A stretch of 64,000 bases of DNA from Roseobacter denitrificans OCh 114 (GTDB taxonomy: Bacteria > Pseudomonadota > Alphaproteobacteria > Rhodobacterales > Rhodobacteraceae). This document shows, piece after piece, positions 1 to 64,000 of this stretch. The notes below the pieces were generated by a model, which was not told the origin of the DNA, ran no database searches, and saw nothing but the letters and a program-made list of their open reading frames with translations. Made by a program: the position numbers and the translations under genes. Each line of letters starts with the position of its first letter. Positions within the stretch are counted from its first letter, which is position 1. The DNA lies in NCBI RefSeq assembly GCF_000014045.1, contig NC_008209.1:2255001-2319000 (forward strand), read 5' to 3'.

Positions 1-645
1 GGTAATCTGTCCCTGCGTACCATCCTCAAGTTCGATGTAATCGCCAAGGCGAAAGGGATGCTCCACGCTGAGCGCGATGCCGGAAAACAGATCGCCCAAT
101 GTCTTTTGCATGGCAAAGGCGATCAATGCCGCGAGGGCACCGGTCGACAGGTAAATGCCCGTGACAGAGTAATCCATGATGTTGAAAAAGGCGATGGCGC
201 TTGCCAGCAGGAAACCTGCGAAAAGCAGACCGCGCTGCAGCCCGGGCAAATAAGTGGCGTCGTCATTCTTGCGTTTTGACAGCACGAAAAGCTCAACCAA
301 ACGCGCGCAGCACCACCCCAGAACGATCAACAGAGTAAACAGGGTCAGCGCATTGATGAATGCGCTCAGATCACCAAGCTCCAGCCATTTGTGCGCATTG
401 TAAGTGAGACGCCCGACCAGCAGGGTCGCAAGAGGCAGAACCACGAGATCGGCCGTCACGGCGAGTTTGGGGTATCTTTCACCCAGTGGAACCTTGCGAA
501 AGAAGAGCTTCAGCCCGAGCCATGCGATCGTAAGGAGGGCAATACTCAGAGAAATGGCGAAATTGCCGTCCAGCATTTCAAATGAACTCAAGAAATTCAC
601 GAGCGTTCCCTTACCAAATCTGCCCCGGTCAATGGCGTCTTTCAT
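1..645 (-). CDS. Mechanosensitive ion channel MscS family protein (partial, cut by window edge)
   Basis: Only the first 215 codons are in the window; the reading frame is open through base 1. The visible part has four or five hydrophobic segments (about residues 25-45, 62-80, 95-122, 138-160 and 168-192). It then enters the conserved MscS pore and beta-domain entry, with a glycine/alanine-rich pore helix (GALAALIAFAMQKTLGD) followed by HPFRLGDYIELEDG. That run is diagnostic for the family, which opens under membrane tension to release solutes on hypo-osmotic shock. The start at 645 is the first in-frame ATG; a later Met at residue 25 is possible. The C-terminal cytoplasmic domain lies outside, so any ligand-binding extension cannot be judged. 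It is followed upstream by the MarR gene on the same strand, 169 bp away, with no obvious functional link. Confidence 0.85.
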   Translation of the reverse strand, partial: MKDAIDRGRFGKGTLVNFLSSFEMLDGNFAISLSIALLTIAWLGLKLFFRKVPLGERYPKLAVTADLVVLPLATLLVGRLTYNAHKWLELGDLSAFINALTLFTLLIVLGWCCARLVELFVLSKRKNDDATYLPGLQRGLLFAGFLLASAIAFFNIMDYSVTGIYLSTGALAALIAFAMQKTLGDLFSGIALSVEHPFRLGDYIELEDGTQGQIT

Positions 646-813
646 TGAAACAACGCTGTGCGGCTCTGGATTGATACCGCGGGTCGCCCTGTTGAGCAAA
701 TGCGCCCTGCGCTGCGCCCCCAAGCTGTGCATCCTTGGCGTCGCGCGCGAAGGCGTCTGTGACAGCTTTGCCGCAGAGGTGTGCCACCCCCCGCGTGATC
801 GGGACGGCGTAAT

Positions 814-1305
814 CTACCCTCTGTGACCCTGAATGAGACGCGTCAGCAATTGACCGAGTTCGGTTTGTTCCTTGTCCGAAAGGGGCTGCAAAACCCGTTC
901 TGTGACAAGGTGGCCGCGCGCGCGCAACCGTTCGGCCAGCGCGCGTCCTGTATCCGTCAGATTGATCACCCTATAGCGCTTGTCCGCGCGCGAGGTGGCG
1001 ATCGTTACAAGTCCCTTGGACAGCAGGCGCTTGAGCAACCCGTTCAGCGTCGGCATATCCATCGAGGTGCGTCGCGCTAGTTCCTTTTGCGACAGGTCCG
1101 ATGCCTCCCACAGCACGGCCAGAACGGCAAACTGGCTGGTGGTGATTTTGGCCGTTTCGGCGTCATCTGCATAGACCTGCGAAAATTGCTCGATCGCAAT
1201 CTGGCTTGCGACCCGCAGTTGGAACCCGACCTGAGATTGCAGGTGATACCTCTCGGCGCGCAGCCTTCTGTCTTGTGGTTGATCCGACCCGGTTGCGTCA
1301 TCCAT
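814..1305 (-). CDS. MarR family transcriptional regulator
   Basis: A 163-residue protein of typical MarR length. A central winged helix-turn-helix (about residues 57-120) contains LSQKELARRTSMDMPTLNGLLKRL followed by a wing with DKRYRVINLTDTG, the usual MarR pattern including the D/R pair of the wing. Helices at both ends form the dimer interface. MarR proteins are usually released from DNA by small aromatic or phenolic ligands. The nearest enzyme is the Rieske oxygenase gene, also on the minus strand, whose 3' end lies 236 bp upstream of this start. Regulation of that oxygenase is plausible but is only inferred from proximity. The intergenic space 1306-1541 holds no other gene I can support. 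Confidence 0.85.
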   Translation of the reverse strand: MDDATGSDQPQDRRLRAERYHLQSQVGFQLRVASQIAIEQFSQVYADDAETAKITTSQFAVLAVLWEASDLSQKELARRTSMDMPTLNGLLKRLLSKGLVTIATSRADKRYRVINLTDTGRALAERLRARGHLVTERVLQPLSDKEQTELGQLLTRLIQGHRG

Positions 1306-1541
1306 AGCGGCCCCCTTAAATCTGGAATATGTTTTACGGTGATGCGTTTTTCCCTATGGCAAGCCTGTCAGAACCCTCATTGCTGACACGGCGTTCACCA
1401 AGTTCACTCTGTGGGCCAGTAGGCCAAAAACCGTGTTTCTTCCGTGCGTCCTGTGTCTTTTGCGCAGGGGGTATAGGCAACGCCCTAAAGCGACATCGAG
1501 GTGCAATCACTGCGATTTATACCACACGCCTGCGTATGCCG

Positions 1542-2612
1542 CTAACTGTGGATGATGTAGGAGCCATCGGGTGGTGCCGATGCATCATCCGTGCGCTCGC
1601 GCTCCAGCATCTCGGCGATACGTTTGCGGTAGACCATGGGCCCGTGATCAATCGCGAGGCGGATCGGTCGTCGCTTGCGCGGGCGCTGTTCTTCCATGTG
1701 AACGGCTTCAAGGATCTCCTTGTCTTCGCCAAAGGCAATCTCGAACATCGCGTCCATCTTGTCGGAGGCCTCATCAGAGCCCACGGCGGTATTGCGCAGG
1801 TGCATCCAGCGGTCAATCGTATAGGTTTCCGTCACCGGCGTCATGAAATGCAGGGCAAGAATACGGGTGCCGCTGTCGCGGTCGTCCTCTGCGATCTGAC
1901 GGGTCGCGTCGGCAGAGCCAAAGTCGATATAAGCGGTGCAGGGCAGGCGCAGGTGATAGTAGTGCCAGCGGTCCACATTGCCGGTGAAATTGCCGAAGGC
2001 CTTGAAAAAACCGATCGGCTCGGAATTGCGTATCCAGCGCCATGCGATGATCTCTTCGCCGCTCGTCGAAACATGTACGGGCACGTTTTCGGAAGCCGAA
2101 TTGCCCAGCGTTGTTTCATGCACAAAGCTCACATGCGCAGGATCAACGAGGTTTTCGGCCACATTCAGGTAGTTGGATTTGATATGCAGCGCACCGCCGT
2201 GGTGCATGTGCCAGCTGTCATCATGGAACTGGGGCAGATCAAAAATGTCGTCGGGATTGGCGCGTTCCGGCTCTCCCATCCAGATCCAGACGATGCCGCT
2301 GCGTTCTTCGGTGGGATAGGCATCAACACAGGCGGACGGCGGGATGCGGTCCTGTCCGGGCACGCGCACGCATTTTCCATCCGTATCAAAGGTCAGCCCG
2401 TGATACCCACACTGCACCGTATCGCCGATCCGCTTGCCCATGCTCAGCGGCAGTTGGCGATGCGGGCAGACGTCTTCAAGCGCTGCGACACGCCCATCCG
2501 TGCGGCGGAACAGCAAGACCGGATCACCCAAAATGACAAACCGCCTCAGCGCGTCATCAATTTCGCTAGACCAGGCAGCCACATACCACGCGTTACGCAC
2601 CAGTGTCGTCAT
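1542..2612 (-). CDS. Rieske [2Fe-2S] non-heme iron oxygenase, VanA-like
   Basis: A 356-residue oxygenase alpha subunit. The N-terminal Rieske domain has C49-x-H51 and C68-xx-H71 as cluster ligands (CPHR and CGYH). The catalytic domain carries the mononuclear iron motif N154, D157, H160 and H165 in NLVDPAHVSFVH. Length and N-terminal pattern (LVRNAWYVAAW) match the vanillate O-demethylase/dicamba monooxygenase group, which removes O- or N-methyl groups or hydroxylates aromatics. The group needs a reductase, and none is encoded next to it. The nearest [2Fe-2S] protein is the ferredoxin at 11664-12017, which seems to belong to another operon. The gene has its own upstream space (2613-2807), so it is probably transcribed separately from the deaminase-transporter operon behind it. 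Substrate unknown; context suggests an N-heterocycle. Confidence 0.85.
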   Translation of the reverse strand: MTTLVRNAWYVAAWSSEIDDALRRFVILGDPVLLFRRTDGRVAALEDVCPHRQLPLSMGKRIGDTVQCGYHGLTFDTDGKCVRVPGQDRIPPSACVDAYPTEERSGIVWIWMGEPERANPDDIFDLPQFHDDSWHMHHGGALHIKSNYLNVAENLVDPAHVSFVHETTLGNSASENVPVHVSTSGEEIIAWRWIRNSEPIGFFKAFGNFTGNVDRWHYYHLRLPCTAYIDFGSADATRQIAEDDRDSGTRILALHFMTPVTETYTIDRWMHLRNTAVGSDEASDKMDAMFEIAFGEDKEILEAVHMEEQRPRKRRPIRLAIDHGPMVYRKRIAEMLERERTDDASAPPDGSYIIHS

Positions 2613-2807
2613 GGATTCATCCCCGTTGCAAGCCTATATAGTTTGTACGCTAAGTATTATGGCCGGTGCAGGATGCGTCAACCATAAATCTTGGCGTGTC
2701 CGGCCTGCAGCAGGTTGCACTGAACGGGTTGAGGCGCGCCAACAGACAGATCAATGGCGATCTGCCAATTTGCCCGATACCCGAAACCGATTGTTTTGGT
2801 TCACTGC

Positions 2808-3260
2808 CTATTCGGCAATATCCTCGGCCCAAAGGTCGGGTTTTTCGCGGATGAAGCGCTGCATCAGGGCGATGCAATCTGGATCATCGGCCACGATGAC
2901 CTCAACCCCCTTGGAGCGCAGAAAGTCCTCATTGCCACCAAAATTCCTGTTTTCGCCAATGACAACACGCGGAATGCCGAATTGAATGATCGTGCCCGTA
3001 CACATCATGCAGGGGCTGAGCGAGGTATAAAGCGTCGTGTCGCGATAGCTCTTTTGACGGCCCGCCTTGCGCAGTGCATCCATCTCCCCATGAGCAATCG
3101 GATCGCCCTTTTGCACCCTTTGATTGCGGCCCTGTGCCACGACCTCGCCACCGCGCGCCAGCACTGAGCCGATGGGGCAGCCGCCTTCGTCAAAACCGGC
3201 TTTCGCCTCGTCATAGGCGATGCGCAGCATGCGGATATCGACGTCATTCATATCTGTCAT
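2808..3260 (-). CDS. Cytosine deaminase, yeast FCY1-type (CDA fold)
   Basis: A 150-residue zinc deaminase. The zinc and catalytic residues are H57-G-E59 and P83-C84-MM-C87, the HxE/PCxxC signature. Instead of the commoner TadA/guanine deaminase pattern it resembles the small fungal cytosine deaminase along its length. Shared features include GGxPIG near residue 27, the QKGDPIAHGE run, DTTLYTSLSPC, GIPRVVIGEN and the C-terminal DLWAEDIAE. Predicted reaction is cytosine (or a related pyrimidine) to uracil plus ammonia. Most bacteria use the unrelated amidohydrolase CodA for this step. The start overlaps the end of the deacetylase gene by 4 bp (ATGA), so it is the last gene of the importer operon. 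Family assignment is firm; exact base specificity is inferred. Confidence 0.8.
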   Translation of the reverse strand: MTDMNDVDIRMLRIAYDEAKAGFDEGGCPIGSVLARGGEVVAQGRNQRVQKGDPIAHGEMDALRKAGRQKSYRDTTLYTSLSPCMMCTGTIIQFGIPRVVIGENRNFGGNEDFLRSKGVEVIVADDPDCIALMQRFIREKPDLWAEDIAE

Positions 3261-4150
3261 TCCTTTTGACCCAAAACCGGCCCTTGATAATAGGGCAGCG
3301 TCTCGACACTTGGGTGCCAGATGCCATCCCGTTGCAATGTGTCCATATGATCGGCGATTTCGCTCAGCGTTGCAAACCAGACGTCCCGCGTGTCACGCGT
3401 GCGGGTGATCCACGCCTCAACCTGTTTCCAGCGCGCAAGACGTCCGGTCAGAAATGGATGGATGATCAGCATGAAAAACCCGCCCGCGTCGTATTGCGCC
3501 TCAAACTCTTCCCAGAAACCGCTGAGACCGTGCGAAGGCCCGGCGACGGGCATCATATACCCGATTTCATCGTAATGGGCGAAGGGCGGCCAATCATCCG
3601 TGCCCCAATGCACCGGCATTTCATAGAGCGCCCCATTGGCGGTCTGTAACTGGTAGGGAATGTCATCCGCCATCATGGAACTGTCATAGCGCATCCCGTG
3701 CTCGATCATCAGATCGACCACTTCCTGCGTGATGTTATAGACAGGCGCGCGATACCCTTGCGGCTTTTGTCCGCAAATGCGCAGGTGAACGTCGAGCGTG
3801 CGTTCAAACCATTCCCGCTGCGCGCCGCGCGTTTTGACCGGGTCCTCGTGCAGATAACCGTGATGGCCAATCTCATGACCGTCTTTCAGAACGGCCTCGG
3901 CCACGTCGGGGTATGTCTCAAGGCACCAGCCGGGGATAAAGAATGACTGCCTGAGACCGAGGCGGCGATAGGTATCCAGAATGCGGGGCAGGGCGACCAT
4001 CGGCCCATAGCGCCCCATCGAAATGGGATAGAGCCGCTCATGTGCGTCTTCGGGTTTGGCGATATGGATCAGGCTGTCCGCATCCATGTCAAAGGTGATC
4101 GCAACGGCACATTTCGCGCCATTGGGCCAGGGGATCGGGTTGCGGATCAC
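3257..4150 (-). CDS. Polysaccharide deacetylase-fold hydrolase, HpPgdA-like
   Basis: A 297-residue NodB-fold protein. Motif 1 is FDMDAD near residue 20 and motif 2 is HEIGHHGYLHEDP near residue 92, giving the Asp and His-x3-His metal site of the family. The YRAPVYN segment near residue 136 is the third motif. The pattern is close to the Helicobacter PgdA/HP0310 group, many members of which act on small cyclic amides or imides instead of peptidoglycan. There is no signal peptide, arguing for a cytoplasmic small-molecule substrate. It sits 4 bp downstream of the importer ATPase and overlaps the cytosine deaminase, so it is probably a catabolic hydrolase for the imported compound. It differs from the three PuuE-like paralogs at 54.6-63.6 kb, which lack the Asp-Asp motif. 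Confidence 0.78.
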   Translation of the reverse strand: MIRNPIPWPNGAKCAVAITFDMDADSLIHIAKPEDAHERLYPISMGRYGPMVALPRILDTYRRLGLRQSFFIPGWCLETYPDVAEAVLKDGHEIGHHGYLHEDPVKTRGAQREWFERTLDVHLRICGQKPQGYRAPVYNITQEVVDLMIEHGMRYDSSMMADDIPYQLQTANGALYEMPVHWGTDDWPPFAHYDEIGYMMPVAGPSHGLSGFWEEFEAQYDAGGFFMLIIHPFLTGRLARWKQVEAWITRTRDTRDVWFATLSEIADHMDTLQRDGIWHPSVETLPYYQGPVLGQKE

Positions 4151-4154
4151 CCTG

Positions 4155-5240
4155 TCAGCTCTGGTTCAGGACATGCGCGCTCTGCGTGTCCCACGACAGC
4201 CAGATTTCATCGCCACTGTGCAGGTCGAACTTGGACAATTCGCGTTCCTGCATCTGCACCTTGAATTCATGACCCTGCGCATCCTCAAGAAAGAGTGTGA
4301 CCATGGAGCCTACGAATTCTTCGGAGATCAGCTTGCAAAAGGCGCTGTTTGCCTCGGCGGGTTCATCCTTGGCGATATGGACGAGGTCGGCCGAGATCAC
4401 GAAGCTCGCGTCATGGCCTTCGATCAGATGCACCTCATTGGTGGGCACGGTAAAGGCCCCGGATTGCGTCGTGATGCGCGCCGTGTCGCCGTCCACCGAC
4501 GCCACTTTGCCCGACAGGATGTTGTTGCGCCCGACAAATTCGGCAACAAACTGGTTGGCGGGTTCGCGGTAGATGTCCTTTGGCGTGCCGATCTGGGCAA
4601 TCTCGCCCTTGCCCATGATGATGACCCGGTCGGCCATGGCAAAGGCTTCGGATTGCGAATGGGTGACATAAACGAATGTAATCCCCAGTTCGCGCTGCAA
4701 ATCGGTCAGGACGGCCTGCATGCGGATGACAAGATGCGCATCCAGCGCCGAAAGCGGTTCGTCCAACAGCAGGATCTGTGGCTCCATCACCAGCGAACGC
4801 GCAAGAGCGACGCGCTGTTTCTGCCCCCCCGACAGGGTCGAGATGTGGCGGTCAGCAAATTCAAGAATGCCCATCTTGTCCAGCCACTTCAGGGCGCGCT
4901 CTCGCCGTTCCGCCTTGTCGACACCGCGCATCTTGAGGCCGAATTCCACGTTTTCACGCGCGGTCAGAAAAGGGAAAAGCGCCAGCGACTGCCAGACCAG
5001 CGGTGTGTCGCGTTCATGCGGGGCGACATCATTCATGACCCGGTCATTGAGCCGGATTTCGCCCATGCTCGGGGCCTCCAGACCGGCCAGCATGCGCAGA
5101 GTGGTGGTCTTTCCACAGCCCGATGGCCCCATGATCGCCAGAAACTCACCCTCGCGGATTTCGAAATCCAGTTCCTTCACGGCGACGAAATTGCCGAAGT
5201 GTTTTTGTACTTTGTCAAAGACAACCAGTGGCTTGTTCAT
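4155..5240 (-). CDS. Spermidine/putrescine-type ABC importer ATPase (PotA-like), importer 1
   Basis: A 361-residue ABC ATPase. Walker A is GPSGCGKTT near residue 39, the Q-loop follows, the signature is LSGGQKQR near residue 136 and Walker B is ILLLDEPLSALD. A C-terminal TOBE-like region of about 110 residues is typical of the MalK/PotA group that energises solute import at the inner membrane. It overlaps the upstream permease gene by 4 bp and is followed after 4 bp by the deacetylase gene. The operon order is binding protein, permease B, permease C, ATPase, deacetylase, deaminase. The linkage to a nucleobase-type deaminase suggests the cargo is a nitrogen heterocycle or amide instead of a polyamine. 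Confidence 0.88.
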   Translation of the reverse strand: MNKPLVVFDKVQKHFGNFVAVKELDFEIREGEFLAIMGPSGCGKTTTLRMLAGLEAPSMGEIRLNDRVMNDVAPHERDTPLVWQSLALFPFLTARENVEFGLKMRGVDKAERRERALKWLDKMGILEFADRHISTLSGGQKQRVALARSLVMEPQILLLDEPLSALDAHLVIRMQAVLTDLQRELGITFVYVTHSQSEAFAMADRVIIMGKGEIAQIGTPKDIYREPANQFVAEFVGRNNILSGKVASVDGDTARITTQSGAFTVPTNEVHLIEGHDASFVISADLVHIAKDEPAEANSAFCKLISEEFVGSMVTLFLEDAQGHEFKVQMQERELSKFDLHSGDEIWLSWDTQSAHVLNQS

Positions 5241-6037
5241 GATTGAGTGCTCTTCATTTGGCGGCTGGCGAAAAACAACTGCGCCAGCACAACAAGGGTC
5301 ATTGAGATAAGGAAAACAAATGTGCCGATGGCGTTGACCTGCGGGTCAATGTTGCCCTGAACGATTTCGAGCACGACAACGGGCAGTGTCTTGTTCAGAC
5401 CCGAAACGAACCACGAGACGGCAAATTCATCAAAGGAAACCGCAGCCGTCAGAAAGAGACTGGAAAAGATCGCAGGTTTGCAGAAAGGCACGATGACGTG
5501 ACGCATGGTCTGCCATTCTGAACCGCCGAGATTCCACGCGGCGGCTTCAAGATCAGGGTCCATCTGGTTGAGGCGCAGCCGGATCACGGCCATGGCAAAA
5601 GGCGCTGTCAGAACGCTATGGGCGATAATGATCGAATAAAGCTGCCCGGACATGCCGATCTTGGAAAACCACGCAAGCATCGCCAGCGCCATGATGATCA
5701 ACGGAATGGTCGGCGGCAACAGGATCAGCGCCAGATAGGGGCCTTTGAACCGGAAACCATAGCGGAAATCGGAATAGGCCGTGCTAAACCCCAGAAAGGT
5801 TGCGATGACCGCTGTTGAACAAGACACGATCAGGCTGTTCAGCGCGGCCTCCCAGACATCAGGGTCCGCAAGGATTTTTGCGTACCACTCGGTGGTGAAT
5901 TCGCCCAGCGGGATGGTCGGAAACCGTTGCGAGTTGAAGGAGAAGATCATGCTGAACACGATCGGCGCGAAAACGAAGACAAAGATCAGCGCGACATAAA
6001 GGGCGAGGGCAAAGTTCAGGGACCGGCTTTGTTTCAT
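5237..6037 (-). CDS. ABC importer permease (PotC-like), importer 1
   Basis: A 266-residue integral membrane permease with about six transmembrane helices. The EAA loop that docks on the ATPase is near residue 175 (EAAAWNLGGSEWQTMRHVIVPF). I chose the ATG at 6037 because it overlaps the stop of the preceding permease (ATGA). The longer in-frame extension to 6139 lies wholly inside that gene and lacks membrane-protein composition. PotC/PotI-type permeases pair with a PotB/PotH partner, here the adjacent gene. Confidence 0.87.
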   Translation of the reverse strand: MKQSRSLNFALALYVALIFVFVFAPIVFSMIFSFNSQRFPTIPLGEFTTEWYAKILADPDVWEAALNSLIVSCSTAVIATFLGFSTAYSDFRYGFRFKGPYLALILLPPTIPLIIMALAMLAWFSKIGMSGQLYSIIIAHSVLTAPFAMAVIRLRLNQMDPDLEAAAWNLGGSEWQTMRHVIVPFCKPAIFSSLFLTAAVSFDEFAVSWFVSGLNKTLPVVVLEIVQGNIDPQVNAIGTFVFLISMTLVVLAQLFFASRQMKSTQS

Positions 6038-6897
6038 TTCGCGCCCTTTCCCTTGCGGTAGGCCAAGGCGATGCCGGTGAAGGCAATGGCGAACAACGTG
6101 AGCATCATCATGATGGCGACCACAGCGGCGCGGGGCCATTGCTGCCCGGATTTGGTGGTGTCAAGGATCAGGATCGGCAGGGTCGGTTCCTGTGATCCGC
6201 CAAGGTAAAACGGGGCCACGAAATCACCAAACGACAGGATGAAGCAAAAGATCGCGGCAATGATCAGGCCGGTCTTGGCAAGCGGAATGATCACCTGCCA
6301 GATCGTTCTGAGCGGCGAGCAGCCGAGGTTGCGGGCCGCCTCGATCAGGTTCTTGTCGATATTGGCCATGGTCACGGTCTGCAGGATCACGACAAGGGGC
6401 AGGGTCAGGGTCATGTATCCGACCAATGTGCCAAAATTCGTGTTCAGCATTGTATAGGGTCCAAGACCGACATAGCCCAAAATGGCATTGACCACGCCAC
6501 TTTCAGACAGGATCACGAACCACGAAAAGGTGCGCACCAGATAGCTGGTGAAAAAGGGAATGATCAGCAGGAAGATCGCCCAACGGCGGGTACTTTCAGA
6601 GGCGCGAAAGGCCAAGGCAAAGGCTGCGGGGAATGCGATACACATCGCGCAGACGGTCGACACGGTGGCAATGAAAACCGTGTACCAGTAGCTGTCCCAA
6701 AAGAAGCCGCGCGTCAGCATGCGCCCCCAGTTAACGAACTCGAACGCTTCGGTCATGCGGTAGTTTTTCACGAGGAAAAACGACATTGCGACCATGAACA
6801 GGACAGGCCCGACAAAGAAGACCAATTGCCAGAAGATGATCGGCAGACGCCAGGTCAGCGCATAGATATTCGGTCGCGGTTCAGGGGTGGTTGACAT
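6034..6897 (-). CDS. ABC importer permease (PotB-like), importer 1
   Basis: A 287-residue inner-membrane permease. The first hydrophobic helix is at about residues 17-40 and five more follow. The EAA motif near residue 190 reads EAARNLGCSPLRTIWQVIIPL. The family forms a heterodimeric channel with the PotC-like protein encoded immediately downstream. The start at 6897 lies 71 bp after the stop of the binding-protein gene, and that gap contains a GC-rich inverted repeat (6925-6944). Confidence 0.87.
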   Translation of the reverse strand: MSTTPEPRPNIYALTWRLPIIFWQLVFFVGPVLFMVAMSFFLVKNYRMTEAFEFVNWGRMLTRGFFWDSYWYTVFIATVSTVCAMCIAFPAAFALAFRASESTRRWAIFLLIIPFFTSYLVRTFSWFVILSESGVVNAILGYVGLGPYTMLNTNFGTLVGYMTLTLPLVVILQTVTMANIDKNLIEAARNLGCSPLRTIWQVIIPLAKTGLIIAAIFCFILSFGDFVAPFYLGGSQEPTLPILILDTTKSGQQWPRAAVVAIMMMLTLFAIAFTGIALAYRKGKGAK

Positions 6898-6924
6898 GGG
6901 GCTTTCGCATTCTTTGGGAAAGGG

Positions 6925-6944
6925 GGGCGACCGGTGGGCCGCCC
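6925..6944 (-). other. Intercistronic inverted repeat between binding protein and permease genes
   Basis: GGGCGACC and GGCCGCCC form an imperfect GC-rich stem in the 71-bp gap after the binding-protein gene. Such hairpins commonly stabilise the 3' end of binding-protein mRNA so that it outnumbers the membrane components. There is no T-run, so it is not a clear terminator. Confidence 0.4.
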
Positions 6945-6968
6945 TCTTTGATGTCGTTCAGCGGTTGA

Positions 6969-8108
6969 TCAGGCGCTTTTGTACTCGGACCAGAAGTCGT
7001 TCCAATCCTCCAGCGACTGTTGCTGCGGGATATCGCGGTAGTGGATGCGCCCTTCGTTGATCAGGGTGATCGGATCTTGTGGATCACCGTCAATCTGATG
7101 CGAGCGTTGTGCCTCGGCCGGGTCCGCTTCAATCAGGGCGGCGCGACCTGCCTTGGTTACGCAAAACCCCGGATAGGCCGCCATTTGCGCCGATTTCACC
7201 TGACCTGCCGGGGACATCATATACTGGATGAATTTCCTGGCCTCTTCCACTTTTTCGCTGCCCTTGCCGATGGAATAGCTCTCGGTGAACTGGATGCCGC
7301 CCTCTTTCGGGATCACAGATGCGACCGGCGCGCCGTCTTTTTCCAGAACGCCCGTGATCCAGTCACCGATGCCGACCATCGCCTGCATCTCACCGTTCTT
7401 GAGGCCGTTGAACGTGCCGCCATAATCAAAGAAACCGCCGACCTGTTTGCGCAGGCTCATGGTGGTTTCCTGCACCTTGTCCCACTGGTCGTCGTCAAGG
7501 TTCCAGAGGTTTGCGCCATTCCCGTCATAAAGGCTCATCATGCCCAGCGTCGGCAGGTGCCAGTCAAAATGACCGACCTTGCCTTCAAGCTCCGGTTTCC
7601 AGAAGCAGGCGTAGCTTTCCGCTTCTTCGGCAGACACAGAATTTGTGTTGTAAGACACACCCAGATGGCCGCCACGCAGCATCATGGAATACATCTTGCC
7701 ATCGGCCCAATGGCCGGGAAATTGTGTGAAATCCTCATGCAGCATATCGTCCAGCGGATAGTCGCCGGGGTTCATCTCTTCGATATATTCCGCGAGGTTG
7801 AGCTGCTGCACAAACTCCGCGTCCGACAGGATCAGATCGTAAGTGCCCGGCGGGGACTGCGCGATTAGCGCCAGCATGTTGTCACCCCCTGCATAGTATT
7901 TGGGGACGAATTTCACGTTGTTGGCAGCTTCGTATTCCGCAACGATATCCGGCTCGCCGTGTCCGTACCACGCCAGCATGTTGATCTCGGTGGTTGAGGC
8001 CCATGCACGGCTCACAAAGGGCGTGCTCAGCACAGCGGCACCGCCCGCCTTGAGCAATTGGCGCCGGCTTGGTGCGCTCATGAATGATCCTGGTGTTGTC
8101 TTAGTCAT
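6969..8108 (-). CDS. ABC importer periplasmic substrate-binding protein (PotD-like), importer 1
   Basis: A 379-residue periplasmic binding protein. The N-terminus carries a twin-arginine-like leader (SRRQLLKAGGAAVL) ending near ASTTEINM, so export via Tat is plausible. The mature part starts with the NMLAWYGHGEPD pattern of the polyamine/spermidine-type binding proteins. The ATG at 8108 is preceded by GGGAG about 7 nt upstream; an internal Met at residue 10 is a less likely start. It heads the importer operon. Ligand is not predictable from sequence; downstream genes (deacetylase, cytosine deaminase) point to an amide or nucleobase-like compound. Confidence 0.87.
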   Translation of the reverse strand: MTKTTPGSFMSAPSRRQLLKAGGAAVLSTPFVSRAWASTTEINMLAWYGHGEPDIVAEYEAANNVKFVPKYYAGGDNMLALIAQSPPGTYDLILSDAEFVQQLNLAEYIEEMNPGDYPLDDMLHEDFTQFPGHWADGKMYSMMLRGGHLGVSYNTNSVSAEEAESYACFWKPELEGKVGHFDWHLPTLGMMSLYDGNGANLWNLDDDQWDKVQETTMSLRKQVGGFFDYGGTFNGLKNGEMQAMVGIGDWITGVLEKDGAPVASVIPKEGGIQFTESYSIGKGSEKVEEARKFIQYMMSPAGQVKSAQMAAYPGFCVTKAGRAALIEADPAEAQRSHQIDGDPQDPITLINEGRIHYRDIPQQQSLEDWNDFWSEYKSA

Positions 8109-8255
8109 CGTCGTCTCCCGGTTGGATGCTCTTTTTTCAACAAAAGAGCCATTATTGTCTTGCCGAACTTCAGGTTCGGTCGGTGTTTGAAAGAATGCTA
8201 TTGTAAAATGCAGATTTTGTGAAATTTATCGTTGATATGCTTGCATAATGAGCGC

Positions 8256-9149
8256 TTATCCGGATTGCGTGCCCGATGCATGCGCTTCCAGCGTTGTGAC
8301 CATCGCATCAATCGCCGCATATCCGCCCGCGCCCAACTGTGTTTGCCGCGCAAACAAGCCGATGTGCAGGGGCGGCAGGACGGGCAGGCCATCTTGTTCC
8401 GTGAATTTGCGCATACCGCTTTGAACCGTGGGCGCGGTCAGACAAGACAGGCCGAGCCCATCCTGAACCGCGCGTTGAAGGCCGCCAATGCCCGGGCTTG
8501 AATACGCGATGCGCCAGCTTTTTCCCGCCAGTTTCAATGCGGTCGCCATCCGGTCCCGGTAGACGCAGCCATAGGGGTGCACGACCAGCGGGATATCGGC
8601 CTGATCGCAGATTTCAAAATCCGTGGCCCCGACCCATGTGGGCTGTTCCTTCCAATTGCGGAACAGGAATTGCTGATCATCTCCGTCAAACAGGGCCACC
8701 GCGATGTCAATGTCATTGCTGCGCATGGCCGACAGCAGATGTTTGGACAGATCGCAGCGAATTTCGATCTGGATGTCGCTGTATTGTTTGACGACATCGG
8801 TCAGGCAGGATTGCAGCGTGTTGACCGCATAATCCACCGGCAGGCCCACACGCAGCTTGGCCAGAGGGTTTGGCCGTTCAAACTGCGCCATTGCCAGATC
8901 ATTCAGCCGCAGGATTTGCCGGGCATGGATCGCCAGCGCCTCGCCCCGTTCGGTGAGGGATATTTCCTTGCCTTTGCGCTCGATCAGCGTGCAGCCGACC
9001 GACTCCTCCAGCCGTTTGACCTGCAGGCTGATTGCAGGCTGCGTGCGCCCCAGTATTTCCGCGGCACGGGTGAAACTTGCAACTTCCACAACGGTGATGA
9101 ACGCGCGCAAAAGCTCTGTCGGAAGGTTGATGGGACCCATGTGCGCCAC
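8256..9149 (-). CDS. LysR family transcriptional regulator
   Basis: A 297-residue LysR-type protein. The N-terminal winged HTH (about residues 9-66) contains LLRAFITVVEVASFTRAAEILGRTQPAISLQVKRLEE, the canonical pattern. An effector-binding domain with two periplasmic-binding-like lobes follows. It lies just upstream of importer 1 in the same direction, and 181 bp after the phosphoribosyltransferase gene. It is a natural candidate for control of the importer-deaminase operon through the AT-rich interval 8109-8255. Confidence 0.9.
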   Translation of the reverse strand: MAHMGPINLPTELLRAFITVVEVASFTRAAEILGRTQPAISLQVKRLEESVGCTLIERKGKEISLTERGEALAIHARQILRLNDLAMAQFERPNPLAKLRVGLPVDYAVNTLQSCLTDVVKQYSDIQIEIRCDLSKHLLSAMRSNDIDIAVALFDGDDQQFLFRNWKEQPTWVGATDFEICDQADIPLVVHPYGCVYRDRMATALKLAGKSWRIAYSSPGIGGLQRAVQDGLGLSCLTAPTVQSGMRKFTEQDGLPVLPPLHIGLFARQTQLGAGGYAAIDAMVTTLEAHASGTQSG

Positions 9150-9330
9150 ATTAACGGTGGAAATTCAAATTGAGAAGCCATTAAGCTTTTGAATATCCGC
9201 TCGCCCGTTCCCGACCCCGTGATCGGGTATCTTGCGAAACGCCCGTCGCGTGCAGCACTCGCTTTCCAACGCAAGCGGGGCACGCCGAAACGGGCGCGCG
9301 CCCAAGCTGAATGAGCGTCGTGCCCTGACC

Positions 9331-9951
9331 TTAAACGGGGAACGCCATCTCGGGCTTATAGGTCTTGAAGCTTTCAAGGTACTGCGCATTTGCCTGGCGC
9401 TGCCATTCGGTGCCGGGCTGAATGGCCGTGACGCATTTGTATTTCTTGCGGTATTCAGCGGTGTTGTCGTTTTCTTCCATGACAATGGCGACCATGCCGG
9501 CGACCTTGCCCTGCTGTTGTTCGACAAGCTGCACCGCGCCATGCATCGTGCCGCCGGTTTCAACCCATTGATCCACCAGCAAAACCCGTGTTCCGGGCGC
9601 AAAGGCAGGCGTGCGCATTTCCATCGATTGCGTCTGGCCGGAATAGTTTGTCATCGACGCGCTGTCCGTGTCCACACACAGCTTGCCGGGCTTGCGGATG
9701 GGCAAAAACCCACGTCCGATGCGCGCCGCGATACCTGCAGCCAGCACGAACCCCATCGCGTCCAGCCCTGCGACGACGTCTATTTCATCCGCGTCCAGAT
9801 CATTGCACAGATCGTCGAGCAGATCGTGATAGGCTTTGCCATTGATGTAGATGGAGGTCGGGTCCAGCCATGCAAATTTGTCGCCCTTGGTGTTGGGCGC
9901 CATGAGCGAGAAGTACCAACGGTCGTCTCTGGGTCCTTTGTCGTGAGCCAT
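9331..9951 (-). CDS. Adenine phosphoribosyltransferase-like protein with divergent PRPP loop
   Basis: A 206-residue type I PRTase-fold protein. Residues 58-90 follow the APRT pattern: VVAGLDAMGFVLAAGIA and then FLPIRKPGKL. The PRPP-binding segment is VLLVDQWVETGGT at 123-135. Compared with the usual V(L/I)xVDDxxATGGT, the second acidic residue is Gln128 and the Ala before TGGT is Glu131. Purine salvage enzymes of this type make AMP from adenine and PRPP, but the altered loop leaves open another substrate or a regulatory, PurR-like role. It follows the BtpA gene by 14 bp on the same strand and probably forms a pair with it. The 181 bp after it (9150-9330) show no further gene. Confidence 0.7.
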   Translation of the reverse strand: MAHDKGPRDDRWYFSLMAPNTKGDKFAWLDPTSIYINGKAYHDLLDDLCNDLDADEIDVVAGLDAMGFVLAAGIAARIGRGFLPIRKPGKLCVDTDSASMTNYSGQTQSMEMRTPAFAPGTRVLLVDQWVETGGTMHGAVQLVEQQQGKVAGMVAIVMEENDNTAEYRKKYKCVTAIQPGTEWQRQANAQYLESFKTYKPEMAFPV

Positions 9952-9965
9952 TCTTGAATTCTCCC

Positions 9966-10703
9966 TTAGTTCGATGTGAGGTCCATGAGGTGCTTGAGGC
10001 GGTCAGGGTCGATATTGTAAAAATCCCCGTCAAAGTTGATGCCTGTCGCCACCATGAAAAGGTCAACCGCGTCCGCGTATTGCCCTGCGTTCTCAGGTGT
10101 GATTCCGGAGGCAAGGCCAAGGGCCGTGTCCCCGCAGTGTTCGCGAAAAACGCCGATCTTGCCGACGTCGGCCGCATGGCCTGTCGCCACGCCGGATGTG
10201 ACAACGACATCCATGTACCCCGTCGCGATGCGCGCGCTTTTGGCGTAATCTGCCGGGTCCACCTCGCGCTGTTTCTTGAAGGCGGTTCCGCCGATGTAAA
10301 GACCGCTCCACCCGCTTTGCTTGCGGATGCTGGCGATCTCGTCGGCCTCGGGCTGGTCGTCTTCGGCGCGGCGCTCGTCAATGCGGGCATCATCGGCCCA
10401 GTAGCCGTCAACCTGACACCCTTCGGCCTGAAGCGCGCCCAGAATGGGGAACGCGAATTTACCCGTCACGGCCAGAAAATTGATGCCCATCCAGATGTCC
10501 GGGAAGGCCTGCCGCATCTCCCTGATGATCGGAACCAGCTTTTCCTTCTCAAAATCGTGATTGATCAGAAAGACACCGGGACAGCCGCCCGCGATTGCGG
10601 TCTCGATATTCCTGCGCGTCTGATCGGAATCAATCACATGGATGACAGGCAAAATGACCGGGCCTGAGGTGCCAAATCTTTTTCGGAAGTCTTGCCGGTT
10701 CAT
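9966..10703 (-). CDS. BtpA/SgcQ family TIM-barrel protein (copy 1)
   Basis: A 245-residue protein starting MNRQDFRKRFG. The ATG at 10703 has GAGG 7 nt upstream, and the upstream extension to 10748 is unlikely. It shows the alternating beta/alpha pattern of BtpA/SgcQ proteins: PVILPVIHV, then GVFLINHDF, MGINFLAV, and near the C-terminus VTSGVATG and ALASGITPENAGQYA, like a phosphate-binding barrel end. BtpA was named for a role in photosystem I accumulation in cyanobacteria, and SgcQ lies in an enterobacterial sugar operon; the biochemical activity is not established. Here it is paired with an APRT-like gene, and a second family member lies at 53819. Its promoter would lie in the AT-rich stretch 10704-10878. 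Confidence 0.72.
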   Translation of the reverse strand: MNRQDFRKRFGTSGPVILPVIHVIDSDQTRRNIETAIAGGCPGVFLINHDFEKEKLVPIIREMRQAFPDIWMGINFLAVTGKFAFPILGALQAEGCQVDGYWADDARIDERRAEDDQPEADEIASIRKQSGWSGLYIGGTAFKKQREVDPADYAKSARIATGYMDVVVTSGVATGHAADVGKIGVFREHCGDTALGLASGITPENAGQYADAVDLFMVATGINFDGDFYNIDPDRLKHLMDLTSN

Positions 10704-10878
10704 GTCTATCCTCAATCTCGTGTGTTTCGCTGAGGCTATCATTGGCATTTTGATTTATAAAATTTATTGTTTTTATTTCACCATATGATTTTGAAATATC
10801 AAATGCGGGTTGATGGCGGTGGTGTTGCATGCGGTTGGAGTGCCGGATGCTGCATCCGTATGCATCGATATTGTGGGG

Positions 10879-11667
10879 CTAAACCGCAGCGAGCAGCACC
10901 GCCCAGAGTAATGCGCCGACACTCAAAGCAAGTGACAACTCTTTTGATCGCACTGCCATCAAAAGGACCATCAGAGCGGTCAAGACCAGCATACCCACGA
11001 CATTCATCAGGCCGATGATAAACATGATCAGCATCAGCGGCCCGCAGCAGGGCAGACAGCGCCGCCCAAGCGCCAGACCCGCACGAAAGCTGGTCAAACC
11101 CTCGATATCGTTGTCGGTCTGTTTCGCCGCAAAAACGTATCTGCCAAAATAGAGGCAAGCGATGCCCAGCAGGATCGCAACGCTCAGCCCGTCATGGTGC
11201 AAGAGGGCATGCGCGCTGAGCAGATCCGCAGTTTGCAAGGCCCACTGAACCCCCACGGCGAGGGCACAAAACGGCAGCCACGCCGCGACATAGCCCGCAA
11301 CTCCCGAACATCTGTGCGGATTGCTGGCCGAGGGGCCGCGCAAAAGAAGGACCGGCACCATCATGGCACAGATCATGCCCAGCCACATGGCGGCCGCCTT
11401 GAGGAAATCCAGAACGCCCCAGTCACCGGTGCTGGCAGCGCAGAATGACAGCGCGGTTTCAAAGGCAAAAGGGTCGCCAAACAGCCCTGCCTTGATATGG
11501 GCGAAAATCGCCATTCCCGGACCGGCCTGCGCGAGCGATCCGGGCGTGTCCAGCGTCAGAACCTGTGCCAGCGCATAGACCCAGCCAACGGCGATCAGAG
11601 CGATGATCAGTCTGCCCGACCAACGCCCGGCATGCGGGCCGATGGCGATGTCGGGCAGCGCTGTCAT
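10879..11667 (-). CDS. DUF2182 family integral membrane protein
   Basis: A 262-residue membrane protein with about seven hydrophobic helices. The MWLGMICAMMVPVLLL segment near residue 95 and the later cluster RRCLPCCGPLMLIMFIIGLMN match the DUF2182 family, annotated as predicted metal-binding integral membrane proteins. Cysteines and histidines near the membrane (HRCSG, LPCCGP) are conspicuous possible metal ligands. The start overlaps the ferredoxin stop by 4 bp, so the two are co-translated. It ends the IclR/SELENBP1-like operon. Function unknown; a role in supplying metal or electrons to the SELENBP1-like enzyme is a guess from context. Confidence 0.7.
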   Translation of the reverse strand: MTALPDIAIGPHAGRWSGRLIIALIAVGWVYALAQVLTLDTPGSLAQAGPGMAIFAHIKAGLFGDPFAFETALSFCAASTGDWGVLDFLKAAAMWLGMICAMMVPVLLLRGPSASNPHRCSGVAGYVAAWLPFCALAVGVQWALQTADLLSAHALLHHDGLSVAILLGIACLYFGRYVFAAKQTDNDIEGLTSFRAGLALGRRCLPCCGPLMLIMFIIGLMNVVGMLVLTALMVLLMAVRSKELSLALSVGALLWAVLLAAV

Positions 11668-12017
11668 TCCTTGCTCGCCCGCGCCAGTTGACTGGCTGCT
11701 GCAGCGCTGGCGAATGGGTTTTGATAAAGCGTTGTATGGCTTTCAACACCGACGTCAAAAACGCAGTCCGCCGTCGGTCGCGCCACACAAAGCAGCACAT
11801 AACCCGCCTCTGATTGCCGTTTGTTCAGCGCGGTGCCTTTGGGTTGGCGCACAGAGCCAGAGATCATCCGCGCTGCACAGCTGATGCAGCCGCCGTAGCG
11901 GCAGGCGATCGGCAGCACATGGCCTGCGGCCTCGACGATGTCGATGATCGCCTCGTCTTCGCCAACATCGAATGTCAGGTTATCGCGGTTTCGCAATGTC
12001 ACCTTGTGTTTTCGCAT
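11664..12017 (-). CDS. Plant-type [2Fe-2S] ferredoxin
   Basis: A 117-residue ferredoxin. Cluster ligands are C39, C44, C47 and C77, the standard C-x4-C-x2-C-x29-C spacing, within ACRYGGCISCAARM and LLCVARP. The C-terminus runs about 25 residues beyond the usual core. It acts as a one-electron carrier in the cytoplasm. It lies between the SELENBP1-like gene and the DUF2182 gene and overlaps the latter by 4 bp, so it could accept electrons from the SELENBP1-like oxidase. It could alternatively serve the Rieske oxygenase 9 kb away, which has no reductase beside it. A strong hairpin (12034-12059) precedes it. Confidence 0.88.
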   Translation of the reverse strand: MRKHKVTLRNRDNLTFDVGEDEAIIDIVEAAGHVLPIACRYGGCISCAARMISGSVRQPKGTALNKRQSEAGYVLLCVARPTADCVFDVGVESHTTLYQNPFASAAAASQLARASKE

Positions 12018-12033
12018 GCGCCCCCCACTGTGA

Positions 12034-12059
12034 CCCCGGCCCGAAATCCCGGGCCGGGG
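12034..12059 (-). terminator. Strong GC-rich hairpin after the SELENBP1-like gene
   Basis: A perfect 10-bp stem (CCCCGGCCCG / CGGGCCGGGG) with a 6-nt loop lies in the 59-bp gap between the SELENBP1-like gene and the ferredoxin gene. No long T-run follows, so it may be a partial terminator or an mRNA-stabilising hairpin, reducing expression of the ferredoxin and DUF2182 genes relative to the enzyme. Confidence 0.6.
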
Positions 12060-12076
12060 CAGGTGTTACCGATTGT

Positions 12077-13441
12077 TCAAATCCAGATGTCGGATGAGCA
12101 ATCACCGCCGGGATAGCGCGTTTCATGCGCGCGGGCAGGGCCGTGCGGCTCGTTGTTGAAATCAACGATGAAGTTGTCGCGGATCGTCATGCCGCCATTT
12201 TCATTGTCGCAATCCACAATCAGCATGATCCCGCCCTTGTCTTTCATGGAGGGGTAGAACTGGTTGTCCCATGTCGAGAACAGCGAGGTGGTGACATAGA
12301 GCCGCTTGCCATCCAGCGACAGCTGGATCATCTGCGGCGCGCCATCCACGGTGCGACCGTTCACCTCGGGAGCCTTGCCCAAAAGCCCGCCGATCCAGAC
12401 CTGGCCGGTGAGTTTCGGATTGGCCGGATCAGAGATGTCATATTGCCTCAGATCGCCGTGCAGCCAGTTGGAGAAGTAGAGGTATTTGTCATCCATCGAC
12501 ACCAGAATATCGGTGATCAGGCTGGGCATCGGGACGGGGAAACCTTCGACATCCACGGTGGGCACGTCGATGATCTTGTTGATCTCGATCTTGCCGTTGT
12601 CCTTGTGGTAGTGGAAAATATTCGAGGCCAGCGCCGCGCCGACAAAACCATGGGTGCTGTCGGGATTGTGGTGAAACCGCGCCTCCAACGGGATCATGCC
12701 TTCGGGCCCCAGATCAATGCTCTGCTCGACCTTGCGGTTCTCGAAATCCCAGAAATGGACGTGCTGGCCGTATTTGCCACGGGCCACATCCTCAAGATCA
12801 AACCCCGGCATGAAAGTGTTGGGTGAGCCCCATTCCGTCGAAATCATCATGTTGTGGCGTGGTTGATACCAGAAATCATAGTTGTATTTCATGTCACCCA
12901 GATCGTTTTCCCAACGCCCGATGATATTGAATTCCTTGTCCAGATGCAGGAAGCCACCCGGTCCGTTGCCATCGGCATCGCCCAGCATCGACACGATGAT
13001 ATCGGCACCAAGACAATGCACCGTGTGGGGCGCGGACAGGTTGGTCTTGGCCTTGATCTCCTCGCCATCAATCGTCTTGAACAGCGTCGGTTTGCGCGGG
13101 TCGGTTGCGGTATCGACGATGTAGAAATTCGTCGTGCGCACGCCCGGTATGATCAGATATTTCCGCTCCATGCTGCCGTCGGTGTTGCAGGAAGAACAGG
13201 CGTTCCAACCCATGTGGTGAAGCTCATCTCCGATCACGGGCATTTCCGTGCGGTGAATGACCTCGCCGTAGGTCGGGCTGTCTTCATCCACATCGATGGT
13301 GGCAAGGTAGTCGGGTTTCTCGATCCCCGTGCCGGTGTAAATGCAGATCGTATAGACGACCTTTTCGCGCGGCGCCTTGATGGCTTCCTCTGGTGATGCA
13401 TAGCCCGGGCCTGCGCAGCAGCTTCCGTTTGTCTCTGTCAT
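12077..13441 (-). CDS. SELENBP1/SBP56 family protein, putative methanethiol oxidase
   Basis: A 454-residue protein strikingly similar to human selenium-binding protein 1 from end to end. Shared features include CGPGY-like residues 8-14, PREKVVY, PDYLATIDVD, DELHHMGWNACSSC (residues 72-85), ISTEWGSPN, YFSNWLHGDLRQYDISDP and the exact C-terminal GGDCSSDIWI. Family members, including bacterial MtoX and human SELENBP1, oxidise methanethiol to formaldehyde, H2S and H2O2 and bind metal via conserved His residues. As I recall the human protein, its selenium-binding Cys57 corresponds to Gly59 here, while C82 and C85 are kept. No signal peptide is visible, unlike what I recall of periplasmic MtoX. The gene is 12 bp downstream of the IclR gene. 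Methanethiol from DMSP or methylthioribose breakdown is a plausible substrate. Confidence 0.88.
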   Translation of the reverse strand: MTETNGSCCAGPGYASPEEAIKAPREKVVYTICIYTGTGIEKPDYLATIDVDEDSPTYGEVIHRTEMPVIGDELHHMGWNACSSCNTDGSMERKYLIIPGVRTTNFYIVDTATDPRKPTLFKTIDGEEIKAKTNLSAPHTVHCLGADIIVSMLGDADGNGPGGFLHLDKEFNIIGRWENDLGDMKYNYDFWYQPRHNMMISTEWGSPNTFMPGFDLEDVARGKYGQHVHFWDFENRKVEQSIDLGPEGMIPLEARFHHNPDSTHGFVGAALASNIFHYHKDNGKIEINKIIDVPTVDVEGFPVPMPSLITDILVSMDDKYLYFSNWLHGDLRQYDISDPANPKLTGQVWIGGLLGKAPEVNGRTVDGAPQMIQLSLDGKRLYVTTSLFSTWDNQFYPSMKDKGGIMLIVDCDNENGGMTIRDNFIVDFNNEPHGPARAHETRYPGGDCSSDIWI

Positions 13442-13453
13442 GGTCTCGCTCCC

Positions 13454-14278
13454 TTAGTGGTGGTTTGGCAGTTGTTTTGCCTTCTGTTGTGGTTCTGTTG
13501 GTCTTGGCATGTCTGCAATCCGGTCCTGAGACACAGCGCAAAGCTGGATTGCGGCACCGAGTTTTGCAGAAATGGCGATAAGGTCTTCGCCCAACCTCTT
13601 GCGGTATTGCTTTGTGAAGCGGCGCACAGGGCCGACCGCGCCCACGCTGAATGTCGTGCCGGTCGCGCCCACAAAAACGGGGGCCGCGACGCTGGAAACA
13701 CCGATGTCGATTTCCTCGTGACACTCCGCATAGCCTTGCTGCACGATCGCGGCGAACTCTGCTTCAAGGGCTGCGCGGGTGGTTTTTGTGTGCGGCGTGT
13801 AGGGGTTGAGCATACCCGAGAGTATGTTTTCCTGAAAACTCTGCTTGGCAAAGGCCGCAATCGCCTTGGAGCAGGAGCAGGCGTGCATCGGGCGGACGCC
13901 GAACCCGGGATGGATGAAACCGTGTGTGGAATTGCTCGGGGTTTCGACGTGGATGATTTCAACATCCGTGCTGCGCAACCGGGCAAGAAACACGCTGTCT
14001 TCGAGGTTCAACGCGGCTTCGCGCAGCACCGGTGCGCAGACGCGCCGGACGTCGATGTCGGATTGCCCCAGCAGCGCGATCCCGATCAAACGCTCACCGA
14101 TCACATAGCGCGATGACCCGCCGGGATCGTCGATCAACCTGTTTTCAGCGAGGGTCTGCAACAGGCGGTAACATGTGGGCCTCGGCAGCCCGGTCGCTTT
14201 CTGCACCTCCACCGCCGAGAGGCCACGGCCTGCCATGGCGATGAGTTCCAGAATTGTGATCAGGCGGTCCAGATGCAA
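13454..14278 (-). CDS. IclR family transcriptional regulator
   Basis: A 274-residue IclR-type regulator. The N-terminal winged HTH (about residues 5-65) has LSAVEVQKATGLPRPTCYRLLQTL followed by a short linker. The C-terminal effector domain (about 80-250) contains the GxRxxxHACSxGKA-like segment GVRPMHACSCSKAIAAF. It is the first gene of the operon with the SELENBP1-like enzyme, ferredoxin and DUF2182 protein, so it probably controls that operon and itself. The upstream space 14279-14515 must carry its promoter. Confidence 0.88.
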   Translation of the reverse strand: MHLDRLITILELIAMAGRGLSAVEVQKATGLPRPTCYRLLQTLAENRLIDDPGGSSRYVIGERLIGIALLGQSDIDVRRVCAPVLREAALNLEDSVFLARLRSTDVEIIHVETPSNSTHGFIHPGFGVRPMHACSCSKAIAAFAKQSFQENILSGMLNPYTPHTKTTRAALEAEFAAIVQQGYAECHEEIDIGVSSVAAPVFVGATGTTFSVGAVGPVRRFTKQYRKRLGEDLIAISAKLGAAIQLCAVSQDRIADMPRPTEPQQKAKQLPNHH

Positions 14279-14515
14279 CAGTGTCTCGCAAAATGTGATT
14301 CTGTCTCATTATATGAACATTCTTGAGCGTATGGATAGCTTTTTCAACGTCCCGCGGATTTGGGCCATGACGCGGTATCGACAACGTGCCACGCACAAGC
14401 ACCCGACGTTGCTGCACCGCGTGTGGTCGAACACGCGTTTCACGTTTTTCAAGTGGAGGAGAGTGATCCGGCACAGCGCTGGTCTGACGGCGCGCACTGC
14501 TTTGGTCTTTCAGGT

Positions 14516-14545
14516 CTCCCGGCCCCAAGGCGATGGGGCCGGGAG
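14516..14545 (-). terminator. Hairpin terminator of the ribose-type ABC operon
   Basis: A perfect 11-bp stem (CTCCCGGCCCC / GGGGCCGGGAG) with an 8-nt loop starts 8 bp beyond the stop of the binding-protein gene. It is the last element of the minus-strand operon. There is no clear T-run, but stem strength and position support termination. Confidence 0.7.
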
Positions 14546-14553
14546 GATCAGCC

Positions 14554-15594
14554 TTACCGCGCGGGCAGGGGCATCCAGTCGGCCATCGCCACATCGGCAT
14601 GCTGGAACTGGGGCATCTTGACGCCCAGATCTTCCATATTGCGGATGTTGTTGTCGTTCAGGAAGGCCTGCGTGATGAGGGTCGGCGGCACGATGACCGA
14701 AGCGCCGGGATCTTCGCCCACCAGCATCAGGGCCAGCGCGCGCACTGATACCTCGCCGACCACGGCAGGGTTCGTGGCAACGGTGGCTTTCCACGCGCTG
14801 TCGGGTTCGCGCATCAGGGCAATGTCGGCCGTCGAGATATCGGCCGAATAGATGGACATGTTCGTGCTGACGCCCAATTCGTCCGCGGCAATCTTAACGC
14901 CTTTGGCGAATTCATTATAGGGTGCGAAAAAGACCGAAATGCCGGGGTTGGCCTGAAGCGCCGCGCGTGCCTGATTGGCGTTGGAATTGGCAATCGGGTT
15001 GTCGAGCGTGCCGATGCGTGCGGCCTCGGTTATGCCGGCGTTGGCGGCCTTCACTTCTTCCCAGGCGACATGACGACGATCAAGCGGCGCGATGCCCGGC
15101 ACATAGACGTAGCCTGCGGAAAAGCTGTCGCCATTGTCCTTGATCGCCTGTTCCAGCGCCAGTTTGCCCAGCAGGTAATCGGATTGTTCAATCTGCGGAA
15201 TGGCATCGTTTTCGACATTCACGTCAAAGGCAACCACCTTGATCCCGGCATCCACAGCGCGCTGTGCCGCGTCGCGCATGGACTCGGTCAACCCGTGCTG
15301 GATGATGATCCCGTCCACACCAAGGGCGATGGCCTGTTCCACCATATCAGCCTGAAGCGCAGCATCCTGACGGCTGTCGAAAACGCGCAGGTTGACGCCA
15401 AGAGCGGCGGCCTGCGTTTCGACACCGGACAGGTAGGCCTGAAAGAAATCCCCCGTGGAGAGATAGCGCACAAGCGCAATGGTGACGTCCTCTGGGTTGT
15501 CCAGAGGTGCAGGGGCATCCTGTGCCCCGGCGACGCCAGCGCCAAGCGCAAGGCCTGCCGCGCTCGCAAGGGCCATGAAGTGACGTTTCAGCAT
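14554..15594 (-). CDS. Sugar ABC importer periplasmic binding protein, ribose type (candidate methylthioribose binder)
   Basis: A 346-residue type I periplasmic binding protein with a Sec signal peptide (MLKRHFMALASAAGLALGAG, cleavage near AGA-QD). The mature domain starts VTIALVRYLSTGDFFQAYLSG and carries QADMVEQAIALGVDGIIIQ, characteristic of RbsB-like proteins. The start has GGGAGGA about 8 nt upstream. It is the last gene of an ATPase-permease-binding protein operon divergent from mtnK-mtnA. I infer methylthioribose or a related 5-thiopentose as ligand; the sequence alone only supports a sugar-type ligand. Confidence 0.85.
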   Translation of the reverse strand: MLKRHFMALASAAGLALGAGVAGAQDAPAPLDNPEDVTIALVRYLSTGDFFQAYLSGVETQAAALGVNLRVFDSRQDAALQADMVEQAIALGVDGIIIQHGLTESMRDAAQRAVDAGIKVVAFDVNVENDAIPQIEQSDYLLGKLALEQAIKDNGDSFSAGYVYVPGIAPLDRRHVAWEEVKAANAGITEAARIGTLDNPIANSNANQARAALQANPGISVFFAPYNEFAKGVKIAADELGVSTNMSIYSADISTADIALMREPDSAWKATVATNPAVVGEVSVRALALMLVGEDPGASVIVPPTLITQAFLNDNNIRNMEDLGVKMPQFQHADVAMADWMPLPAR

Positions 15595-15619
15595 ATATAG
15601 TCCTCCCTATTGCTGATGA

Positions 15620-16630
15620 TCAGTGCCCCGTGCCGGTGCGGCGCGAGGATAGGTAAAAGGTGAACACAAGGGCCACCACCAGAACGGCCCCCTTGACGAA
15701 ATCCTGCGTGTAATAGGGCGCGTTCATCATCGTCATGCCCTGCAGCAGGATGCCGACAAAAAGCGCGCCCATGGCGGTGCCAAAAGCATTCGGGCGCGCG
15801 GCCCCCAGCACGGCAAACCCGATCAGCGCTGCTGCAACACTGTCCAGCAACAGGTTGTTTCCACTGGCAATATCCCCGCGACCCAGCCGTGCGGCCAACA
15901 GGATCCCGCCGACAGAGGCCGTGACGCCGGAAATCATGTAGGCGATGACCTTGTAGCGGTTGACGGGCGTGCCCACCAGACTGGCGGCGCGCGCGTTCGA
16001 CCCGATGGCATACATCAGCCGCCCATGACGGGTAAAGCCGAGGAACAGCCAGATCAGCACCGCGATCACCACGAAAATCACCACGGGCATCGGCAACAGG
16101 CGCTCGATGATCACATCAAAGCGGTGACGGCCCAGCCAGAGGAAGGCGGCGGAAAACGTGCCCTCCGCCACGGTGCCGCCTGACAGCGTCATGCCGGTTG
16201 AGATTGAATTGCCCTGCGTCGGGATGCGTTGCAGGCCGATGAGCAGAAACATCATGCCCAGCGTCGCCAGCAGGTCGGGTACGCGGAACTTCACGATCAG
16301 CAGCCCATTTATCAGACCCACGAGCGCGCCCATGACGAGACAGAGCGCCACCGCAACGATCGCAGGGTGTTCGAGGATCACCATGGAATAGGCCGACAGC
16401 ATCAGCGCTGATGTAGCCACAGCACCGATCGACAGATCAAATCCGCCCACAACCAGCGTGCAGGTCACGCCAAGCGCAAGGATGCCCGTGATGGCAACCG
16501 ATTGCAGCACAAAGGCCGCCGACAAGGGGCCAAAAAACCCCGGTGCGGCGAGGCTGAAATAGACGATCAGCCCGACAAGAAGGATCAAAAAGCCATACCG
16601 AATGGCAAAGTCGAGGATGCGGTCGTTCAT
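15620..16630 (-). CDS. Sugar ABC importer permease, RbsC type
   Basis: A 336-residue inner-membrane permease with about nine or ten hydrophobic helices. GVTCTLVVGGFDLSIGAVA near residue 54 is the RbsC/XylH family signature, and GRGDIASGNNLLLDSVAAALIG near residue 250 is the conserved cytoplasmic loop region. It forms a homodimeric channel driven by the tandem ATPase. The ATG at 16630 overlaps the stop of the ATPase gene by 4 bp; the binding-protein gene starts 25 bp after its stop. Confidence 0.88.
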   Translation of the reverse strand: MNDRILDFAIRYGFLILLVGLIVYFSLAAPGFFGPLSAAFVLQSVAITGILALGVTCTLVVGGFDLSIGAVATSALMLSAYSMVILEHPAIVAVALCLVMGALVGLINGLLIVKFRVPDLLATLGMMFLLIGLQRIPTQGNSISTGMTLSGGTVAEGTFSAAFLWLGRHRFDVIIERLLPMPVVIFVVIAVLIWLFLGFTRHGRLMYAIGSNARAASLVGTPVNRYKVIAYMISGVTASVGGILLAARLGRGDIASGNNLLLDSVAAALIGFAVLGAARPNAFGTAMGALFVGILLQGMTMMNAPYYTQDFVKGAVLVVALVFTFYLSSRRTGTGH

Positions 16631-18144
16631 GCGGATATGCCTGTTGCCTTTGATGTTCTTCCGGTGACGTCTGCGATGAGCGCGGCAAGGTCGACATCCT
16701 TGTTCACATGTTCGCCGACAAGGGTGCCCTCGTGCATCACGAGAATACGGTCGGCGATCTCAAGTGCTTCGTCGATCTCGGCGAGAAACACCAGTGTCGC
16801 GCGCCCTTTCGCCGTGCCGCGGATATGCCGCCCGATATCGCGCCGCGCACCGATGTCCACGCCCTGAAACGGCTCATCCAGCAAGAGCACCTTCGCAGGC
16901 TCCAGCAGCCAGCGCGCGATCATGACCTTTTGCTGGTTGCCGCCCGACAGGGTGCCAATGCCGTCATGTGACGATTGGCAGACAATGCCCAACTGATCCA
17001 CCATGCGGTCGGTGCTTTTGCGCTGTGCGCGTGATTTCAGGAACGGCCCGGTACTGAGGCTGCGCAGAAAGGGCAGGGTCATGTTATCGGCGATGTCAAA
17101 GGCCGGGATCACTGCATTGCTGCTGCGATCCTTCGGCGACATGAACACGCCCTGTGCCACAGCATCCTCAACCGAACGGGGGGTGTAGGGGGTCCCGTTG
17201 ATGCGCATCTGGCCCTGCGCGGGCTGTGAGATGCCAAAAAGGATATCGGCCAACCGGCTTTTGCCGCTGCCCAGAAGGCCCACGAGTGCGACGACCTCCC
17301 CGTCCCGCACGGTCAGATTGAAAGGGTCTGTCCCGTCAGAGAGGCACAGATCGGACAAGTCCAGCACCGGGGCGGCCCCGGTTTGAACGGTGACATCCAC
17401 ATCCGTCATGCGGTGGCCGAGCATGGCGGTGACGGCGGCGTTGTAATCAAGCGGCGCGCTTTCGAACAGGCCGGAAATCGCGCCGTCCCGCATCACCACG
17501 ATCCGGTCCGCAATGCGCCGGATATCGGACATGCGGTGCGAGATATACAGGATCGCGACACCTTGCGCGCGTAGCCGGTCAATCAGATCAAAGAGCCGCT
17601 CCGCCTCTGACGCCGAAAGCGAGGAGGTCGGCTCGTCCAGGATCAGCACTTTGGGCGCGCGCGCCATGGCCCTTGCGATGGCGATCATCTGGCGGTCGGC
17701 AACCGACAGATCTGATACCCGTGCGCGCAGATCGACATGAATGCCCATGGCGGCGGCGACTTTGGCGGCCTCGGCGCGCAGGTGGCGTTCGCGGACGAAA
17801 AACCCGTGGCCGCGTTCGACCAAACGGTCCAGCATCAGGTTGTTGGCCACGTCCAGATCGGGAATGACCCCATCATTGATGGATTGGTGCACCGTCACCA
17901 CCCCTTTGCGGATGGCGTCCGCCTCGTCCACAGGATCAAAGGGCGCGCCGGTCAGCATCACCGTGCCACCATCCGCGCGGTGATGGCCGCAGATCACCTT
18001 GACCAGTGTGGATTTCCCGGCGCCATTCGCCCCCATCAGAACCGTCACGGACCCCGGTGACAGGGTCAGGTCAATGCCGCGTAACACATTATTTTTGCCG
18101 AACGATTTCTGCAGACCGTTCACCTTGAGCGCGTCGCGAGCCAC
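16627..18144 (-). CDS. Sugar ABC importer ATPase with tandem nucleotide-binding domains, RbsA type
   Basis: A 505-residue fused double ATPase. Domain 1 has Walker A GANGAGKST near residue 38 and a signature reading LSVADRQMIAIARAM. Domain 2 has the degenerate Walker A GLLGSGKS near residue 285 and the full signature LSGGNQQKVMIARWL near residue 400, the usual asymmetry of RbsA proteins. Translation starts at a GTG (18144) with GGGGAGGA about 8 nt upstream. It is the first gene of the importer operon, divergent from mtnK across a 132-bp promoter region with a perfect palindrome. Confidence 0.9.
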   Translation of the reverse strand: MARDALKVNGLQKSFGKNNVLRGIDLTLSPGSVTVLMGANGAGKSTLVKVICGHHRADGGTVMLTGAPFDPVDEADAIRKGVVTVHQSINDGVIPDLDVANNLMLDRLVERGHGFFVRERHLRAEAAKVAAAMGIHVDLRARVSDLSVADRQMIAIARAMARAPKVLILDEPTSSLSASEAERLFDLIDRLRAQGVAILYISHRMSDIRRIADRIVVMRDGAISGLFESAPLDYNAAVTAMLGHRMTDVDVTVQTGAAPVLDLSDLCLSDGTDPFNLTVRDGEVVALVGLLGSGKSRLADILFGISQPAQGQMRINGTPYTPRSVEDAVAQGVFMSPKDRSSNAVIPAFDIADNMTLPFLRSLSTGPFLKSRAQRKSTDRMVDQLGIVCQSSHDGIGTLSGGNQQKVMIARWLLEPAKVLLLDEPFQGVDIGARRDIGRHIRGTAKGRATLVFLAEIDEALEIADRILVMHEGTLVGEHVNKDVDLAALIADVTGRTSKATGISA

Positions 18145-18192
18145 TCACTTCCTCCCCTTGGTGGTCTGACGATAGGCAGGGTGAAATACTTT

Positions 18193-18209
18193 TGTCAAAC
18201 AGTTTGACA
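18193..18209. promoter_or_regulatory. Perfect 17-bp palindrome in the ABC importer/mtnK divergent promoter
   Basis: TGTCAAACAGTTTGACA has 8-bp arms around a central A. It lies 49 bp upstream of the importer ATPase start and 68 bp upstream of mtnK, the expected place for an operator serving both directions. The SorC-type regulator encoded third in the plus-strand operon (20640-21650) is the obvious candidate ligand. Confidence 0.75.
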
Positions 18210-18276
18210 TAAGTATAAACCGCCAAGTATGTCATTGAGGCAAAGCGCGCGTTGGAGCAAGAGAGGGAGGCCAGCG

Positions 18277-19536
18277 ATGAGTGCAAACACGGCGTATGAG
18301 GCTCTGAGCGTCGATACTCTGACGCAGCGGCTGAAAGATGTGCCTGCGCTTATCGAACACGTCGGATCGGATGCTTCGGAATGGCACGTGCAGGAGGTCG
18401 GGGACGGCAATCTAAACCTCGTCTTCATCGTGAGTGGGTCGGTCGGCAAGATCATCGTCAAACAGGCGTTGCCCTATGTCCGCCTTGTGGGGGACAGCTG
18501 GCCCTTGCCGCTTTACCGCGCGTTTTATGAGTATCACGCGCTGACCCGTCAGGCCGCACGCGATCCCGGCGCCGTCCCGGAGGTTTATCATTTTAACGAA
18601 ACGCAGGCGCTGATCGTGATGGAGTTCCTCGCGCCGCATGTGATCCTGCGCCGCAAGTTGATCGCCGGGGAAAAGGTTGCGGGGCTGGCGGATTTTCTGG
18701 GCCAGTTCTGCGCGCGGACGGCCTTTCGCGGGTCCGAGTTGTCGATGCCAAGCCCCGACAAGAAGGCGGATGTGGCGCTTTTTGCCGGTAACGTCGAAAT
18801 CCCCGCAATCACCGAGGCGCTGGTTTTCACCGATCCCTATTTCGATGCGGAGATGAACAACCACACCGAGGGTCTTGCCCCGGTCATTGCCCAATTGCGC
18901 GGGGATGCGGCGCTGAAAATCAAGGTGCAGCAAATGCTGCAACGCTTTGTGTCCAATACGGAAACCATGGTGCACGGCGATCTGCATTCCGGCTCCATCA
19001 TGTCGACGGACAGCGACAGCAGGGTGATCGACCCCGAATTCGTGCAATATGGCCCGATGGGTTTTGACATCGGCATGCTCTGTGCGAATTTCCTGATGGC
19101 CTATTTCAGCCAGCCTGCGCATCGCGGTGCGGATCTGTCCGAGTATCAGGAGTGGATACTGGAAGTCATCGCAGACACCGCGCGCAGCTTTGAGGCAGAG
19201 TTCCGCCATCTGTGGGCCACCGAGCGGACGGGCATCCTGTACCCGGCGTCGCTGTTCGAGGATCAGGGCCAGGACAGCGCGGCGGCCTGCGATGCGGTTC
19301 TGGCCGGAATCTGGCGCGATGCATGGGCGGTCTGCGGGATCGAGATGCACCGGCGGTGTCTGTCCCTTGCGCATAACGCCGATTTCGAAGAGATCGCGGA
19401 TGTCGCGATGCGTGCACGGCTTGAGGCGCGAAACCTCAGCATGGGCGCGGAATTGATCCATATGGCAGACACAATTGCGGATGCGCAGGCGGTTTGCGCG
19501 CTCGCGCGGAACTTTAACCGAAAGGACGTTCTATGA
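18277..19536 (+). CDS. mtnK: 5-methylthioribose kinase
   Basis: A 419-residue kinase of the methylthioribose kinase/aminoglycoside phosphotransferase fold. Catalytic loop: [11 protein letters not shown] near residue 230 (HGDLH). DxE metal motif: [19 protein letters not shown]. The lid-and-cleft start [12 protein letters not shown] and [11 protein letters not shown] match the MtnK N-lobe. It phosphorylates 5-methylthioribose at O1 in methionine salvage. I chose the ATG at 18277 because GGGAGG lies 7 nt upstream; an upstream in-frame start at 18229 would run through the promoter. The gene overlaps mtnA by 4 bp and is divergent from the importer, which supports uptake of external methylthioribose. 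Confidence 0.92.
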
Positions 19537-20636
19537 AGATCGACGGCACGCACTACCGATCCTTGTGGTGGAACAGCGAAAACCACGTTCTGGAGATCAT
19601 CGACCAACGCTGGTTGCCGCATGAATTTCGCGTCATCCCCGTTGCGACGATGCAGGATTTTGCCGATGCCATCTACCAGATGCGGGTACGTGGCGCGCCC
19701 TTGATCGGGGCCACGGCGGCCTATGGGATGGCATTGGCGATGGCCGAGGATGCATCGGACGCAAATATGGATGCGGCATGGGCTTTCCTTGAAAAAACCC
19801 GCCCGACCGCGATCAACCTGCGGTGGGCGCTGGATCGGTGCCGCGCGGCATTGCGCCCCTTGCCGGAAGCTGACCGCGCCGCTGCTGCCCTGACGCTGGC
19901 CCATGAGATTGCCGATGAGGACGTGGAGATCAACCGCCGCATCGGGGAGCACGGTCTGGCCCTGATCCGCGAGATCGCGGCGCGCAAACCGGCGGGCGAA
20001 CCGGTGCGCCTGCTGACGCACTGCAACGCCGGGTGGCTGGCGACCGTCGATTGGGGCACCGCGACCAGTCCGATGTATCACGCGCAGGACGCGGGCATCC
20101 CGCTGCACGTCTGGGTGGATGAGACGCGCCCGCGCAATCAGGGTGCGCTGACCGCGTGGGAGTTGGGCAAGCACGGCGTGCCCCACACCTATATCACCGA
20201 CAATGCGGGCGGGCATCTGATGCAGCATGGCATGGTGGATATGGTCATCACCGGCACCGACCGCACGACGCGGCGCGGTGATGTGTGCAACAAGATCGGC
20301 ACCTACCTCAAGGCCCTGGCCGCGCATGATAATGGCGTGCCGTTCTACGTCGCACTGCCATCCCCGACCATCGACTGGACGGTGAGCGATGGCGTGGCCG
20401 AGATCCCCATCGAGGAACGTGATGCACAAGAAGTCACCCATGTGCAGGGGCTGACCGACGGTGGTGGACTTGGCACCGTGCAGGTCACGCCGACGGGGAC
20501 GCAAGGAGGCAACCCGGCCTTTGACGTGACGCCGAACCGGTTGGTCACGGGCCTGATCACCGAACGCGGGGTTTGCGACGCCTCCGAGGCCGGGTTGTCC
20601 GACCTCTTCCCCAACTTTGCGAAGGCGGCAGAATAG
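19533..20636 (+). CDS. mtnA: S-methyl-5-thioribose-1-phosphate isomerase
   Basis: A 367-residue aldose-ketose isomerase of the eIF2B-like MtnA family. Diagnostic segments are [20 protein letters not shown] near residue 50, the catalytic Cys in [12 protein letters not shown] near residue 165, and the catalytic Asp in [19 protein letters not shown] near residue 240. It converts methylthioribose-1-phosphate to methylthioribulose-1-phosphate. The ATG overlaps the mtnK stop. The next enzyme (MtnB dehydratase, Ald2 aldolase or a RuBisCO-like protein) is not encoded in the window, so the route beyond this point is open. Confidence 0.93.
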
Positions 20637-20639
20637 AAG

Positions 20640-21650
20640 GTGTCGCTGCCGGCAGGGTCCACGGGCAAGGCGAGAGCTGCCGCGCCGGATCTGGCGCGGT
20701 TCCCCGCACGCGAAGACGCGCTTTATATTGAGGCCGCGTGGCTTTATTACCACGATGGGCTGAACCAGAACGAGATCGCAGCGCGCATGCGGATCAGCCG
20801 CGCATCGGTGGTGAATTACCTCAATGAGGTGCGCGCGCGTGACTGGGTCCGGGTCCATCTGGACAGTGATGTGTTTCGGGGGCATCGGCTGGCGGCGCAA
20901 CTCTGCGCGCGATATGGCTTGGCGGAGGCGCTGGTGGTGCCGGAGGTCACACAGGATCGCGACGCTGCTGCCAGTGTGGCGCGGGTCACGCGGGCTGCTG
21001 CGGATTGGTTGCCGCGATTGCTGGAACCGGGCGATCGTCTGGGGGTATCATGGGGCGCGACCGTCTATCAAATGGCCCGGCAGGTGCCCCACACGCCCGT
21101 GCCGGATCTGACGGTGACGCAGCTTCTGGGCTCACGCTCTGCCGCACTTGGGTTCGAAGCGGAGGCCTGTACGTCGATGCTGGCCCATCGTTTGGACGGG
21201 CAGTGTATCAACCTGCATGTGCCACTGGTTCTGTCGAGCAAGAACCTGCGCGATGCGCTTTGTGATGAGCCTGTTGTGCGCGACCAGCTCGCGGCATTGG
21301 CGATGTGTAACAAGACCGTGCTGGCCTGTGGCACCTGCGACGCGGACGCCCATGTCGTACGCAGCGGCATCCTGAGCGCCGAGGGTATCGCGGCATACCG
21401 CGCAAAGGGAGCGGCGGGCGTGATCTGTGGACGCCTGATTGATGCCGAGGGGCGGCCCATGGTCGCCGAGGTCGAAGAGCGGATGATCGGCGTCTCACTG
21501 GAGCAGATGCGCGGCAAGGACATCGCGCTTTTGGTCGCTGCCGGACCGGGCCGCGCCGGACCCGCGCAAGCCGCGATCAAGGGCGGTTTCGTTACACATC
21601 TGGTGACCAGCGCGGCGGTGGCAGAAGAGCTTCTCGGCATGAAACCTTGA
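20640..21650 (+). CDS. SorC/DeoR-type sugar-binding transcriptional regulator
   Basis: A 336-residue regulator. An N-terminal HTH (about residues 28-65, YHDGLNQNEIAARMRISRASVVNYLNEVRA) is followed by the large SorC sugar-phosphate-binding domain. Features include LGVSWGATVYQMA near residue 140 and the closing segment GGFVTHLVTSAAVAEELL. It begins with GTG 3 bp after the mtnA stop. Such proteins usually sense phosphorylated sugars, so methylthioribose-1-phosphate or methylthioribulose-1-phosphate are plausible inducers. The perfect palindrome at 18193 is a likely site. After it, 21651-21932 holds no gene I can support and lies between convergent genes. Confidence 0.85.
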   Translation: MSLPAGSTGKARAAAPDLARFPAREDALYIEAAWLYYHDGLNQNEIAARMRISRASVVNYLNEVRARDWVRVHLDSDVFRGHRLAAQLCARYGLAEALVVPEVTQDRDAAASVARVTRAAADWLPRLLEPGDRLGVSWGATVYQMARQVPHTPVPDLTVTQLLGSRSAALGFEAEACTSMLAHRLDGQCINLHVPLVLSSKNLRDALCDEPVVRDQLAALAMCNKTVLACGTCDADAHVVRSGILSAEGIAAYRAKGAAGVICGRLIDAEGRPMVAEVEERMIGVSLEQMRGKDIALLVAAGPGRAGPAQAAIKGGFVTHLVTSAAVAEELLGMKP

Positions 21651-21932
21651 GGCGTCATGCGAAAAACCTCGATCATGAAATGCTGGCCGACATCAATGAT
21701 TTCAGCATGTTACACGATACCTGATGTGTCAGATACTTCGACAGACGCGCGCATGGCTGCCAGTCCCTTTTCCCGACTTCTGACAGCAGCAACTCAGGGG
21801 ATGGGCAGGGAATATGTGGATCTGCGAAATGCCAGTCGGGGTTGTTGGCGACACCATCCTCAGCGTTTTTGACAGGGATCACCCGATCTGAAGGTCTGAT
21901 CGCAGCCCGACGCAGTGGCACCCGTAACCGCC

Positions 21933-23126
21933 CTAGGCAACCTTGTTGCCCCGGCTCCAGACGCCGCGCAGCAGCGGTGTTTGGCCAATGCTGCGCACAC
22001 GCAGAACATCGCCGCGCAAACCGGTTTTCAAAGCACCACGGTCATGCAGCCGCACGGCTTTTGCGGGGTTGCTGGTGACTGTGGCGATGGCGCGGGGCAG
22101 ATCGCTCCAGATATCGGCAAGGCGGAAGGCCGACCAGAGCAGCGCCGAGGGCACATAGTCTGACGACACGATGTCGAGAAGATCGGCCTTTGCGAGCACC
22201 TCCGCTGCCACATTGCCAGAATGCGACCCGCCGCGGATCAGGTTGGGGGCGCCCATCATCACCGCAATGCCGTTCAGCCGACAAGCGTCAGCGGCCTCCA
22301 CGGTTGTGGGAAACTCGGCAAAACCCACGCCGTTTCCTGCCGAGGTTTGCACGTGATCGCAGGTGGTATCATCATGGCTGGCCAGAACGGCCCGGAGGCG
22401 GCGGGCCTCTTGCACCGCACCTGCCTCATGCCTTGCCCCGAGGCGTTTTTGCAAAGCCAGCAGGCGCTCCACATGTTCGCCAAATTCGGCATCGTCCATC
22501 CCGCGTTTCTTGGCGATATAGGTTTTCAGCGCCGACAGGTCCCGAAACTGGCGCTGACCCGGGGTGTGATCCATCAGGCTGACGATACCGACCCTGTCAG
22601 AGGGTCCGAAAGCCGCCAATTCCTCAAGCAGCGTCTCAGAACAGATTTCAGCCCGCAGATGCAGGAAGTGACTAATCTTGAAATACCCTTGCGCGCGCGC
22701 TGCGAGGAGTTCATCCGCAAGCTTTCGGGCATAGTCGGTGTAGCGCCCCTTGCCGCTATGGATGGAGCCGACCCGCATGGCGTCAAACACCGTCGTGATG
22801 CCTGTAGACGCCAGTTCTGCATCATGGGCGATCAGGGCGGGCAAATGTGGCCAGTCCACCGCCGGGCGCGGTTCGATGTGGCGTTCGACATTGTCTGTAT
22901 GCAATTCGACAAGACCGGGAAGAACGAGATCACCGGCACAATCCACGGCACCGGTCGGGATATGATCCCCCTCAGTAATGTCGCAAATGACGCCTTGTTC
23001 GATTGTCAGCGCACCGGTAAGCACCTGATCTGCCAGCACAAGCTGCGCATTGGCGAAACAAAGATCGCCTGATACGTCACTGTCACCAGCTTTGCCCAGA
23101 GAGGACGTGGGAAACGGGGAATTCAT
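21933..23126 (-). CDS. phnM: Alpha-D-ribose 1-methylphosphonate 5-triphosphate diphosphatase
   Basis: A 397-residue amidohydrolase-fold enzyme. The metal motif is the PhnM-specific VELHTDNVERHIEPRP near residue 70, with ASTGITTVFDAM following. It releases pyrophosphate from the C-P lyase intermediate to give ribose 1-methylphosphonate 5-phosphate. I placed the start at 23126 (GAGAG about 6 nt upstream); an in-frame extension to 23174 has no family similarity. It is the last gene of the minus-strand phnGHIJKLN(M) operon, separated from phnN by 283 bp carrying a degraded gene on the other strand. Confidence 0.92.
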   Translation of the reverse strand: MNSPFPTSSLGKAGDSDVSGDLCFANAQLVLADQVLTGALTIEQGVICDITEGDHIPTGAVDCAGDLVLPGLVELHTDNVERHIEPRPAVDWPHLPALIAHDAELASTGITTVFDAMRVGSIHSGKGRYTDYARKLADELLAARAQGYFKISHFLHLRAEICSETLLEELAAFGPSDRVGIVSLMDHTPGQRQFRDLSALKTYIAKKRGMDDAEFGEHVERLLALQKRLGARHEAGAVQEARRLRAVLASHDDTTCDHVQTSAGNGVGFAEFPTTVEAADACRLNGIAVMMGAPNLIRGGSHSGNVAAEVLAKADLLDIVSSDYVPSALLWSAFRLADIWSDLPRAIATVTSNPAKAVRLHDRGALKTGLRGDVLRVRSIGQTPLLRGVWSRGNKVA

Positions 23127-23194
23127 GTCGATCTCTCGATTTGCAATGTGCTGTCTGTCGCCGCCTTGAGGCATGGGATAATTGGGCGCGTCCG

Positions 23195-23400
23195 GGTTCG
23201 GGTCGGATATGGTGCAGGGCCGTAAGACGCCTTGGCGGGATATGCCGGGGTTTGGATGACATCACCATGACACCGCGCAGCGACGGGGTTCAACCGCTTT
23301 TCAATAAGCCTTTGCGTCTGGCTTGTGGGCAAGACGTGCCGGATCATATCGCCTTGCGCGCTGCCTTGCGCGCTGCGTGGGAAGATGGCCGGTTCGAGGG
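23195..23400 (+). pseudogene. Probable remnant of a DUF1045 (2H phosphoesterase) phosphonate-associated gene
   Basis: The gap between phnM and phnN carries plus-strand coding traces in two frames. One frame reads FGSDMVQGRKTPWRDMPGFG; after a frame change, LDDITMTPRSDGVQPLFNKPLRLACGQ follows in two joined segments. This lines up with the N-terminal third of DUF1045 proteins, which neighbour phnM/phnN in alphaproteobacteria and typically read TPRxYGFHATLKxPFRLAxG. The HxT catalytic motif is replaced by QPL, and the C-terminal two thirds are absent because phnN begins. No ribosome-binding site or intact frame is visible. The alignment is from memory of the family; boundaries are approximate. 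Confidence 0.42.
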
Positions 23401-23409
23401 GGTCCATCG

Positions 23410-23970
23410 CTACACACTCACTGGCTGGAGCAGGTCCGCCGCTCGGGCGATGGTCTGGGACAGCGGGCCGTCGTTGGCAAGGTTGATGACCTTTAGCCCG
23501 GCGGGCAAGGGTTTGTCAGCCTCCGCAAGGCGTTTGCTGATTTCTTCTTCCGTTTCACGGGCCCGCGCGGCCAGACGCTGCGCAAGCGTTTCCGGTTTCG
23601 CGGTGATGTTTAGAACGACGAGCCGGGGAAACATCCCGCCCGCCTCAGGCAGAGCCTTGCGGGAGAAATTGACAAGACAATCGGTGCCCTGCGCTAGCTG
23701 GTGATTGACGGTGATCGGAATGCCATAATGCAGACCATGCGCGCCCCAATGCAGCGAAAAGGCCCCATCCGCGACCAGTTTTTCAAATTGCGCCACGCTC
23801 GCCGCGTCGTAGTCTTCGCCGCCAAGACCGGGCGCGCGGGTGATCACGCGGCGCACCATATGCAGACTGGGGATGGCGCGGCGCAGGCCCGCCATCACGC
23901 TGTCCTTGCCAACGCCCGATGGGCCGACAACCGCGATGAGGCGTCCAGCGGATGGTGCGGTCAGTGTCAT
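23410..23970 (-). CDS. phnN: Ribose 1,5-bisphosphate phosphokinase
   Basis: A 186-residue P-loop kinase related to guanylate kinase. Walker A is VVGPSGVGKDS near residue 14; the guanylate-kinase-like RRVITRAPGLGGEDY follows near residue 40. PhnN makes PRPP from ribose 1,5-bisphosphate, ending the C-P lyase pathway. The start overlaps the phnL stop by 4 bp. Confidence 0.92.
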   Translation of the reverse strand: MTLTAPSAGRLIAVVGPSGVGKDSVMAGLRRAIPSLHMVRRVITRAPGLGGEDYDAASVAQFEKLVADGAFSLHWGAHGLHYGIPITVNHQLAQGTDCLVNFSRKALPEAGGMFPRLVVLNITAKPETLAQRLAARARETEEEISKRLAEADKPLPAGLKVINLANDGPLSQTIARAADLLQPVSV

Positions 23971-24650
23971 GCCGCCATTCCGGGAGTAAAGCGGCCAACA
24001 TCAATCTCGCGATCACAGACGCGGGCGCGGGCGGACTCGTCGTGGAAAATACCGATGATGGCCGCGCCGCGCGCCTTGGCGTCTTCGATCAAGGACAGCA
24101 CCACTTCGCGGTTCGCAGCATCGAGGCTCGCGGTGGGTTCATCAAGCAGTATCGCAGGGTAGGCATGGGCAAAACCACGGGCAATATTCACGCGCTGTTG
24201 CTCGCCGCCCGAAAAGGTTGTGGGGGACAAGGACCACAGCCTTTCGGGGATGTTCAACTGGGTCAGAAGCGCCCTCGCGCGGTCCTGCGCTTCATCTGCC
24301 GGTACGCCCAAAGCGCGCAGAGGCTCTGCCACCACATCAAGCGTCGGGACACGCGGCACCACACGCAGGAACTGGCTGACATAGCCCAGCACATCCCGGC
24401 GCAATTTGATAATGTCGCGCGGCTCAGAGCGAACAATGTCCAAACCGCCGATGCTAATTTCGCCCGACTGCGTCAGGTAATTGCCATAGATCATCCGCAT
24501 CAGCGTGGATTTACCCGCACCAGAGGCCCCGGTGAGCGCCACACATTCCCCCCGGGCAACCGCGAAGGACACATCATTGATCACCTCGATCACAGCACTT
24601 CCCTGATTATGCAGGGTAAAAGTTTTGGAAACGTCTTTGAGTTCAATCAT
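23967..24650 (-). CDS. phnL: C-P lyase complex ABC-type ATPase PhnL
   Basis: A 227-residue single ABC domain: Walker A LTGASGAGKST near residue 37, signature FSGGEQQRVNIARG near residue 145 and Walker B AILLDEPTASLD. Length and sequence fit PhnL, one of two ABC proteins of the phosphonate degradation machinery that act with the lyase core, not in transport. It starts 3 bp after the phnK stop and overlaps phnN. Confidence 0.92.
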   Translation of the reverse strand: MIELKDVSKTFTLHNQGSAVIEVINDVSFAVARGECVALTGASGAGKSTLMRMIYGNYLTQSGEISIGGLDIVRSEPRDIIKLRRDVLGYVSQFLRVVPRVPTLDVVAEPLRALGVPADEAQDRARALLTQLNIPERLWSLSPTTFSGGEQQRVNIARGFAHAYPAILLDEPTASLDAANREVVLSLIEDAKARGAAIIGIFHDESARARVCDREIDVGRFTPGMAA

Positions 24651-24653
24651 GGC

Positions 24654-25424
24654 TCATACCTGTAAAACGGAACTGACAAGAAGCTGGCTATAGGCGTGCT
24701 GCGGATCATCCAGCACCTGATCGGTCAGGCCCGCCTCGACAACGTGACCGGACTTCATGACCATCAGGCGGTCCGCCAACAGGCGCACCACAGCCAGATC
24801 GTGGGTGACAATGATCGCTGACAGGCCCATGTCGCGCACGAGACCGCGCAGCAGGTCCAGCAGCCGCGCCTGCACCGAGACATCAAGGCCGCCTGTGGGT
24901 TCATCCATGAAGACGAGACGCGGGCCGGTAACCAGATTGCGCGCGATCTGCAGGCGTTGCTGCATCCCGCCAGAGAAGGTCGTGGGCCGGTCATCCACAC
25001 GGGATGCATCGATCTCGACCCGGCCCAGCCAGTCCGTGGCCTTGTCGCGGATGTCGCCGTAGTGACGCTCGCCCACAGCCATCAACCGCTCGCCTACGTT
25101 GCCACCGGCACTCACGCCCATGCGTAGCCCGTCACGGGCGTGCTGGTGGACGAAGGCCCAATCGGTGCGCCCCAGCATGCGCCGTTCGGATTCGGACATC
25201 GTGATGGTGTCGCGCGGGCCGTCGGTGCGGGTGTCGTAGACCACCCGTCCGGCATCGGGGGCCAAATGCCCCGCCATGCAATTGAGCAAGGTGGATTTGC
25301 CCGACCCGCTTTCGCCCACGATCCCCATAACCTCACCGGGATAGAGATCAAACGAAACATCCGCGCAGCCGATATATGTGCCGTATCGCTTGGTGATGCC
25401 TTGAACGGATAGCAAAGGGGTCAT
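24654..25424 (-). CDS. phnK: C-P lyase complex ABC-type ATPase PhnK
   Basis: A 256-residue ABC protein with Walker A GESGSGKST near residue 36, signature FSGGMQQRLQIARN near residue 155 and Walker B VFMDEPTGGLDVSVQ. The long insert after Walker A (VVYDTRTDGPRD and following) matches PhnK. It binds the PhnGHIJ core and couples ATP hydrolysis to C-P lyase turnover. The ATG overlaps the phnJ stop by 4 bp. Confidence 0.93.
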   Translation of the reverse strand: MTPLLSVQGITKRYGTYIGCADVSFDLYPGEVMGIVGESGSGKSTLLNCMAGHLAPDAGRVVYDTRTDGPRDTITMSESERRMLGRTDWAFVHQHARDGLRMGVSAGGNVGERLMAVGERHYGDIRDKATDWLGRVEIDASRVDDRPTTFSGGMQQRLQIARNLVTGPRLVFMDEPTGGLDVSVQARLLDLLRGLVRDMGLSAIIVTHDLAVVRLLADRLMVMKSGHVVEAGLTDQVLDDPQHAYSQLLVSSVLQV

Positions 25425-26287
25425 GCCGCGTCCTTTCCGCCATTATCTTTGCCGATGTGGCCCGCGGCGCGGCGCGCTTCGCAGTAATCAGTGTCGGAAC
25501 AGACAAAAATCCGCCCCCCTGCGTCATCCATGATCAGCTCATCGAGATAGCTTTCGGTTGCACCACACATGCCGCAAGCATGATCGGCCCTGCACGGCTC
25601 GAACGGGTGATCCTCAAAGTCGAGGCTGACCACTTGGGTATAGGGCGGCAGCGCGTAAATACGTTGCTCGCGCCCCGCGCCAAAAAGCTGAATTGCGGCC
25701 ATATTGCCCAGTTTGGGGTTGTCGAATTTGGGGATCGGCGAGGGGTCCATCACGTAGCGCCCCTCGACCTTGACCGGATAGGCGTAAGAGGTCGCGATAT
25801 GGCCGTGGCGGCTGATATCCTCGTAGAGCTTCACATGCATGAGCCCATATTCCTCAAGGCTGTGCATCTTGCGGGTCTCGCTTTCGCGCGGTTCCAGAAA
25901 GCGCAGCGGTTCGGGGATGGGCACCTGATAAACAAGGATCTGACCCTCGTGCAGCGGCTCTTCGGGGATGCGGTGCCGGGTCTGGATCACGGTGGCGTCA
26001 CCAGTTGCGGTGGTCGTCGCAACGCCCGCTGTGCGTTGAAAGAAGGTCCGGATTGAAACCGCGTTTGTGGTGTCATCGGCCCCTTGGTCGATCACCTTGA
26101 ACCTGTCCTCGGGCGTGAGTACCGCAGCAGAGACCTGCACGCCGCCCGTTCCCCAACCATAGGGCATCGGCATCTCGCGCGAGGCGAAGGGGACCTGATA
26201 GCCGGGGATCGCCAGACCCTTTAGGATCGCACGGCGGATCATCCGTTTGGTTTGTTCGTCCAGGTAGGCGAAGTTATACTCGGTCAT
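25421..26287 (-). CDS. phnJ: Alpha-D-ribose 1-methylphosphonate 5-phosphate C-P lyase
   Basis: A 288-residue radical SAM enzyme that breaks the carbon-phosphorus bond to release methane from methylphosphonate or the corresponding alkane. The iron-sulfur ligands C238, C241 and C263 follow the PhnJ-specific C-x2-C-x21-C spacing. The catalytic thiyl-radical cysteine equivalent is C269 (CSDTDYC). The N-terminal YNFAYLDEQTKRMIRRAILK is also typical. It overlaps phnK and phnI by 4 bp each. Confidence 0.95.
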   Translation of the reverse strand: MTEYNFAYLDEQTKRMIRRAILKGLAIPGYQVPFASREMPMPYGWGTGGVQVSAAVLTPEDRFKVIDQGADDTTNAVSIRTFFQRTAGVATTTATGDATVIQTRHRIPEEPLHEGQILVYQVPIPEPLRFLEPRESETRKMHSLEEYGLMHVKLYEDISRHGHIATSYAYPVKVEGRYVMDPSPIPKFDNPKLGNMAAIQLFGAGREQRIYALPPYTQVVSLDFEDHPFEPCRADHACGMCGATESYLDELIMDDAGGRIFVCSDTDYCEARRAAGHIGKDNGGKDAA

Positions 26288-27372
26288 TCCGCTGCCTCCT
26301 GCATCTGTTGCGCACCCGCTTCGCGGCGCAGCTTGCGCACCAGTTCCAGTTCAGATTGAAAATCGACGTAGTGGGGCAGTTTGATATGCTCCAGAAAACC
26401 CGTCGCCTGAATATTGTCGCTGTGATAGAGCACGAATTCCGCGTCCTGTGCGGGTGCACCGACGTTATCCTCGCCCAGTTCTTCCCAGCGTAGCGCGCGG
26501 TCCACCAAGGCCATGGAGATTGCCTTGCGCTCGGTCTGGCCAAAAACCAGCCCGTAGCCACGTGTGAATTGGGGCGGTTCGGTCTTCGATCCGGTGAACT
26601 GGTTGACGGTTTCACATTCGGTCAGGGTCACCTCTGCGATCTCAACGGCAAATCCCAGTTCGGGAATCTCCATCTCAACGGGAACGGAGCCGATCCGCAA
26701 TTCGCCCACAAAGGCATGGTTGCGCCCATAGCCGCGCTGTGTGGAGTAGGCGAGGCCAAGGGTAAAACCTTCGTCCGCGCGGGTGAGCGCCTGCAGGCGC
26801 AGGGCGCGGTTGGCGGGCATCTCAAGCGGTTCGCGGGTCAGGTCGGGGGGCGGTGCGTCGTCATGGGGGGCCTCTTCGATCAGCCCTTCGCGGTTCAGGA
26901 ATTCGGTGACATGCGGGACATTGCCCGGCTCGGCGTCACGGGAGGGCGCATTGGCCACTTCACCATCTGCGGCCAGTTTGAAATCGAGCAAACGGTGCGT
27001 GTAATCAAAGGTCGGACCCAAGACCTGCCCACCCGGCAAGTCCTTGAACGTGGCCGAGATGCGGCGATCACAGGCCATGGCGCCGGTATCCACAGGCTCG
27101 GACGCCCCAAAGCGTGGCAGCGTGGTGCGATAGGCGCGAATGAGGAAGATCGCTTCGATCAGATCGCCGCGCGCCTGTTTGATCGCGAGTGCCGCGAGGT
27201 CCGGATCGTAAAGCGACCCTTCGGCCATGACGCGATTGACGGCGAGACTGAGTTGCGCGCGGATCTGCGCGATGCTGAGTTCCGCGATATCCGTGTCACC
27301 GCGGCGTTCTTCGGCGAGCCATGCGTGGGCATTCTCGATTGCCCGCTCTCCGCCCTTGACTGCTACATACAT
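26284..27372 (-). CDS. phnI: C-P lyase core subunit, nucleosidase component PhnI
   Basis: A 362-residue protein beginning MYVAVKGGERAIENAH, the standard PhnI start; AGGAG lies upstream. A longer in-frame extension to 27471 overlaps phnH and is rejected. PhnI exchanges the adenine of ATP for methylphosphonate at ribose C1. The family segments QIRAQLSLAVNRVMAEGSLYDPDLAALAIKQA and LAYSTQRGYGRNHAFVGELR are present (given here as landmarks near residues 35 and 215). It overlaps phnJ and follows phnH by 1 bp. Confidence 0.93.
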   Translation of the reverse strand: MYVAVKGGERAIENAHAWLAEERRGDTDIAELSIAQIRAQLSLAVNRVMAEGSLYDPDLAALAIKQARGDLIEAIFLIRAYRTTLPRFGASEPVDTGAMACDRRISATFKDLPGGQVLGPTFDYTHRLLDFKLAADGEVANAPSRDAEPGNVPHVTEFLNREGLIEEAPHDDAPPPDLTREPLEMPANRALRLQALTRADEGFTLGLAYSTQRGYGRNHAFVGELRIGSVPVEMEIPELGFAVEIAEVTLTECETVNQFTGSKTEPPQFTRGYGLVFGQTERKAISMALVDRALRWEELGEDNVGAPAQDAEFVLYHSDNIQATGFLEHIKLPHYVDFQSELELVRKLRREAGAQQMQEAAE

Positions 27373-27373
27373 G

Positions 27374-27970
27374 TCAGGATGCTCCTGCGTGCGCTTCGTC
27401 ACTTGAACGCGAGACTTCGGTTGAGCGGGGCAAGGCCGCGAGGCATTCGCCACAGGTGAAAATGAAGTCAAGCCCCAGCGGGAACAGCTTGCGGTTGGCC
27501 TGAAACGCCTCCACGTACGGCAAGGAAAGCGCGGCGTGATCCTTGATGCCCGGACCGGTCAGTGTCGCACCTGAGGTGACAAGCGCGTCGCATTCGACGA
27601 TCAGCGTGGCCGAGCGGTCCGGATACTCGGACGTGCCGATCGGATAGAGCGCAAGCGGCACCAGCGCGTCCCACTTGCCCACCGCAAACATGCAATGCGC
27701 GGGGCCAACAAACGGGGCGCCTGTGTGAAAGGACAGCCACGCCCGCACCGCATCGCAATCCATGTCGCCCGCCAGATAAACCGGTGTTTCCGTATCGCAG
27801 AGCGTCAGCAAAACAGCGCCCATCGCGGGCGACACGGGGGCAGGGGGTGCGGCCCCTTCGATATCCTGCAGGGTGCCCGGACGCGCCATGGCCTCCATCA
27901 CACTGCGAAAGGCTTGGGCCGACTGGATGGCCGGATCGGCAAAGCCGCCCGACAGGGTGTTTGCCTGCAT
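27374..27970 (-). CDS. phnH: C-P lyase core subunit PhnH
   Basis: A 198-residue protein with the PhnH features FRSVMEAMARPGTLQDIEG near residue 25, LTLCDTETPVYL near residue 55, and GTSEYPDRSATLIVEC near residue 117. PhnH is part of the PhnGHIJ core. Its start shares one base with the phnG stop region. Confidence 0.92.
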   Translation of the reverse strand: MQANTLSGGFADPAIQSAQAFRSVMEAMARPGTLQDIEGAAPPAPVSPAMGAVLLTLCDTETPVYLAGDMDCDAVRAWLSFHTGAPFVGPAHCMFAVGKWDALVPLALYPIGTSEYPDRSATLIVECDALVTSGATLTGPGIKDHAALSLPYVEAFQANRKLFPLGLDFIFTCGECLAALPRSTEVSRSSDEAHAGAS

Positions 27971-28425
27971 CAGTCTTCTCCCCGGGTCATGGTAAAGAAA
28001 TCAACCTTGGTTGCGGCCGCCTTGGCGGCGCGGGCAGCTTTCATGGCGTTCATTTCTGCTTCCAGAGGCTCAAGAACCGTCTCGCGCAGCCTGTTCGCCA
28101 TTGGGGTCTGCATAAGCGCATCAATCAGCGCAGCGACCTCGGCATCTGCCTTGCGCCGCCCCTGAATGTAGCTGTGTCCGACCTCGCCGGTCTCCAGCGT
28201 CAGTGCGCAGCGGGTTATGGTCATCTCGCCCAGATTGAAGGGCGCACCGGTGGCACCAGCGCGCGCACGCACCATCGTGCTGCCAATCTCCGGTGCGCGC
28301 AGCCAAGTGAAAGCAGGGCGCGATGTTTCACCATCGAGCAGGGCAGCCACTCGGCCCTCGGGCGCTTTGGCCAGCAGACCCATCCAAGCTCCGCGGGGAT
28401 TATTATCGCTTACAGTGTCTTTCAT
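27970..28425 (-). CDS. phnG: C-P lyase core subunit PhnG
   Basis: A 151-residue protein starting MKDTVSDNNPRGAWMGLLAKAP. The start at 28425 is preferred over 28461 because PhnG proteins begin close to the RxxWMxxLAKA segment. The conserved FNLGEMTITRCALTLE and GHSYIQGRRKADAEVAALIDAL blocks are present. It is the first gene of the minus-strand phn operon, divergent from phnF across an 81-bp AT-rich promoter region. Confidence 0.92.
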   Translation of the reverse strand: MKDTVSDNNPRGAWMGLLAKAPEGRVAALLDGETSRPAFTWLRAPEIGSTMVRARAGATGAPFNLGEMTITRCALTLETGEVGHSYIQGRRKADAEVAALIDALMQTPMANRLRETVLEPLEAEMNAMKAARAAKAAATKVDFFTMTRGED

Positions 28426-28445
28426 ATCGACAACTTGTCTCTTTC

Positions 28446-28461
28446 CTATACAACTATACAT
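28446..28461. promoter_or_regulatory. Tandem 8-bp repeat in the phnG/phnF divergent promoter
   Basis: CTATACAA is followed directly by CTATACAT, 20 bp upstream of the phnG start and 45 bp upstream of phnF. The strip is very AT-rich for this genome. It could be a PhnF operator or part of the promoter. A single perfect Pho-box half (CTGTCAT on the minus strand, at 28484-28490) lies close by. Confidence 0.4.
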
Positions 28462-28506
28462 ATTCTACCATATCCCCAACTTTATGACAGAAGAGATTTG
28501 TGAATT

Positions 28507-29226
28507 TTGCGTGACAGCTCTGACAAAACCCCGATCTGGAAGGCCATCGCGAGCGCCTTGCGCAGCGACTTGGCCGAAGGGCGCTATAAAACGGGTGACA
28601 AACTGCCGACCGAGGCTGCGCTGGCGGAGCGCTTTGGCGTGAACCGTCACACGGTGCGCCACGGGATATCCGCATTGGTTGCGGAAGGGCTGGTGCGCAC
28701 TCGGCGCGGTGCAGGGGCCTTTGTCGCGGCCACGCCAACCGACTATCCCATCGGCAAGCGGGTGCGTTTCCACGAAAACCTGATCGCAGCAGGGCGCCGG
28801 CCAGAAAAGCGCGTGCTCGCGTTGGACGAGCGCGCAGCGACCGTTGGCGAGGCGCAGGCGTTGCAGATTGAGGCAGGCGATCCGGTCTGTGCCTATCACG
28901 GGCTTTCACTGGCTGATGGTCAGCCGATTGCAGTGTTTGAAAGCCTGTTTCCGCTGGCGCGCCTGTTGGGCATCACCGCTGCTTTGAAGGACACAAGCAG
29001 CGTCACGCAGGCATTGAGCGTTGTGGGCATCGACGACTACACACGTGCCTCAACCCGCCTGACGGCGGTGCGCGCCACGCCAACCTTAGCGCTGCTCTTG
29101 CATGTTGCCGAAGGCGATCCGCTGCTGAAATCCTCCGGTGTGAATAACTGCGCGGGCGGGCAACCCGTCGAATACGGCCGGACCTGGTTTGCGGGGGATA
29201 GGGTAACGCTCACGCTTGAAACCTGA
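28507..29226 (+). CDS. phnF: Phosphonate metabolism transcriptional regulator, GntR/HutC family
   Basis: A 239-residue GntR-family regulator. The winged HTH spans about residues 5-75 (ALRSDLAEGRYKTGDKLPTEAALAERFGVNRHTVRHGI read as separate helices). A UTRA effector domain follows (about 90-235). Divergent orientation to phnG and overall pattern identify it as PhnF. The first plausible start is a TTG at 28507; no better ATG lies in frame near the N-terminus. It probably represses both the phn operon and itself. Confidence 0.88.
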   Translation: MRDSSDKTPIWKAIASALRSDLAEGRYKTGDKLPTEAALAERFGVNRHTVRHGISALVAEGLVRTRRGAGAFVAATPTDYPIGKRVRFHENLIAAGRRPEKRVLALDERAATVGEAQALQIEAGDPVCAYHGLSLADGQPIAVFESLFPLARLLGITAALKDTSSVTQALSVVGIDDYTRASTRLTAVRATPTLALLLHVAEGDPLLKSSGVNNCAGGQPVEYGRTWFAGDRVTLTLET

Positions 29227-29354
29227 GGGCCAATCATCCTGACGGGTGGCAGGTGTTGTGGATCGCCTGATCCGTTTCACGCCCATGATCGTCAGGACCG
29301 CCTGTCACAAAAGGTTCACTTTCCATACCTCTATAATTCATATATTCGTGAAAT

Positions 29355-30203
29355 ATGGAAATAATGATCCCCAACCGACTTTCGACACTCGGCCACCCGC
29401 AACGGCTGGCGCTGTTTCGCTTGCTGATGCGGCGCTATCCTGATCGCGTTCCGGCGACGGAACTGGCCAAGGCGCTTGGGCTGAAGCCGAATACACTGTC
29501 GAGCTATGTGAACGCCCTGATGCAGGCGGGGCTGATCCGTCAAGAGCGGGTTGGCAGGTCCTTGCGGTATGCCATCGACATGGATGCCGCGCGCGAGACC
29601 GTGGATTACCTACTGCACGATTGTTGCCGGGGCAGGCCTGAAATCTGCGTGCCGCATGCATATTTGGCTGCTGATAAAGACAAACCGATGTCAGACCGCG
29701 GATATACCGTATTGTTTATATGTACCGGCAATTCCGCGCGGTCCATCTTTGCGGAAACGCTCTTGCGCGACCTCGCCGGTGACAGGTTCACGGCCTGTTC
29801 GGCAGGCACCAAGCCGCGCTCGCAACTGAACCCCTTTGCGCTCACGGTGCTGGAACAAAACGGGCATGATGTATCGCCGCTGCGTGCCAAACATATCTCC
29901 GAGTTTCAGGGACCGGACGCCCCGGATTTCGATTTCGTCTTTACTGTCTGCAATCAGGCAGCCAATGAAGAATGCCCCTCCTGGCCCGGCCAGCCCATCA
30001 GCGCGCATTGGGGCCTGCCCGATCCGGCGACGGTTGAGGGTTCAGATGCAGAAAAAAGCCTCGCTTTTCACCAAACCTATGCCGCGCTGCGCAATCGCAT
30101 GATTGCCTTTGCTGCCTTGCCTGTTGCGTCGCTGGATCGTCTGGCGTTGCAGCACGCTGTCGACGGGATCGGCCAATCTACTGACAAAGGATCAAAGATA
30201 TGA
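29355..30203 (+). CDS. ArsR repressor fused to low-molecular-weight-phosphatase arsenate reductase
   Basis: A 282-residue two-domain protein. Residues 1-95 are an ArsR-type winged HTH ([20 protein letters not shown]). [11 protein letters not shown] segment near residue 90 supplies three cysteines suitable for As(III) binding, similar to the CC-x5-C site of some proteobacterial ArsR proteins. Residues 115-265 are an LMW-PTP-fold domain with the P-loop [10 protein letters not shown] (CX5R) and the DP motif [11 protein letters not shown]. That fold carries ArsC-type arsenate reductases. It is first in an operon with a GAPDH and ArsJ, overlapping the GAPDH gene by 4 bp. Function: sense arsenic, repress the operon and probably reduce arsenate or act on its products. 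Confidence 0.88.
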
Positions 30204-31198
30204 CTGTCTACGCACTCAACGGCCTTGGCCGGATTGGCAAGCTGGCCTTGAAACCGCTGCTGGAACGCGGGGCTGAAATCGCATGGATCAACGATGCGGC
30301 GGGTGATCCGGAGATGCACGCCCATCTTCTGGAATTCGACAGCGTCCATGGCCGCTGGAAGGCCGATTTCGCCCACGCTTCTGACAGCGTGACAATCAAT
30401 GGCCAGCGTCTGCCGTTCATCGGCACAGGCGACATCGCCGCGCTGCCACTGGAGGGCGTTGATGTGGTGATTGATTGCACAGGCGTTTTCAAGACAGAGG
30501 CGAAAATAGCCCCCTATTTCGATGCAGGGGTGAAGAAAGTGGTGGTATCGGCCCCGGTCAAGGACGGGGATGCCGCCAATATCGTCTACGGGGTCAATCA
30601 CGATATCTATGCACCGGAGCGTCACCGCATCGTGACCGCGGCCAGTTGCACGACAAATTGTCTGGCGCCGGTCGTAAAGGTCATTCACGATAATCTGCGG
30701 ATCAAACATGGTTCCATCACGACGATCCACAATGTGACCAACACGCAGATCATTGTGGACCGCCCGGCCAAGGATCTGCGCCGCGCGCGCTCGGCGCTGA
30801 ATTCCCTCATTCCGACCACGACAGGCAGTGCCACCGCGATCACGCTGATCTATCCCGAACTGACGGGCCGCCTGAACGGTCACGCCGTCCGCGTGCCACT
30901 GCTCAACGCGTCACTGACTGATTGCGTGTTCGAAGTGGAACAAGAGACCACTGCTGACGAGGTCAACGCTCTGTTCAAGGCCGCGTCAGAAGGGCCGCTG
31001 AATGGCATCCTCGGCTATGAGGAACGCCCGCTCGTGTCCACGGATTACACAAACGACGAAAGATCCAGCATCATTGATGCGCTTTCTACCATGGTAATCA
31101 ATGGCACGCAGGTGAAAGTCTATGCGTGGTATGACAACGAGATGGGGTATGCGCATCGGCTGGTGGATGTGGCCTGCATGGTCGGGGACAGTCTGTGA
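30200..31198 (+). CDS. ArsJ-associated glyceraldehyde-3-phosphate dehydrogenase
   Basis: A 332-residue GAPDH. NAD-binding start: [17 protein letters not shown]. The catalytic Cys lies in [12 protein letters not shown] near residue 152, and the C-terminal [14 protein letters not shown] is canonical. Its position between the ArsR-ArsC fusion and ArsJ, with 4-bp overlaps on both sides, marks it as the arsenic-specific paralog. That enzyme uses arsenate in place of phosphate to make 1-arseno-3-phosphoglycerate, which ArsJ exports. A glycolytic copy should exist elsewhere in the genome. Confidence 0.9.
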
Positions 31199-32466
31199 CC
31201 AAAAGCGCCACGCGCCCAAAGGGCCTGTCGGCCTATATCGCGGTCACGGCGGCCTATTGGGCATTCATGCTGACCGACGGTGCCTTGCGCATGCTGGTGC
31301 TGTTGCACTTTCACACGCTGGGCTTCTCTCCGGTCCAGCTGGCCTATCTGTTTGTTCTCTATGAAATCGCCGGCGTCATCACCAATCTGAGCGCGGGCTG
31401 GATTGCGGCGCGCTTCGGCCTGACGTCGACGCTTTACGCGGGGCTGGGGCTGCAAGTGCTGGCGCTGCTGGCCCTGGCGCAGCTTGATCCGGGCTGGGCG
31501 ATTGGCACATCCGTTGTTTTTGTCATGCTTGTGCAGGGTGCAAGCGGCGTGGCCAAGGACCTTGCCAAGATGTCGTCCAAATCCGCCGTCAAATTGCTCG
31601 CGCCGACACAGGATGGATCGCTCTTTCGCTGGGTGGCAATTCTGACAGGGTCCAAGAACATGGTGAAGGGGGCGGGGTTCCTGCTGGGCGCGGTTTTGCT
31701 GGCGATGGTTGGATTTGTCTGGGCGGTTTTGGGCATGGCCGCGATCCTTGCCGCAATTTTGCTGGTCGTTTTGATTGCCATGCCGCCGGGCCTGCCGAAG
31801 GGGCGCAAGGGCGCGAAATTTTCGGAGGTGTTTTCAAAATCTCCCAACGTGAACTGGCTGAGTGCGGCACGGGTGTTCCTGTTCGGGGCGCGGGACGTCT
31901 GGTTCGTTGTCGGCATTCCGATCTATTTCTACGCTGTGTTGTCGGATGGGACGACTGAGGGCAACCGCGCTGCATTCTTCATGATCGGGACGTTCATGGC
32001 CCTTTGGGTCATTCTCTATGGTCTCGTTCAGGCCAACGCGCCGCGCATCTTGCGGGCGAGGGAACGGGCCGAAGCGGATCTGATCGGCGCAGCGCGCACG
32101 TGGGGCTGGGGCCTTGCTGCGGTTCCAGCGGTGCTGACACTCGCGGCGATCACCGCCACGGGGCCGCATATGTGGCTCACCGTCACGCTTGTCGCCGGGT
32201 TGCTGATCTTCGGGGCAGTCTTTGCAGTGAATTCATCGCTGCATTCCTACCTGATCCTGTCCTTTACAAAGGCGGAGCGGGTCACGATGGATGTGGGTTT
32301 TTACTACATGGCCAATGCGGGTGGACGCTTGGCCGGCACCTTGCTGTCGGGCCTGACATATCAGGCAGGCGGTCTGGCCCTCATGCTGGGCACTGCGGCA
32401 GTGATGGTCGCGGTATCAGCGATCACGGTCGGTTTCTTAACGCCCCAGAATCGCGAAAAATCATAA
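31195..32466 (+). CDS. arsJ: ArsJ-type MFS exporter of 1-arseno-3-phosphoglycerate
   Basis: A 423-residue major facilitator with about twelve hydrophobic helices. It begins at a GTG overlapping the GAPDH stop (GTGA). The stretch [19 protein letters not shown] near the N-terminus and [17 protein letters not shown] near residue 120 are conserved in ArsJ proteins. ArsJ removes the unstable arseno-sugar made by the partner GAPDH and so confers As(V) resistance. It is the last gene of the operon; 32467-32585 has no gene. Confidence 0.9.
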
Positions 32467-32585
32467 GCCTGCAGCACCGTTGCCACGGCAGACTGGAAGC
32501 GGTTGGCCCAAGGATTGCCTGATATGCCGCTGATCTGGATGCCTTTTTCCAGTCGCGCCATGCTAAAACCATGCGGCGTCTTATG

Positions 32586-33215
32586 TCAGACCGTGCCCTC
32601 GTAGCGCTCCAGAAATTCCTCTGCACTGAGGGTGCGAATATCATCGAGTGCGCCGCGCAGGCGGTCGTGCGGCCAATCCCACCATGCAAGCGCCATCAAC
32701 CTGTCAGCAACGCTGGACGTAAATCGGGGGCGCAGCGGGACAGCTGGAATACCGGCAACGATCATGTATGGCGGCACATCCTTGGTCACAATGGCACCGC
32801 CTGCGACAACTGCCCCGTGGCCGATGGTCACGTCGGGCCGGACCTGTGCGCCATGGCCAAGCCAAGTGTCATGGCCGATCACAGTGCGGCGGCTTCGCCT
32901 GTGATCAAACCACACCTCATCATGCGTTGCATCTTCGAAATAATCGGCTGAGCGATAGTGAAAGTGATGCAGACTTGCCTTGTCCATCGGGTGGTCCGTC
33001 GCGCCGATCCGCACGAACGCAGCAATGTTGGAGAACTTCCCGATGGAAGCATTGGCAATATCGGCATATCGGTCGCAATATGAATAGTCATCCAATTCGC
33101 AATGGGCCAAGCGGCTGCCGCGTCCGATTTCGACATATCGTCCGAATGTTGCATCTGTGATTTCGCAATTGGGATGAACAAAGGGGACATCCGGTTTCAA
33201 TCTGGTCGCACTCAA
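32586..33215 (-). CDS. Phosphonate-associated hexapeptide-repeat acetyltransferase
   Basis: A 209-residue left-handed beta-helix protein. Hexapeptide repeats run from about residue 20 to 165 (for example IGHDTWLGHGAQVRPDVTIGHGAVVAGG), with a loop HHFHYRSADYFEDATHDE at about 83-100 as in xenobiotic/streptogramin acetyltransferases. The family found in phn loci has the same length. It is likely to N-acetylate an aminoalkylphosphonate or a pathway intermediate. It lies just downstream of the PhnE fusion on the minus strand (65-bp gap) and probably ends the phnCDE operon. Confidence 0.82.
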   Translation of the reverse strand: MSATRLKPDVPFVHPNCEITDATFGRYVEIGRGSRLAHCELDDYSYCDRYADIANASIGKFSNIAAFVRIGATDHPMDKASLHHFHYRSADYFEDATHDEVWFDHRRSRRTVIGHDTWLGHGAQVRPDVTIGHGAVVAGGAIVTKDVPPYMIVAGIPAVPLRPRFTSSVADRLMALAWWDWPHDRLRGALDDIRTLSAEEFLERYEGTV

Positions 33216-33280
33216 AACACGCGTTCCTCGTTATTCCACCCATGAGGAGTATCGGTCTGCTCAATCATGAAGGCTGCCAC

Positions 33281-35470
33281 TCATGCGTCCTTGCGCCCGA
33301 TCAGCTTGCCGCGCAGCCAGCCCGAGAACCAGTCCATGAACATCACCATGGCGATGATCAGCACAATGTAATAGGCGACTTCCTCCCAGTCTTTCTGGGT
33401 CTGGATCGCTTGGGTCAGCATCAGGCCGATGCCGCCGCCGGTGATTGCGCCGATGATGGTGGCGGAGCGGGTGTTGGATTCCAGAAAATACAGGATTTGC
33501 GCCAAAAGCACCGGCACAATCTGCGGGATGACGCCAAAGCGGTAGCGTTGCAAGGGTTTGGCCCCGGTCGAGACGACACCCTCGATCTGCTTTTGATCCA
33601 CGTTTTCCAACGCCTCCGAAAAGATCTTGCCAAAGGTGCCGGTGTCCGTGATCAGGATTGCCAATGCGCCCGTAAGCGGGCCGGGGCCAAAGGCGCGGGC
33701 CAGAACCACCGTCCAGATCACCGCATCGACACCGCGCACAAAATCGAACAGGCGGCGGGTGGCGGCGCGTTCCAACATGAAGGGCGAAAACCGCTTGGCC
33801 GCGAGAAACCCCAGTGGGAGGGCGATGATGGCCGCCCCCATCGTGCCAAGGAAAGCGATCAGGATCGTCTCGCCAATGGCCCAGGCCACATCCCTGTGCC
33901 GCCACATGGCGTTGTTCCACCAGTCCGAAATCGCGCCGGAGATGTTTGATCTTGCGGGGTCCAGACGGTCTGCAAACAACAGCGTGCCGAGGCTGTGACC
34001 ATGATAGGGGCTGTCGAGCGTGAACCAGAACAGCTCCCATCCGGGAAAATAATTGAACACTTCGGTGCGCGCGCCGGTCAGGGTGATGCGGCCTTCGGGC
34101 GTGGTGATGCCCACGCGGCGGTCAGAGGCGGAAATCCAATCGGGCAGATCACCGCGCAGGTTGGTCGTGACGGTGCGCCCCTCGGCCTGCGCCCTGATCA
34201 GGGGGAAGCCGGGAATTTCGATCTCGGTCCGGTTGTCCGGGAGATATCGCACGATATGCCCGCGCCCCAGATCGATGATGATCGCATTATCGCCGCTTAC
34301 CCAATCGGGTCTTTGACCTTCGGGGTAGCGGCCCTTGCGCTCTCCCTCGACGGCATAGGTGATCTCTCCCGATCTGTTGTCCCGGGTAACATGCACCTTG
34401 TGGGACCAGCTGTCGGAAGCCAGCGTCACGGCGTTTTCCATATTGGCGCGTCCGGCAAGCCCGGGCAGGTCAAACGCAAAGAAGACATAGACCAGGTAGA
34501 CGGCGAGGACCAAGGGGATGCCGAAGCCAGTCAAGCGCTTGCGGTGAAAGAGTTTTTCGGCCTCAAACTTGGTTGCGTCCAGATCGGTGGTGGTCATTGG
34601 GCCTTGCCCCTCGGTCAAGCGGTTGCGGTAGCGGCTGGAGAGTTGATCAAAGAACACGATCGTGCCGAACAGCAGGATGAAAATCGCGGCCGCTTCATCA
34701 AATCGGCCCGGACCCCAAGCCATGGAATTGCGCAGCTCATATCCCAGCCCGCCCGCGCCAACGAAGCCGAGGATGGCGGATGCACGAATGTTGATCTCAA
34801 AGCGGAGCAACGTGTAGCTGACGTAGTTCGGTGCGACCTGTGGCAGCACGCCCAGAAGCATCCGTTGCGACCACGTGGCACCTGTGGAGCACAGCCCTTC
34901 GACTGCCTTGAGATCCGTGTTTTCGGAAACTTCGGAAAACATCTTGGCCAGAGCGCCTGCCGTGTGGATGGCGATGGCGATCATGGCGGGCACCGGGCCG
35001 CCCCCCAGTACAAAGATCAGCACCAGCGCGATGACGATTTCCGGCACGGCGCGCATGATGTCCGAAATGCGGCGGAACAAGGGGATCAGGCGCGGCCATT
35101 TCGCCAGCCCGCGCGTGCCCAGCAGCGACAGGAACAAACCGCCCATTGCCCCGATCAGGGTGGAAACGGCGGCGATGTTGATGGTCTCCACCAAGGCGGG
35201 AAAATACTTGGCGATCAGCGCAGGCAGATCGGCGCGTTTCTCCCACGCTTCGGACAGAACATCGGCGGGGTAGTCGCCAATCTGGTGCAGACCTTCCCAG
35301 AAACCACCGGCATTGCGATCATCCGCGACATTGAAACCTGACACCATCAGAATGATGAATATCAGCAGTGTGAGACCCCCATAAAGCCTGCGGCGCTGTA
35401 CCTGCGCCATATAGGCAGACTGGATGCTGCCTACGGTTTGCGGCGCGCCGCCTGTAGAAATGTCAGCCAT
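33281..35470 (-). CDS. phnE: Phosphonate ABC importer permease, PhnE1-PhnE2 fusion
   Basis: A single 729-residue frame contains two complete PhnE-type permeases that are normally encoded by two genes. Half 1 (about residues 1-290) ends RNRLTEGQGP. Half 2 begins at an internal ATG (34597, MTTTDLDATKFEAEKLFH) and has a membrane helix, a hydrophilic stretch of about 160 residues (probably periplasmic) and then the second permease domain. Both halves carry the EAA-like loop (EGLCSTGATWSQRMLLGVLPQ and EGVVSTGAKPLQRYRFGVIPQ). The internal ATG may still be used, producing both a fusion and a free second half. I chose the start at 35470 because a GGGGG run precedes it and the longer frame would overlap phnD. 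Confidence 0.85.
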   Translation of the reverse strand: MADISTGGAPQTVGSIQSAYMAQVQRRRLYGGLTLLIFIILMVSGFNVADDRNAGGFWEGLHQIGDYPADVLSEAWEKRADLPALIAKYFPALVETINIAAVSTLIGAMGGLFLSLLGTRGLAKWPRLIPLFRRISDIMRAVPEIVIALVLIFVLGGGPVPAMIAIAIHTAGALAKMFSEVSENTDLKAVEGLCSTGATWSQRMLLGVLPQVAPNYVSYTLLRFEINIRASAILGFVGAGGLGYELRNSMAWGPGRFDEAAAIFILLFGTIVFFDQLSSRYRNRLTEGQGPMTTTDLDATKFEAEKLFHRKRLTGFGIPLVLAVYLVYVFFAFDLPGLAGRANMENAVTLASDSWSHKVHVTRDNRSGEITYAVEGERKGRYPEGQRPDWVSGDNAIIIDLGRGHIVRYLPDNRTEIEIPGFPLIRAQAEGRTVTTNLRGDLPDWISASDRRVGITTPEGRITLTGARTEVFNYFPGWELFWFTLDSPYHGHSLGTLLFADRLDPARSNISGAISDWWNNAMWRHRDVAWAIGETILIAFLGTMGAAIIALPLGFLAAKRFSPFMLERAATRRLFDFVRGVDAVIWTVVLARAFGPGPLTGALAILITDTGTFGKIFSEALENVDQKQIEGVVSTGAKPLQRYRFGVIPQIVPVLLAQILYFLESNTRSATIIGAITGGGIGLMLTQAIQTQKDWEEVAYYIVLIIAMVMFMDWFSGWLRGKLIGRKDA

Positions 35471-35496
35471 GCTGCCCCCGGATACAAAAATACCGA

Positions 35497-35512
35497 CAGG
35501 CCCGAGGGCCTG
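35497..35512 (-). other. Intercistronic hairpin after phnD
   Basis: CAGGCCC and GGGCCTG form a perfect 7-bp stem with a 2-base centre between the phnD stop and the phnE start. It probably protects the phnD mRNA so that the binding protein is made in excess over the permease. Confidence 0.55.
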
Positions 35513-35534
35513 CCGGACGCGTGATGAAAAGGGC

Positions 35535-36446
35535 TTAGCCGCCGATTTTCGCTTTGCGCGCTTCGACGATGGAAATGTAGGTGTCATGTGTCACGGGCTG
35601 AAAGCCCAGCGTGTCGCCTGCAGCCACACCATAAGCACAGTCCGGGTCACGTTCATGCAGGCCGTCAACCAATGCGGTCATGGTTTCGCGCACTTGTGCC
35701 GGAAGGGCCTTGCGCAGCACGACCGGACCTTCCGGGATGACGTTGGATTTCCAGATCTGAACCATGTCGTTCATGTCAACGAGCCCCGCGTCCACCGCCT
35801 TGCGCAGCGCGCCGGAGTTGTAGCCGTCTTCCCAGTTGCCCTGACCATCGGCCCATGTGACGCCGCCATCAATGTCGCCGTTGTTCACCGCAACGATGGT
35901 CTGCTCGTGGCCGCCCGTGAATTTGACTTCACCGAAGTACTCACCGCTTTCCATGGTCATGCCGTCCTTATACTGCGGGATTTCGATGGAAGGGATCAGG
36001 TACCCGGAGGTCGAGTTCGGGTCGCCAAAACCAAAGACCTTTCCTTTCATGTCATCCAGCGAGGTGATGCCACTGTCCACGCGGGCAAAACCGATGGAGT
36101 GGTAGCCGATGGAGCCGTCGACATTCACCTTGATCAGCACAGGCTTAACCGCTTCCGGGTCCTGCAGGTAGGTTGCGGCATAGGCAGAGGCCCCCAGCCA
36201 CGCCATATCGATGGTACCGCCCAGCAGGCCCTGAATCACGCCGTTGTAGTCAGCCGGCGCAAAAAGCTTGGTTTCGACGCCGAGCGCTTCGGTCGTGTAA
36301 TCGGCAAGGCACTGATAGCTGTTCATCCGGTCCTGCGCGTTTTCACCGCCGAGGATCCCGATGCGGAACTCGGTGATCTCTTGCGCAAAAGCTCCTGTGC
36401 TGAGGGCTGTGGAGGCGGCAAGCGCCAGTGCGAGGGTCTTTTTCAT
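35535..36446 (-). CDS. phnD: Phosphonate ABC importer substrate-binding protein
   Basis: A 303-residue periplasmic protein with a Sec signal peptide (MKKTLALALAASTALSTGAFA, cleavage before QEI). The mature start FRIGILGGENAQDRM, the LLGGTIDMAWLGASAYA segment near residue 90 and DPNSTSGYLIPS near residue 145 are PhnD hallmarks. It binds alkylphosphonates for import. The start at 36446 is set by the signal peptide; the in-frame extension upstream has no coding character. Confidence 0.92.
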   Translation of the reverse strand: MKKTLALALAASTALSTGAFAQEITEFRIGILGGENAQDRMNSYQCLADYTTEALGVETKLFAPADYNGVIQGLLGGTIDMAWLGASAYAATYLQDPEAVKPVLIKVNVDGSIGYHSIGFARVDSGITSLDDMKGKVFGFGDPNSTSGYLIPSIEIPQYKDGMTMESGEYFGEVKFTGGHEQTIVAVNNGDIDGGVTWADGQGNWEDGYNSGALRKAVDAGLVDMNDMVQIWKSNVIPEGPVVLRKALPAQVRETMTALVDGLHERDPDCAYGVAAGDTLGFQPVTHDTYISIVEARKAKIGG

Positions 36447-36540
36447 CGGTATCTCCGTCGTTGTCTGCCCTGCCGATATGCGGCTTTTCGGGGCGGGTTG
36501 ATTTATGTGGCCTGCAGCAGATGCGCAGGGTGAAACCGGC

Positions 36541-37356
36541 TCAGGCGTAGGCCTTGGCTGTCGGGATGTCTGGTTTGTCCAATGCGTCGATTTCGGTGGA
36601 GGTCGCGGCTTCGGAAAAACCTGCCCCGGCCCCGTAGATGTCACGCGCGACACCGGTGGTCAGCTGCGCCGGCGTGCCGTCAAAAACAATCCGCCCGTCG
36701 CGCATCCCGATCACCCGGTCGCAATAGCGCCGCGCCGTATCAAGCGTATGGAGGTTTGCGATGACCATGCGCCCGTCTTCCTCATGGATGCGGCGCAGAG
36801 CTTGCATGACCACTTGCGCATTCATCGGGTCAAGGCTTGCGATAGGTTCATCGGCAAGGATGATTTTCGGATTCTGCATCAGGGCGCGCGCGATCGCCAC
36901 GCGCTGTTGTTGCCCACCCGAAAGCGCTTCGGCCCGTTTCGCCGCCTGTTCGGCGATGCCAAGCCGGTCCAGAATTTCAATGGCGCGGTGGATGTCCGAC
37001 TGCGGGTAAAGGTTGAACATTGTCGCAAAGGTCGAGCGTTTGTTCAGGGTGCCATGCAGCACGTTTGACACGACATCCATGCGGGGGACGAGGTTGAACT
37101 GCTGGAAAATCATGGCGCAACGCGACTGCCAATTGCGCCGCGCAGCCCCCCGCAGCCCGGTGATCTCTTCACCTTCAAAGGTGATTGTGCCCTCAGAGGC
37201 GCTGCTGAGACAATTGAGCATCCGCAAGAGCGTGGATTTGCCAGCACCCGAGCGGCCAATGATCCCGATCATCGTGGGTTTTTCGACCCGGATGGTTGCG
37301 GCATCGACTGCCGTTTTTTCCCCGAACCGCTTGGTCAGCTTGTCAATCGTCAGCAT
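36541..37356 (-). CDS. phnC: Phosphonate ABC importer ATPase
   Basis: A 271-residue ABC ATPase with Walker [10 protein letters not shown] near residue 34, signature [15 protein letters not shown] near residue 155 and Walker [13 protein letters not shown], all matching Phn[30 protein letters not shown] (two adjoining blocks near residues 70-100) is also PhnC-like. The start at 37356 has a GGGGGC ribosome-binding sequence. It is the first gene of the phnCDE operon, with a candidate Pho box about 80 bp upstream. Confidence 0.92.
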
Positions 37357-37437
37357 ATCGCCCCCATGTTTGATGAGGGCGTACCCGCCGGACGCTACGG
37401 TTTGATGACGGTTTTGAGTCAGTTTCCTTACATAATG

Positions 37438-37455
37438 GTAAAAGAAAAATGACAC
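37438..37455 (-). promoter_or_regulatory. Candidate Pho box upstream of phnC
   Basis: On the minus strand the sequence GTGTCATTTTTCTTTTAC gives two 7-base units with a 4-base spacer. It matches the PhoB consensus CTGTCAT-N4-CTGTCAC at 11 of 14 positions, 82 bp upstream of the phnC start. A further CTGTCAC lies at 37465-37471 in the same orientation. Confidence 0.45.
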
Positions 37456-37456
37456 C

Positions 37457-38086
37457 CGAAGAATGTGACAGGGGCAGGGCGCTGTGCCTCATGATCAGGG
37501 TGCAAATGTCAAATCCCGCGCCGGGATGGTCTTGCCGCGCCACGGGGTTGGACTTCTTCCTACTCCACCAATGAACGCACGCTTCAAAACTGTGTTTAAG
37601 CGCATAGGTGGCCCGATGTTTCGGTAGCCCTAGGAGCAGGAAGAGGCCGCCTTACCCGCGCGCGGTACAAGGTCTATGACATTGGATGAAATCAAGGAAG
37701 CTCAGCGGCGCGCCCGACACTGCATTGAATTCGAGGCTGGAAACCACGGCCGCTTCTCCCAAAGAATAGAGCTGGAGCGATTGGCGTAATGCCTGAAGTG
37801 TCAATAATCAGATACCGCGTTGAAACCCTTGATTTCGGACAGCGCCACGCGATTCAGGCTTGTCGCATGACGCTTTAGGGTTTGCCAATGCTGGATACGC
37901 CATCGCCATGCCTCCTGCATAACGGCGACCGATAAGATCGGAAGCTCTTGATATCCTGATGTTCTTTCCACTCCCCGTGACAACGTAAAACGCGATTGCG
38001 GACAATGGGATCAAGCGAGTGCAGGCACCTCCGCTTGTTTGCACGTCACATGTGTGTTGTTGCAAAATTACTTTTTGTCGTCATGC
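37457..38086. other. Region of about 630 bp without a supported gene
   Basis: This is the longest gap in the window. It separates the phn locus from the hydantoinase operon. It holds a small plus-strand frame (37676-37789, 37 codons, MTLDEIKEAQRRARHCIEFE and on) with only a weak AAGG upstream. A minus-strand frame with some coding look also ends at 37801 (IQHWQTLKRHATSLNRVALS). I recognise neither. Base composition is lower in GC than the flanks. It may be gene debris at a module junction; I see no transposase, inverted repeats or attachment site. Confidence 0.4.
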
Positions 38087-39484
38087 TCAGAGCTGCACGT
38101 CCGGTGCCCCGCGTTCCAGATGTTCGCCCATTGGTGGACCCACGGGGTGGCCATCCTGCATGACGGATTTGCCGCGCAGGATGGTGCGCACAGGCCAGCC
38201 TGTCACCTCGAATCCCTCCCATGGTGTGTAATCAGAGCCGTGATGCAGATCGTGCTGGCGAATGGGCTTGGTCACTGTGGGATCCCACAGCGTTATGTCG
38301 GCATCCGCACCGACCATGATCGCCCCCTTGCGCGGATAAAGCCCGTAGAGACGGGCGTGATTGGTGGCGGTGATCGCAGCAAAGCGTTCAAGCGACAGAC
38401 GCCCTGCCACCACGCCTTCGGAAAAGAGGATCGGCAGGCGTGTCTCGACCCCCGGAATGCCGTTTGGGATATTGCGAAAACTCGTGCGGGCGCCGGGAGC
38501 ATCCTTGCCCGCCGTATCATTGAAGCGAAACGGACAGTGGTCTGAGGAAAACAGATCAAATGTGCCCTGTTCGATGCCGGCCCATATCTTCGGCCATTCA
38601 TCCGCAGTGCGCGGCGGGGGAGAGCAGACGTATTTCGCCCCGTCAAACCCGTCGCGATCCAGATCAGACGCAGTCAGCGTGATATACTGCGGGCAGGTTT
38701 CGGCAAAAACCGTCAGTCCCCGCGCGCGGGCGCGCACGATCTCCTCGGTCGCCTCGCCGTTGGAGACGTGCACGATGGTCAGCGGCACGCCCGCGATTTC
38801 GGCCAGTGATATGGCGCGATGGGTCGCTTCACGCTCTACCGGGATAGGCCGCGTCGTTGCATGATGGTAGGGCCCGGTTTCGCCTTCCCGCTCGGCCCGG
38901 TCGCGCAGGAATTCGATGGCATCTTCGTTTTCGGCGTGAACCATCACCATGGCATTCTGTTCCTTTGCCACGGCCATGACGTCGAGGATCTGGCGGTCCG
39001 ACAGGGCGAGGCCCGCGTAGGTCATGAAGACCTTGAAGCTGGTATAGCCGGCCCGGATCAGCGCGGGCAGGTCCTGACCCAGCGTAACCGGGTCGGTTTG
39101 TTTGACGATCAGGTGAAAGGCCACGTCGGTCATGCAGTTGCCTTCTGCCTTCTTGCGGTAGGCCGCCACCGCCTCGCGCAGGGTTTGGCCGTCCTCCGGC
39201 AGGCAAAACGGCAGGATGGTCGTGTTTCCGCCGCAAGCTGCCGCGCGGGTGCCCGAGATAAAATCATCGGCCATCTCAATCCCCGGGCCTGAGGGCTGCG
39301 AGATATGCACATGGCTGTCGATCCCGCCGGGCAGGGCAATCAGGCCAGTGGCGTCGATCACCTCCGTGCCCGTCAATGCGCTGCCAAGGGTTGCGATCTG
39401 TCCTTGCGTGATCCCGATGTCGCACATTGTGGTTCCGCTCGCAGCAACGACGCGGGCCCCGGTGATGACGGTGTCATGGGTCAT
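38087..39484 (-). CDS. D-hydantoinase/dihydropyrimidinase family cyclic amidohydrolase
   Basis: A 465-residue metal-dependent amidohydrolase. Metal ligands H58 and H60 lie in GGIDSHVHIS. The carbamylated lysine is in YTSFKVFMTY near residue 150, further His in VHAEN and VHVSNGEA near residues 183 and 240, and the catalytic Asp in FSSDHCPF near residue 318. It opens hydantoin or dihydropyrimidine rings to N-carbamoyl amino acids. It overlaps the racemase-like gene by 4 bp. The operon adds an amidase and importer 2, and a GntR/FCD gene lies upstream, so this is probably a ureide or hydantoin utilisation pathway. Confidence 0.9.
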   Translation of the reverse strand: MTHDTVITGARVVAASGTTMCDIGITQGQIATLGSALTGTEVIDATGLIALPGGIDSHVHISQPSGPGIEMADDFISGTRAAACGGNTTILPFCLPEDGQTLREAVAAYRKKAEGNCMTDVAFHLIVKQTDPVTLGQDLPALIRAGYTSFKVFMTYAGLALSDRQILDVMAVAKEQNAMVMVHAENEDAIEFLRDRAEREGETGPYHHATTRPIPVEREATHRAISLAEIAGVPLTIVHVSNGEATEEIVRARARGLTVFAETCPQYITLTASDLDRDGFDGAKYVCSPPPRTADEWPKIWAGIEQGTFDLFSSDHCPFRFNDTAGKDAPGARTSFRNIPNGIPGVETRLPILFSEGVVAGRLSLERFAAITATNHARLYGLYPRKGAIMVGADADITLWDPTVTKPIRQHDLHHGSDYTPWEGFEVTGWPVRTILRGKSVMQDGHPVGPPMGEHLERGAPDVQL

Positions 39485-40224
39485 GTTTTTTCTCCTGCGA
39501 TGACGGCAGTCAGCTCTGTGCTCAACCCGGTTGAGGTCTTGTGCAAGGGGCGGTTGGTGCGATTGGCGTAGCTGGGCGCAAGGCGCGGCAGGGCCAAAGC
39601 CTGCAAGGTCGCCGCCGCAATGGGGTCGACCAGAATACCGGGCGCATCCCGGGCGATTGCAGGGGCCAGTCCAGCGAGAGGCGCGCCGCCCATGATCACC
39701 ACGTCCGCACCATCAAGTGCCACGGCGTCGCGCGCCAGATCGATCAGGTCCTGCCGGAGTGCCGTTGCAATATCGTCGAGCGTGTCCGGTGCTGTCACGG
39801 GGCACCGCACCCCTGTAAAACGGGCGCCCAACCCGGTCTGGTGCACGCAATCGGAGTACCAGCGCGACATGTGAGGCGAGAACGTCACGATCGAAAAGCG
39901 CTCTCCGAGCATCGCGGCTGACATGACTGCGGCCTCGGCCATACCGACGATGGGCAGATCAAACAGTTCGCGGGCAGCTGTCAGGCCCGGATCACCGAAG
40001 GCTGCGATGATGACAGCGTCCACGCCGCTTTGGTGACTGGCAATAGTATCAAGCACGTCCGCGCCCGCAATCTGCGCCTCTGCGCGCGAGGAGATATAGG
40101 GAAAGCCTGTGCGGGCCGTGACGGGGACGACCTCGGCCTGTTGGCTGGCGATTTGTCGTGCGACCGTGGTCATCGCCGCTGTCATGCTTTGCGTTGTATT
40201 CGGGTTGATCAGCAAAAGGCGCAT
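39481..40224 (-). CDS. Asp/Glu/hydantoin racemase superfamily protein lacking both catalytic cysteines (copy 1)
   Basis: A 247-residue protein with the family start LLINPNTTQSMT. Hydantoin and allantoin racemases use two cysteines, in ACFGDPG and LGCAGM. Here the first is Ala75 (IIAAFGDPGL) and the second is Gly180 (IMGGAPLAG). The rest of the fold is intact, including IVGMAEAAVMSAAMLG. Classical two-base racemisation by Cys thiolates is therefore not possible; it could be a hydrolase, isomerase or decarboxylase-like relative. It is co-translated with the hydantoinase (ATGA overlap). The same replacements occur in the paralog at 56432. Confidence 0.8.
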   Translation of the reverse strand: MRLLLINPNTTQSMTAAMTTVARQIASQQAEVVPVTARTGFPYISSRAEAQIAGADVLDTIASHQSGVDAVIIAAFGDPGLTAARELFDLPIVGMAEAAVMSAAMLGERFSIVTFSPHMSRWYSDCVHQTGLGARFTGVRCPVTAPDTLDDIATALRQDLIDLARDAVALDGADVVIMGGAPLAGLAPAIARDAPGILVDPIAAATLQALALPRLAPSYANRTNRPLHKTSTGLSTELTAVIAGEKT

Positions 40225-40225
40225 G

Positions 40226-41563
40226 TCAGGCGATCTCCTTCAGAAGCGGTTCCAGCCGCCGTGCGAGGGCAATCAGTTCCGCGTCATGGCCCGCGCGTGC
40301 GATCAGTTGCAGGCCAAGCGGTCGCCCGTCGCCATCCGTGCCACAGGGGAGGGATAGGGCCGGAACACCGGCATGGTTGATCTGCGGTGTGAAGGCGGCA
40401 TGATCCCGGGGTCCTGCGGGTGTGCCACCGATCCGGGTCGGGGCGTCTTGCGCAGCGGGCCATGCCGCACAGGGTGTCGTCGGAGTGGCAATCACGCCAT
40501 AGCGATCCAGCGCGGCCCGCAGTGTTTCGCGCATCTGGTGCGAAATCTGGTGCGCCCCGGCCACGTCAACCCCGGTGAATGACAGGCCCGTTTCGATTTG
40601 CCCGGCAATCGCGGGGTCGAACAGTTCCGGCGTTTCCCGCCAGATATCGCCGTATAAATCCGCAAGACCCGCGCACTGAAGCGGCAGGATGCTATGTCCC
40701 TTGATGGTCCCGGGCCAGTCAATCTGCGCTTGCGTGACCGAGACGCCCGCTCCCTCAAGCACCCCAAGCACTTTGTCAAAGTTTGCTGCCACATCTCGAT
40801 CAAGCGCTTGGCCTGTGCCGAAATCCGATGAGGCGGCGATCTCCAGCATCGGGGCCGGCACAGGTTCCAGCCCGGCGAGGCTCTGCATGGCGAGGCTGAT
40901 GTCCTCCATCCGGCGCGCGATGGGGCAGATGACTGAGATGCCCCAGACCGGCTCATCATGGCATGGTCCGTAGGGGATCAGATCCTGCGTCGGTTTGAAA
41001 CCGCACAGACCCGTATGGGCAGGCGGGCGGCGCGACGAGCCACCCGCATCCGTGCCAAGCGCGAGCGGGACAATCCCTGCTGCGACCGCAGCGACGGACC
41101 CGCCCGAAGACCCGCCGGGCGTCAGGTCCGGGTTGACCGGGTTGCGCGTGATCCCCTGCAGCGGGGAGTTGGTCGCCCCTTTGCACGCGAATTCGGAACA
41201 GGTGCTGATCCCGATGATGACGGCACCTGCCACGCGCAGGCGTGTCACCGCTTCGGCATCCTGCGGTGCGATGAAATCGGCAAACAGCTTTGAGCCTTGC
41301 GCGCAGCGCAGCCCTGCGACCCAGATATTGTCTTTGATCAGCACAGGCACGCCCGCAAGCGGCAGGGTCTCTCCGGTTTGCAGCCTTTTGGACACATTCT
41401 CTGCCTCCGTAAGGGCGTGGGGATTGATCTGGCAGATTGCATTGATTGCCGGGTTGCGCGCCTCCGCACGCGCGAGCGCTTCGGCCACAAGTGCCTTTGG
41501 CGTGACTGCGCCGGTTTGCACTGCCGCAACAAGCTGCGAGATAGGACCATCGAGAGGGCTCAT
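40226..41563 (-). CDS. Amidase-signature family hydrolase
   Basis: A 445-residue amidase of the Ser-cisSer-Lys class. The catalytic Lys is in PVLIKDNIWVAG near residue 75, the cis-Ser in PGGSSGGSVAAVAAG near residue 150, and the nucleophile in LGTDAGGSSRRPPAHTGL near residue 172. Members include AtzE/AtzF, allophanate hydrolases and various amidases. In this operon it could take an amide or carbamoyl product from the hydantoinase. The ATG at 41563 is the natural family start; an in-frame extension to 41611 lacks similarity. It starts 120 bp after the importer 2 permease gene. Confidence 0.87.
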   Translation of the reverse strand: MSPLDGPISQLVAAVQTGAVTPKALVAEALARAEARNPAINAICQINPHALTEAENVSKRLQTGETLPLAGVPVLIKDNIWVAGLRCAQGSKLFADFIAPQDAEAVTRLRVAGAVIIGISTCSEFACKGATNSPLQGITRNPVNPDLTPGGSSGGSVAAVAAGIVPLALGTDAGGSSRRPPAHTGLCGFKPTQDLIPYGPCHDEPVWGISVICPIARRMEDISLAMQSLAGLEPVPAPMLEIAASSDFGTGQALDRDVAANFDKVLGVLEGAGVSVTQAQIDWPGTIKGHSILPLQCAGLADLYGDIWRETPELFDPAIAGQIETGLSFTGVDVAGAHQISHQMRETLRAALDRYGVIATPTTPCAAWPAAQDAPTRIGGTPAGPRDHAAFTPQINHAGVPALSLPCGTDGDGRPLGLQLIARAGHDAELIALARRLEPLLKEIA

Positions 41564-41683
41564 GACCGCATGCCTTCGTACTGCGCCCCACCGGTGGCGG
41601 AAGCGATCCAAGTATTTTCATGACGGCAGCAGGCGGGCATGTTCATAAAAGTGTCTGTACCATTTCATCAGTATCCATTGTCT

Positions 41684-42484
41684 TCATCCCTGGATCATCC
41701 TGTTCAGGCCAACGGTCCGGGAGCCGATGATGAGCACGATACAGGCCAACAGGATCAGCCCTGAAGAGATCGCCGCAAGGGACGGGTCGGGTTGTTCTTC
41801 GAGGTATTGCAGCATCTTGATCGGCAGTGTCTTGTTGCGCGCATCCGTGAGGAAGATGGATATCGGGTAGTTGTCCATCGACGCGAGGAAGGCAAACAAT
41901 CCACCGGTCAGGTAGGCGGGCGCCAGATTGGGCACCAGCACTCGCAGGATTGCGCGCGGATAGCTCAGGCCAAGGGTTCGTGCGGCATCGACAAGGCTGA
42001 AATCGAAGGCCGCCATGGAGGCCAGAAGCGTGCGCATCACGAAGGGCAGGGTGATGACGATATGACCCAGTAGCAGCGACCAATAGGCGTCCCGCAGGCC
42101 GATCTCTCGAAAAAACTGCAGCAAGGCAACACCGACCACAAGCCCCGGCATCATCAGGGGCGAAACCGTAAAGGTGGCAATCGCCTCGCGTCCCTGAAAC
42201 CGCCCGCGCGCAACAGCGATGGCGGCCAGCGTCCCAAGCACGAGCGAGATCATGGTCGAGACGACCGCAAGGTTGAGCGACAGCGCCACGGCGTCCCACA
42301 GCCCGAGGCGACGTTCCAGCGACTGATACCAACGCAGCGACCATTCAGGTGGCGGCAGCGTGTAGACGGCCGAGGAGGTAAAAGACGCCGCAAGAGTAAT
42401 GACAATCGGCAACATCAGGAAAAAGACGCAGCCCAAGGCGACAATCCAGCTCAGGCTGAGGGCAAGGCGGTCGGTTCCGGTCAT
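41684..42484 (-). CDS. ABC importer permease (PotC-like), importer 2
   Basis: A 266-residue inner-membrane permease with six predicted helices. The EAA loop is at about residue 160 (VDAARTLGLSYPRAILRVLVP). SMDNYPISIFLTDARNKTLPIK near the C-terminus is the segment typical of PotC/PotI-type permeases. The ATG overlaps the stop of the PotB-like gene. Confidence 0.87.
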   Translation of the reverse strand: MTGTDRLALSLSWIVALGCVFFLMLPIVITLAASFTSSAVYTLPPPEWSLRWYQSLERRLGLWDAVALSLNLAVVSTMISLVLGTLAAIAVARGRFQGREAIATFTVSPLMMPGLVVGVALLQFFREIGLRDAYWSLLLGHIVITLPFVMRTLLASMAAFDFSLVDAARTLGLSYPRAILRVLVPNLAPAYLTGGLFAFLASMDNYPISIFLTDARNKTLPIKMLQYLEEQPDPSLAAISSGLILLACIVLIIGSRTVGLNRMIQG

Positions 42485-43311
42485 TGCCGCGCCCCCAGAC
42501 GGTTCGCAAGCCAGCTTGACCCCAGAACCACCGAGATCGCGATAACCAGCAGGATTGAAGATATCGTGGCCCCAAGTGCTTCATTGCGCAGGTAGAGAAA
42601 CGAGCGCGCGGTGAGCATGGACAGGGTTTGCTGCCTTTCCCCCACGATGAGCGAAGGGATCACATACATCGAAACGGCGAGGCTGAAGGTGAAGGCGGAT
42701 CCTGCGACCACGCCGGGCAGGCTGAGCGGCAGGGTGACGTTCATGAAGCGAAAGACCGGCGTTGCCCCCAACGATGCCGCAGCCTCCGGCAGGCGGCTGT
42801 CCATCTGGCGCAGCACCGCGTAGATCGGCAACACCATGAAGGGCAGGAATACGTTCGCAGCACCAATTACGAGGGCTGTTTCGGTGAAAAGCATACGGAT
42901 CGGTGCCTCCGTGATGCCCAGCGACATCAACGTGTCGTTCAGCACGCCGCGCGTGCGAAAAAGGATCGTCCATGCAAAGGCTTTGACGACAACGCCGACA
43001 GACATCGGCAGCACCATCGCGACCAGAAACACCGACAGCCAGAAGCCTTTCACCCGCGCCATGATGATCGCGGTGGGATAGGCGATGATCAGCGCCAGAC
43101 CCGTGGTCAGCAGGGCCACGCGCAGGGTGCGCCACAGCACGTTCAGATTATACTCATCACTGAAAAAGGTGACGTATTCCTCCACGGAAAACTGACCGTC
43201 GATCTGGAACGATTTGAGCAGCAACATGAAAAGCGGCAGCGCATAAATGATTGCCAGAAAGCTCAGGCCGGGCAGCGCGAGAAGCCCGATACGCTCGGCC
43301 CGGCCCCTCAT
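42481..43311 (-). CDS. ABC importer permease (PotB-like), importer 2
   Basis: A 276-residue permease starting MRGRAERIGLLALPG. The start at 43311 overlaps the ATPase stop (ATGA); the longer frame to 43407 lies inside the ATPase gene and is rejected. The first helix is at about residues 8-30, and the EAA loop near residue 165 reads EAAASLGATPVFRFMNVTLPL. It forms the heterodimeric channel with the PotC-like partner. Confidence 0.87.
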   Translation of the reverse strand: MRGRAERIGLLALPGLSFLAIIYALPLFMLLLKSFQIDGQFSVEEYVTFFSDEYNLNVLWRTLRVALLTTGLALIIAYPTAIIMARVKGFWLSVFLVAMVLPMSVGVVVKAFAWTILFRTRGVLNDTLMSLGITEAPIRMLFTETALVIGAANVFLPFMVLPIYAVLRQMDSRLPEAAASLGATPVFRFMNVTLPLSLPGVVAGSAFTFSLAVSMYVIPSLIVGERQQTLSMLTARSFLYLRNEALGATISSILLVIAISVVLGSSWLANRLGARQ

Positions 43312-44363
43312 GATGCCGCTTCGTAGACGAGTGTGTCCGCGGCGGCCCAGCCAAACGTGACGCTGTCCCCGGCGGACAGTCCGCAGCCCATGCCCGGCAG
43401 TTCGCACAGCAGCCGGTCGCCGTCATTGGCGCGCCCATGCAACTGGGTTTTCGAGCCCAGGACCATTGCATCCGCAAGCGTGACGGATACGCTGTTTTCC
43501 CCCGGCTCTGTTTTGATGAGTTCCGGGCGGACACCGACGGTTACCCGTTCTCCGGGGAGGCGTTTGCCGGGTGTCCTGATGGTGCCATAGGCAGTCCGGA
43601 CGATGGATTGATCCGCGTCCGTGTCGATGACCTCCCCGGTCAGCCGCGTGGAAAGCCCGACAAAATCCATCACGAACGCGCTTGCGGGCCGGGCGTATAG
43701 ATCGGCTGGTGAGGCGAATTGTTCGATCCGGCCTGCGTTCATAACGGCGATGCGATCGGACACGCCCATCGCCTCGTCCTGATCATGCGTCACGAAAATC
43801 GCGGTCATGTCGCGCTCCCGCAAAAGCGTTTTCAACTCGACCTGCATGGTTTCGCGCAACTTGCGGTCCAGAGCGGAAAATGGCTCGTCCAAGAGCAACA
43901 GCACCGGATCGACAATCAGCGCGCGCGCAACGGCGACGCGTTGCTGCTGCCCTCCCGAGAGGGCGGCAACAGGGCGGTCGGCAAATTCACTCATCCGCAC
44001 GAGGGCGAGCGCCTCGGTGATTTTCGGACCGCAATCGGCTTTTGCCGTTCCCCGTGCGCGCAGACCGAAGGCGACGTTCTCCGCAACCGTCAGATGTGGA
44101 AACAGCGCATAGCTTTGGAAGACGACGGAGATATTGCGCCGATGCGCAGGCACCGTGGTGATCGCGCGCCCGTCCAGCAGGACATCGCCCGTATCCGCAG
44201 GGGTCAACCCTGCGATGATGCGCAACAGCGTGGTCTTGCCACATCCCGAAGGTCCCAGCAGAGAAACCAGTTCCCCCCGTGCTACGGAAAAATGCATGTC
44301 CGACATGACCGTGGTGCCTTTGAACGCCTTGCCGACAGCAGTCACGTCCAGATATTTGCCCAT
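43308..44363 (-). CDS. ABC importer ATPase (PotA-like), importer 2
   Basis: A 351-residue ATPase with Walker A GPSGCGKTT, signature [15 protein letters not shown] and Walker B LLLLDEPFSALD, plus a C-terminal TOBE region. I prefer the start at 44363 (MGKYLDVTAVGKAFK), which has GGAG about 9 nt upstream, over 44393, which has no ribosome-binding sequence. It energises importer 2. Confidence 0.87.
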   Translation of the reverse strand: MGKYLDVTAVGKAFKGTTVMSDMHFSVARGELVSLLGPSGCGKTTLLRIIAGLTPADTGDVLLDGRAITTVPAHRRNISVVFQSYALFPHLTVAENVAFGLRARGTAKADCGPKITEALALVRMSEFADRPVAALSGGQQQRVAVARALIVDPVLLLLDEPFSALDRKLRETMQVELKTLLRERDMTAIFVTHDQDEAMGVSDRIAVMNAGRIEQFASPADLYARPASAFVMDFVGLSTRLTGEVIDTDADQSIVRTAYGTIRTPGKRLPGERVTVGVRPELIKTEPGENSVSVTLADAMVLGSKTQLHGRANDGDRLLCELPGMGCGLSAGDSVTFGWAAADTLVYEAAS

Positions 44364-44397
44364 TCGCAGGCTCCGCGGCACTTGGGGTGGCATGGGT

Positions 44398-45453
44398 TCA
44401 GAGCGCCATCAACTTGTCGAAACGCTCAATCCAGTCGCGCCGGTTTGCCGCAACAAACGACCAGTCGGGTGAATAGATCGGGACGCCGTCGGGGATGATG
44501 GCACCAGCGGTGACGGTGGTATTGGCGGGCACCGAGGTCGCAAAATCCGCAATCGCCGTTTGCATCTGGGGCCCGAGCATTTCGTTGACATAGGCCTCGG
44601 CCAGTTCGGGGTTCGGGCCCCCTTTGACGAGGCAGATGCCCGATGGCATGGCGAAAATACCTTCGGACGGGGCAGCCAGATCAACAGGCACCCCGGTCGC
44701 CTTGCGCGGCAGCGTGTAGGACGAGAAATTACCGGCCAGCATGGTAATCTCGCCCTGCTCCAGCAGGTTGAAGGCCTGACTCATCGTCGTGTAGACCGAG
44801 AGCAGATTGGGTTTCAGTTCCTCCAGTTTGGCGAATGCGGCGTCGATTTCATATTGCGCCTCGGAAAAGGGTTTGCCCGACCCCAGCATGGCTGACACGA
44901 AAAGGGTCCACATGCCTTCGGTGTTCTGCAGCGATGGGATGATCAACTGCCCCTTGGCTTCGTCGGTCCACAATTGCGCCCAGGATTGCACCCCATCGGG
45001 CTGGAACTCGGTGTTATAGGCGACCCCCGCCCAAGGCTGGACATAGTTGCACCACATGCCATCCATATGCACCGCATCCGGGCGCAGATCGGTCATGTTG
45101 GGCACCGGCTCTGCGGTGATCGGGGTCAGCAGATCCGCCTCGACCGCCTGTATCATCACGGGGTCGTCCATCTGAACCACCGAAAGATAGGGCGCATCCT
45201 TGTTGGACGACATCTTTTCTAGGTTCACCGAGGATTTGGTACCCTCAAACAAGATATCCGCGCCGATGGCACCCTTCATGTGCGGCACGACAATCTGTTC
45301 CATCCACGCTGTGTGGGACCCCGCGCAGCCAATGACCAGTTCGCTGCTTTGAGCACGCAGAATGGCGGGTGCGGCCAAAGTACCAAGCGCTGCATAGCCC
45401 GATGCCTTGAGCACAGATCGGCGCGTCATCGCGGTAAATTTCGGTTGTGTCAT
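44398..45453 (-). CDS. ABC importer substrate-binding protein, importer 2
   Basis: A 351-residue periplasmic protein. The leader contains a twin-arginine-like motif (MTRRSVLKASGYAAL) and cleavage near ILRAQSS. The mature chain starts ELVIGCAGSHTAW, typical of the extracellular solute-binding family 1 (iron/polyamine-like) used by Pot-type systems. It heads the importer 2/hydantoinase operon, and a perfect palindrome ends 32 bp upstream of its start. The cargo is inferred to be a cyclic amide or ureide. Confidence 0.86.
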   Translation of the reverse strand: MTQPKFTAMTRRSVLKASGYAALGTLAAPAILRAQSSELVIGCAGSHTAWMEQIVVPHMKGAIGADILFEGTKSSVNLEKMSSNKDAPYLSVVQMDDPVMIQAVEADLLTPITAEPVPNMTDLRPDAVHMDGMWCNYVQPWAGVAYNTEFQPDGVQSWAQLWTDEAKGQLIIPSLQNTEGMWTLFVSAMLGSGKPFSEAQYEIDAAFAKLEELKPNLLSVYTTMSQAFNLLEQGEITMLAGNFSSYTLPRKATGVPVDLAAPSEGIFAMPSGICLVKGGPNPELAEAYVNEMLGPQMQTAIADFATSVPANTTVTAGAIIPDGVPIYSPDWSFVAANRRDWIERFDKLMAL

Positions 45454-45484
45454 ATCAATCCCCAGTTGTTATCATTTGGAGCAT

Positions 45485-45500
45485 AAATGGCATGCCATTT
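45485..45500. promoter_or_regulatory. Perfect palindrome AAATGGCATGCCATTT upstream of importer 2 operon
   Basis: A 16-bp perfect inverted repeat, 32 bp upstream of the binding-protein start and about 100 bp from the 3' end of the GntR/FCD gene. The core ATGGCATGCCAT has the TGGnATnCCA layout common to FCD-type GntR operators. The same sequence recurs at 58635-58652. Confidence 0.8.
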
Positions 45501-45597
45501 GGATTGACGTCATGAAAATAGCGGCAATCCCGACGGTCTAATTCGCAATTGATGTAAATTTAGGCAGAATTTGGGGCTGCTGCCGGGAATGTGCCGT

Positions 45598-46263
45598 TCA
45601 GATGTCTGCCTCTGCCAGCAACACGGCCGCGACCGTTTCCCCGGTGTGGCGCAGATGCCTTTCCCAAACCTGCGCAGCCTTGTCGGCGCTTTCATGGCGG
45701 AATGCCTGCATCAGGTCTTCGTGTTCTGCGACGGCCTGTTCCAGACGTGCCTCGTTCAGGATCGCAAGATAGCGCCCGCGCCGGGCACGGATCATCAGGC
45801 GGTTGTGCGTCGTGATCAGGACGGGGTTGGCGCAGGACTGGATGATGAAGTCATGGATCAGCGTGTTGTGATCGAAGTAGTCATTTGTGCGGCCCGCGTG
45901 ATGATATTCCAGCATCTGTCCGTGCAGATCTTCGAGGCGCTGAAGGGTGGATGGTGTCATGCCTTCGCAAACCCGTCTGGCGGCTAGGCTTTCCAGCACC
46001 GAGATCACATCAAAAAGAACCACAGCATCTTCAGGCTTGTAGTCCGACACGATTGCCCCGCGGTGAAGTGTGATCTCGATCAGCCCGTCCGCTTCCAGCA
46101 ATTTGAGCGCTTCCCGGATCGGTGTGCGCGAGACGTCGAGTTCTGCCGACAACTGTCGCTCGACGATCCGGTCGCGGGCGGTCAGTTCCCCCTTGACGAT
46201 CCGGTCACGCAGAACTGCCGCCACGTGTTCTGCAACGGCTGTTGCGTTCTTTTGATCGGGCAT
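45598..46263 (-). CDS. GntR family regulator, FadR/FCD subfamily
   Basis: A 221-residue regulator. The winged HTH is at about residues 8-72 (VERQLSAELDVSRTPIREALKLLEADGLIEI in two helices). An FCD domain with the metal-binding-type residues D, H, H follows (NDYFDHNTLIHDFIIQSC and later TTHNRL). FCD regulators respond to carboxylic acids or small metabolites. It lies directly upstream of the importer 2 operon in the same direction and is the best candidate to bind the palindromes at 45485 and 58635. The start at 46263 has TTGAGA upstream. Confidence 0.88.
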   Translation of the reverse strand: MPDQKNATAVAEHVAAVLRDRIVKGELTARDRIVERQLSAELDVSRTPIREALKLLEADGLIEITLHRGAIVSDYKPEDAVVLFDVISVLESLAARRVCEGMTPSTLQRLEDLHGQMLEYHHAGRTNDYFDHNTLIHDFIIQSCANPVLITTHNRLMIRARRGRYLAILNEARLEQAVAEHEDLMQAFRHESADKAAQVWERHLRHTGETVAAVLLAEADI

Positions 46264-46742
46264 TGGGTTTCTCAACACTTGTTTTCGCAGCCGCAATGGC
46301 ACCAGTACATGCGGGAGGCATCCCGCTGCGTCAATCCCCTATGAATTCTGATCGCGCGCGCGTTACGTGGGTGCGTCAAGCTGGCGATCAAAACAGCCAG
46401 AAGGCTGCAATCCGCATCAATCCTAAGCTACCTGAGCCAATGTGGTGATGGTCATGGCGCAACACTTAGGCGTAGAAGTGGGTTTTTACGCTCAAAACTG
46501 ATGCCTTCGGGACCATGGGTCAGCATCTCGGGGCAGGTCTGCTGCCGGGCCTGCCACAGTGCGTAAGTGCAAAATCATTGGAACGAGGCGTGTTCGGCGC
46601 ATCGGATAGAAATTGAGGTATCCTTGTGCGTTCGGGCGCACTGGTCCGGGTGATTCACGATGGCTCATGCCGGTTCCGGCCGCCCTAACACGCCCAATCG
46701 TGGCATGGTTCCGACGTTCAGATCCTGCCGGTTTGCTGCGGA
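46264..46742. other. Intergenic region of about 480 bp
   Basis: No supported gene. It contains the promoter of the GntR/FCD gene and the 3' end of the importer 3 operon. A 6-bp-stem inverted repeat (GCGGGA / TCCCGC, 46311-46326) lies about 50 bp upstream of the GntR start; it could be a terminator remnant or a regulatory site. The short frames seen on either strand lack ribosome-binding sites and family resemblance. Confidence 0.5.
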
Positions 46743-47561
46743 TCATTCGTTTACCTTGTCCAGCCCGATGCTCATCGACACGGCGACAAGCGCGAGGATT
46801 GCCAGCAGGATCTGAACGCCGGACACCGCTGCCACGAGGGGGGTGGAGGTGTATTGGACGAGGGCCAGCAACTCCACGGGCAAGGGTCTGTCCCGGAAGC
46901 CATGGGTGAAAATTGCGACCGACAGGTTGTCAAAGCCCTCGACGAAGGTGAACACAGCCCCCGCCAATATCGCCGGCAGCAACAGCGGGAATGTGATAGT
47001 GCGCAGGCTCTGAAAGGATGACGCACCGAGGTTCGTCGCGGCTTCCTCCAGCGCGGGGTCAAGCCGGACAAGACGGCTTTGCACCGTGCGCACCATGACG
47101 GCCATGATGAACACGGCGATCGAGACCGCCTGCAGCCAGATCGAGGGGGAGACGCCCACAAGCGCTCCGGCAAAGAGCACGGCCACCCCGAGAACGATGC
47201 CGGGCACCATATGCGGCACCAGCACGAAGACGGAAAGCGCCGTGGTGCCGCGAAACTTGCCACGTACACAGGCGAGGGCAGTGGGCACACCCAGCACGAT
47301 GCACAGTGCCGTGACCATCAGACCCACCTTGAGGCTGGTCCACATGGCGCCGACCAGTTCGGTCTGCTCAAAAACCTCTGCGTACCAGCGCAGGGTGAAG
47401 CCTTCCGGCGGAAAGCTCACGAACGCGCGGGTGTCAAAAGAAATGATGACAACAATGATCGACGGCGCGATCAGCAGGATCAGCGAAAACACCGCGATGA
47501 AAAGGACCAAACCGATGCCCAGAATATCCCCGAGCGAAGAGGTGCGCAGCGCTTTGATCAT
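46743..47561 (-). CDS. ABC importer permease (PotC-like), importer 3
   Basis: A 272-residue membrane protein with six helices. The EAA loop is EEAATNLGASSFQSLRTITFPL near residue 165. The start at 47561 overlaps the previous permease stop (ATGA); the longer frame to 47675 runs inside that gene. Last gene of the importer 3 operon. Confidence 0.87.
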   Translation of the reverse strand: MIKALRTSSLGDILGIGLVLFIAVFSLILLIAPSIIVVIISFDTRAFVSFPPEGFTLRWYAEVFEQTELVGAMWTSLKVGLMVTALCIVLGVPTALACVRGKFRGTTALSVFVLVPHMVPGIVLGVAVLFAGALVGVSPSIWLQAVSIAVFIMAVMVRTVQSRLVRLDPALEEAATNLGASSFQSLRTITFPLLLPAILAGAVFTFVEGFDNLSVAIFTHGFRDRPLPVELLALVQYTSTPLVAAVSGVQILLAILALVAVSMSIGLDKVNE

Positions 47562-48490
47562 GCATCCCGTCCTTTCGTCCAGCGGGTAAAGATATTCGTC
47601 AGCATCGCGATGATCACGAGGACGATCAGGCAGGTGGCCATGAGGATCAGCGAACTGACGGATCCTTTGCTCCATTCCAGTGAAAAGACGACCTGTTCGT
47701 AGATCATGGTGGCCGCGTTCAGATAATTGCCGCCGCCCAATAGCTGAGGTACGACAAACGTCGTATAGCTGAGCGTAAAGACGAGGGCCGCGCCCGTGCC
47801 GATGCCCGGTGCGCTGAGCGGCAGGATCACCGTGCGTAGGGTCCCGAGCCGGGATGCGCCCAGATTGGCCGAAGCCTCCATCAGCCCACCTTCATGGCGG
47901 CTCATCACCGCGATCAGCGGAAGGATCATCACGGGCAGGTGGATCTGTACCATGCCGATCAGGACGGCCCAATGCGTGTTCATGATGCGCAAGGGCTGGT
48001 CGATCAGCCCAAGGCTCATCAGGGTTGAATTCACCACACCGCGCCCGCCAAGGATCACCAGCCACGCATAGGTGCGCACGATCCCGCTGGTCAGCAGGGG
48101 CGCGATGGTCAGGATGAGGATCAGCCGCCGCGTCCACTTGCCGCCAATCAGAAACAGGTAGGCAACCGGATAGCCGAACAGCAGGCAAAGCAGAGTGGTG
48201 TTGATCGCCAGCACCAGTGAACGCTGAAAGGTGATCCAGTAGAGCGGGTCGCTCAGCGCATTGCTCAGATGGGAAAACGACAGGGTTTGCGACACGATCG
48301 CGCCGCGGGCCACCTCAATATCCGAAAATCCGAGGGACAGCAGGATTATGAATGGGACAACGGCAACGACAATCAGAACGATGATCGCGGGCACGGCGGG
48401 CCAGATGCCCCGACCGGATACCAGTTTGTCGAGAATGACTTCGCCCAGTCGCGCGTTCGGTGGGGGCTGGAAGGCTGTTGCGTCCGACAT
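47558..48490 (-). CDS. ABC importer permease (PotB-like), importer 3
   Basis: A 310-residue permease beginning MSDATAFQPPPNARLGEV; the ATG at 48490 shares a base with the ATPase stop (TGATG). A longer N-terminal tail than usual (about 30 residues) precedes the first helix. The EAA loop near residue 200 reads EASANLGASRLGTLRTVILPL. Partner of the PotC-like protein. Confidence 0.87.
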   Translation of the reverse strand: MSDATAFQPPPNARLGEVILDKLVSGRGIWPAVPAIIVLIVVAVVPFIILLSLGFSDIEVARGAIVSQTLSFSHLSNALSDPLYWITFQRSLVLAINTTLLCLLFGYPVAYLFLIGGKWTRRLILILTIAPLLTSGIVRTYAWLVILGGRGVVNSTLMSLGLIDQPLRIMNTHWAVLIGMVQIHLPVMILPLIAVMSRHEGGLMEASANLGASRLGTLRTVILPLSAPGIGTGAALVFTLSYTTFVVPQLLGGGNYLNAATMIYEQVVFSLEWSKGSVSSLILMATCLIVLVIIAMLTNIFTRWTKGRDA

Positions 48491-49569
48491 CAGACCGGAT
48501 ACACCGCGCAATAGGACGGATCGATCACCGATAGGCTTACGACCTCTCCGGCTTGCCACGGGCGCGTGCGTTCCTGGCGCATGGCAGCGACCTGTATCGT
48601 GGTCCCATCCGGTATTTCGACGTGATATTCAACCAAGGCACCGACGGTCCTGTGAAAGGAAACCTGTCCGCGCCACGGGCCTTTGTCCCCGGCGGCCAGT
48701 CGCAGGTTGTGCGGCCGCGTCATGACTTGCACCGGCCCGGAAATATCTGTGTCCGTGATCTGCCCGTCCGGCAAAGCCACCTGACCGCCCGAGGCCTGCG
48801 CCTGCCAGAAATTCGATGTGCCGATAAAGTCCGCGACATAGGCGGTTGCCGGGTGATCAAACACCGTATCGGGCGCGGCGACCTGTTCAATCCGGCCCGC
48901 ACGCATGACGGCGATACGGTCGGACATGGTCAGCGCTTCTTCCTGATCGTGGGTCACGAAGATTGCCGTGAGCCCCAGCCGTTTGATCAACTGGCGCAGT
49001 TCCACTTGCATGGCGCCGCGCAATTTCGCGTCAAGCGCGCTGAAGGGTTCATCAAGCAGCAGGACACGCGGCTGCAGGATCAGGACCCGCGCAACGGCCA
49101 CACGCTGCTGTTGGCCGCCAGAAAGCTGTGCGGGGTAGCGATCGGCAAAATCCGCCAGCGACACGGTTTCCAGCGCCTCGCGCACGCGTGCGTCGATCTC
49201 GCTTTGGGGCACACCTCGCATGCGCAGACCGTACCCCACGTTGCGCGCTACGGTCAGATGCGGGAAAAGCGCGTAGCTTTGGAAGACCACGCCGACAGGG
49301 CGGCGATTGACGGGCAGGTCACCGACGTCGTGGCCGTCGATCTCGATCTTGCCCTCCTCGGCGTCCCAGAACCCGGCGATGCACCGCAGCAGCGTGGTCT
49401 TGCCACAGCCCGACGCACCAAGCAGCGTGACGATCTCGCCTTCGGCAATATTCAAGGAACAGTCTTTCAGGACAGTGACCGTTCCAAAACGTTTGGAAAC
49501 CGCCCCGATGCGCAGCACCGGGGCGGCTGGTTCCGATCCGTCGGTCAGATCGGCCTTCTCCTGCCTCAT
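48490..49569 (-). CDS. ABC importer ATPase (PotA-like), importer 3
   Basis: A 359-residue ATPase: Walker A GASGCGKTT near residue 54, signature [15 protein letters not shown] near residue 147, Walker B VLLLDEPFSALD, and a TOBE-like C-terminus. The ATG overlaps the binding-protein stop by 4 bp. Confidence 0.88.
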   Translation of the reverse strand: MRQEKADLTDGSEPAAPVLRIGAVSKRFGTVTVLKDCSLNIAEGEIVTLLGASGCGKTTLLRCIAGFWDAEEGKIEIDGHDVGDLPVNRRPVGVVFQSYALFPHLTVARNVGYGLRMRGVPQSEIDARVREALETVSLADFADRYPAQLSGGQQQRVAVARVLILQPRVLLLDEPFSALDAKLRGAMQVELRQLIKRLGLTAIFVTHDQEEALTMSDRIAVMRAGRIEQVAAPDTVFDHPATAYVADFIGTSNFWQAQASGGQVALPDGQITDTDISGPVQVMTRPHNLRLAAGDKGPWRGQVSFHRTVGALVEYHVEIPDGTTIQVAAMRQERTRPWQAGEVVSLSVIDPSYCAVYPV

Positions 49570-50615
49570 GTCGCGGCGAACATTCGATCAAAGGACTCAA
49601 CGGTCTGGCGGCGCAAGGGCGCGAAATCAGGCCATTCTAGAGAGGTGGTCGTTGCCAGTTCTTCGGGTGTCGAAGGAACATAGGGCGCGGCCTCTGCAGG
49701 TACCTCGATGCCTTCCACGACCGTTCCGAAATAGATCGGCGCGCTGCCTGCCATCGACTGGATTTCCGGCGTCAGCAGAATGTCGGTGAATTCGTGCACA
49801 AGGTCTGCGGTGCCGTCCTGCGTATTGACAAACTGCACGATATTCGTGGGCAACATCAGCGGTCCTGGCCCCGTGATCTTGGTGTAGCCGATGGGCAACC
49901 CGGAGTTTGCGGCAAGTGCGGAATTGACGTGCCACAGGGGGGCCAGATCCACTTCGCCACGCTCGATCATCTGCTGCAGCAGCGGCGGTGAGCGGCCCAC
50001 CAGCGGATCAAGTTCCATCCATTTGTTCAGCGCAAAGTCCATGTCGGACTGCGGCATCCCAAAGGCTTCGCTGGTTGCGGCAAGGACCCCAAGGCCAAGG
50101 TTGGATTGCGGGCGACACATGCCAATGCGCCCGGTGTAGTCGCCGCTCCAGAGTTCTTCCCATGTGGTGGGCGGCGTGGTGATCTTGGTCTTGTCGTAGG
50201 CGATGCCGATCCCTTCAAACCAGATCGGCTGGCCGACGTCATAGCCATAGGACGGGAATTTCGGATCCACATTGGCCGTGTTCGGGATTTTTGAAAAGTC
50301 CAGTGGTACCAGGACATCTTCGGCCAGCGCGTTGATGATCGCGGGGGACCCCATGACGCCGAGGTCATAGGGAGAATTGCCCCGTGCCGCTTTGATCTGA
50401 GCGAGCGCTTCGGACGACAGGCCGCCGATGATGCGCAAAGAAACACCGGGGTTGCGGCGGGCAAGTTCTTCGCCGGCGGCAATCAGGGGCGCATCCGAAT
50501 CGTTACCATAGCCTGTCATTACCAATTCGCGGGTGGCAGCACGCAGGATTACCGGGCTGGCCAAGGCGGTTGCGGCTGTTAGCCCGCCAACAACGCTTCT
50601 TCTGGTTAGTTTCAT
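49566..50615 (-). CDS. ABC importer substrate-binding protein, importer 3
   Basis: A 349-residue periplasmic binding protein with a twin-arginine-like leader (MKLTRRSVVGGLTAATAL, cleavage near ILRAATR). The mature start ELVMTGYGNDSDAPLI resembles extracellular solute-binding family 1 proteins. The start at 50615 is fixed by the leader and a GGGAG about 8 nt upstream; the in-frame extension to 50783 is AT-rich non-coding sequence. The operon contains only transporter genes. The DeoR gene lies 160 bp upstream and probably regulates it. Confidence 0.86.
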   Translation of the reverse strand: MKLTRRSVVGGLTAATALASPVILRAATRELVMTGYGNDSDAPLIAAGEELARRNPGVSLRIIGGLSSEALAQIKAARGNSPYDLGVMGSPAIINALAEDVLVPLDFSKIPNTANVDPKFPSYGYDVGQPIWFEGIGIAYDKTKITTPPTTWEELWSGDYTGRIGMCRPQSNLGLGVLAATSEAFGMPQSDMDFALNKWMELDPLVGRSPPLLQQMIERGEVDLAPLWHVNSALAANSGLPIGYTKITGPGPLMLPTNIVQFVNTQDGTADLVHEFTDILLTPEIQSMAGSAPIYFGTVVEGIEVPAEAAPYVPSTPEELATTTSLEWPDFAPLRRQTVESFDRMFAAT

Positions 50616-50676
50616 GTCATGTCTCCCTGTCAGGATTGCTATGCCGGATTCCCGGTCGATGCAGTATACAACAAAA

Positions 50677-50697
50677 CCTTCGAATACTTTCGCAAGA
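50677..50697. promoter_or_regulatory. Candidate DeoR operator upstream of importer 3
   Basis: The strip contains CTTCGAATACTTTCGCAAGA, with TTCG repeated at 11-bp spacing, 62-82 bp upstream of the binding-protein start. TACTTTCG followed by AGA also occurs in the DeoR/SIS divergent promoter at 51581. Confidence 0.42.
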
Positions 50698-50775
50698 TAA
50701 AAAATAAAAAAGGCCGAAAATTTCTTTGCCGTTGATGACCTCGAAGCATCGCGCACAAAAAAGCGGCAGTTCATT

Positions 50776-51573
50776 TCAGGCAAGAATAACCTTCAGGCCC
50801 GATTTCTGCAGTTCGGACACATCGGTGGGGTTCGCCTTGCGATCGGTCACGAGTGTTGTGATATCCTGAATGGGGGCGATCCGCGCGCCGGCGACGTGCC
50901 CGATCTTGCCCCGATCGGCCAGCATGACGCAGCGCCGCGCGGCTGAAATCATGAAGCGTTTCACTTCTGCTTCTTCCAGGTTCGCGTTGGTAAAGCCGCG
51001 TTCTGCATCGATACCTGCGCAGCACAGGTAGGCGAAATCGGCGTTCAGGTGATCCAGCAGTAGCCCCGCAAAAGGCGGCACGAGGGAGCGGGAGTTTGGA
51101 TTTCGCCCCGATTTCTTAAGCTTACCCCCTGTTACGAAAACCGTCGCGCCGGGGTGTTTTTCAAGCGCAATCGCAATATCGAGGCTGGATGTAATGACCA
51201 CGACGTCCTCGATGTCCTTGGGCAGGGCCATCGCCATGGCAAGTGTGGTGGTTCCTGCATCGAGGATAATGGTTTCACCGCTGCGTACCATGCCAGCGGC
51301 GACAGCACCGATGCGCTCTTTCTCTGAGGTAAAGCTATGCGTCGGTACATCCACCGGGCGCTCGAAACGGGCGGCCTGCATGGCCATTGCGCCCCCCCGG
51401 ACCCGTCGCAGGAGCAAGCGTTTGTCCAGCGCATCAAGGTCCGAGCGAATGGTGACTGTGGAAACGCCGAGCGCATCCGAGAGTTGGCCGACGTCTGCGA
51501 TGCTTTGTTTGTTGACGATCTCCAGGATGCGCTGGTGTCTGTGCGTCAAAGGAGCATTATGCAGATTATCCAT
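50776..51573 (-). CDS. DeoR family transcriptional regulator
   Basis: A 265-residue DeoR-type repressor. The HTH at about residues 10-60 includes TVTIRSDLDALDKRLLLRRVRGGAM, the family signature. A DeoRC sensor domain (about 80-250) follows with the phosphosugar-binding DAGTTTLAMA segment near residue 103. These proteins usually sense phosphorylated sugars. It is divergent from the SIS-PfkB operon and upstream of importer 3, so it may control both. A phosphosugar made by the SIS and PfkB enzymes is a reasonable inducer. Confidence 0.88.
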   Translation of the reverse strand: MDNLHNAPLTHRHQRILEIVNKQSIADVGQLSDALGVSTVTIRSDLDALDKRLLLRRVRGGAMAMQAARFERPVDVPTHSFTSEKERIGAVAAGMVRSGETIILDAGTTTLAMAMALPKDIEDVVVITSSLDIAIALEKHPGATVFVTGGKLKKSGRNPNSRSLVPPFAGLLLDHLNADFAYLCCAGIDAERGFTNANLEEAEVKRFMISAARRCVMLADRGKIGHVAGARIAPIQDITTLVTDRKANPTDVSELQKSGLKVILA

Positions 51574-51580
51574 TCAGATT

Positions 51581-51609
51581 TACTTTCGAAGACTTGCATT
51601 TCATTTCAA
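51581..51609. promoter_or_regulatory. Candidate DeoR operator in the DeoR/SIS divergent promoter
   Basis: TACTTTCGAAGACTTGC followed by two TTTCA units lies just upstream of the DeoR start and 83-111 bp upstream of the SIS gene. The TACTTTCG-N-AGA element is shared with the site at 50677. Confidence 0.42.
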
Positions 51610-51691
51610 TATGGCAAATATCAAAAAGGCGCGTCGAGTGCCACATTTTTTCGATGCGCTCCTATGCTGGCGGTCAATCACGGAGAGCCCA

Positions 51692-52804
51692 ATGAGTATC
51701 GAGCAAAGACTGAAAGAAATCCGGCGCGAGTCGTCTTCGGATGCGGCTGGCGATCCGGAACGGTTTCGCCGTGTCGCGTTGACCGAATATGAGATGATGT
51801 CGCAAGGGGAGGCGATCAGCGCCACGCTTGAGGCAAACAGGGGCCCGCTAACGGATATCGGGCGCGATCTTGCGGGGCGGACGATCCGTCGCGTGGTCAC
51901 GGTCGGATGCGGCGACAGCTGGATCGCAGGTCACGGTGTGCGACCCGCCATCGAGGCGGCGCTCGGCGCGCCCTGCGAGCCTGTGGAAGCGTTTGATTTC
52001 GCCACGTACGGCTTGCACACGATTGATGCGGAAACCGTGGTGATCGGGCTGAGCTCTTCTGGAAAGACCGAGCCGGTGGTCGAAGGATTGACCGCGTCGG
52101 CTGCGCGGGGGGCATATACGATTGGTCTGTCCAACACGCTTGGGTCCCCGTTGATGGAACAATGCCCGGGTGCGCTGCATATTCGCGCGACACGGGGCGG
52201 TTGGCCCACGCAATCGAGCACGGCTGCGATGGCCCTGATGCTCGCGATGGCGGCGTCGGTGCAAAAGGCGAAAGGTGGAGACAGCAGCGCGCTTGAAGCT
52301 GCCCTCGATGCGCTGCCGGGTCAGGTGGATGACGTGGCGCAGGCTTTTTACGAGCCTGCCAAAGCAGTGGCAAAGCACCTTGCCCGCGCCGATCTTATTC
52401 TGACGACGGGGGCGGGTCCTTTCTTTGCCCCGGCAGAGTTCGGCGCGGCCAAGTTGAAGGAACTGGCCCCCATTCATGCCTATTCCTTTCCGCTGGAAGA
52501 GTATCACCATTACCGCACACAGAAAGCGGGCGATCCGATGTTCATGGTCGCGGGTGACGCAGAAAGCCACGCCCGTGCGCTGGAAACCGCGATCATGTCG
52601 CGGGGCTGTGAGGGCTATTGCGTGGCGTTGGTCCCCGAGGGTGAGACGGAAATTGCCGAGATCGCTGATGTGGCCTGGCATCTGCCGTTAGTGCCTGCCG
52701 AGACCGCACCGATTATCTACAGCGTGCCTTTGCACCTCTTTGGGTATCACGCCGCGGTAGAGCGCGATGCGCTTGGCCTTGGTGCGCCGAGGCTTGGTCT
52801 GTGA
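51692..52804 (+). CDS. SIS-domain sugar isomerase/deaminase (AgaS/FrlB-like)
   Basis: A 370-residue protein with two SIS domains. The first has VGCGDSWIAGHGVRPAIEA near residue 68 and the phosphosugar loop GLSSSGKTEPVVEG near residue 117. The second half has LILTTGAGPFFAPAEFGAAKLKE near residue 237. Relatives handle amino-sugar phosphates or fructosamine phosphates. I chose the ATG at 51692 (GGAGAG 8 nt upstream); the same frame extends far upstream antisense to the DeoR gene and that part is not real. First gene of a long plus-strand operon; PfkB follows after 1 bp. Confidence 0.82.
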   Translation: MSIEQRLKEIRRESSSDAAGDPERFRRVALTEYEMMSQGEAISATLEANRGPLTDIGRDLAGRTIRRVVTVGCGDSWIAGHGVRPAIEAALGAPCEPVEAFDFATYGLHTIDAETVVIGLSSSGKTEPVVEGLTASAARGAYTIGLSNTLGSPLMEQCPGALHIRATRGGWPTQSSTAAMALMLAMAASVQKAKGGDSSALEAALDALPGQVDDVAQAFYEPAKAVAKHLARADLILTTGAGPFFAPAEFGAAKLKELAPIHAYSFPLEEYHHYRTQKAGDPMFMVAGDAESHARALETAIMSRGCEGYCVALVPEGETEIAEIADVAWHLPLVPAETAPIIYSVPLHLFGYHAAVERDALGLGAPRLGL

Positions 52805-52805
52805 C

Positions 52806-53828
52806 GTGACGCCTGATCTGATCACGGTCGGCGGGCTTACGGTGGACAATGTCGTCGCTGCTGACGGCACGGTCGCGTTGGATGTGGCGGGGGGCAACGG
52901 GGCATTCTCTGCCGCAGGCGCGCTCAACTGGGTGCGCCGGGTCGGGTTGGTCAGCTGTGCGGTGGCGAGCTATCCCAAAGAAACCATCGCGCGGCTGGAG
53001 GCAGGGGGCGTCGATCTCTCCGGTGTGATCTGGCGTGACGCGACCTTGTCTGCGGGCAGTTGGTTTCTCTATGATGATTCCGGCCGGCGGGAAGAGGGGC
53101 TGACCGCGCCGGGCGCTGCACTGGCCGAGGCGGGTTTTCCGACGGACCGGCTGTCGCCCGCGCAAAAGGCCGCGTGGCGCAGCATGCTGCGGGATCATGC
53201 GCAACCGGACGAGATTGGGTATTCAGAGTTTCGTGTGTTACACCCCTTAACTGCGGCGCAGGTGCCCGCGTCATGGGGCGATGCGCCGGGTGTCCATCTG
53301 GCCCCGAGTGCGCTGGCGGTCGTCGGCGAGATGCTGGAATTCTTTGCCGGGAAAGGTGGCGTGATAACAGCGGATCCCGGCTGGCAGTTGGCCGACCTTT
53401 CGCTGGATGAACTTGGCCCGGTCCTCGCGCGGCTGGACGCCTTTCTGCCGAGCGAAGTCGAACTGCGTGCCCTCGTGCCCGGCGCGTCGGTCTCTGATGC
53501 ACTGGCGGAAGTGGCCGCGCGTTTTTCCGGTGCCCTCGTGGTCAAGATGGGACCAAAGGGCGCGCTGGTCTGGGACCGCAGCGCGGGCCAGCCGATCGAC
53601 GTGCCAGCCATCAAGGTGGCGACACGCGATCCGACGGGGGCAGGCGACAGTTTTTGCGGTGGCTTTCTGGCCGGATTGGTGGAAAGTGGCGACCCGGTGC
53701 AGGCGGCACACTTTGGCGCGATTTCCGCCGCCCGAACGGTGAGCACATTCGGCGCCTCAAACGCGTTGCCCGAAGATGCGACCCTCGCGCGCGCCGCATT
53801 GCAACAGGAAGCCAGTCTATGCCCTTGA
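52806..53828 (+). CDS. PfkB family carbohydrate/nucleoside kinase
   Basis: A 340-residue ribokinase-fold protein. The C-terminal signature DPTGAGDSFCGGFLAGL near residue 280 includes the catalytic Asp. The N-terminal DLITVGGLTVDN is the first strand of the fold. The likely start is a GTG at 52806, 1 bp after the SIS stop; an ATG at 52767 would add residues that overlap SIS. Substrate is probably a sugar or ribonucleoside-like compound. The gene ends inside the start of BtpA (10-bp overlap). Confidence 0.84.
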   Translation: MTPDLITVGGLTVDNVVAADGTVALDVAGGNGAFSAAGALNWVRRVGLVSCAVASYPKETIARLEAGGVDLSGVIWRDATLSAGSWFLYDDSGRREEGLTAPGAALAEAGFPTDRLSPAQKAAWRSMLRDHAQPDEIGYSEFRVLHPLTAAQVPASWGDAPGVHLAPSALAVVGEMLEFFAGKGGVITADPGWQLADLSLDELGPVLARLDAFLPSEVELRALVPGASVSDALAEVAARFSGALVVKMGPKGALVWDRSAGQPIDVPAIKVATRDPTGAGDSFCGGFLAGLVESGDPVQAAHFGAISAARTVSTFGASNALPEDATLARAALQQEASLCP

Positions 53829-54607
53829 AATTGTTCGACTCTAACAAACCCGTCATTGCCGCGCTGCACCTGCCGGATTTCGCGCTGAACCGGCATCTGT
53901 CGGTCGCATGGTACGAAGATTACGCGGTCGCAAACGCCCGCGTGTTTGCCGAGGCTGGCATCCCTTGGATCAAACTGCAGGATCAGACCAAGACCGCAGG
54001 ACAGGCAGCGCCGGACACGTTGACGTTGATGGCTTCACTCGCTCGTTTGATCCGCTCGGAAGTGCCGCAGCTTCGACTTGGTATCATCGTCGAGGCGCAT
54101 GATCCCGGTGCAGCCCTTTGCGTGGCGCATGCGTCGGGGGCCGATTTTATCCGGTTGAAGGTGTTTGTCGGCGGCGCCATGACCGCGCAAGGCCCGCGCG
54201 ATGGCCTGAGCGCGGAGGTTGTGGCGATGCGTTCTGAGCTGCGCCGCGCGGACATCGCGATACTGGCAGATATTCATGACCGCACGGCGATGCCGCTCTC
54301 TAGTGAAAGCCAGCCCTTTGCGGCAAACTGGGCTGTGAAATCCGGCGCCGATGGATTGGTCATTACTGGTGCGAGTTTCGCCGACACGCTGAGCCGCATC
54401 AGTGCCGTGCGGGACAGTGGTGCGCGTCGTCCCATCCTGATCGGAGGCGGCGTGACCGAGAGCAACGTGCATGAGGCGATGGCGGCAGCGGATGGTGTGA
54501 TCGTCAGCAGTGCCCTGATGCGGCGCGACGCGGCGGCGGATGATGTGATCCAATGGGACGCGGATCTGTGCAAGCGTTTCATGGACGCGGTCGGGGTGGC
54601 GGCATGA
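53819..54607 (+). CDS. BtpA/SgcQ family TIM-barrel protein (copy 2)
   Basis: A 262-residue protein with the pattern PVIAALHLPDF, then IPWIKLQDQT, LGIIVEAHDP, FIRLKVFVGG, IAILADIHDRT and, near the C-terminus, DGLVITGASF and ILIGGGVTESN. This is a phosphate-binding TIM barrel like BtpA/SgcQ. It is the second member in the window after the one at 9966-10703. The start ATG (53819) overlaps the end of the kinase gene. Linkage to a SIS isomerase and a PfkB kinase suggests that it acts on a phosphorylated sugar derivative. Confidence 0.75.
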   Translation: MPLKLFDSNKPVIAALHLPDFALNRHLSVAWYEDYAVANARVFAEAGIPWIKLQDQTKTAGQAAPDTLTLMASLARLIRSEVPQLRLGIIVEAHDPGAALCVAHASGADFIRLKVFVGGAMTAQGPRDGLSAEVVAMRSELRRADIAILADIHDRTAMPLSSESQPFAANWAVKSGADGLVITGASFADTLSRISAVRDSGARRPILIGGGVTESNVHEAMAAADGVIVSSALMRRDAAADDVIQWDADLCKRFMDAVGVAA

Positions 54608-55551
54608 CGCAGCCGCGCGACTTTGCAGGCTATGCGGGGCACCCCCCCGCGATGCGCTGGCCCAATGGCGCGGGTCTCGCGGTTTCCATCGTCGTGAATG
54701 TGGAAGAAGGCGCGGAGCTTTCCCTTAGCGCGGGGGATGAGCGCAACGAGCATATCTACGAGGCCGTTGAGCGGGTCGAAGGTCAGCCTGATCTCTGTAT
54801 GGAGAGCCACTTTGAATATGGGCCGCGCGCGGGATGGCCGCGCATTCGCGCGGCGTTGCGCAGTCGCAAGGTGCCTGCCACGCTGAACGCCTGCGGTCGC
54901 GCGTTGGAGGCGACGCCGTGGATTGCGCGCGAAGCCGTGCAGGACGGACACGAGATCGCGGCCCACGGCTGGCGCTGGGAGCGGCATGTCCACATGGACG
55001 AGCAGACCGAGCGGCGCGCCATCGCGCGCGCCGTGGCAGCCATCGAACGCGTGTCAGGTCGCCCGCCGCTGGGGTGGCATACCCGGTCCGCCACCTCGCT
55101 GCGCACCCGTGATTTGTTGATCGAGCAGGGCGGCTTTCTTTATGACAGCAATGCCTATAATGACGACATTCCGTATGTGGTTGATACGGGGCATGGCCCC
55201 CATGTGGTGCTGCCCTATGCCTTTGATACCAACGACATGCGGTATTACAACAATGGCGGTTTCGTCTTTGCCGAGGATTTCGCGCGCTACTGCATCGCGG
55301 GGTTCGACAGGCTGTTGAAGGAAGCCGACGATGCCCCGCGCATGCTGTCCATTGGCCTGCACACGCGCATTATCGGACGTCCGGCACGTATCGCGGGGCT
55401 GGAGGCTTTTCTGGACCACGCGCTGGCCCGCGAAAACGTCTGGTTCGCGAGCCGTGCCGACATCGCACATGCGTGGCGCAAGGCGATCGGACTGCCAGAC
55501 TGGCAGCCCCGTCCTTGTCCTGAAACCTTTGCAACGGATAGTCCCACATGA
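54604..55551 (+). CDS. PuuE-like polysaccharide-deacetylase-fold hydrolase (copy 1)
   Basis: A 315-residue protein beginning RDFAGYAGHPPAMRWPNGA, the start pattern of PuuE-type allantoinases. Motif 1 is VVNVEEGAE (Asp-Asp replaced by Glu-Glu) and motif 2 is HEIAAHGWRWERH near residue 118. Metal-independent allantoinase PuuE has the same EEG and HGxRW features and opens a hydantoin ring. The start overlaps the BtpA stop (ATGA) and the end overlaps the next deacetylase gene. Confidence 0.82.
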   Translation: MTQPRDFAGYAGHPPAMRWPNGAGLAVSIVVNVEEGAELSLSAGDERNEHIYEAVERVEGQPDLCMESHFEYGPRAGWPRIRAALRSRKVPATLNACGRALEATPWIAREAVQDGHEIAAHGWRWERHVHMDEQTERRAIARAVAAIERVSGRPPLGWHTRSATSLRTRDLLIEQGGFLYDSNAYNDDIPYVVDTGHGPHVVLPYAFDTNDMRYYNNGGFVFAEDFARYCIAGFDRLLKEADDAPRMLSIGLHTRIIGRPARIAGLEAFLDHALARENVWFASRADIAHAWRKAIGLPDWQPRPCPETFATDSPT

Positions 55552-56435
55552 CCCGTGACCTTATCGGCTATGGCGGCGCATGGCCCGCCCTGACCTGGCC
55601 GGGCGGGTCAAAACTCGCGGTTTCCGTTGTGGTCAATTTCGAGGAAGGGGCAGAGCAGCAGGTGATAGATGGCGATCCGGTCAGTGAACGGATGGGCGAG
55701 GTGATCTCCGTCGTGCCGGAGGGCAAACCGGATCCCGGGCAGGCGCAGATCTTTGCCTATGGCACCCGCGCGGGTGCGTGGCGTATGGCAGATGCCTTGC
55801 GGCAGTACCGCGTACCGGCGACTGTTTTCGCCTGTGGGCGCGCGGCCGAACGCGCAGCACCTGTTTTGCAAGTGTTTTGCGAGGATGGCCATGAAACCGC
55901 CTGCCACGGCTGGCTCTGGCGGCCGCATGCCGACTATGACACCGCCGAAGCCGAAGCCGAGGATCTGGATCGCGCAACAGCAGCGATTGCAAAAGTCACC
56001 GGTGCCGCGCCGGTCGGTTTTTTCTGCCGGGGTGCCGAAAGCCCATGGACCCGCGACCTGCTAGCGGCGCGTGGGTTTGTGTATACGTCCAACGGGTTTG
56101 ATGATGATCTGCCGTATCGCGATCCCTCCGGGCTGACGGTCGTTCCTTATGCGCTGGACGCCAATGACATGAAGTTCTTCCACCCCAACGGTTTCGTGCG
56201 GGCGCAGGACATGGTCGATTATGTCACGGATGCGCTGGATGTGCTGGAGGCCGAAGCCGCCCGAGGCCTGCCGCGTCTGCTCAACATCGGGTTTCACTTG
56301 CGCATCGTGGGGCGGCCCGGGCGGTTCAAGGCGTTCGAGCAGATCCTCGCTGAACTGGACCGCCGCCGCGACCGGCTCTGGCTGGCGCGGCGCATCGACA
56401 TCGCCGAGGCGTTTGACAAGGCCTGTCCGGCATGA
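55548..56435 (+). CDS. PuuE-like polysaccharide-deacetylase-fold hydrolase (copy 2)
   Basis: A 295-residue relative of the preceding gene: RDLIGYGGAWPALTWPGG start, VVNFEEGAE motif 1 and HETACHGWLWRPH motif 2, with FCRGAESPWTRDLL in place of the usual R-x-G-P-S segment. The two neighbours are clearly diverged, so they probably act on different ring forms or as a heteromer. It overlaps its neighbours on both sides by 4 bp. Confidence 0.82.
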   Translation: MTRDLIGYGGAWPALTWPGGSKLAVSVVVNFEEGAEQQVIDGDPVSERMGEVISVVPEGKPDPGQAQIFAYGTRAGAWRMADALRQYRVPATVFACGRAAERAAPVLQVFCEDGHETACHGWLWRPHADYDTAEAEAEDLDRATAAIAKVTGAAPVGFFCRGAESPWTRDLLAARGFVYTSNGFDDDLPYRDPSGLTVVPYALDANDMKFFHPNGFVRAQDMVDYVTDALDVLEAEAARGLPRLLNIGFHLRIVGRPGRFKAFEQILAELDRRRDRLWLARRIDIAEAFDKACPA

Positions 56436-57079
56436 TCGCCTTGATCAATCCAAATACGTCGACCGCCACGACCGCCGCTATGCTGCGTATCGCGCAGGAA
56501 ACGGCAGGGCCCGACGTGGACATACACGGCTTTACCGCGCCATTCGGGGCATCGCTCATCACGAATCCGCAGGCCTTGGCTGAGGCGGAACAGGCGGTGA
56601 TTGCCCTCGCACCAGAGCTGTCGCAGGCGTCTGCGGTGATCATTGCGGCTTTCGGTGATCCGGGTCTGAGCGCTTTGCGCGCACGTCTGCACAACCCTGT
56701 CACCGGCATTGCAGAAGCCGGCATGCAAGAGGCGGCGGAAGGGAAACGTGCCTTTGCGGTCGTCACGACAACACCGGATCTGGTGGATCCCATCGCTGAA
56801 ATGGCTTCTCGCAATGGTCATGCGACATTCATCGGAACATGGACCACAAAGGGCGATCCTGTGAGCTTGATGTCGAACGCGTCTGACCTGTGTGATGCAC
56901 TGGCAGAGGCGTGCGCCCGCGCCATGCGTGCAGGGGCAGGTGCAATTGTCATCGGGGGCGGGCCACTGGCGCAAGCCGCGCGCAGCCTGTCGGCTACCTC
57001 ACCCGTCCCGTTGATCGAGCCGCTGCCTGCTGCCGTCCGGCTGAGCCTCGCGCGCCTTGGGCAAGGGGGCGTTCAATGA
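56432..57079 (+). CDS. Asp/Glu/hydantoin racemase superfamily protein lacking both catalytic cysteines (copy 2)
   Basis: A 215-residue protein starting MIALINPNTSTATT. The first catalytic Cys position is Ala73 (IIAAFGDPGL) and the second is Gly176 (VIGGGPLAQ), the same replacements as in the copy at 39481. It is somewhat shorter than that copy (215 versus 247). It overlaps the upstream deacetylase and the downstream amidohydrolase by 4 bp each. Not a classical Cys-Cys racemase. Confidence 0.8.
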   Translation: MIALINPNTSTATTAAMLRIAQETAGPDVDIHGFTAPFGASLITNPQALAEAEQAVIALAPELSQASAVIIAAFGDPGLSALRARLHNPVTGIAEAGMQEAAEGKRAFAVVTTTPDLVDPIAEMASRNGHATFIGTWTTKGDPVSLMSNASDLCDALAEACARAMRAGAGAIVIGGGPLAQAARSLSATSPVPLIEPLPAAVRLSLARLGQGGVQ

Positions 57080-58587
57080 CCCGTCATCTGGTCGTCGCAG
57101 ATCATATCATCACCGGCTTTGACGCCGGTGGGGTGGCGCACATTGTCGAGGAGGGGGCGATCCTGATCGACGGCGACCGGGTGGCCGGGATCGGCGCGGC
57201 AAAGGCGCTTCGGCGGGCTCATCCGGATCTGCCCGAGACCGGAGGCGCGGGATATGTCGCCATGCCGGGCCTGATCAATGCGCATCATCACGTGGGTCTT
57301 ACACCGTTCCAGATGGGTGCGCGCGACCAGCCGCTGGAGCTGTGGTTTCCCGAACGCCTTGCCATGCGCGATGTGGATCCGCGTCTGGACACGCTCTATT
57401 CCGCGTTCGAGATGGTTGCATCGGGCGTGACCACGGTGCAGCACCTGCACAGCCGGGCGCCGGGGGACACCGACGCGGTGCTTGCCCGGGCCGATAAGAT
57501 CATTGGCGCGTACCGCGAATTGGGCATGCGGGCGAGCTACTCCTTTGCCCTGCGCGATCAGAACCGGATGATCTACGCCGCCGATGAGGAATTCGTGGCC
57601 GCGCTTCCGCCCGCGCTGCAGAAACCGACGGCAGAGTATCTCGCAGGCTTTGGACTGCCGCTGTCCGAGCAGATCGCGGTGTTTCATGCGCTGCGCGAAC
57701 GCTGGGCAGATGATCCGCTGATCGGGATACAGATTGCGCCCTCGAACCTGCACTGGTTGTCCGATGCAGCGCTGGAAAGTGCGGCGCGCATGGCGCAGGA
57801 CACCGGCGCGCCCTTGCACATGCACCTGCTGGAAACGCCCTATCAGCAAGAATACGCGCACAGGCGGACCGGGGGGTCTGCGCTGGAACATGTGGACAGC
57901 TTTGGGTTGATCGGACCGCAGCTTACGATCGGGCACGGGGTCTGGATGACGCCGGATGACATAGCGCTTGTGGCGGAGCGGGGGGCGTGTCTGTGCCACA
58001 ACTGCTCGTCAAACCTGCGGCTTAAAAGCGGGACGGCCGATCTGAATGCCTTTCTGGCCAGCGGCGTGCCTGTGGGGCTGGGCATTGACGAGGCGGGGAT
58101 CAACGATGACCGGGACATGCTGCAGGAAATGCGGCTGGCGCTGACGCTGCATCGCCCGCCCGGACATGACGCACCGTCCCCCGATGCCGGCGACATCCTG
58201 CGCATGGCCACAGAACACGGTGCCGCCACGACACCTTTCGCGGGTCGGATCGGTCGACTTGCGCCGGGGCAGATGGCCGATATTGTCTTGCTGGACTGGC
58301 GCGCCGTGACTTACCCCTGGCAAGATCCCGCAATGCCTTTGATAGATGTACTGGTAAGGCGCGCCAAAGCAGGGGTCGTCGCATCAGTGATGATCGGCGG
58401 GCGCACCGTTTACCGGGACGGCAATTTCATCGGCGTTGACCGCGGTGAAACCCTCAAGGAACTCGCGCTTGAGCTGGCCCGTCCGGACACCCCGACGGAT
58501 GCCAAGCTTCGGCGCTTGTCCCAAGACCTGTTGGAGCCTGTTCGCAGGCATTACAGCGGATGGTGCAAGGACCTTCAGGGCCGCTGA
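57076..58587 (+). CDS. Amidohydrolase superfamily deaminase/hydrolase (TRZ/ATZ type)
   Basis: A 503-residue metal-dependent amidohydrolase. Metal motif MPGLINAHHHVGL near residue 74; further ligands in PLHMHLLETPYQ near residue 253 and LTIGHGVWM near residue 286; catalytic Asp in GLGIDEAGINDDRD near residue 337. This is the subgroup with guanine, 8-oxoguanine and S-adenosylhomocysteine deaminases and triazine hydrolases, which deaminate or dechlorinate N-heterocycles. Last gene before the palindrome and importer 4. The C-terminal tail (about 60 residues after the barrel) is longer than usual. Confidence 0.83.
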   Translation: MTRHLVVADHIITGFDAGGVAHIVEEGAILIDGDRVAGIGAAKALRRAHPDLPETGGAGYVAMPGLINAHHHVGLTPFQMGARDQPLELWFPERLAMRDVDPRLDTLYSAFEMVASGVTTVQHLHSRAPGDTDAVLARADKIIGAYRELGMRASYSFALRDQNRMIYAADEEFVAALPPALQKPTAEYLAGFGLPLSEQIAVFHALRERWADDPLIGIQIAPSNLHWLSDAALESAARMAQDTGAPLHMHLLETPYQQEYAHRRTGGSALEHVDSFGLIGPQLTIGHGVWMTPDDIALVAERGACLCHNCSSNLRLKSGTADLNAFLASGVPVGLGIDEAGINDDRDMLQEMRLALTLHRPPGHDAPSPDAGDILRMATEHGAATTPFAGRIGRLAPGQMADIVLLDWRAVTYPWQDPAMPLIDVLVRRAKAGVVASVMIGGRTVYRDGNFIGVDRGETLKELALELARPDTPTDAKLRRLSQDLLEPVRRHYSGWCKDLQGR

Positions 58588-58634
58588 AAAAAAGCGCCCT
58601 TGGTTTTTCATCAGGTTGTTTTTTGCGCATTTCC

Positions 58635-58652
58635 AAAATGGCATGCCATTTT
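58635..58652. promoter_or_regulatory. Perfect 18-bp palindrome AAAATGGCATGCCATTTT upstream of importer 4
   Basis: A perfect inverted repeat in the 169-bp gap between the amidohydrolase and the importer 4 ATPase. Its 16-bp core is identical to the palindrome at 45485-45500, which lies beside the GntR/FCD gene. It ends 104 bp upstream of the chosen ATPase start. Confidence 0.8.
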
Positions 58653-58756
58653 ATTGAGCAGGTCGCCGGATGGCCTTGTCGCACGGGTCGGAAAGTCTGG
58701 CCGCCCGGTTTGGGTGCGAATACGCAAGTTTTGTGCAAAATTATAACGGACAGACT

Positions 58757-59893
58757 GTGGAACGCGCCATTTCCATCGACGACGGGGCGATCACGCCAAA
58801 CGCTCAAAAGCAATCGGTTGGCGAGCCGCTGACCCTTGGTGGCATATCGCACAGCTATGGGGACGGGCTGGCCGTCGATGACGTCACACTGGAAGTTGCC
58901 GGTGGGGAACTGATTGCGCTTCTGGGTCCGTCCGGGTGTGGGAAATCCACCCTGCTTCGCATCGTGGCGGGGTTCCTCGAACAAACCAGAGGTGAGGTAA
59001 AGATCGGGGATCGCTTTGTCGATTCCTTGCCCCCGAACCGTCGCGAGGTGGGGATCGTTTTCCAGAATTACGCGCTCTTTCCACATATGACCGTGGCCGA
59101 CAATATCGCCTACGGTCTTGATGCGCGCGGCGACGCCAAATCCGATCAGCGACAGCGTGTGTCGGAAATGCTCAAGACCGTGCGGATGGAAGCCTTTGGC
59201 AATCGCAAGCCGGGGCAACTGTCGGGCGGACAACAGCAGCGCGTTGCCCTTGCGCGTGCGCTTGCTGTACGGCCCCGTATCCTGCTGCTTGATGAACCCT
59301 TTGCCGCGCTGGACAAGAATCTGCGCCTTGATATGCAGATCGAAATCAAGCGACTGCAACGCCAGTTCGCGCTGACCGCGATCCTCGTGACCCACGATCA
59401 GGAAGAGGCCATGGGCATCGCTGACCGCATTGCGGTGATGAACAAGGGCCGCATTGAGCAATTGGGCAGTCCGGTGGAAATCTACGACCAGCCCGCGACG
59501 CTGTTCGTCAATGATTTCATCGGATCTTCGAACCGGTTCGCGGGGGAGGTGTTGGGTCGCGAAGCGGACCGCTATGTCATTCGTCTCGACAATGGCGCGA
59601 TCTGGCACGTGGCATCGTCCAAGACTTTCAATACTGCAGACGGGGTCCTGCTGACTGTGCGGCCGGAACAGCTGATGCTGGTGGACCAGCCCGCGCCGGG
59701 CGCGTTTGCGGTCGAGCACACGCTGAGTATGCCCCTCGGCGGGACGCTCATTCACGATGTTCAGACGCCAGATGGTGCCACCATCAAGGTGGCAGCGCCG
59801 CGCCGTGTGGGCGAGGTGGCAACGCCCCTTGGCCCGAGCCACTGCGCGCTGGCTGAGACGGCCGCCCCGATCCTCTTTCCCAAGCCCAAATGA
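58757..59893 (+). CDS. ABC importer ATPase (PotA-like), importer 4
   Basis: A 378-residue ATPase with Walker A GPSGCGKST, signature [15 protein letters not shown], Walker B ILLLDEPFAALD and a C-terminal TOBE domain. I favour a GTG start at 58757 (GGA about 7 nt upstream). An ATG at 58670 in the same frame would place the start only 18 bp after the palindrome and adds a non-conserved extension; it cannot be excluded. Unlike importers 1 and 2, here the ATPase precedes the binding protein. Confidence 0.85.
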   Translation: MERAISIDDGAITPNAQKQSVGEPLTLGGISHSYGDGLAVDDVTLEVAGGELIALLGPSGCGKSTLLRIVAGFLEQTRGEVKIGDRFVDSLPPNRREVGIVFQNYALFPHMTVADNIAYGLDARGDAKSDQRQRVSEMLKTVRMEAFGNRKPGQLSGGQQQRVALARALAVRPRILLLDEPFAALDKNLRLDMQIEIKRLQRQFALTAILVTHDQEEAMGIADRIAVMNKGRIEQLGSPVEIYDQPATLFVNDFIGSSNRFAGEVLGREADRYVIRLDNGAIWHVASSKTFNTADGVLLTVRPEQLMLVDQPAPGAFAVEHTLSMPLGGTLIHDVQTPDGATIKVAAPRRVGEVATPLGPSHCALAETAAPILFPKPK

Positions 59894-59934
59894 AAACAAC
59901 CATAAAACACCCAAATCCAACAAAGGAGACCACC

Positions 59935-60966
59935 ATGAATGACCTTTCCCGCCGAAGACTCTTGCAAAGCGCCGCCGCGTTCGGCGCAGCCTCAGCCTTG
60001 CCGTTCTCGGCTGCGCGTGCTGCGGACTCTCTGGCAGCCGCCATCTATCCAGGAACCTGGGACGAGGCCTACCGGTCCGTCGTCGCCCCCTTGCTTGCGC
60101 AAAAGCATGGCGTGGATGTGGCTTTTGATCCGCTGTGGGCCGTGGATCAGGTCACCAAGGCACGCGCCGGGCGCGGTATTGCGCCGTTTGACTGTTTTGT
60201 CCTCGACCCCGGACCCACGGCTGCGGCGAGAGAGGCCGATCTTTTCGAGCCGATTGACGCCTCTATGCTGTCCAATGCGGCAAACCTGCCCGATGGGATG
60301 ATCTCGGCGGATGCGGCGACCGTCAATGTGCAGGTTGTTGGCCTGTGCTATAACCCGACCGCCTTCCCCGAGCCGCCAACCCGTTGGGAGCAGATATTCG
60401 AGTCTCCTTATGTCGAACGGCTTGGCCTCACGGGGTTCCAGACCACATTCGGTACGGTGTCCCTGATCGAGATGGCAAAGGTCTTTGGCGGGTCCGACAC
60501 GGATATGGAGCCGATCTTTGCAAAACTGCAGGAAGCGCTTCCCAAGGTTGCAGCCGTCACCGGGCCCGCCGGGTTGCCCGGCCTGTTCCAGCAGGGTCAG
60601 ATCGATCTGATGTATACCAACACCAACAACGTCGCGACGCTCAAGGCGCAGGGTGTGGACATCGAATTCATCGCGCCTGAAACCGGGGCCATCACATTCT
60701 CGACGTCTCTTCACATCACGAAGGGGTCCGAGAACGTCGAAGCCGCGCACAAATACATCGACACGGCGATCTCGGCTGAAGCCCAGTCGCAATTGCAGCT
60801 GTCCCCCTACAACATGATCCCGGTGAACAAGCAGGTCGAACTGGCAGAGACCCTTTACATCAAATCCGTGGATGAGTTGTCGGATATGGTTGTGCACGAT
60901 TGGAGCGTGATCAATCCGCAGCGTGCGGGGTGGATTGAGCGGTTCAACAAAGAGATCACCAAGTAA
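59935..60966 (+). CDS. ABC importer substrate-binding protein, importer 4
   Basis: A 343-residue periplasmic binding protein with a twin-arginine leader (LSRRRLLQSAAAFGAAS, cleavage near ARAADS). AAGGAG 8 nt before the ATG at 59935 decides this start over an earlier one at 59890. The mature part (AIYPGTWDEAYRSVV and later LMYTNTNNVATLKAQG) resembles the PotD/PotF group. Cargo unknown; the operon context suggests a cyclic amide. Confidence 0.87.
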   Translation: MNDLSRRRLLQSAAAFGAASALPFSAARAADSLAAAIYPGTWDEAYRSVVAPLLAQKHGVDVAFDPLWAVDQVTKARAGRGIAPFDCFVLDPGPTAAAREADLFEPIDASMLSNAANLPDGMISADAATVNVQVVGLCYNPTAFPEPPTRWEQIFESPYVERLGLTGFQTTFGTVSLIEMAKVFGGSDTDMEPIFAKLQEALPKVAAVTGPAGLPGLFQQGQIDLMYTNTNNVATLKAQGVDIEFIAPETGAITFSTSLHITKGSENVEAAHKYIDTAISAEAQSQLQLSPYNMIPVNKQVELAETLYIKSVDELSDMVVHDWSVINPQRAGWIERFNKEITK

Positions 60967-60968
60967 TC

Positions 60969-61820
60969 ATGGCTGGTGCCGCAACATATGAACCCGGACG
61001 TGTGGACTGGCGGCTCGCAGCGCCGCTCGGTCTGACGTATCTGGCGTTTTTTGCGGCACCGCTCCTTATCCTGCTGGCGATGTCGTTTGCGGCGGATGAT
61101 CGTTTTGCGTCCTTCTCTGCGGACAGTTGGGTCAAGTTCTGGGGCGACCCGTTCTATCGCGGCGTTGTCTATGACACGGTGTGGCTTGGTCTGATCGCCG
61201 TGGTGGCGACGTCGATCCTGTCCTATCCGATTGCGCTTCTGTTCATTTCGTGCGGGCCGCGCCTGCGGAAACTTCTGATCTTCATCATCCTGCTTCCGCT
61301 GCTGACATCGGTGGTGATCCGCACGTTCGCTTGGATCGTGATCCTCGCGCGCGAGGGCGTGGTCAATCAGACCCTGATCAGCCTCGGGCTGACTTCTGCG
61401 CCGCTGAACCTTTTGCAAACAGAACTGGGCCTCGTGATTGCGCTGACGCAGATCGAGATGCCCCTGATGCTGTTACCGCTCGTCACGGTCATGCAGCAAA
61501 TCAACCCCAGCCTGTCGGATGCGTCCCGCGCGCTTGGCGGTTCCAAATGGCGCACATTCTTCCGCATCATCCTGCCGCTTTCGCTGCCCGGATGGATTGC
61601 GGGCGCAACCCTTGTGTTCGCCTCGGCGACAACCGCGTTCATCTCGCAGACGGTGATTGGTGGCGCGCGTCTTGTCTATCTGCCGTCGCTGATCTGGCAG
61701 CAATCGATGGTCGTTTTCGACTGGCCCTTTGCCGCCGTGGCATCGGTTACACTGCTGGTTGCTGTGCTCAGCGGCGTGATGCTGTTTTCCCTGCTTGGTC
61801 GTTTTGCGAGGATAGACTGA
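60969..61820 (+). CDS. ABC importer permease (PotB-like), importer 4
   Basis: A 283-residue permease with six helices; first helix about residues 17-38, EAA-like loop SDASRALGGSKWRTFFRIILPL near residue 180. It starts 2 bp after the binding-protein stop and its stop shares a base with the next ATG. Confidence 0.87.
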   Translation: MAGAATYEPGRVDWRLAAPLGLTYLAFFAAPLLILLAMSFAADDRFASFSADSWVKFWGDPFYRGVVYDTVWLGLIAVVATSILSYPIALLFISCGPRLRKLLIFIILLPLLTSVVIRTFAWIVILAREGVVNQTLISLGLTSAPLNLLQTELGLVIALTQIEMPLMLLPLVTVMQQINPSLSDASRALGGSKWRTFFRIILPLSLPGWIAGATLVFASATTAFISQTVIGGARLVYLPSLIWQQSMVVFDWPFAAVASVTLLVAVLSGVMLFSLLGRFARID

Positions 61821-62641
61821 TGGCGCATCGCAGCACCGTTTCGGACCGGTCCTATTCCATTGTCATGGGCGGCCTTGCAGCACTTGGCATCCTGATCCTT
61901 GTGGGTCCCGTGATCATCGTGCTGCTCACGTCGTTCACATCGTCCCGCGTGTTGACCTTTCCGCCGCCGGGTTTTTCGCTTGAATGGTATGCGGCGCTTT
62001 TTGATCCGGTGAAGTCGGGTCATATCCATTCGGCCTTGGCCAATTCCCTCTATGTCGCCGCGATTGCCACGGCCCTCGCTGTCCTGCTTGCAACGGCTGC
62101 GGCACTGGCCATGGCCCGGTCCAGGGGGGCCTCTGCGCGCGCACTCGAAGCCAGCTTCATGTCACCCCTGATCTTGCCGGGATTGTCCTTTGGCTTGGCG
62201 GCGTTGATGTTTTTCTCGATCCTCGGGTTTCGTCCATCGATCAATCACCTGATTGCGGGGCATCTTGTGGTGATCGCGCCTTTCGTCTTTCGCACGACGC
62301 TCGCGAGCCTGTCACAATTCAACCCGGCACTTCTGGAAAGCTCTGCCAGCCTTGGGGCAGGGCGCTTTTATGCGTTCCGCCGGATTACGCTGCCAATCAT
62401 CACGCCGGGCATTGTTGCGGGCGGATTTCTGGCATTCGTGGCGTCGATGGACAACGTGCCGGTGTCGCTGTTCCTGTCCAATGCCCGCACCAATATGCTG
62501 CCCATTCGCATGTGGGGCATGATGGAAACCACCCTTGATGTGCGCGTGGCCGCGATTTCCGGTGTGATCATCATCGCCGTGCTCGTGTTGATGATTGTGA
62601 TGGATCGATTGACCGGCCTGACGCGCCGGATGAGTATGTGA
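61820..62641 (+). CDS. ABC importer permease (PotC-like), importer 4
   Basis: A 273-residue permease beginning MAHRSTVSDRSYSIVMGGL. Start at 61820 (TGATG junction with the preceding gene); the longer frame upstream is antisense-like noise inside that gene. EAA loop LESSASLGAGRFYAFRRITLP near residue 175 and SMDNVPVSLFLSNARTNMLPI near residue 215 match the PotC group. Confidence 0.87.
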   Translation: MAHRSTVSDRSYSIVMGGLAALGILILVGPVIIVLLTSFTSSRVLTFPPPGFSLEWYAALFDPVKSGHIHSALANSLYVAAIATALAVLLATAAALAMARSRGASARALEASFMSPLILPGLSFGLAALMFFSILGFRPSINHLIAGHLVVIAPFVFRTTLASLSQFNPALLESSASLGAGRFYAFRRITLPIITPGIVAGGFLAFVASMDNVPVSLFLSNARTNMLPIRMWGMMETTLDVRVAAISGVIIIAVLVLMIVMDRLTGLTRRMSM

Positions 62642-62648
62642 GGCCCAG

Positions 62649-63560
62649 ATGACTTACCCCCGAGATTTTGTTGGCTATGGCGCCAACCCGCCGGATCCGA
62701 AATGGCCAAATGGCGCGCGTGTCGCTATCAATTTTGTGATGAACTACGAAGAGGGGTCCGAGCCGTCGATTCAGGATGGTGAGGGCTTTACCGAGGTCGC
62801 ACTGACAGACGCCCACGGCCTTGATCAAGCGGTCAAGGGGCGTGATCTGGCGGGCGAAGGGCTCTTTGCCTATGGCAGCCGCGTGGGGTTCTGGCGGCTG
62901 ATGCGGCTTTTTCAGGAGCGCGGGTTGCCCATGACGGTCTTTGGCTGCGCGCTGGCGATCGAGCGGAACCGGCAAGCGGCGCAAGCCATTCGCGATTCTG
63001 GATTTGACTGTTGCTGCCATGGCTGGCGCTGGGTCAAGCACTTTGAGTTGAGTGAAGACGAAGAGCGAGACCATATCAAACGTGCCATCGCTTCACTGCG
63101 GGAAACCTTGGGCGAGCGGCCCCTTGGATGGTACTGCCGCTATGGTCCCAGCGTAAACACCCGCAAGCTGGTGGTGGAGGAGGGCGGTTTCCTCTACGAT
63201 TCAGACGCTTACGACGATGAATTGCCCTATTGGACCAAAGTCGCTGGCAAACCGCATCTGGTCGTTCCCTATTCGCTGACCAACAATGATGCGAAATTCT
63301 GCGGATCCTTTGCGACGTCCAACGATTACTTCGAGTGGCACAAGGATGCCTTCGACATGCTCTACCGGGAAGGGGCGAGCGCGCCCAAGATGATGTCGGT
63401 CGGGCTGCACATGCGGCTGATCGGGCATCCCGCGCGGGCCGTGGGCTTGGAACGTTTCCTCGATTATGTTGCCGGTCATGACGATGTCTGGATCACGCGG
63501 CGGCTGGATATCGCCCATCATTGGGCCAAAACACATCCCTATTCCGGACCTCTTGGATGA
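62649..63560 (+). CDS. PuuE-like polysaccharide-deacetylase-fold hydrolase (copy 3)
   Basis: A 303-residue PuuE-type protein: RDFVGYGANPPDPKWPNGA start, FVMNYEEGSEPS motif 1, CCHGWRWVKHFELS motif 2 and WYCRYGPSVNTR near residue 160. Of the three paralogs this is nearest to the true allantoinase pattern (NYEEGxE). It follows importer 4 by 7 bp and overlaps the beta-propeller gene, so it is co-expressed with the transporter. Confidence 0.85.
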   Translation: MTYPRDFVGYGANPPDPKWPNGARVAINFVMNYEEGSEPSIQDGEGFTEVALTDAHGLDQAVKGRDLAGEGLFAYGSRVGFWRLMRLFQERGLPMTVFGCALAIERNRQAAQAIRDSGFDCCCHGWRWVKHFELSEDEERDHIKRAIASLRETLGERPLGWYCRYGPSVNTRKLVVEEGGFLYDSDAYDDELPYWTKVAGKPHLVVPYSLTNNDAKFCGSFATSNDYFEWHKDAFDMLYREGASAPKMMSVGLHMRLIGHPARAVGLERFLDYVAGHDDVWITRRLDIAHHWAKTHPYSGPLG

Positions 63561-64000
63561 GCGGCACGCGACACCAGATCGTCGTTGCATTGGGTGACAC
63601 CCGCTACCGCGTGGATCGACCCTTTGGGACGTGGCCGCAAACCGCCGGTAAGGTGTCGGATGTCGTCGTCCTGCGCGATGGCCGTGTCCTTGTGTTGCTG
63701 CGCAGCGACCCTTATGTGGACCCGGATGGTCCGCGTGTCATCGTGCTGTCCTGCGACGGTGACTACCTTGGCGCATGGGGCGATCTTGACATCGCTGATG
63801 CGCATTTGATGACCCCGGCGCCGGATGGGCGTCTTTTCATCGTCGACCGTGACATGCATGAAATCATCGTCTTTTCCGCAGATGGACAGCGGGTCGGGGG
63901 GATTGGCACACGCGGGGCACCCGGTACGCCGTTCAATCACCCCACGGATGTGGCTTTTGCGCCAAGCGGTGACTTTTATGTGTCAGATGGCTATGCTGGC
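63557..64000 (+). CDS. NHL-type beta-propeller protein (partial, cut by window edge)
   Basis: The first 148 codons of a protein open to the window end. The start ATG overlaps the deacetylase stop (ATGA). It contains repeated blades of the NHL type: VVVLRDGRVLVLLR, then PAPDGRLFIVDRDMHEIIVFSADG, then FNHPTDVAFAPSGDFYVSDG. Proteins of this type include peptidyl-alpha-hydroxyglycine lyases and various lactonase-like enzymes. No signal peptide is visible. Its place in the operon suggests an enzyme of the same pathway, possibly a lactonase or lyase. Confidence 0.75.
   Translation, partial: MSGTRHQIVVALGDTRYRVDRPFGTWPQTAGKVSDVVVLRDGRVLVLLRSDPYVDPDGPRVIVLSCDGDYLGAWGDLDIADAHLMTPAPDGRLFIVDRDMHEIIVFSADGQRVGGIGTRGAPGTPFNHPTDVAFAPSGDFYVSDGYAG

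Follow-up and report, generated by a model that had tools for sequence, protein, structure and literature searches.

The window analysed here (64,000 nucleotides of Roseobacter denitrificans OCh 114 contig NC_008209.1) encodes sugar-phosphate-type and cyclic-amide-type enzymes side by side, which raises the question of what compound, if a single one, such a set would degrade. The preliminary description could name no pathway needing the whole set and, among the literature matches listed, we likewise found no characterised pathway with this gene content, which is apparently undescribed. The genes probably form a conserved island that imports and degrades a sugar-linked, nitrogen-rich ring compound, one group of enzymes opening the ring and another recovering the sugar.

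Thirteen plus-strand genes run from SIS to the NHL propeller (Table 1), and the families first assigned to them are supported by Pfam and NCBIfam. The dense packing of at least twelve genes noted earlier holds for most junctions, which overlap by 1 to 8 bp, but at two junctions the genes lie 2 and 7 bp apart, and another would open to 41 bp if the importer 2 binding protein begins at 59935. These genes fall into two plus-strand units on either side of a 169-bp gap, the core being unit A, which reaches leftward through a divergent importer: importer 1 and DeoR on the minus strand (46743-51573) diverge from SIS-PfkB-BtpA-PuuE1-PuuE2-Rac-AH on the plus strand (51692-58587). DeoR, previously counted within the plus-strand set, therefore heads this divergent importer operon, outside the 51581-64000 region initially described. 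Unit B (58757-64411), 3' of the gap, consists of importer 2, PuuE3 and the propeller, while unit 0 (38087-45453, minus strand) comprises a hydantoinase, a Cys-less racemase homologue, an amidase and importer 0. A single operon covering 51581-64000, as originally proposed, was rejected because the core ends at AH in two other genomes (G050 and G192), where the post-gap genes do not adjoin it, and because a palindrome with two genomic sites sits in the gap. A simple scan found no terminator in the gap, and a hairpin after AH was only weakly better than shuffled sequences (z -1.47; 18 of 200 shuffles equally good).

Table 1. Features of the island and its surroundings, in window coordinates.
Feature	Position	Strand	Evidence
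Hydantoinase/dihydropyrimidinase (unit 0)	38087..39484	-	NCBIfam PRK13404 736 bits vs cut-off 647, TIGR02033 502 vs 393
rac0, Cys-less hydantoin-racemase homologue (unit 0)	39481..40224	-	AAFGDPG / GGAPLA at the two catalytic-Cys positions
Amidase (unit 0)	40226..41563	-	PF01425, 275.5 bits
Importer 0 (unit 0): two permeases, ATPase, binding protein	41684..45453	-	ORFs; NCBIfam of ATPase and binding protein
Palindrome AAATGGCATGCCATTT, upstream of unit 0	45485..45500	.	
GntR/FCD-type regulator	45598..46302	-	NCBIfam GntR-family models, weak matches below cut-off
Importer 1 (unit A): permB1, permA1, atp1, sbp1	46743..50615	-	Adjoins deoR and SIS in G050, G192 and named loci
DeoR-family regulator (unit A)	50776..51573	-	PF00455, PF08220; AgaR closest, 173.9 bits vs cut-off 260
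Operator/promoter-like element, divergent deoR-SIS region	51593..51627	.	Aligned in 16 intergenic regions; located by pattern
SIS sugar-phosphate isomerase/deglycase-type enzyme (unit A)	51692..52804	+	PF01380; GlmS E488/H504 equivalents conserved
PfkB kinase (unit A)	52797..53828, start uncertain (52767 possible)	+	PF00294; best structural match 3kd6
BtpA-family TIM barrel with Lys112 (unit A)	53825..54607	+	PF03437; model and alignment
PuuE1, PuuE-like hydrolase 1 (unit A)	54604..55551	+	TIGR03212 302 bits, below cut-off 424.6
PuuE2, PuuE-like hydrolase 2 (unit A)	55548..56435	+	TIGR03212 259 bits, below cut-off 424.6
Rac, Cys-less Asp/Glu/hydantoin-racemase homologue (unit A)	56432..57079	+	PF01177; both Cys absent
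AH, TRZ/ATZ deaminase-type amidohydrolase (unit A)	57076..58587	+	PF01979; nearest NCBIfam models deaminases, all below cut-off
Palindrome AAATGGCATGCCATTT, upstream of unit B, within gap	58636..58651	.	
Importer 2 (unit B): ATPase, binding protein, two permeases	58757..62641	+	ORFs; 85-94% identical set in Marivita lacus L085
Importer 2 ATPase	58757-59893	+	
Importer 2 binding protein	59890 or 59935-60966	+	
Importer 2 permeases	60969-61820 and 61820-62641	+	
PuuE3, PuuE-like hydrolase 3 (unit B)	62649..63560	+	TIGR03212 394 bits, cut-off 424.6; alignment to 3cl6
NHL beta-propeller (unit B)	63557-64411, ends past window end 64000	+	PF01436

The palindrome, AAATGGCATGCCATTT, is perfect and has only two sites in the genome, upstream of units 0 and B; at up to 3 mismatches, a shuffled window would contain this 16-mer 0.43 times on average. 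We propose that the GntR/FCD-type regulator may bind both sites. Upstream of six related units, the palindrome was recognisable in two (L085 and L083), doubtful in L049 and not found in L050, L053 and L081, and its exact 12-mer was present in none of 102 loci. Two links tie the hydantoinase unit 0 to the island: this common palindrome, and synteny elsewhere, with importer 0 homologues adjoining the SIS-PfkB-BtpA triad in L049, L050, L053, L083 and L081. As for the operator/promoter-like element between deoR and SIS, the window copy has diverged from those of the aligned relatives; three loci (L042, L055 and L056) had no usable pair, L033 was dropped from the alignment, and L044 was left out because its DeoR is not divergent.

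Comparison of neighbourhoods across Rhodobacterales showed that unit A keeps its gene order in G050, G192 and further loci, beyond what chance would give. Of the two findings that the preliminary description named as counter-evidence, scattered genes in relatives were thus not seen, nor, among the literature matches listed, was a characterised pathway with this set. Relatives of SIS, BtpA and PuuE1 were found in 4, 5 and 8 of 292 Rhodobacterales genomes, respectively, each set containing the smaller one; in G168, the SIS match (42%) and BtpA lie on different contigs. The triad also occurs in distant bacteria; it was seen in Alphaproteobacteria, in two genomes of the order to which L086 belongs, and in three metagenome-assembled genomes labelled Betaproteobacteria or betaproteobacterial genera (L060, L061 and L071). 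A search with the L086 BtpA picked up 2 of 345 genomes of that order, and one with the M. huakuii BtpA (E ≤ 1e-25) 2 of 385 Alphaproteobacteria, M. huakuii itself included; only M. huakuii carried the full triad among the annotated plasmid records examined (from listings of 15-30 of 144-399 records, and in one set 6 of 6). Counts of BtpA neighbours refer to best matches of at least 45 bits, with remote paralogues taken as present and several loci clipped at contig ends, and since some loci lie on identical contigs (L033 = L041, L037 = L082, L038 = L084, L142 = L072), they are not all independent.

Such a distribution bears on whether the island serves one pathway or two unrelated neighbours, one for cyclic amides (hydantoin/ureide) and one for sugar phosphates, each with its own substrate. 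The latter would agree with the finding of the ring module without the triad and of the triad without the ring module, but we regard it as quite improbable given the overlapping genes, the constant order across Rhodobacterales, the single divergent regulator with its conserved upstream element, and the renewed association of both modules in Skermanella, Aureimonas and Ancylobacter.

Among the sugar enzymes, SIS belongs to the GlmS/NagB-II/FrlB type; the catalytic Glu (488) and His (504), in GlmS numbering, are kept in all 41 unit-A-type SIS sequences as in E. coli FrlB. PfkB matches PF00294 at 75.7 bits, and its GAGD motif (G281-A282-G283-D284) is invariant in 32 sequences; alignment A3 covers 31 of the 41 PfkB frames found, and the L080 match contained a stop. 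A PfkB-type kinase beside a double-SIS enzyme with this Glu and His recalls the frl/fra systems of Amadori-compound catabolism; for fra, PMC4941530 describes a kinase and a SIS deglycase that release sugar phosphate, and a hydrolase that acts on the amine part. On this precedent, the island could follow an Amadori or opine route, possible although rather unlikely, in which the substrate would be a cyclic amide or an amino acid in glycated (1-deoxyketosyl) form. PfkB and SIS would then do exactly what FraD/FraB or FrlD/FrlB do, while the ring enzymes and the amidohydrolase would trim the amine part and BtpA would process the sugar phosphate. Yet SIS scores 32.7 bits against the NCBIfam equivalog cut-off of 430 for FrlB (fructoselysine-6-phosphate deglycase) and PfkB 40.2 against 247 for FrlD, BtpA is absent from the E. 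coli frl operon, and the island adds, besides BtpA, PuuE-like hydrolases, a TRZ/ATZ-type amidohydrolase and a Cys-less racemase homologue. Nor does such a route predict BMP-type importers or the match of PfkB to nucleoside kinases: the PDB nucleoside kinase 3kd6, which belongs with MJ0406 and BthNK to the PfkB nucleoside kinases, is both the nearest structure and the best profile match, albeit at only 22% identity, with ribokinases and a sulfofructose kinase among the structures ranking below it. A fold match of this kind indicates no substrate in itself.

The third member of the triad, BtpA, matches PF03437 at 105.9 bits (gathering threshold 30) and has the TIM barrel of the BtpA/SgcQ family, but falls under the NCBIfam cut-offs for BtpA/SgcQ (TIGR00259; 106.7 vs 153.4) and photosystem I BtpA (NF045918; 92.8 vs 400). 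Lys112 is present in all 42 aligned sequences and absent from nearly all generic BtpA/SgcQ proteins, which mostly differ at the invariant positions D53, H92, K112, D152-R153 and S228. Alignment A2 comprised the window and 41 of 48 loci (without L052, L055, L065, L067, L082, L085 and L087), and L086 was entered twice in the Lys112 BtpA locus check that included L141. As in the island, PfkB genes lie near generic BtpA (L094-L098), whereas in E. coli sgc a PTS and an epimerase take the place of SIS and PfkB.

Strand 4 of the barrel ends with the invariant Lys, and the proteins closest to BtpA in fold include KDPG aldolases. This would suit an amino-sugar amide route, with the ring enzymes taking a cyclic amide group off an amino sugar, SIS acting as an AgaS/NagB-II-like deaminase, PfkB as a tagatose/fructose-phosphate-type kinase and BtpA as a sugar-splitting TIM-barrel aldolase; AgaR being the closest model to DeoR, the matches of SIS to NagB-II and GlmS, and a weak match of PfkB to the tagatose kinase model point the same way. 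We nevertheless consider it distinctly unlikely, as all the equivalog scores lie under their cut-offs, the structure nearest to PfkB is a nucleoside kinase, and proteins similar to BtpA in fold are as much phosphate-binding isomerases and synthases as aldolases, so that fold searches fit many chemistries.

Turning to the ring enzymes, PuuE1, PuuE2 and PuuE3 align over their full length to the PuuE structure 3cl6 (E = 4.5e-76, 2.6e-63 and 4.7e-106, respectively), yet all three remain under the cut-off for PuuE allantoinase of the purine/ureide pathway. Their default reading as the allantoinase of this genome was rejected because a further PuuE-like gene (a 477-codon frame) exists at C1:4020071, about 1.7 Mb away, and 286 of 292 genomes carry PuuE3-like genes (E ≤ 1e-60); in G141, G253, G236, G029 and G119, these genes stand without a surrounding unit B. 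Rac belongs to the same family as HyuE-type hydantoin/allantoin racemases and aligns over its whole length with 3qvj, but has Ala and Gly at the catalytic Cys positions, as does rac0. The lack of cysteines noticed at the outset is real and a trait of the Rac family, both being missing in 21 of 21 orthologues examined, and ordinary two-cysteine racemase activity of Rac was rejected on this ground. Of eight rac0-like sequences, four lack both, three (L077, L079 and L083) keep both and one (L049) keeps one. Among the candidate metal-site residues of AH as an amidohydrolase-superfamily deaminase, H250, H287, H308 and D338 are invariant in 37 sequences, the N-terminal HxH pair being seen in the window sequence only, owing to a coverage filter; the score of AH against 8-oxoguanine deaminase (PRK08203) is 177 bits, the equivalog cut-off being 532. 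The unit 0 hydantoinase passes both of its cut-offs.

By NCBIfam, importers 0 to 2 are not of the BMP/nucleoside type; the best weak matches are to 2-aminoethylphosphonate binding proteins for the core importer and to polyamine binding proteins for importer 2. Related importers of the polyamine/opine type take up opines, which counts for the Amadori or opine route. In three distant loci, whose BtpA is 30-40% identical to that of the window, BMP (nucleoside-type) importer genes adjoin the triad, while other triad loci have Opp-type importers.

Tentatively, and with somewhat less than even confidence, we read the island as serving to break down a cyclic compound that is both glycosylated and rich in nitrogen, most probably an N-glycoside similar to a nucleoside or a ureide riboside. 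The BMP-type genes and the nucleoside kinase nearest to PfkB speak for this reading; against it stand (i) the non-nucleoside importers of the window, the BMP association being confined to three distant loci, (ii) the Opp-type importers elsewhere and the occurrence of triad and ring module each alone, (iii) the ribokinases and the sulfofructose kinase in the lower structural rows and a Lys112 BtpA without the triad nearby in L141, (iv) the low FrlB and FrlD scores and the separate contigs in G168, and (v) the nucleoside hydrolase gene beside the triad in L086. The sequence of import, ring opening, sugar phosphorylation and cleavage set out in the preliminary description, and a substrate that is a glycosylated ureide or resembles a nucleoside, agree with the BMP genes, 3kd6 and the hydantoinase unit, but not with the core importer.

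We infer the following order of steps for the N-glycoside. Importer 1 would take it up, AH would strip an exocyclic amino group, PuuE1 and PuuE2 would hydrolyse the cyclic amide left, and Rac may act on an intermediate. PfkB would phosphorylate the sugar part. Together with the double-SIS enzyme, BtpA, whose TIM barrel is of the phosphate-binding type, would then detach the nitrogenous part to give a usable sugar phosphate, in a logic like that of the kinase/deglycase pairs FraD/FraB and FrlD/FrlB on Amadori compounds. DeoR would control unit A, and a second regulon of units 0 and B, probably under GntR, would handle related cyclic amides without sugar.

A more specific proposal, which we hold to be unlikely, is that the triad dismantles N-glycosides without a nucleosidase, by phosphorylation, Amadori rearrangement by the Lys112-type BtpA and deglycation by SIS to sugar phosphate and amine. 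The Amadori step would resemble the chemistry of HisA/TrpF, on a related phosphate-binding barrel, and the nucleoside-like substrate would possibly be ring-opened. In L086, a nucleoside hydrolase gene adjoins the triad, which argues against a nucleosidase-free route there.

If the preferred N-glycoside reading is true, the island would allow the catabolism of sugar-linked nitrogen heterocycles, which may be a class of dissolved organic nitrogen, and would offer a handle on catalysis by a branch of the BtpA/SgcQ family. Clear targets are the Cys-less racemase homologues, for which a two-cysteine mechanism is impossible, and the Lys112 BtpA subgroup, whose most conserved positions differ from those of generic BtpA. 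Should the nucleosidase-free reading of the triad hold, this branch would gain a catalytic role, and a third way of breaking nucleoside-type bonds would stand beside hydrolysis and phosphorolysis. As the triad was seen in Alphaproteobacteria, Betaproteobacteria-labelled assemblies and the order of L086, a handful of enzyme assays would be enough to annotate many genomes.

The analysis establishes unit A as a conserved cluster of two separable modules, namely the SIS-PfkB-BtpA triad and a ring module of PuuE-, Rac- and AH-type genes (Rac, racemase homologue; AH, TRZ/ATZ-type amidohydrolase), accompanied by two operator-like sites. The window corresponds to G000:C1:2255001-2319000; the genome measures 4.33 Mb and comprises five contigs. 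Pfam and NCBIfam agree on the families of the island genes, with all NCBIfam scores in unit A and in the downstream unit B (importer 2, PuuE3 and NHL propeller) falling below the curated cut-offs. The closest protein found for SIS, 96% identical, comes from a metagenome-assembled genome named Sulfitobacter. Genes past 64411 seem unrelated, and we take some of them to be nitrate-reductase-like. Elsewhere in the window, 21933-37455 presumably carries phosphonate-type genes (phnM/C-P lyase-like and importer genes), while 29355-32466 holds what we take to be an ArsR-type regulator carrying a fused arsenate-reductase-like domain, followed by GAPDH and an MFS protein, a row presumably resembling the set for arsenate efflux as 1-arseno-3-phosphoglycerate.

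Features of the island and its putative operator sites (window positions)
Feature	Position	Strand	Remark
deoR and importer operon of unit A	46743-51573	minus	
SIS, PfkB, BtpA, PuuE1, PuuE2, Rac, AH (in order)	51692-58587	plus	consecutive, 4-8 bp overlaps; PfkB start uncertain
ABC importer, then PuuE3, then NHL propeller	169 bp beyond AH; propeller end 64411, outside window	plus	
deoR-SIS intergenic element, window copy	51593-51627		diverged copy
Palindrome AAATGGCATGCCATTT, copy 1	45485-45500		upstream of unit 0 (38087-45453, minus)
Palindrome AAATGGCATGCCATTT, copy 2	58636-58651		within 169-bp gap

The seven plus-strand genes also stand head to head with a deoR and importer operon in two further genomes (G050 and G192), where the genes that follow the gap in the window are absent from that place beside the core unit. 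Across 48 named loci found through BtpA, several of them cut by contig ends, and in counts that include remote paralogues, relatives of SIS and of PfkB each lie near BtpA in 42, followed by those of AH (37/48), each importer permease (34/48), PuuE1 (32/48), PuuE2 (28/48), DeoR (23/48) and Rac (21/48). The gene order of the window is kept in many Rhodobacterales and related loci and is split in Bosea. Besides Bosea, Roseibacterium is among the carriers of unit A. Several loci, including those of Skermanella aerolata, Aureimonas and Ancylobacter, contain an additional SIS and an additional PfkB along with two binding proteins. In L061, L065, L067, L069, L070 and L074 a single BtpA is surrounded by two SIS-PfkB pairs, the second of which is only 27-31% like that of the window where matched. 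At locus L056 (8697-10971), an ornithine-cyclodeaminase-like reductase and an ArgE/DapE-type deacylase follow BtpA, replacing the ring enzymes.

Among 292 Rhodobacterales genomes, SIS (E<=1e-40) was detected in 4, BtpA (at least 47% identity) in 5 and PuuE1 (E<=1e-100) in 8, and these sets are nested, the larger containing the smaller; in one of those genomes, G168, the SIS match is only 42% identical and lies on a different contig. None of the eight congeners among the genomes listed gave an SIS match, which makes the island look like a rare accessory. In three genomes a PuuE1-like gene (54-57% identical) is present without the triad, beside Rac-like genes and, in G084, also beside AH-, amidase- and hydantoinase-like genes; the ring module is therefore separable from the triad.

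PuuE1 to PuuE3 align over their full length with solved PuuE structures, yet score below the PuuE cut-off; an additional PuuE-like gene, a 477-codon open frame, lies at C1:4020071. Both catalytic cysteines are missing from Rac, from its homologue rac0 in unit 0, from all 21 Rac orthologues and from the five plasmid homologues examined, whereas relatives at L077, L079 and L083 bear Cys. Judged from these residues, Rac must therefore have an activity other than two-cysteine racemisation, or merely bind. In the plasmid loci (L088-L092) the Cys-less homologue stands apart from the triad; peptide/Opp-type or similar ABC importers lie near it in four of the five, and a ureidoglycolate lyase and a Zn-dependent hydrolase in one. 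AH most resembles deaminases that act on nucleobases, nucleosides and triazines, and has invariant His and Asp residues.

The deoR-SIS intergenic region contains an element, CTTGCGTTT...aaTGA...ATATCGAAAG, which could be aligned in 16 loci including Bosea and looks like an imperfect inverted repeat, of the kind to be expected in an operator. Distinct from it is a perfect 16-bp palindrome, AAATGGCATGCCATTT, present at two window sites about 13 kb apart; nowhere else in the genome did a sequence within one mismatch of its 14-base core turn up. In Marivita lacus the core, TGGCATGCCA, recurs 5' of the unit-B homologue (L085:4201); in Jiella a version differing by one base lies 5' of sbp0, the binding-protein gene of importer 0 (L083:395). 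No clear site was found upstream of sbp0 in Bosea or Elioraea. Because they have this palindrome in common, unit B and unit 0 (a hydantoinase scoring above its curated cut-off, rac0, an amidase and importer 0) probably form one regulon bracketing unit A, whose putative regulator would most simply be the GntR gene at 45598-46302. The triad has relatives of both importer 0 and rac0 next to it in Jiella and in three Bosea genomes, and of importer 0 alone in Elioraea. In Marivita (L085), unit B adjoins BtpA, PuuE1 and PuuE2; this BtpA (about 9980-10620), placed between the unit-B homologues and PuuE1/PuuE2, has an internal deletion removing the Lys112 region, and neither SIS nor PfkB was found within this locus.

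The active sites appear competent where checked. In the proposed pathway, importer 1 would take the substrate up, AH would deaminate it, PuuE1 and PuuE2, perhaps with Rac, would open the ring, PfkB would phosphorylate, and BtpA with SIS would cleave the nitrogenous part off the sugar phosphate. The nearest precedent for this kinase/SIS deglycase logic is fra, in which a kinase and an SIS deglycase liberate a sugar phosphate and the gene order, per the authors, runs reverse to the pathway steps (PMC4941530). Reading the island backwards by this analogy, with AH as the first step and SIS as the last, lends the scheme weak support, since the order differs in the M. huakuii plasmid record, which has the full triad. 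Mutants in fraB are poisoned by fructose-asparagine. The substrate may be an Amadori compound or an amino-sugar amide, or the island may be a mere union of two modules; a nucleoside-like N-glycoside is favoured because of the PfkB kinase and the nucleoside-type (BMP) importers beside the triad in three distant loci.

Generic BtpA genes adjoin PfkB/ribokinase genes and a sugar-type importer at L095-L098, another uncharacterised BtpA cluster, with phosphotriesterase-related, glutamine amidotransferase-like, TenA-family and Zn-hydrolase genes varying by locus. E. coli SgcQ (L099, 5112-5918), annotated in its record as 'putative nucleoside triphosphatase', nonetheless aligns with the BtpA family. 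Among the matches listed in searches of the open-licence literature, none described this gene set. We regard the island as a variation on kinase/deglycase catabolism, here combined with the hydrolysis of cyclic amides; what is most original in it is its distinct subgroup of BtpA.
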